From an uncultured Lachnospiraceae bacterium (GTDB lineage Bacteria > Bacillota > Clostridia > Lachnospirales > Lachnospiraceae), in NCBI GenBank assembly GCA_900313265.1, contig OMRN01000351.1, forward strand, positions 1 to 15,090: DNA of 15,090 nt, read 5' to 3'. The position numbers and the translations under genes were made by a program. Shown here piece by piece: positions 1-15,090 of this stretch (the stretch's first letter is position 1; each line of letters begins with the position of its first letter). Under the pieces are notes generated by a model. The model had not been told where the DNA came from, ran no database searches, and was given only the letters and a program-made list of their open reading frames with translations.

Positions 1-391
1 CATGATTCGTCCGGACGAGGAGCCCGAATCGCCGAAGGCATTCCACGGCACGCTCTGGGAGAAGGAAGTCATGGGAATCAGTGCGAAAGATCCGGCCGAG
101 GAAGCCGCCGATGTGGACTGGAACATGTACCGCGAATCGCTCTGCGTCCTCGCAAAAATCGCCAGAGTGGAGCAGAACATGAAAGAACTTTACGAAGTGG
201 CCATGTTTTCTTTGGCATCCGGCCCCTGCTCGGAAATCTGCTTAGAGGTCGGAATCGGCTACTACAATGCCGGCGACTATGTCAATGCTTCGAACTGGCT
301 GCGCTTCGCCAAGACGAATACTTCGCCGGTCATGGATCCGGACGCCTGCTCGAAGAAGCCGGATAAATATCTGGATATCATTAATTCATAA
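1..391 (+). CDS. C-terminal fragment of a probable SunS-like glycosyltransferase with TPR-type repeats (5' end outside window)
   Basis: About 129 residues are visible, ending at a TAA at 389-391. The frame has no stop up to base 1, and the first visible Met is not a convincing start because no ribosome binding site can be seen, so the gene is treated as entering from the left. The helical stretch from about residue 40 to 105 (ESLCVLAKIARVEQNMKELY, then SEICLEVGIGYYNAGDY and ASNWLRFAK) resembles the TPR-like C-terminus of clostridial family 2 glycosyltransferases of the SunS type, which typically carry an 'RAEI..elG.yy....y..A..WY..A' pattern. The catalytic GT-A domain would lie outside the window, so the assignment rests on this pattern alone. 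It is followed after 21 bases by the lipoprotein gene on the same strand, probably co-transcribed. It could instead be another TPR-containing protein. Confidence 0.5.
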   Translation, partial: MIRPDEEPESPKAFHGTLWEKEVMGISAKDPAEEAADVDWNMYRESLCVLAKIARVEQNMKELYEVAMFSLASGPCSEICLEVGIGYYNAGDYVNASNWLRFAKTNTSPVMDPDACSKKPDKYLDIINS

Positions 392-412
392 ACAGAGGAG
401 AATTTTAAGGAA

Positions 413-1393
413 ATGATGAACAAACACATGGGTCGGTTCTTAAAAACCGGTGTCCTCATTCTCATCGGTACATTTGCAATCGGCCTTAGTGCCTGCGGCA
501 ACCCGAAACTGAAAGTAAATTATTCCGTGGACGGAAAACCGGTTGACGAACTTCCCTCACAGGGATTTTACGAAATCGTCAGCATTAAAACGAATAACAA
601 AAATGCCAATGCGACATGGGACTGCAATACCTGGTCCTTAACAACGGATACGCTTACCAAAAACACGACCGTGAATCTGGACTTTGCCTATACCACCCAT
701 CCTTTCACCGTAAACGGCATGGGCTATGATACCTTGCAGGATGCCTTTAATGCGGCCGGCGATTCCCATGCGGAGATTTATCTGACAAAGGATGCAACCG
801 GAGCCGGCTCCACCGCGGTAGGAAGCGACATCACGTTTTACTTAAACGGATTTACACTAGACGGCACGGGTTCGGATACCATTGTAAACAACGGAAAAAT
901 GGAAATCATCGGTGCCGGAACGATTACCAATACCGTAAGCATGGGGGCAAATTCCAAAACGCTGGTAAACTTCGGAACCCTTACCGTTACCGATGTGATT
1001 CTCGATAATCAGACCGATGCGTTTACGCTTTGGAACAGCAATAACGGACAGAGCGTTTTAAATATGACGAACTGCACGCTCTCCCGTACGGGCGGCGAAA
1101 TCATCACCGTCATCAATTCCGGCGAAATGACCGTTACGGGCTGTACCATCACCGGCAGCGGGGATTTAACCCATCCCACCTTCCTGCAAAACGACGCCAA
1201 AGCGGTTTTAAACATTTCCGGAAGTACCGTAAGCAATTCCGGTTCCGGATATGATCTCTACCGTGAATCCGGTATCGTCAATCTGGGTGATGCGGTAAAT
1301 ACTTCGAATCCTTACGGCATTGATGCAGCAGGTGCCGCACCGGCAGCCGAACCGGAAACCGCGGAGCCGGTTCCCGAAGAAGATACGATCTAA
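413..1393 (+). CDS. Secreted lipoprotein with predicted right-handed beta-helix domain
   Basis: A 326-aa protein with a lipoprotein signal: basic N-terminus (MMNKHMGRFLK), hydrophobic stretch at about 12-24, and lipobox LSAC with Cys28 as the likely lipidated residue. It should be anchored on the outer face of the cytoplasmic membrane. Residues 34-95 look like a small beta domain similar to the Listeria-Bacteroides type repeat ('ATWDCNTWSLTTDTLTKNTT'). Residues about 118-292 contain short recurring strands rich in N, G, T and V (INNGKMEIIGAGTI-like, VINSGEMTVTGCTI, LNISGSTVSNSG), typical of pectate-lyase-like beta-helices. The C-terminus (305-326) is an Ala/Pro/Glu-rich tail. Starts at 413 or 416 are both possible; GAGGAG at 395-400 and AAGGA at 407-411 lie upstream. 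No catalytic residues can be assigned, so the function (surface adhesion or glycan binding) is unknown. Confidence 0.85.
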   Translation: MMNKHMGRFLKTGVLILIGTFAIGLSACGNPKLKVNYSVDGKPVDELPSQGFYEIVSIKTNNKNANATWDCNTWSLTTDTLTKNTTVNLDFAYTTHPFTVNGMGYDTLQDAFNAAGDSHAEIYLTKDATGAGSTAVGSDITFYLNGFTLDGTGSDTIVNNGKMEIIGAGTITNTVSMGANSKTLVNFGTLTVTDVILDNQTDAFTLWNSNNGQSVLNMTNCTLSRTGGEIITVINSGEMTVTGCTITGSGDLTHPTFLQNDAKAVLNISGSTVSNSGSGYDLYRESGIVNLGDAVNTSNPYGIDAAGAAPAAEPETAEPVPEEDTI

Positions 1394-1410
1394 ACCAAAC
1401 GAAAACAAAA

Positions 1411-1470
1411 GAGGGTGCCAAAACGAAGAGGGTGCCAGGCACTTTTTGGAACAAAAAGTGCCTGGCACCC
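1411..1470. repeat. GGTGCCAGGCAC palindromic repeat with partial direct duplication
   Basis: GAGGGTGCCA occurs at 1411-1420 and again at 1428-1437, 17 bases apart, each preceded by a similar A-rich stretch. The second copy continues into a perfect inverted repeat, 1430-1448 against 1452-1470 (19 bp, loop GAA). Each arm contains the odd palindrome GTGCCAGGCAC, so the element is a palindrome of palindromes. From memory, similar GGTGCC(A/T)GGCAC cores occur as dispersed REP-like repeats in unrelated bacterial genomes; whether this one is repeated elsewhere cannot be judged from one copy. Confidence 0.75.
1430..1470. terminator. 19-bp hairpin between convergent genes, probable bidirectional terminator
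   Basis: The perfect 19-bp stem with 3-base loop lies 36 bases past the lipoprotein stop and only 6 bases past the phosphatase stop (TAA, minus strand 1479-1477). The upper stem is A/T (T5 against A5) and the lower stem is GC-rich. Read on the minus strand, the hairpin is followed by a pyrimidine- and T-rich stretch; on the plus strand by ATTTAATTAC. Neither is a classic U-tract, so termination is inferred from position and stem strength. Confidence 0.55.
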
Positions 1471-1476
1471 ATTTAA

Positions 1477-3153
1477 TTACACTCCTTTATATTCCAGCGC
1501 CAGCATGGTCATGTCATCCGACTGTTTTGCACCTTTGGCAAAAGTATCCACAACCGCGGTAACATGTTTGATCAAAAGTTCCGGAGCCGCTCCCGGCGGT
1601 GCTCCGCTTACGGCTTCTAAAAGTCTGTCCTCCCCGTAAAGCTCATCTTCCGTATTTACCGCTTCCGTAATACCGTCGGTAAATACAAAAAGCGTGTCTC
1701 CTTTTTCCATCTGATACACAAAGTCCTTATATTCCCGGTTCTTCCTTACTCCCAGCATAAAGCCGTGTTTTTCCTTAATGAATACCGTCGTCCCGTCCGC
1801 TTTGCGGATGACCGGATCCTTATGCCCGGCATTCGCAAAAATGATTTCCCCGGTGGAAATGGTTAAAATGCCGACCCACACGGTGACAAACATGCCTTCT
1901 TTGTTGTGTTCAAGTAAAACTTCATTGGTTTTTTTCATAATCTCGGAAGGCGAAAATCCGCTCTCGGCATAGTTATGAAGGGCCATCATGGACATCATCA
2001 TGAAAAGCGCGGCCGGCATGCCCTTATCCGAAACATCCGCAATCGCCATCCCCAGATGATCCTCATCCATTAAATGAAACTCGTAGAAATCCCCTCCGAC
2101 TTCCTTCGCCGGTCTCATAAAAGCATAGATATCGAACTGCGAACGGTCCGGAAACGCCGGAAACTTTGTAGGCATGGCATTCCGCTGTATCTCGGCCGCC
2201 AGGTTCAGTTCCGCTTCTTTATTCTCCATTTCCTTTTTCTCATGAAGCAAAGCGGTCATGGTTTCGCTTAAGTCGACGGTCATCCCTTCAATCGAATCGG
2301 CCAGAAAGCCGATTTCATCCCGGTGCATTTTGGCCGGTTTGTCAAACGTCCAGTTTGCGGGATCGTTCTCTTTCTTTGTTTTCTCCTGATATCCGAAAAC
2401 GGAATTCTGAAGTTTCCGAATCGGATTTACCAGCCGGTTATGAAGCAGAATATAGACAAGCACGGTCAGGAGCAGATAAAAAATCATGGCCCTGCCGATG
2501 GTCGAAATAATCGTCTGTTCAAGCCCGTCCAGACTTTCACTGACAAAAAGCATTTCCCGGTTCGGAACAACACAAAACCATACATTCTTCATATTTCTGG
2601 AAAAAAGTCTTCTGCACACAAACCGGTCTTCCGGCCACCGTTTTTTACTGTCGGCAAACCGGACCGTCACCGTTTCGTTTTCGCCGCATTCCATCATATC
2701 TTCGACGTCTGCGGGAAGAAGATTGTCCGCGGCGGACATATATTCTTTTACCTCTTCCGGATACAGCCAGGCACCTCCGCCGTACCGCAGATCTCCGTTT
2801 TCGTCCGGAATCAGAATAAATACCGCATTCATGACGCTTTTGATTCTGCCCTGCTTGTCTTTATAGGTATATTTCTCGAGAAAGTCCGACAATTGCTTGT
2901 TCAGCTGTATGATTTCGTCTTTTTTTTCTTTCCCGGCCCAGGCTTCCTTTAGTTTCTCACCGTCCAGATTATCGTTTATGGCAATAATCTCCTCCAGACA
3001 GAGAGTATCCGCCATCTCCCTGCCGGCAGTCGTTATCGCAGCAAACCCCATAAAATAGAGATTTAACAGTCCCGAAAAAATGATCATCACAATCATTATG
3101 CCGAGAAGCCAGCGAAATAATACATTTTTTCTGTAACTTCCTTTGTTACGCAA
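1477..3153 (-). CDS. Membrane-bound PP2C-type serine phosphatase (SpoIIE/RsbU family) with extracellular sensor and HAMP
   Basis: A 558-aa protein if translated from the TTG at 3153. This start has GGAGGA 8 bases upstream and overlaps the STAS stop (TTGCGTAA). Layout: short basic N-terminus, membrane segment about 13-40, extracytoplasmic sensor region about 41-221, second membrane segment about 222-238, HAMP-like region with NPIRKLQ at 243-249, a charged helical linker to about 315, and the phosphatase domain about 316-556. Metal-binding motifs are visible: GGDFYEF (Asp355), IADVSDKGMPAAL (Asp373), FTDGITEA (Asp493) and SDDMTM (546/547). Family members dephosphorylate a phosphorylated STAS-domain antagonist, and the gene immediately upstream encodes one. 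It is the last gene of the operon, and the sensor suggests an external cue controls the switch. The substrate pairing is inferred from adjacency. Confidence 0.93.
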   Translation of the reverse strand: MRNKGSYRKNVLFRWLLGIMIVMIIFSGLLNLYFMGFAAITTAGREMADTLCLEEIIAINDNLDGEKLKEAWAGKEKKDEIIQLNKQLSDFLEKYTYKDKQGRIKSVMNAVFILIPDENGDLRYGGGAWLYPEEVKEYMSAADNLLPADVEDMMECGENETVTVRFADSKKRWPEDRFVCRRLFSRNMKNVWFCVVPNREMLFVSESLDGLEQTIISTIGRAMIFYLLLTVLVYILLHNRLVNPIRKLQNSVFGYQEKTKKENDPANWTFDKPAKMHRDEIGFLADSIEGMTVDLSETMTALLHEKKEMENKEAELNLAAEIQRNAMPTKFPAFPDRSQFDIYAFMRPAKEVGGDFYEFHLMDEDHLGMAIADVSDKGMPAALFMMMSMMALHNYAESGFSPSEIMKKTNEVLLEHNKEGMFVTVWVGILTISTGEIIFANAGHKDPVIRKADGTTVFIKEKHGFMLGVRKNREYKDFVYQMEKGDTLFVFTDGITEAVNTEDELYGEDRLLEAVSGAPPGAAPELLIKHVTAVVDTFAKGAKQSDDMTMLALEYKGV

Positions 3154-3442
3154 TGTCCAGATCCTCCAAAAGACCCGTTTCTTCCAAAATTTCCCTGACA
3201 AAATTGTTGATATTCTTAACCGTAAGCGTTCCCTGATCGTCCATTGTCTGCATGGCAGAAAGTAAAACCCGAAGGCCCGCACTGGATAAATACTGCAGTT
3301 TCTCAAAATCCAGAATCAGCTGTTCCACTCCCGGCAGTTCTTTTTCCAAAACCGCCTTCAGTTCCGGCGCGGTATAGGTATCCAGTTTCCCTTCCACGGC
3401 AATTGTTAACGTATTTCCTTCCCGGTTCGTCGTAATATTCAT
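3146..3442 (-). CDS. STAS-domain anti-sigma-factor antagonist (SpoIIAA/RsbV type)
   Basis: A 98-aa single-domain protein covering the full STAS fold. Key features are the N-terminal strand ITTNREGNTLTIAVEGKLD, the 'LDTYTAPELK' segment, and LDFEKLQYLSSAGLRVLL. In the last, Ser53/Ser54 before Ala-Gly is the expected phosphorylation site, as in RsbV and SpoIIAA. Unphosphorylated antagonists bind an anti-sigma kinase of the RsbW/SpoIIAB family; phosphorylation releases them and an RsbU-type phosphatase resets them. The phosphatase is encoded directly downstream with an 8-base overlap. The kinase is not in this window. The start has a strong AAGGGGGA site that overlaps the stop codon of the preceding GH3 gene (12-base gap), suggesting coupling. 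The controlled target is unknown. Confidence 0.93.
   Translation of the reverse strand: MNITTNREGNTLTIAVEGKLDTYTAPELKAVLEKELPGVEQLILDFEKLQYLSSAGLRVLLSAMQTMDDQGTLTVKNINNFVREILEETGLLEDLDIA
3162..3167 (-). promoter_or_regulatory. Ribosome binding site GGAGGA that sets the TTG start of the phosphatase
   Basis: GGAGGA (plus strand tcctcc) lies inside the last codons of the STAS gene, 8 bases before the in-frame TTG at 3153-3151. No ATG between there and the membrane segment has a comparable site: the next in-frame Met is residue 20, inside the first transmembrane helix. The 8-base overlap with the STAS stop suggests coupled translation of the two partners. Confidence 0.8.
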
Positions 3443-3454
3443 CTTTAATCCCCC

Positions 3455-5173
3455 TTATTTCATTATTTCCACACTGTACATTGTCTGACTGAAGAAAAAT
3501 TTACGCTGCCTGGTGTTTGTAATAACATGCACCGGCTTAATCTGGCTTGATGCGGCTCCCTTTCTTACCATCATGTCATGGTACAAAAGGTAGGTTTCAT
3601 CTTCCAGAAAATTAAGCCTTGTGGCCCCGCAAACTTCATTTCGCACCTTTTCTCCCATGGAAGGATTCGCCCCGGCAAGTTTTTCTTCCAGTACATGGCG
3701 AATCAGTTTCGGTGGGATATCATGCGGCATATCGGAAATTTCCATAAAATACTGATACCGGACCGGCTCGGCCTTTAAGTCGGGATAAACGGAGAAATCA
3801 ACCAGATCAAATCCCAGTTCCTTTGCGGTTTCGAAGGCAGCCGTCCGGAGTGCCTCCTCCGTTGTTTTTTCTCCCATGATACTTACCGTCTGGTCAATCC
3901 GGTATAAGAAACAGACCGTCGGCGTATTTTCGTAAAAGGACTCGATATGAACCGCATCTCTTGTCCTGTAACGGTAAAGCCCCGATACGTTTGTCAGAAT
4001 CAGTTCATAATCTTTCCCCTGTTCCACTTTGTCAATCGTGACGATTTGCGAAAAATCATCCCCGGCATCAAGCGGCAGGAATTCGTAAAAGAGCGAATTC
4101 GGCAAAAGGACCGTATCCTCGCTGTCCAGCCGGTAAGTGGCGGATACGAATCCCTCGGATGAACCGATGCCGAGTTTAACCATGTGAATACCGTCGCCTG
4201 TATATTTTTCTTTTATCATATCGGCATAGGTTTTGAATCCGCCCGTACCGATTCCGATCATATACGCCATATTCTTCCAGACCTTCGGAACAAACGGCTC
4301 TTCAAACCCCTTCGCAAAAATCTCCCGAAGCTCCTCTGCTCTTTCCGGCATCGGTTTGATTTTCTCCGCTAACGTGGCTTTCACCTCTTCGGGAATTTTA
4401 ACGGAAGCATCAATCGTTCCCTTTTCAATATCATCCGCAAGCATCTCCCAGTTTTTCTCAATATAGCGAAGCATTTCCAGAAGGTAACTGTAGAAGGCAC
4501 ACACCATGCCGGTTGCACCTGACTCCGCTAAGGCAAAGCGTGCATGCAGATACCGGGTATCGGTGCCGCTTACCGGAAAAGTCGCTTCATCCGGAGATGT
4601 ATAAAGAATGGGCAGATACGGCCGGAACTGTCTTGTCAGTTTCTGTGAGAGTGCTCCGTAGCTGGCTTTGCAGGGAAGAAATGTTTCTTCTGCCGTGGAT
4701 TCGGCTATACGGATGGTTTTTCCGCCTGTCCATTCATGACCGATTTCTTTGTCAATCACACCGAAGGGCAAATTCTTCATATAGAGGTTGTACTGCTCCA
4801 TCTGCTCATCCGAAAGAGGAATCCGCTTGGGCGTTCCCATGGTTCCGGAACTTTTGTTGTAATGATGGATGGGTGACGCGGTAATCAGGTTTTCTTCCCC
4901 GTTTTCCGTCATCCGGAGAATATAGTCTATATAGTCGTCATAGATGGAAACCGGAACGTTTTTCTGGTAATCTTCGACCGATTTGATTTCGGAAAAATGA
5001 TACTTCTTTCCGTATTCCGTATCCTTGTTCTCATCAAGAATCCGCATAAGAAGTGCTTCGTTAACCTTCATCGGTTCCCGGCACTGCTTTGTAACATCTA
5101 AAAGAACCTGTCTGCCCGCCTCGATATTTTTTAAATAGATTTTAGCAGCCTTTCCTGCTGTTTCCTGATCCAT
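3455..5173 (-). CDS. GH3-family acyl-adenylate/amide synthetase, copy 2
   Basis: A 572-aa protein, close to the usual GH3 length. GH3 enzymes (ANL superfamily) adenylate a carboxylic acid with ATP and in characterised plant members join it to an amino acid. Visible motifs: ATP-binding loop SSGTMGTPKRIPLS (108-121), GIGSSEGF (335-342) corresponding to the family's S-S-E motif, and GLYRYRTRDAV (398-408) corresponding to the YRYRxGD motif, with Asp406 kept but the usual Gly replaced by Arg. The C-terminal subdomain, about 425-572, contains IMGEKTTEE. No carrier domain or signal peptide is present, so it should be cytosolic and act on a free or carrier-delivered acid. An AGGAA site lies 5 bases before the ATG. 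It sits 21 bases after the exporter gene and 12 before the STAS gene. It differs strongly from the other GH3 in the operon, suggesting a distinct substrate. The substrate cannot be read from the sequence; bacterial GH3 proteins need not act on auxin. Confidence 0.9.
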   Translation of the reverse strand: MDQETAGKAAKIYLKNIEAGRQVLLDVTKQCREPMKVNEALLMRILDENKDTEYGKKYHFSEIKSVEDYQKNVPVSIYDDYIDYILRMTENGEENLITASPIHHYNKSSGTMGTPKRIPLSDEQMEQYNLYMKNLPFGVIDKEIGHEWTGGKTIRIAESTAEETFLPCKASYGALSQKLTRQFRPYLPILYTSPDEATFPVSGTDTRYLHARFALAESGATGMVCAFYSYLLEMLRYIEKNWEMLADDIEKGTIDASVKIPEEVKATLAEKIKPMPERAEELREIFAKGFEEPFVPKVWKNMAYMIGIGTGGFKTYADMIKEKYTGDGIHMVKLGIGSSEGFVSATYRLDSEDTVLLPNSLFYEFLPLDAGDDFSQIVTIDKVEQGKDYELILTNVSGLYRYRTRDAVHIESFYENTPTVCFLYRIDQTVSIMGEKTTEEALRTAAFETAKELGFDLVDFSVYPDLKAEPVRYQYFMEISDMPHDIPPKLIRHVLEEKLAGANPSMGEKVRNEVCGATRLNFLEDETYLLYHDMMVRKGAASSQIKPVHVITNTRQRKFFFSQTMYSVEIMK

Positions 5174-5194
5174 ATTCGTTCCTTTCTTTCCTGC

Positions 5195-6949
5195 CTAGGT
5201 GTTATACATCGCGGCATATCTGCCGTTTTTCTTCATGAGCGCCTCGTGGTTTCCGACTTCGAGAATGTCGCCGTTTTCCATGTACATAATCTGGTCGGCA
5301 TTCCGGATGGTAAAGAGCCGGTGTGCAATCATAAAGGTCGTTCTTCCCTTTGTCAGTTCCTCCATCGCCTTTACAATCCGGTACTCCGTACGGGTATCCA
5401 CCTGCGAGGTTGCCTCATCGAGAATCAGAATCTTCGGGTCGGCAAGAATGGTTCTGGCAATGGCAATCAGCTGTTTTTCCCCTGCCGACAGTCCGATGTG
5501 TTCTTCGCTGATATGTGTATCATACCCTTCGGAAAGACGGCTGATGAAGTCGTGACACTGCGCCTTCTTTGCCGCTTCTTCAATTTCGTCCGGTGTGGCG
5601 TCCGGTTTTCCGTACCGGATATTGTCGGCTATCGTCCCGTCAAAAATCCATGTATCCTGAAGCACCATTCCGAAGTTTTTCCGAAGATCCGCCTTACTTA
5701 AATCCATCGTATCCGTTTCGTCCAAACGGATGGTTCCGTTGTTTATTTCATAGAAACGCAAAAGCAGATTGACAAGAGTCGTTTTTCCGGCTCCCGACGG
5801 TCCGACGATGGCGGAAAAACTGCCCTTCGGCGCCTTAATGGAAACATCCTTCATAAGAATATGATCCGGCGTATATCCGAAAACTACATGTTCGAAAGAA
5901 ACCTCTCCTTTCACATCCGCAAGCGGTTTGACGGACTCTTTCGTCTCGAGCGGGTCTTCTTCCTCATCCAGGAAATCATAGATTCTCGAAGCCGCCGCTA
6001 AGGCATTCTGGATATTGTTAAGGGAATTCGAAATCGTTGTCATGGGTGTCGCCACCATATTTCCGTAGAGAATGAATGCGAGAAAACATCCCGTGGTCAT
6101 TTTTCCGTTCAGTAAAAGAACTCCTCCGAGAATACAAAGGCATACATAAGTTCCGTTATTTACCAGAATGGAAAGAGGAAGCACCAGGCCGGATAAAAAG
6201 CGGCTTTTTACATAGGCTTTCCGAAATTTCGTATTCCGTTCCTCAAACGCCTGGAGTTTTTCTTCCTCGCAGCTGTAGGCTTTCATCAGGGTGTGATTGG
6301 AGTAGGTATCCGTAATCAGCGAATTCATATCCCCCACAATAACACTCTGCTCTTTGAACAATCCGCTGGTTTTGGTCGTAATCACCTTCATCAAAAACAG
6401 TCCGAACGGAATCAGCGTAAGATAAATGATGGCAAGCTTCCAGTTTGTTATAAGCATGGAAACCGCCAGACTGATTAAAAGCACAACCTGCCCCGCGAGC
6501 GACGGAACGGTGGATTCCAGGCCGTTTGAAAGCGTAATGACATCATTCGTCAGACGCGAAAGCACATCGCCGATCGGATGATTGTCAAGATAGGAAATAT
6601 GCATGCGGTTTAATTTCTTCTGGGCCTGGTTTCTGAGCGAGCAGATAAAGCTCTGGGAGATTTTTACCATTCCCTTTGTCACGAAAAATTCCGTTGCGTA
6701 TCCGACAAAATACAAAAACAGCAACAGCAGGCACTGCCTGATAAACCATGATTCGTCGGCACTTCCTTCCGTCATCATTTTTCCGAGATAGTCCGTAATG
6801 TTCCCCGCCACTCTCGGTGCCTGCGAAAGACAGATCTTGGCAGCGGAAATAATGATAACCAGAAGAATGACCGTATTCTTCTGCCTACCCATTTCCGCGG
6901 CCACACGACGCAGCATTTTTTTCCGGTTCGTTTTGGCAGTCTTACTCAT
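5195..6949 (-). CDS. ABC exporter half-transporter, catalytic subunit of a heterodimer
   Basis: A 584-aa type IV ABC exporter subunit: a six-helix membrane domain (about 25-320) fused to an ATPase domain (about 345-584). Walker A is GPSGAGKT (383-390), the Q-loop Gln is 431, Walker B is ILILDE with Asp511 and catalytic Glu512, and the H-loop is IAHR with His543. The signature is LSAGE (487-491) instead of LSGGQ. This pattern (intact Walker B and H-loop, altered signature) is that of the catalytic partner in heterodimeric exporters such as TM288, BmrD and LmrD. Its start overlaps the stop of the upstream exporter gene by 8 bases, with an AGAGGGGGAAGG site, so the two are probably made in equal amounts. 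The likely cargo is the operon's small-molecule product, inferred from context. Confidence 0.93.
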   Translation of the reverse strand: MSKTAKTNRKKMLRRVAAEMGRQKNTVILLVIIISAAKICLSQAPRVAGNITDYLGKMMTEGSADESWFIRQCLLLLFLYFVGYATEFFVTKGMVKISQSFICSLRNQAQKKLNRMHISYLDNHPIGDVLSRLTNDVITLSNGLESTVPSLAGQVVLLISLAVSMLITNWKLAIIYLTLIPFGLFLMKVITTKTSGLFKEQSVIVGDMNSLITDTYSNHTLMKAYSCEEEKLQAFEERNTKFRKAYVKSRFLSGLVLPLSILVNNGTYVCLCILGGVLLLNGKMTTGCFLAFILYGNMVATPMTTISNSLNNIQNALAAASRIYDFLDEEEDPLETKESVKPLADVKGEVSFEHVVFGYTPDHILMKDVSIKAPKGSFSAIVGPSGAGKTTLVNLLLRFYEINNGTIRLDETDTMDLSKADLRKNFGMVLQDTWIFDGTIADNIRYGKPDATPDEIEEAAKKAQCHDFISRLSEGYDTHISEEHIGLSAGEKQLIAIARTILADPKILILDEATSQVDTRTEYRIVKAMEELTKGRTTFMIAHRLFTIRNADQIMYMENGDILEVGNHEALMKKNGRYAAMYNT

Positions 6950-8675
6950 GGCCTTCCCCCTCTAAATAACACTGGGTCCGATAGATTTCCTGATAAATCT
7001 CACAGCTTTTTAACAGTTCTTCATGTGTCCCGCCTGCGACAATCGTGCCGTGATCCATTACCAGAATCCGGTCGGCATCACGGATGGTATTAATCTTCTG
7101 GGCAACCATCAGAATGGTTTTCCCTTTCAGCAATTCGTTAATCTGCTCCCTCGACTTCCGTTCGGTAAGGGCATCCAGCGCCGAGAAGGTATCGTCAAAA
7201 ATATAAACGGCCGCATCTTTTGCCACGGTTCTGGCCAGCGACAGTCTCTGCCGCTGTCCGCCCGAAATATTCTTTCCGCCCTGTGCCATAACGGTATTCA
7301 GCCCCTCCGGCATTTTTTCGATGACCTCATCAAAACAGCTGGCCCGGCAGGCTTCTTTCACTCTCTCTTCAGAGATATCCTCATCGTACATGGTAATATT
7401 GCGGTACGCCGTATCCCGGAAAACACCGGCGCCCTGCGGTGCATAGGAAAAGAACTTCTTTCTCTCATCCGGATCAATTTCGTCATACGCTTTTCCGTCC
7501 AGTAAAACCGTACCCGAATCCGGCTTGAAAAATCCCATCACAAGATTCATAACCGTCGTTTTTCCGCTGCCGGTCGCACCGATAAAAGCCGTCGTTTTTC
7601 CCGCACGGGCAGTAAACGAAAGGTTGCTGACCGTCTTCGAACCCTCTTCATATCCGAAGCAGACATCCCGAAACTCGATTTCCCCGGCCACATTTTCCGT
7701 CTTTTCTTTACCGGAATATTCGTTCTCTGCACGGTAACAGAGAAGTTCGTTGATTCTTCCGCTCGACACCAAAACCTTGGGAATCAGGTTTAACAGAGTG
7801 GGAATCACGGAAAGGGTGGTGGCAAAATAGGAAACATACTGGAAAATAACCAAAAGTCCGCTGACGGTGGCAAGTCCCTGTTTTAACTGACTGCTTCCGA
7901 TCCAGTAGATAATGACAACGGTCCAGTTCATGACAACAAGCGATACCGGCGATAAGAAATTAATCCGGTTATTTGCGCGGATGGCCATCTCATAGGCCTT
8001 CCTGTTTTCCTCCTCCAGGCGCTTTTCTTCATACTCCTGATTCCCGAAACTCCGGATTGTTCTTGCGCCGGTTATTTTTTCACCTACCACCAGATTCAGC
8101 CGGTCCTGCTGATTCTGCAGTTCATGAAAATAAGGCTTGGAGCGGAGTCCGAAAATCACCAGGAATGCAACGACAAAAGCAAATACAACGGCCATAACGA
8201 CGAAAATCGTCCGGTTCTGTAAGAAAACGGAAACAAGCAGAATCACAATGACAATCGGAACCATCAGGGACGTTCGCATAAAATTAATAACCAGAAGCTG
8301 AATCTGCGTGGCGTCGGCAACGGTTCTCGAAAGCAGTGTGGAATCCCCGAAATGAGAAAAATCCTGAGGTGTCATATGAAGCACTTTGTGAAAGCAGGCC
8401 GCACGGACATCGCTGGTAATTCCGGCCGTGATTTTTGCACTGAAATAAGCGGCACCCAGCGCAAAAACACCGGTAAGAAGAGAAAAGAATACCATCTTTG
8501 CCCCGCATTTAAAAATGGCATCCATATCCTGTGCGGATACGCCGTTATCGATAATCGACTGCATTTCCCGCGCAAGGAAATAAACCTGAATAATCATCTC
8601 GATACTGACTAAGATGACATTTAGGATAATCATTCCCGTATATTTTTTTCCGAATTTTCCCAGAAGTTTAAACAT
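6942..8675 (-). CDS. ABC exporter half-transporter, degenerate-site subunit of a heterodimer
   Basis: A 577-aa subunit with membrane domain (about 13-305) and ATPase domain (about 332-577). Walker A is GATGSGKT (366-373), Q-loop Gln414, signature NISGGQ (469-474). Walker B is VYIFDD: Asp494 is followed by Asp495 where the catalytic Glu should be, and the H-loop is VAQK with Gln526 in place of His. Its own ATP site should therefore hydrolyse poorly, while its good signature completes the active site of the partner encoded next. This matches TM287-, BmrC- and LmrC-like subunits. It begins 61 bases after the synthetase gene, with a weak GGGAAGAAG site. No promoter is evident in the gap. Cargo is unknown from the sequence; export of the synthetase product or self-protection is the contextual guess. 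Confidence 0.93.
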   Translation of the reverse strand: MFKLLGKFGKKYTGMIILNVILVSIEMIIQVYFLAREMQSIIDNGVSAQDMDAIFKCGAKMVFFSLLTGVFALGAAYFSAKITAGITSDVRAACFHKVLHMTPQDFSHFGDSTLLSRTVADATQIQLLVINFMRTSLMVPIVIVILLVSVFLQNRTIFVVMAVVFAFVVAFLVIFGLRSKPYFHELQNQQDRLNLVVGEKITGARTIRSFGNQEYEEKRLEEENRKAYEMAIRANNRINFLSPVSLVVMNWTVVIIYWIGSSQLKQGLATVSGLLVIFQYVSYFATTLSVIPTLLNLIPKVLVSSGRINELLCYRAENEYSGKEKTENVAGEIEFRDVCFGYEEGSKTVSNLSFTARAGKTTAFIGATGSGKTTVMNLVMGFFKPDSGTVLLDGKAYDEIDPDERKKFFSYAPQGAGVFRDTAYRNITMYDEDISEERVKEACRASCFDEVIEKMPEGLNTVMAQGGKNISGGQRQRLSLARTVAKDAAVYIFDDTFSALDALTERKSREQINELLKGKTILMVAQKINTIRDADRILVMDHGTIVAGGTHEELLKSCEIYQEIYRTQCYLEGEGHE

Positions 8676-8736
8676 CTTCTTCCCAAATTGTTAGCGTATG
8701 CCGAAGCTATCGTTTCTTTTTTCCGTCATGACCGGA

Positions 8737-11697
8737 TCAGCTCTTTAGAAGATCTTTCGTGCCGAGATCCTTTAAACTCTTTGCCGAAATCAGTTTCCGG
8801 ATACTATCGTCAATGGCCGATTGAAATTCCCCGATTCTCTTTGCGGAATAAAACTGCCCGGAATACAAAAGAATCGGAGTGATTCCCTTCGGAGTGTCCA
8901 TAACCTGCAAAAACATCCGGATCGGCGAATACGGATCATCCGCCGAGCAGGGATACGATTTCAGGCCGATTCCGCTCATGGCGCTTCCGTCCGTGATTTC
9001 CGACGTTTCATAGCTTAATGCCGCATAATCGTCAATAAAAAGACGCTCGTGCATGATTACCCATTCGTAAATTCCGTACCGGATGGTATTTAAGGACTGT
9101 TTCTGCAAATCCCGGAACATTTCCTCCGCATCGGCGTACGCATCCAGTTTTAATGCCGCCGGAACCTTCCTTAGAATCGGGCCGATTGCGTTTTTCGTGG
9201 CAAAGTCCACACGGTTATGGTAGGCTTTTGCCATCATCACATTTTTCTTTTTGTTACATCTTGCCATTGCAAGCAGCAAAACCGCCTCATAAAACTGGTT
9301 TCTGGTAAATCCTGTCCGTGCCTCGAAATCATCCATCTGTTCTCTGGTAAGGACCGCTTTACAGAAAACCATGTTCATGTTGTTTTCCCCGTCGTTCATA
9401 TCGGCATCCAGATTACAACTGAAGTCCGCACTTCCGTACGTCTCCGTCATATATTTTTCCGCCTCACGGTACTCATCGCTGCCCTTTAACTCCGCCTCCC
9501 TGGCAAGGCAGGTATAGAAGGTATCCATCGGAAGTTTCTTCCCTTCATAAGCCGTAACCAGCCTTCTTAAGAAAAGCTGCAGACCCATTCCGTCTATAAT
9601 CCCGTGGTGGAAAAGCGCAAGCAGATATCCTCTTTCTTCCGTCACATAGATTCCGAAACGGCAAAGCGGCTCACCCAGAATCCGTTTGAAATGCGACACG
9701 AAATCCTTCTTAATTCCGGCAAATTCTTCTTCGCTTACCCTGCAAATTTCCACTTCTTTTGTGCTTCCTTCCTTTACCGACTCAACCAGTTCACAGTCTT
9801 CGTTAAAGGAAAAAACGCTTGAGAATACCGGCGTATTTTTAATAACTTCATTCAGCGCATCTTTCAGTTTCGGTGCAATGGATACGTCCTCAAAACTGTA
9901 ACAGGCGGGAATATTAAATACCGGGTGTTTCGGACTGTACATCTGAATATCGACAAACGATGTCTGCGCGGCAAACGGCGGATATTCCCCTTTTCTTGCC
10001 CGCATTTCGTATTCTTCGGACGTAATGCCCCCCTGCTTTTTTATTCGTTCTTCATAAATCGCCGCAATCTTCCGGATACTCGATCCGTTAAAAATATCCG
10101 CGGCCGTCAGCTCATCCAAGTTCACTTCCGCAAGCAGGGCCATGGCTTTTAAGGAATCTCCACCCATCCGGTAGAAATCATCATCCAGACCGACTCTTTC
10201 CCTTCCGAGCACCTTCGCGGCGCAGTTACATAAAAGAATCTGTATTTCCGTCTCCGGTGCGGCATACGGGACTTCATAAACCTCCCGGTTCGGAGCCTCC
10301 AATGCCTTTTTGTTGATTTTTCCGTTTGCTAAAAGAGGGAATTCTTCCACCTGCACATAATAGGACGGAATCATGTAATAGGGGAGGGATTTTCCCATCT
10401 TCTCTTTCAGACCGGTTTCGTCCGGTTCGATTTCGCCCTTATAGTAAAGGCAGATAAAGGACTGTTCTTTTTCCTCAAAGCCCTTTGCCACACACCAGGG
10501 AATGCCGGTCACTTCCTTAAAGACCTTCTCGATTTCCGCGGGTTCGATCCGGTTTCCGTTAATTTTAATCATGTCGTTCGAACGGCCGAGCAATACCAGA
10601 TTGCCGTCCGGAAGCTTCTTTCCGAGATCTCCCGTATGATACAGTCCTCCCCTCAGGGCTTTTTCGGACTCTTCCTTTAAGCCGATGTATCCGCGGAAAA
10701 ACGGATTTTCGAAGGCAATCTCCCCGACTTCCCCTTCCGGAAGATCCCTGTCGTTTTCATCCAGAATGTGAATGATAATCTCATCACTGTTCGGCTTTCC
10801 GACGGGACAGACATCATACGGCCGGTCCACTTCAAACTGCGCCACCGTGAAGGCTCCCTCACTCATGGAATATGTATTGATTAGCGTTATGCCGTCAAGA
10901 CTGATTCCGTTTGCCGGTTCGCTTCCGGTGAACACATACTTCATATACGGTCCGAGATCGTTTCCGATAATCCGAAGCATCGACGGGGAAAGAAACGAAA
11001 TCGTCATTTCGTTTTCCAGAAAATACTGTTTTAATTTAAGCGGGTTCTTCGCGATATCGTAAGGAATCACATACAGGGTAAACCCGAGCTGGACCATGGT
11101 TAATACGATTTTGATGGAAGCTAAGAAATTAATCGGTGAAATCATCGCATACTTCGAATCGGACGTCACCCTTCTTCCGGTCTTCGCTCTCGAGGAAAGA
11201 CTGTTGATTTTGATATTGCCGTACTCATGCAGCACGCCTTTCGGAAATCCGGTGGTGCCGGATGTATAAACGGCAAAAGAGGCATCGTGATTGTCCGCTT
11301 CGATAAATCCTTCCTCGTATTCCTCTTTTTTAATCTTCTCATAAAGAGCCGCATCCAGAAATACTTTGCCGTTTACGTTTTTGCGTATATATTCAATCCG
11401 GTCGGGAGCGTAATCATCTTCCACAACGGTGAAGGCCGCACCCGCTTTCCATACCCCCAGCATGCAGACAAGTGCATGGATGCCCCGGGGCATGTCAATC
11501 ATGACAAAATCATTTGCCTTTATCCCGGCCTTTTTTAAGTATGCATATATGCGCCCGGAAAGCTCCTCTGTTTCACCGGCCGTAAGAGTTTCGCCGGTAC
11601 GTCCGTCCACAAGAATTACCTTGTCGGGATTTTCTTCCACCCGTCCGTACCATCTTTTCAGAAAATAAGGGATATTATCAAGAAGTGTTAAATCCAT
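8737..11697 (-). CDS. Non-ribosomal peptide synthetase, domain order A-T-C
   Basis: A complete 986-aa protein. The adenylation domain (about 1-470) has YTSGTTGFPKG (144-154), NTYSMSEGA (274-282, variant of NxYGPTE), YHTGDLG (353-359), the hinge region GRSNDMIKING (371-381) and PLLANGKINKKAL with catalytic Lys460. The carrier domain (about 478-550) has GGDSLKAM, with Ser515 as the phosphopantetheine site. A condensation domain fills about 572-985, with HHGIIDG (697-703; His698 and Asp702). No thioesterase or reductase follows. At the A4 core, NFLAS (190-194) has Leu192 where amino-acid-activating domains have Asp, so an ordinary alpha-amino acid may not be the substrate. The start has AAGGAG 6 bases upstream. 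The terminal C domain should join the acyl group on this carrier to an amine on another carrier or free in solution. It is paralogous to the synthetase at the right edge. Substrate and product are unknown. Confidence 0.93.
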   Translation of the reverse strand: MDLTLLDNIPYFLKRWYGRVEENPDKVILVDGRTGETLTAGETEELSGRIYAYLKKAGIKANDFVMIDMPRGIHALVCMLGVWKAGAAFTVVEDDYAPDRIEYIRKNVNGKVFLDAALYEKIKKEEYEEGFIEADNHDASFAVYTSGTTGFPKGVLHEYGNIKINSLSSRAKTGRRVTSDSKYAMISPINFLASIKIVLTMVQLGFTLYVIPYDIAKNPLKLKQYFLENEMTISFLSPSMLRIIGNDLGPYMKYVFTGSEPANGISLDGITLINTYSMSEGAFTVAQFEVDRPYDVCPVGKPNSDEIIIHILDENDRDLPEGEVGEIAFENPFFRGYIGLKEESEKALRGGLYHTGDLGKKLPDGNLVLLGRSNDMIKINGNRIEPAEIEKVFKEVTGIPWCVAKGFEEKEQSFICLYYKGEIEPDETGLKEKMGKSLPYYMIPSYYVQVEEFPLLANGKINKKALEAPNREVYEVPYAAPETEIQILLCNCAAKVLGRERVGLDDDFYRMGGDSLKAMALLAEVNLDELTAADIFNGSSIRKIAAIYEERIKKQGGITSEEYEMRARKGEYPPFAAQTSFVDIQMYSPKHPVFNIPACYSFEDVSIAPKLKDALNEVIKNTPVFSSVFSFNEDCELVESVKEGSTKEVEICRVSEEEFAGIKKDFVSHFKRILGEPLCRFGIYVTEERGYLLALFHHGIIDGMGLQLFLRRLVTAYEGKKLPMDTFYTCLAREAELKGSDEYREAEKYMTETYGSADFSCNLDADMNDGENNMNMVFCKAVLTREQMDDFEARTGFTRNQFYEAVLLLAMARCNKKKNVMMAKAYHNRVDFATKNAIGPILRKVPAALKLDAYADAEEMFRDLQKQSLNTIRYGIYEWVIMHERLFIDDYAALSYETSEITDGSAMSGIGLKSYPCSADDPYSPIRMFLQVMDTPKGITPILLYSGQFYSAKRIGEFQSAIDDSIRKLISAKSLKDLGTKDLLKS

Positions 11698-11762
11698 TTG
11701 CTTCTCCTTACGATTTCTTATTCCTGCGTTTCCGCGTTCGTAATATCTTCCTCTGAGCTTTC

Positions 11763-13328
11763 TTACTCCGTCAGAATAAATACCGGAAGTTTTGTGGAAC
11801 TGATGGATTTACCCTGCAGCACTTTTCCGTACAGACTGTTACGGTATCCCTGTTCATACTCGGTTACCGAAAGCAGAGTAATTCCTCTTTCGGAAAGTTT
11901 CTTTTTCATAAAGGCCTCAAAACCGTCTTTGTCGAATGCATCCACACCCTCCGCATAAAGTTTCATTCCGTCCTCATAGGATTTTGCCTGGAAAAAGCGG
12001 ATGGCCATTCCGGAATTTTTCTCATATTCCTCAATCATCTCCGAGATTTCGGCGGAATAAATCACCTGCCCGTTCGGCCTTCCGCTGTCCCCGGACTTGC
12101 ATACAAATTCAATGCGGAGCAGGCCGTCCTCTCCCTTCCGGAACCGCACAATATCCATAAGATTATAGCGGTACAGCCCGGAATAGGTGGTAAGAATCAT
12201 CTCATATAATCTGCCTTCCTTTACCTCGTGAAGGAGAGAAATTTCCCCGGTTCTTACGTCCCTGCATTCGTAGAACGTTCCGAAAAGCATCGGTATTCCG
12301 TACGGGACCTCCGGTTCCGTGACAACATCGACCTTCGACTCGCTGGCTCCGTATCCCCAGTGAATGAACAGCGTATGTTCCGGAAAAATATACCGGTATT
12401 CTTTTACAATCCGGCCGACCGATCCGGAAAGCCAGCTGTCGACAACGGAAAACTCCGGCCAGAAATCCGTGATATCCAGTATTCCCTTCTTTTCGTAAAT
12501 ACTCCGCAGGGTAGCCGCGCGTTCGGGATTCGGCGTAATATCTTCAAGAAGTATGGCTTTCTTATCCTCCGGCAGATTTACACTGAGCGTTCCTTTTTCG
12601 ATATCCGAAAGAATTCTTTCGGTTTTACCGTTTATGACATCCAGAACACGGATAAAGTGTGCGGGATTGTTGCAGATGAGTTCCACAACATCCTCATTCG
12701 ACAGTGCATAGAAAGCAAAGATTTCGTTTTGTGTATCGGCATCAAGCTGTCCCATACGCATAAACTTTGCCGGAACCGCAGCAAACCCGGAGGATTTTGC
12801 CTGTTTCAGTGCGACCCCCGATGCCGTTCCGATCGGTACGCCCGATTTGCTTTCTCCGTAATAGGAGGTATTCGTTATGGCAAAGTATTTCCTTTTTCCG
12901 GGGTGTACCTCATTTACCATACGCGCGATTTCCATGGACCGAATCGTATTGATAATACTTTTTACATGATCCCCGGACCGGCTTTCGGGAAAGGTTTTGG
13001 CATCCCCCGTTGTTCCCGAAGAAAACAGAAAATACACCGTTTCATCCGAATAAAGGACATTGTCTTCTCCCTCGTAAATCCGGTCTATCCAGGGTTTCAT
13101 ATCCCGGTAATCCCGGATGGGAACCTTCTTTTGATAATCCGAAACGGACTGAGTATCGGAAAAATCATACATTTTTCCGTACTCGGAATCCTCCGACTGT
13201 TTTAAAATATCAAAAAGGGTATTACGCTGCACATTTTCGATATCCGCAGCCTGACTTAAAATTAGCGTATGGAGTTCCTCTTTTGATCGTTTGATCAGTT
13301 TATCCGGATTGCTTTCCCTGTTTGTCAT
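11763..13328 (-). CDS. GH3-family acyl-adenylate/amide synthetase, copy 1
   Basis: A 521-aa protein from the ATG at 13328, chosen because GGGAGGAG lies 8 bases upstream; an earlier in-frame ATG at 13382 would overlap the preceding gene and has no comparable site. GH3 motifs: SSGTTGDAKTFP (103-114, ATP-binding loop), WGYGASES (324-331), GLYRYNLMDIV (384-394, Asp392 kept, Gly of the usual YRYRxGD missing), and a C-terminal subdomain from about 410. The predicted reaction is ATP-dependent adenylation of an acid followed by transfer to an amine. It lies between the two synthetase genes (37 bases after one, 65 before the other), which strongly suggests action in the same pathway. After its TAA the frame stays open for 14 more codons, mostly acidic (see findings). 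It shares only scattered motifs with the other GH3 in the operon. Substrate is unknown. Confidence 0.9.
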   Translation of the reverse strand: MTNRESNPDKLIKRSKEELHTLILSQAADIENVQRNTLFDILKQSEDSEYGKMYDFSDTQSVSDYQKKVPIRDYRDMKPWIDRIYEGEDNVLYSDETVYFLFSSGTTGDAKTFPESRSGDHVKSIINTIRSMEIARMVNEVHPGKRKYFAITNTSYYGESKSGVPIGTASGVALKQAKSSGFAAVPAKFMRMGQLDADTQNEIFAFYALSNEDVVELICNNPAHFIRVLDVINGKTERILSDIEKGTLSVNLPEDKKAILLEDITPNPERAATLRSIYEKKGILDITDFWPEFSVVDSWLSGSVGRIVKEYRYIFPEHTLFIHWGYGASESKVDVVTEPEVPYGIPMLFGTFYECRDVRTGEISLLHEVKEGRLYEMILTTYSGLYRYNLMDIVRFRKGEDGLLRIEFVCKSGDSGRPNGQVIYSAEISEMIEEYEKNSGMAIRFFQAKSYEDGMKLYAEGVDAFDKDGFEAFMKKKLSERGITLLSVTEYEQGYRNSLYGKVLQGKSISSTKLPVFILTE

Positions 13329-13335
13329 TTCCTTT

Positions 13336-13344
13336 ACTCCTCCC
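13336..13344 (-). promoter_or_regulatory. Ribosome binding site GGGAGGAGT that sets the start of GH3 copy 1
   Basis: A near-perfect Shine-Dalgarno sequence (plus strand actcctccc) ends 8 bases before the ATG at 13328-13326. It lies in the 37-base gap after the upstream synthetase stop and supports a start 18 codons downstream of the longest possible ORF. Confidence 0.8.
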
Positions 13345-13365
13345 TGTACAGGCTTTCCCCGATTC

Positions 13366-15090
13366 TTACTCAATAAGTTCACTCACCGTCATATCATGAA
13401 GGTTTTCGGATTTTAAGATCCTCCCAAGTACCTTAAGCATGGTCTGTTCGTACCTCTCTGCGATTTCTTCCGAATAGTATCTGGTACGGTAAAACAAAAG
13501 CAGATATCTGGCATTCGGCATGTCGTAAACCTGAACCACAAACCGGAAGATTGCCGTCTGCTGGTTATAGGGAATCCAGAATTGGGTAAACCCCATCTTC
13601 TTTGCGATTCCGCCGCTTGTGATATCCGTGGTTTCATAAACAAACATCACCGAATCGTTTTCCGGAACTTTCTCACTCTCCGCTACCCAGTCGCAAATCG
13701 AATAACGAATTCCGTCATTGGACTGCTTTTTTATCTCCGTAAGCAGTTCTTCGATTCGCATCTCTCCGGTAATGTCCAATCCGACGGGAAGATGCCTGTA
13801 CACGATGCCCATCGCCCGGTTCGTTACCTCATCCGTCCGGTTATGGAAAACCCAGTTAAGATACGGATGATCCGCATGGTTGCATTCTCTTTGTGCCAGA
13901 AGGCTCGCCAGAAGAAACAGTGCGTTTTTGGAAAAACCGCTTTTTGTTTCAAAATCTTTTAACACTTCCGTCGAAACATCTTTCAACGGAACCATCCTTT
14001 TCCCGACGCCCTCTTCTTTCTCATTCCGGTCCGGTTTTACGCATACGTCCCATGTCCGGTTTCCGTATTTTTTTATAAAGTAATCCCGGGCTTTATGATA
14101 TTCCGGTAAATCTTTCTTCCCGGCCTCTGATTTCAGATAGGTATAGAACGTATCGGGAGGCAGCGGCTCATTCATATACGCGGCATAAAGCGCTTTGTGA
14201 AACAGCCCGAAGGACAATCCGTCCACAATCAGGTGATGGAACTCAATAAAAAGATAGGCTTCTGTTTCTTCCACAATGTAGACGGCCGCTTTATATAAGG
14301 GACAGCCGGTCATCTTATAAATTCCGGCAAACGTCTGCTTAATTTGTTCGAATTCTTCTTTCGTGACATGTTCCGTTTTCGCCGGCGTAATGACAGACGG
14401 ATCAAACCGCTGCACCGGAATGCCCTCCCCGTCCGTTTCCACAACGGTCCGAAAAATCGGATATTCGGCAATCACGCGGTTTAAGGCATCGCAGATTTTC
14501 CCGGCGTTATTCACATCATCCAGCCGGTATGTCAGGGAAAGACCCCACATGGCTTTGTCTTCGGCGCTCATCTGAGACTGATAGATTTTCATCTGTGTGG
14601 CGGTAAGCGGACAGGCTTTCTTTCCGGCCTCTTTTTCCGTCTCCGTCTCATCCTGCTGCCCCGTTTTGCTTCCGGATACGCTTTTCTTTCGATAAATACC
14701 GGCAATCTCACGAATGACGGATCCCGAATAGATATCCGCTGCCGTAAGTCCTTCCTCCTTCAGTTCGGCAAGGAGAGCCATGGTCTTTAAGGAATCTCCT
14801 CCGAGAAGGAAGAAATCATCGTTTAATCCGACCCGGTCAAGTTTCAGTACCTTTGCCACCGACTCACACAGCTTTGTTTCAAATTCATCCGTCGGCGGAA
14901 CATAGTCGGTTTTATACTGTTTAATTCCCGGCGCCTTTAATGCCTTTTTATCCACTTTTCCGGTTGGCAGAAGAGGGATTCGGTCAATCTTTACATAGTA
15001 CGACGGAATCATGTAGTACGGCAGACGGCTTCCGAGTTTCTCCTTCATTTTTGCTTCGTCAAAAGACAAATCGTCCGTATAATACAGACA
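13366..15090 (-). CDS. Non-ribosomal peptide synthetase, 3' part (end of A domain, T, C); 5' end outside window
   Basis: The frame is open to the right edge and the first visible residues (CLYYTDD) align with an internal stretch of the neighbouring synthetase (CLYYKGE), so the gene is cut by the window; 574 residues are visible. In visible numbering: end of the adenylation domain with PLLPTGKVDKKAL (about 40-52), carrier domain with GGDSLKTM (Ser100), a charged T-C linker (about 138-158) rich in Glu, Lys and Thr, and a condensation domain with HHLIVDG (285-291) running to the C-terminus. There is no thioesterase. The condensation domain shares the same local patterns as the downstream synthetase (DTFYTYL, IRYSICDWV against IRYGIYEWV), so the two genes are paralogues. 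Read in operon order, its C domain could pair with the adenylation-carrier unit of the next synthetase. Its substrate-binding region is outside the window, so specificity cannot be judged. The gene may contain more upstream modules. Confidence 0.92.
   Translation of the reverse strand, partial: CLYYTDDLSFDEAKMKEKLGSRLPYYMIPSYYVKIDRIPLLPTGKVDKKALKAPGIKQYKTDYVPPTDEFETKLCESVAKVLKLDRVGLNDDFFLLGGDSLKTMALLAELKEEGLTAADIYSGSVIREIAGIYRKKSVSGSKTGQQDETETEKEAGKKACPLTATQMKIYQSQMSAEDKAMWGLSLTYRLDDVNNAGKICDALNRVIAEYPIFRTVVETDGEGIPVQRFDPSVITPAKTEHVTKEEFEQIKQTFAGIYKMTGCPLYKAAVYIVEETEAYLFIEFHHLIVDGLSFGLFHKALYAAYMNEPLPPDTFYTYLKSEAGKKDLPEYHKARDYFIKKYGNRTWDVCVKPDRNEKEEGVGKRMVPLKDVSTEVLKDFETKSGFSKNALFLLASLLAQRECNHADHPYLNWVFHNRTDEVTNRAMGIVYRHLPVGLDITGEMRIEELLTEIKKQSNDGIRYSICDWVAESEKVPENDSVMFVYETTDITSGGIAKKMGFTQFWIPYNQQTAIFRFVVQVYDMPNARYLLLFYRTRYYSEEIAERYEQTMLKVLGRILKSENLHDMTVSELIE

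Follow-up and report, generated by a model that had tools for sequence, protein, structure and literature searches.

GH3 enzymes are chiefly known for conjugating plant hormones. The plant acyl acid-amido synthetases JAR1, GH3.5, GH3.12 and GH3.15 have their fold and family in common with the two GH3 proteins of the locus described here, but they conjugate hormones as stand-alone enzymes, whereas those of our locus are paired with each other and encoded together with NRPS proteins and an exporter. For bacterial GH3s, our literature search gave a single characterised function, that of OlsH, which uses ATP to join a free fatty acid to ornithine, yielding N-acyl ornithine (PMC12493201, source available in part). 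Like our locus, the OlsH/OlsI ornithine lipid pathway has a biosynthetic operon in a bacterium that encodes an ATP-dependent amide synthetase of the GH3 fold, but it comprises one GH3 and a hydrolase partner, and the available part of the source describes no NRPS, exporter or switch (PMC12493201). The rubiginone cluster also holds a GH3-annotated protein, RubP3, within a secondary-metabolite cluster; it differs in being a Streptomyces polyketide cluster, and none of the other parts of our locus is shown in the available part of its description (PMC8487521). In gut Clostridia, the OaaA/OaaACP/OaaC fatty-acid amide pathways use free-standing A, ACP and C proteins with a C motif (D/H)HxxxD(S/A/G), the last residue being Gly in 17% of FAA sequences (PMC13142362, source available in part). 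These pathways are like our locus in combining A, carrier and C functions for making small amides (in our case a predicted role), but our locus has fused A-T-C proteins, an HHxxxDG motif and two GH3s. Regulators of related logic are found in SiaABCD, where SiaC binds the enzyme SiaD directly and thereby activates it, and in SypE/SypA, where SypA is a STAS protein under SypE control (PMC8457831, PMC4517449, sources available in part); unlike our locus, the target of SiaABCD is a diguanylate cyclase and SypA acts in biofilm formation. The initial annotation did not recognise our locus as a characterised system, in agreement with our literature search (part of it limited to top-ranked results), which found no description of such a system.

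The window, i.e. the whole stretch of DNA that was analysed, has 15,090 bases and is the entire contig C437 of a MAG that is 73% complete. It carries a run of eight genes on the minus strand, from 15090 down to 1477 (Table 1). ORF coordinates and Pfam domains confirmed the earlier description of eight same-strand genes, spaced from an 8-base overlap to 65-base gaps: in gene order from the NRPS1 end the spacings are ~37, 65, 61, -8, 21, 12 and -8 bases, the first of which presumes the GH3b ATG that yields 521 aa, the length of the database protein P0001. The SpoIIE gene starts with TTG at 3153, with a GGAGG-like site ahead, and its database form P0241 equally has 558 aa. NRPS1 lacks its 5' part because the contig end cuts the gene. 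Over its C-terminal 574 residues it matches positions 414-987 of the database protein P0128 with 100% identity, so full-length NRPS1 is a 987-aa A-T-C protein; when the proteins of eight MAG contigs were compared with P0128 for the missing start, none exceeded 37% identity. For the GH3b cluster (P0001) and the SpoIIE form P0245 alike, the longest contig listed has 55,255 bases, an equality that suggests one and the same contig and makes it improbable that the gene linkage arose as an assembly chimera. In the window scan, promoter-like sites were no more numerous than in shuffles (14 vs mean 19.4) and terminator-like sites exceeded them (30 vs mean 18.9, sd 4.5); the latter include weak ones within the operon, on its own strand.

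Table 1. Features of the eight-gene operon and its probable terminator in the window.
Feature	Position	Strand	Evidence and remarks
NRPS1 (T+C, plus A-domain end; 5' part absent at contig end)	13366..15090	-	Pfam over cut-off; T GGDSL, C HHLIVDG
GH3b, acyl acid-amido synthetase type, 521 aa form	11763..13328	-	Pfam GH3 187.4 bits; AlphaFold model; ORF opens 13382
NRPS2, A-T-C, 986 aa	8737..11697	-	Pfam over cut-off; T GGDSL, C HHGIIDG
ABC1, degenerate-site half-exporter	6942..8675	-	Pfam; Walker B IFDD, H-loop Gln
ABC2, half-exporter	5195..6949	-	Pfam; canonical Walker B (DE), H-loop His, C-loop LSAGE
GH3a, acyl acid-amido synthetase type, 572 aa	3455..5173	-	Pfam 240.8 bits; all three GH3 Pfam domains
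STAS, anti-anti-sigma type	3146..3442	-	Pfam 56 bits; TIGR00377 over cut-off; SSAGLR phospho-site region conserved in alignment
SpoIIE/RsbU-type PP2C phosphatase, two TM helices, extracytoplasmic part between (~residues 40-210)	1477..3153	-	Pfam
19-bp-stem inverted repeat, probable two-way terminator	1430..1470	.	Between convergent SpoIIE gene and 413-1393 gene

Both GH3 domains score far above the Pfam cut-off of 23.6 bits (Table 1). The AlphaFold model of GH3b, with a mean pLDDT of 91.6, is structurally similar to plant GH3 enzymes (best E 2.3e-30), and GH3a matches plant GH3 chains by sequence. The SSGT and YRY motifs are present in both proteins, and Y326, E330, YRY 386-388, D392 and K513 are invariant in a 46-row alignment of GH3b kin; we take these motifs and residues to be those of nucleotide binding and the hinge. 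An identity with the lyso-ornithine lipid synthetase OlsH was rejected, as the two window GH3s score 94.9 and 51.5 bits with model NF052613, below its cut-off of 620.

The active-site motifs of the NRPS A, T and C domains are present (A3 YTSGTTG, A10 Lys, GGDSL and HHxxxDG). The A domain of NRPS2, aligned to LgrA, has Leu at the Asp235 position, and Asp was found there in 1 of 120 aligned A-T-C relatives, so the mark of alpha-amino acid loading is lacking; both the numbering of Asp235 and its role as a marker of alpha-amino acids in A domains are our assumption. Both window C motifs end in Gly, the C_FAA motif being (D/H)HxxxD(S/A) with Gly in last place in 17% of FAA sequences. An identity with the fatty-acid amide pathway was rejected because the A-T-C domains of the window are fused and not free-standing.

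In a 111-row GH3 tree (leaving out L034 and L041, with L029 and L032 dropped, as in the 97-locus counts, as duplicates of L118 and L115), GH3b sits in a 17-row clade (SH-aLRT 99). In all nine clade members with readable context, GH3b has as neighbours another GH3 gene and the genes of the same heterodimeric ABC exporter; the flanks of some loci end at contig ends (e.g. L033, L121). ABC1 and ABC2 of these nine core loci likewise form clades (99 and 100), and the distances of GH3b, ABC1 and ABC2 correlate across the nine loci (r 0.72, 0.70 and 0.97; 1, 1 and 0 of 5000 permutations), which are not independent, three of them coming from one genus (g253, Acetobacterium by P0030). The Walker B and H-loop signature of a heterodimeric ABC exporter, with one degenerate and one consensus ATP site, was found in 9/9 core loci. 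Some relationships are less regular: the second GH3s of the other eight core loci share a clade from which GH3a of the window is absent, and in L033 the nearest kin of GH3b differ from those of its ABC genes. Kin of GH3b also occur in Methanobrevibacter and Fibrobacter. Near GH3 genes in general, STAS was found in 21 of 97 loci and 1 of 40 control regions, and SpoIIE in 19 of 97 and 0 of 40, in counts that favour GH3 loci because the profiles were trained on them, with control positions hand-picked in GH3-bearing genomes and with related loci, several per single genome. Clade synteny, distance correlation and this enrichment rule out a chance row of genes, and, judged by gene order and trees, the operon is a conserved unit. 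The synteny check proposed in the initial annotation thus upheld the unit, with GH3b, ABC1 and ABC2 in matching clades and STAS and SpoIIE recurring beside GH3, but not a fixed place for the NRPS.

The NRPS as a fixed part of the unit was not supported: it is seen in 2/9 core loci (two A-T-C proteins in the window, one in L150), while RimK-type ATP-grasp ligases take its place in 5/9, one of them fused to GH3b, and CapA-like (PGA_cap) genes are found in 2/9 (L033 and L165). Because ATP-grasp ligases replace the NRPS in other loci, the fixed part, on this comparative reading, is GH3b with the second GH3 and the exporter. RimK-GH3 fusions (P0038, P0040, P0042 and P0043, and L168 by custom profile) tie GH3b to amide ligation; the RimK profile also matched a pyruvate carboxylase (L147:15550-19014), which was excluded by size in the 97-vs-40 locus counts. 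The matching Acetobacterium operon in L147 has the gene order STAS-GH3-GH3-ABC-ABC-RimK-RimK. A domains were found near GH3 in 11 of the 97 loci and C domains in 9, and the longest contigs of GH3b and NRPS2 homologues were equal in size three times (29273, 41571 and 8535). The swap of NRPS and ATP-grasp ligases around one core is a natural experiment on the exchange of amide assembly modules.

From the domains, active-site motifs, heterodimeric exporter, partner-switch parts and core synteny read in these sequences, we infer the chemistry, the product and the STAS target. We lean slightly towards a self-contained operon for the synthesis and export of a small amide, either an acyl-amide or a short peptide-like one, under the control of a partner switch after a membrane sensor. 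Each GH3 would adenylate a free carboxylic acid and then join it to an amine, and the two A-T-C NRPSs would load acids without an alpha-amino group on their carrier domains. The NRPS C domains would pass the acid to an amine, free or supplied by GH3 products, and carrier-bound and carrier-free activation may in this way cooperate in one pathway. No thioesterase was seen in the operon, which suggests product release by amide formation, and the ABC1/ABC2 pair would export the product.

It is rather unlikely that the GH3s instead decorate the cell surface, attaching amino acids to sugar acids or envelope precursors that the ABC pair flips and that stay on the cell. GT2-GH3 fusions of 770-877 aa do occur in L141, L178, L180, L181, L184, L186 and L187 (custom profiles; Pfam for L141 and L187), and the CapA-like genes of two core loci and a sugar-transfer ATP-grasp in L137 point the same way; however, these fusions belong to a different GH3 clade, Pfam found no glycosyltransferase among the window proteins scanned, and GT2 is not enriched near GH3 (11/97 vs 3/40, p 0.37). 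Also unlikely are N-acyl amino acid membrane lipids, with a GH3 joining fatty and amino acids as OlsH does for N-acyl ornithine (PMC12493201, in part) and the ABC pair acting as lipid flippase. A domains without Asp235 would suit fatty acids, and the best NCBIfam model of ABC1 is MsbA, yet below cut-off (344 of 602 bits); against this reading, both GH3s stay far below the OlsH cut-off, and none of the window proteins scanned is an OlsI-like hydrolase.

In the preferred reading of an exported amide, a partner switch would set synthesis or export. SSxG, which we take to be the phospho-acceptor Ser site of STAS, is present in 20/20 aligned STAS rows, and D355, D373, D493, D546 and D547 of SpoIIE, the metal-binding acidic residues of PP2C, are invariant in 42 rows. 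The best PDB folds for the SpoIIE model are the RsbU domain of Rv1364c, RssB and SiaA; of the 50 PDB matches listed, all phosphatase-titled, none is specific to its sensor part (model mean pLDDT 79, pTM 0.49). An identity with SiaA was rejected, since the phosphatase scores 48.1 bits with model NF038263, far below its cut-off of 700. This transmembrane phosphatase would sense an outside signal and dephosphorylate STAS, which would then alter the activity of its target. The signalling pair claimed earlier recurs beside GH3, but it is less constant in the core loci (STAS in 5/9, SpoIIE in 3/9), and in L150, which besides the window is the one core locus to have an NRPS, neither turned up in another 18 kb past the exporter. 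In the 21 STAS-bearing loci, STAS is the direct neighbour of a GH3 in 12 same-strand and two divergent cases, and SpoIIE lies within 10 kb of 11 of 60 GH3 loci from 52 genomes (1.6 expected, Poisson P 1.2e-6), in a tally compiled by hand that includes the window and genomes chosen for having GH3. Among the ten window proteins scanned, Pfam detected neither a HATPase kinase nor a sigma factor, the operon start being missing; in L168 no HATPase was seen, and L165 has only a 135-aa match to the custom HATPase profile, unconfirmed by Pfam. Relatives such as L054, L137, L032 and L159 do have a HATPase close to SpoIIE, separate or fused, and one relative locus has a MATE exporter with a fused RsbW-like HATPase_c_2 kinase domain beside GH3, STAS and SpoIIE. 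It is unlikely that STAS and SpoIIE control a sigma factor elsewhere and only share the transcript. Many STAS-PP2C pairs act on sigma factors, and both the lack of a kinase in the window and the core-locus counts would fit, but against this stand the repeated direct contact with GH3 genes, the kinase domains fused to exporters in relatives, and L058, a second NRPS locus of the window's own genome with STAS, SpoIIE-HATPase and a MATE exporter.

In our view, STAS more probably targets a GH3 or the exporter than a sigma factor. More doubtfully, the exported-amide operon may represent a new class of secreted-amide systems built on a GH3 pair and a heterodimeric exporter, with interchangeable carrier-bound (NRPS) and carrier-free (ATP-grasp) cassettes and a partner switch (SpoIIE sensor-phosphatase, STAS, RsbW-like kinase) acting directly on enzyme or pump and not on a sigma factor, the MATE variants having the kinase domain built in. 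If such a GH3 pathway is indeed conserved, exported and partly switch-controlled in gut Clostridia and Acetobacterium, it would indicate a class of metabolites not yet mined, and the kinase-exporter fusions allow a direct test of whether secretion is controlled by partner switching with no sigma factor involved. As leads only, sugar-transfer ATP-grasp genes were found near GH3 in 3/97 loci vs 0/40 (p 0.35) and APH kinases in 7/97 vs 0/40 (p 0.08), and a STAS-APH fusion exists among the GH3-locus proteins.

The window spans all of the 15,090-base contig C437, which belongs to a MAG of 2.24 Mb in 477 contigs (73% complete), and the eight tightly spaced same-strand genes of the initial annotation were confirmed: they run right to left in the order NRPS1, GH3b, NRPS2, ABC1, ABC2, GH3a, STAS and SpoIIE, with intergenic spacing of -8 to +65 bases. 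NRPS1 is truncated at the contig end, and its 574 visible residues are all identical to P0128, a 987-aa A-T-C database protein with 54% identity to NRPS2. The GH3 motifs SSGT and YRY, the NRPS motifs (GGDSL, HHxxxDG and the A10 lysine), the PP2C aspartates of the SpoIIE phosphatase and SSAGLR in STAS were all intact. The GH3b model has a mean pLDDT of 91.6 and the fold of plant acyl acid-amido synthetases, with a best Foldseek E value of 2.3e-30. In the phosphatase, two hydrophobic stretches flank one presumed extracytoplasmic domain, and its model (mean pLDDT 79, pTM 0.49) matched the phosphatase domains of RsbU, RssB and SiaA.

GH3 genes are rare. PF03321 matches, weak ones included, were found in 46 of 392 genomes of the order, 27 of 391 of the class and 49 of 397 of the family (overlapping sets). 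Strong GH3 matches (>100 bits) were present in 3 of 31 genomes of the window's genus, and only the window's genome among those three had two neighbouring GH3s. A GH3 tree with 111 rows placed window GH3b in a 17-row clade (SH-aLRT 99), of which nine rows had gene context and eight were database proteins without it. In all nine members with context, referred to here as core loci, GH3b adjoins a second GH3 gene and a pair of ABC exporter genes. When 42 ABC proteins were placed in a tree, ABC1 grouped in one clade and ABC2 in another, each made up of the nine core-locus sequences and no others (support 99 and 100, respectively). Distances correlated with those of GH3b at r 0.72 for ABC1 and 0.70 for ABC2 (each reached by 1 of 5000 permutations), and between ABC1 and ABC2 at r 0.97 (0 of 5000). 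ABC1 had Walker B DD and an H-loop Gln, and ABC2 Walker B DE and an H-loop His, in 9/9 core loci. Since the clades match, the distances correlate and the ABC signatures are constant, GH3b and the heterodimeric exporter have travelled together. Strict co-inheritance of the core is argued against by window GH3a, which lies outside the clade holding the second GH3 of the other eight loci, and by L033, where the nearest kin of GH3b differs from that of the ABC genes. The conserved synteny that the initial annotation proposed as a check held for GH3b, the second GH3 and the ABC pair, and failed for the NRPS as a fixed part (2/9). Some homologues of GH3b carry the names Fibrobacter (52%), Methanobrevibacter (33-35%) and Acetobacterium (33%), a spread that points to transfer between phyla; among these groups, gene context was read for Acetobacterium-like loci only.

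The third amide-forming element is swapped between core loci, judging from their gene content. A RimK domain was also found in the same chain as a GH3b relative in P0038, P0040, P0042 and P0043, among the database relatives listed. The GH3b and NRPS2 homologue lists share three contig sizes (29273, 41571 and 8535), which suggests further NRPS-type loci. P0121-P0240 are the 120 listed members of a large family of ~980-aa A-T-C proteins, for which 7997 scored candidates gave 3171 matches.

Third amide-forming element and switch genes (+, found) in the nine core loci
Locus	Element	STAS	SpoIIE
Window	two A-T-C NRPSs	+	+
L150	one A-T-C NRPS, 988 aa	none found in 18 kb beyond exporter	none found in 18 kb beyond exporter
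L040	one RimK-type ATP-grasp ligase (Pfam)
L147	two RimK-type ATP-grasp ligases (one by Pfam, other by own profile)	+
L146	two RimK-type ATP-grasp ligases (own profile)	+
L149	two RimK-type ATP-grasp ligases (own profile)
L168	one RimK-type ligase and RimK-GH3b fusion (own profile)	+	+
L033	CapA-like PGA_cap gene in place of NRPS/RimK
L165	CapA-like PGA_cap gene in place of NRPS/RimK	+	+

Pfam SpoIIE counts were taken in 52 GH3-bearing genomes. SpoIIE lay within 10 kb of GH3 in 11 of 60 loci against 1.6 expected (Poisson P 1.2e-6), or 10 against 1.6 without one of two same-genus positives; the expectation rests on Pfam genome counts, while the observed number also uses our own locus annotation. 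STAS immediately adjoined GH3 in 12 same-strand and 2 divergent cases across 97 GH3 loci, which comprise stretches around most strong matches and 16 loci from genome contigs, with two duplicates removed. Separately, SpoIIE was found within 10 kb of a C domain in at least 8 of 28 loci over the cut-off from 21 genomes, three of them at GH3 loci (hand count).

Genes at 97 GH3 loci (mean 16.3 kb) and 40 hand-picked 20-kb controls from GH3-bearing genomes; profiles were trained on the GH3 loci, so the p values flatter the result
Gene	GH3 loci	Controls	p
STAS	21/97	1/40	0.003
SpoIIE	19/97	0/40	0.0008
HATPase	19/97	0/40	0.0008
MATE-HATPase fusion	14/97	0/40	0.006
MATE	20/97	2/40	0.02
RimK-type	20/97	1/40	0.004
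ABC pair	18/97	2/40	0.03
C domain	9/97	0/40	0.04
A domain	11/97	1/40	0.08
APH	7/97	0/40	0.08
Sugar-transfer ATP-grasp	3/97	0/40	0.35
Glycosyltransferase	11/97	3/40	0.37

An RsbW-like HATPase stands beside or is fused to SpoIIE in L159 and in L054, L137, L175, L176, L031 and L032, the latter six being loci with a MATE exporter or two SpoIIE genes. Our own profiles recovered MATE pumps fused at the C-terminus to an RsbW-like HATPase in 16 genes of GH3 regions and in L201-L208; those of L201, L204 and L208 adjoin a SpoIIE gene away from GH3. No HATPase was found among the window proteins scanned, so a kinase has to be encoded past the truncated end or at some other site. APH-type kinases near GH3 are a possible alternative kinase. 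In the window's own genome another NRPS locus, L058, also has a partner switch, but no GH3.

Coordinates of individual features
Locus	Coordinates	Feature
Window	413-1393	gene convergent to operon; lipoprotein-like start, no Pfam or NCBIfam match
L032	11984-13726	MATE pump with C-terminal HATPase_c_2 domain (Pfam)
L058 (G000:C390)	2-7509	C-A-T-reductase NRPS, then STAS, SpoIIE-HATPase, MATE pump
L141; L152; L126; L129; L136	7663-8829; 7256-8005;;;	STAS-APH fusion and APH-type kinases near GH3
L138	4872-14902	GH3 (517-553 aa) flanked by several copies of one protein family

In an alignment to LgrA, the A domain of NRPS2 has Leu at the presumed position of the alpha-amino-acid-binding Asp235; of 120 A-T-C relatives aligned, one has Asp there and 119 have another residue. 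Because the position is not Asp, the NRPSs would load acids without an alpha-amino group. The C domain comes after T and no thioesterase was seen, which suggests that the chain is released by transfer to an amine, possibly a GH3 product. The product would then be removed from the cell by the ABC1/ABC2 exporter. Plant GH3s adenylate an acid before transferring it to an amino acid, and a similar mechanism is presumed for OlsH (PMC12493201). SpoIIE and STAS may adjust this synthesis and export pathway from outside, and the switch could act directly on GH3 or the exporter, since the genes adjoin and exporter-kinase fusions exist. PMC8457831 offers a precedent for a non-sigma target, in that SiaC binds and activates the cyclase SiaD; PMC4517449 describes the mechanism of the STAS protein SypA as unknown.

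Of the described systems, OlsH/OlsI and the fatty-acid amide pathways of the gut come closest, and the window operon differs from both in a defining feature that was tested. No description of this gene combination was found among the best matches listed in open-licence literature (titles and abstract openings), in agreement with the initial annotation, which did not recognise the system as a characterised one. The window operon is read here as a biosynthesis-export operon.

Other GH3 arrangements were also observed. GT2 glycosyltransferase-GH3 fusions of 770-877 aa occur in L141, L178, L180, L181, L184, L186 and L187. An arrangement like that of L138, again with a GH3 of 517-553 aa, is found in L135, L139, L158, L160 and L161, and the scanned copy of the flanking family is a B12-binding radical SAM protein.
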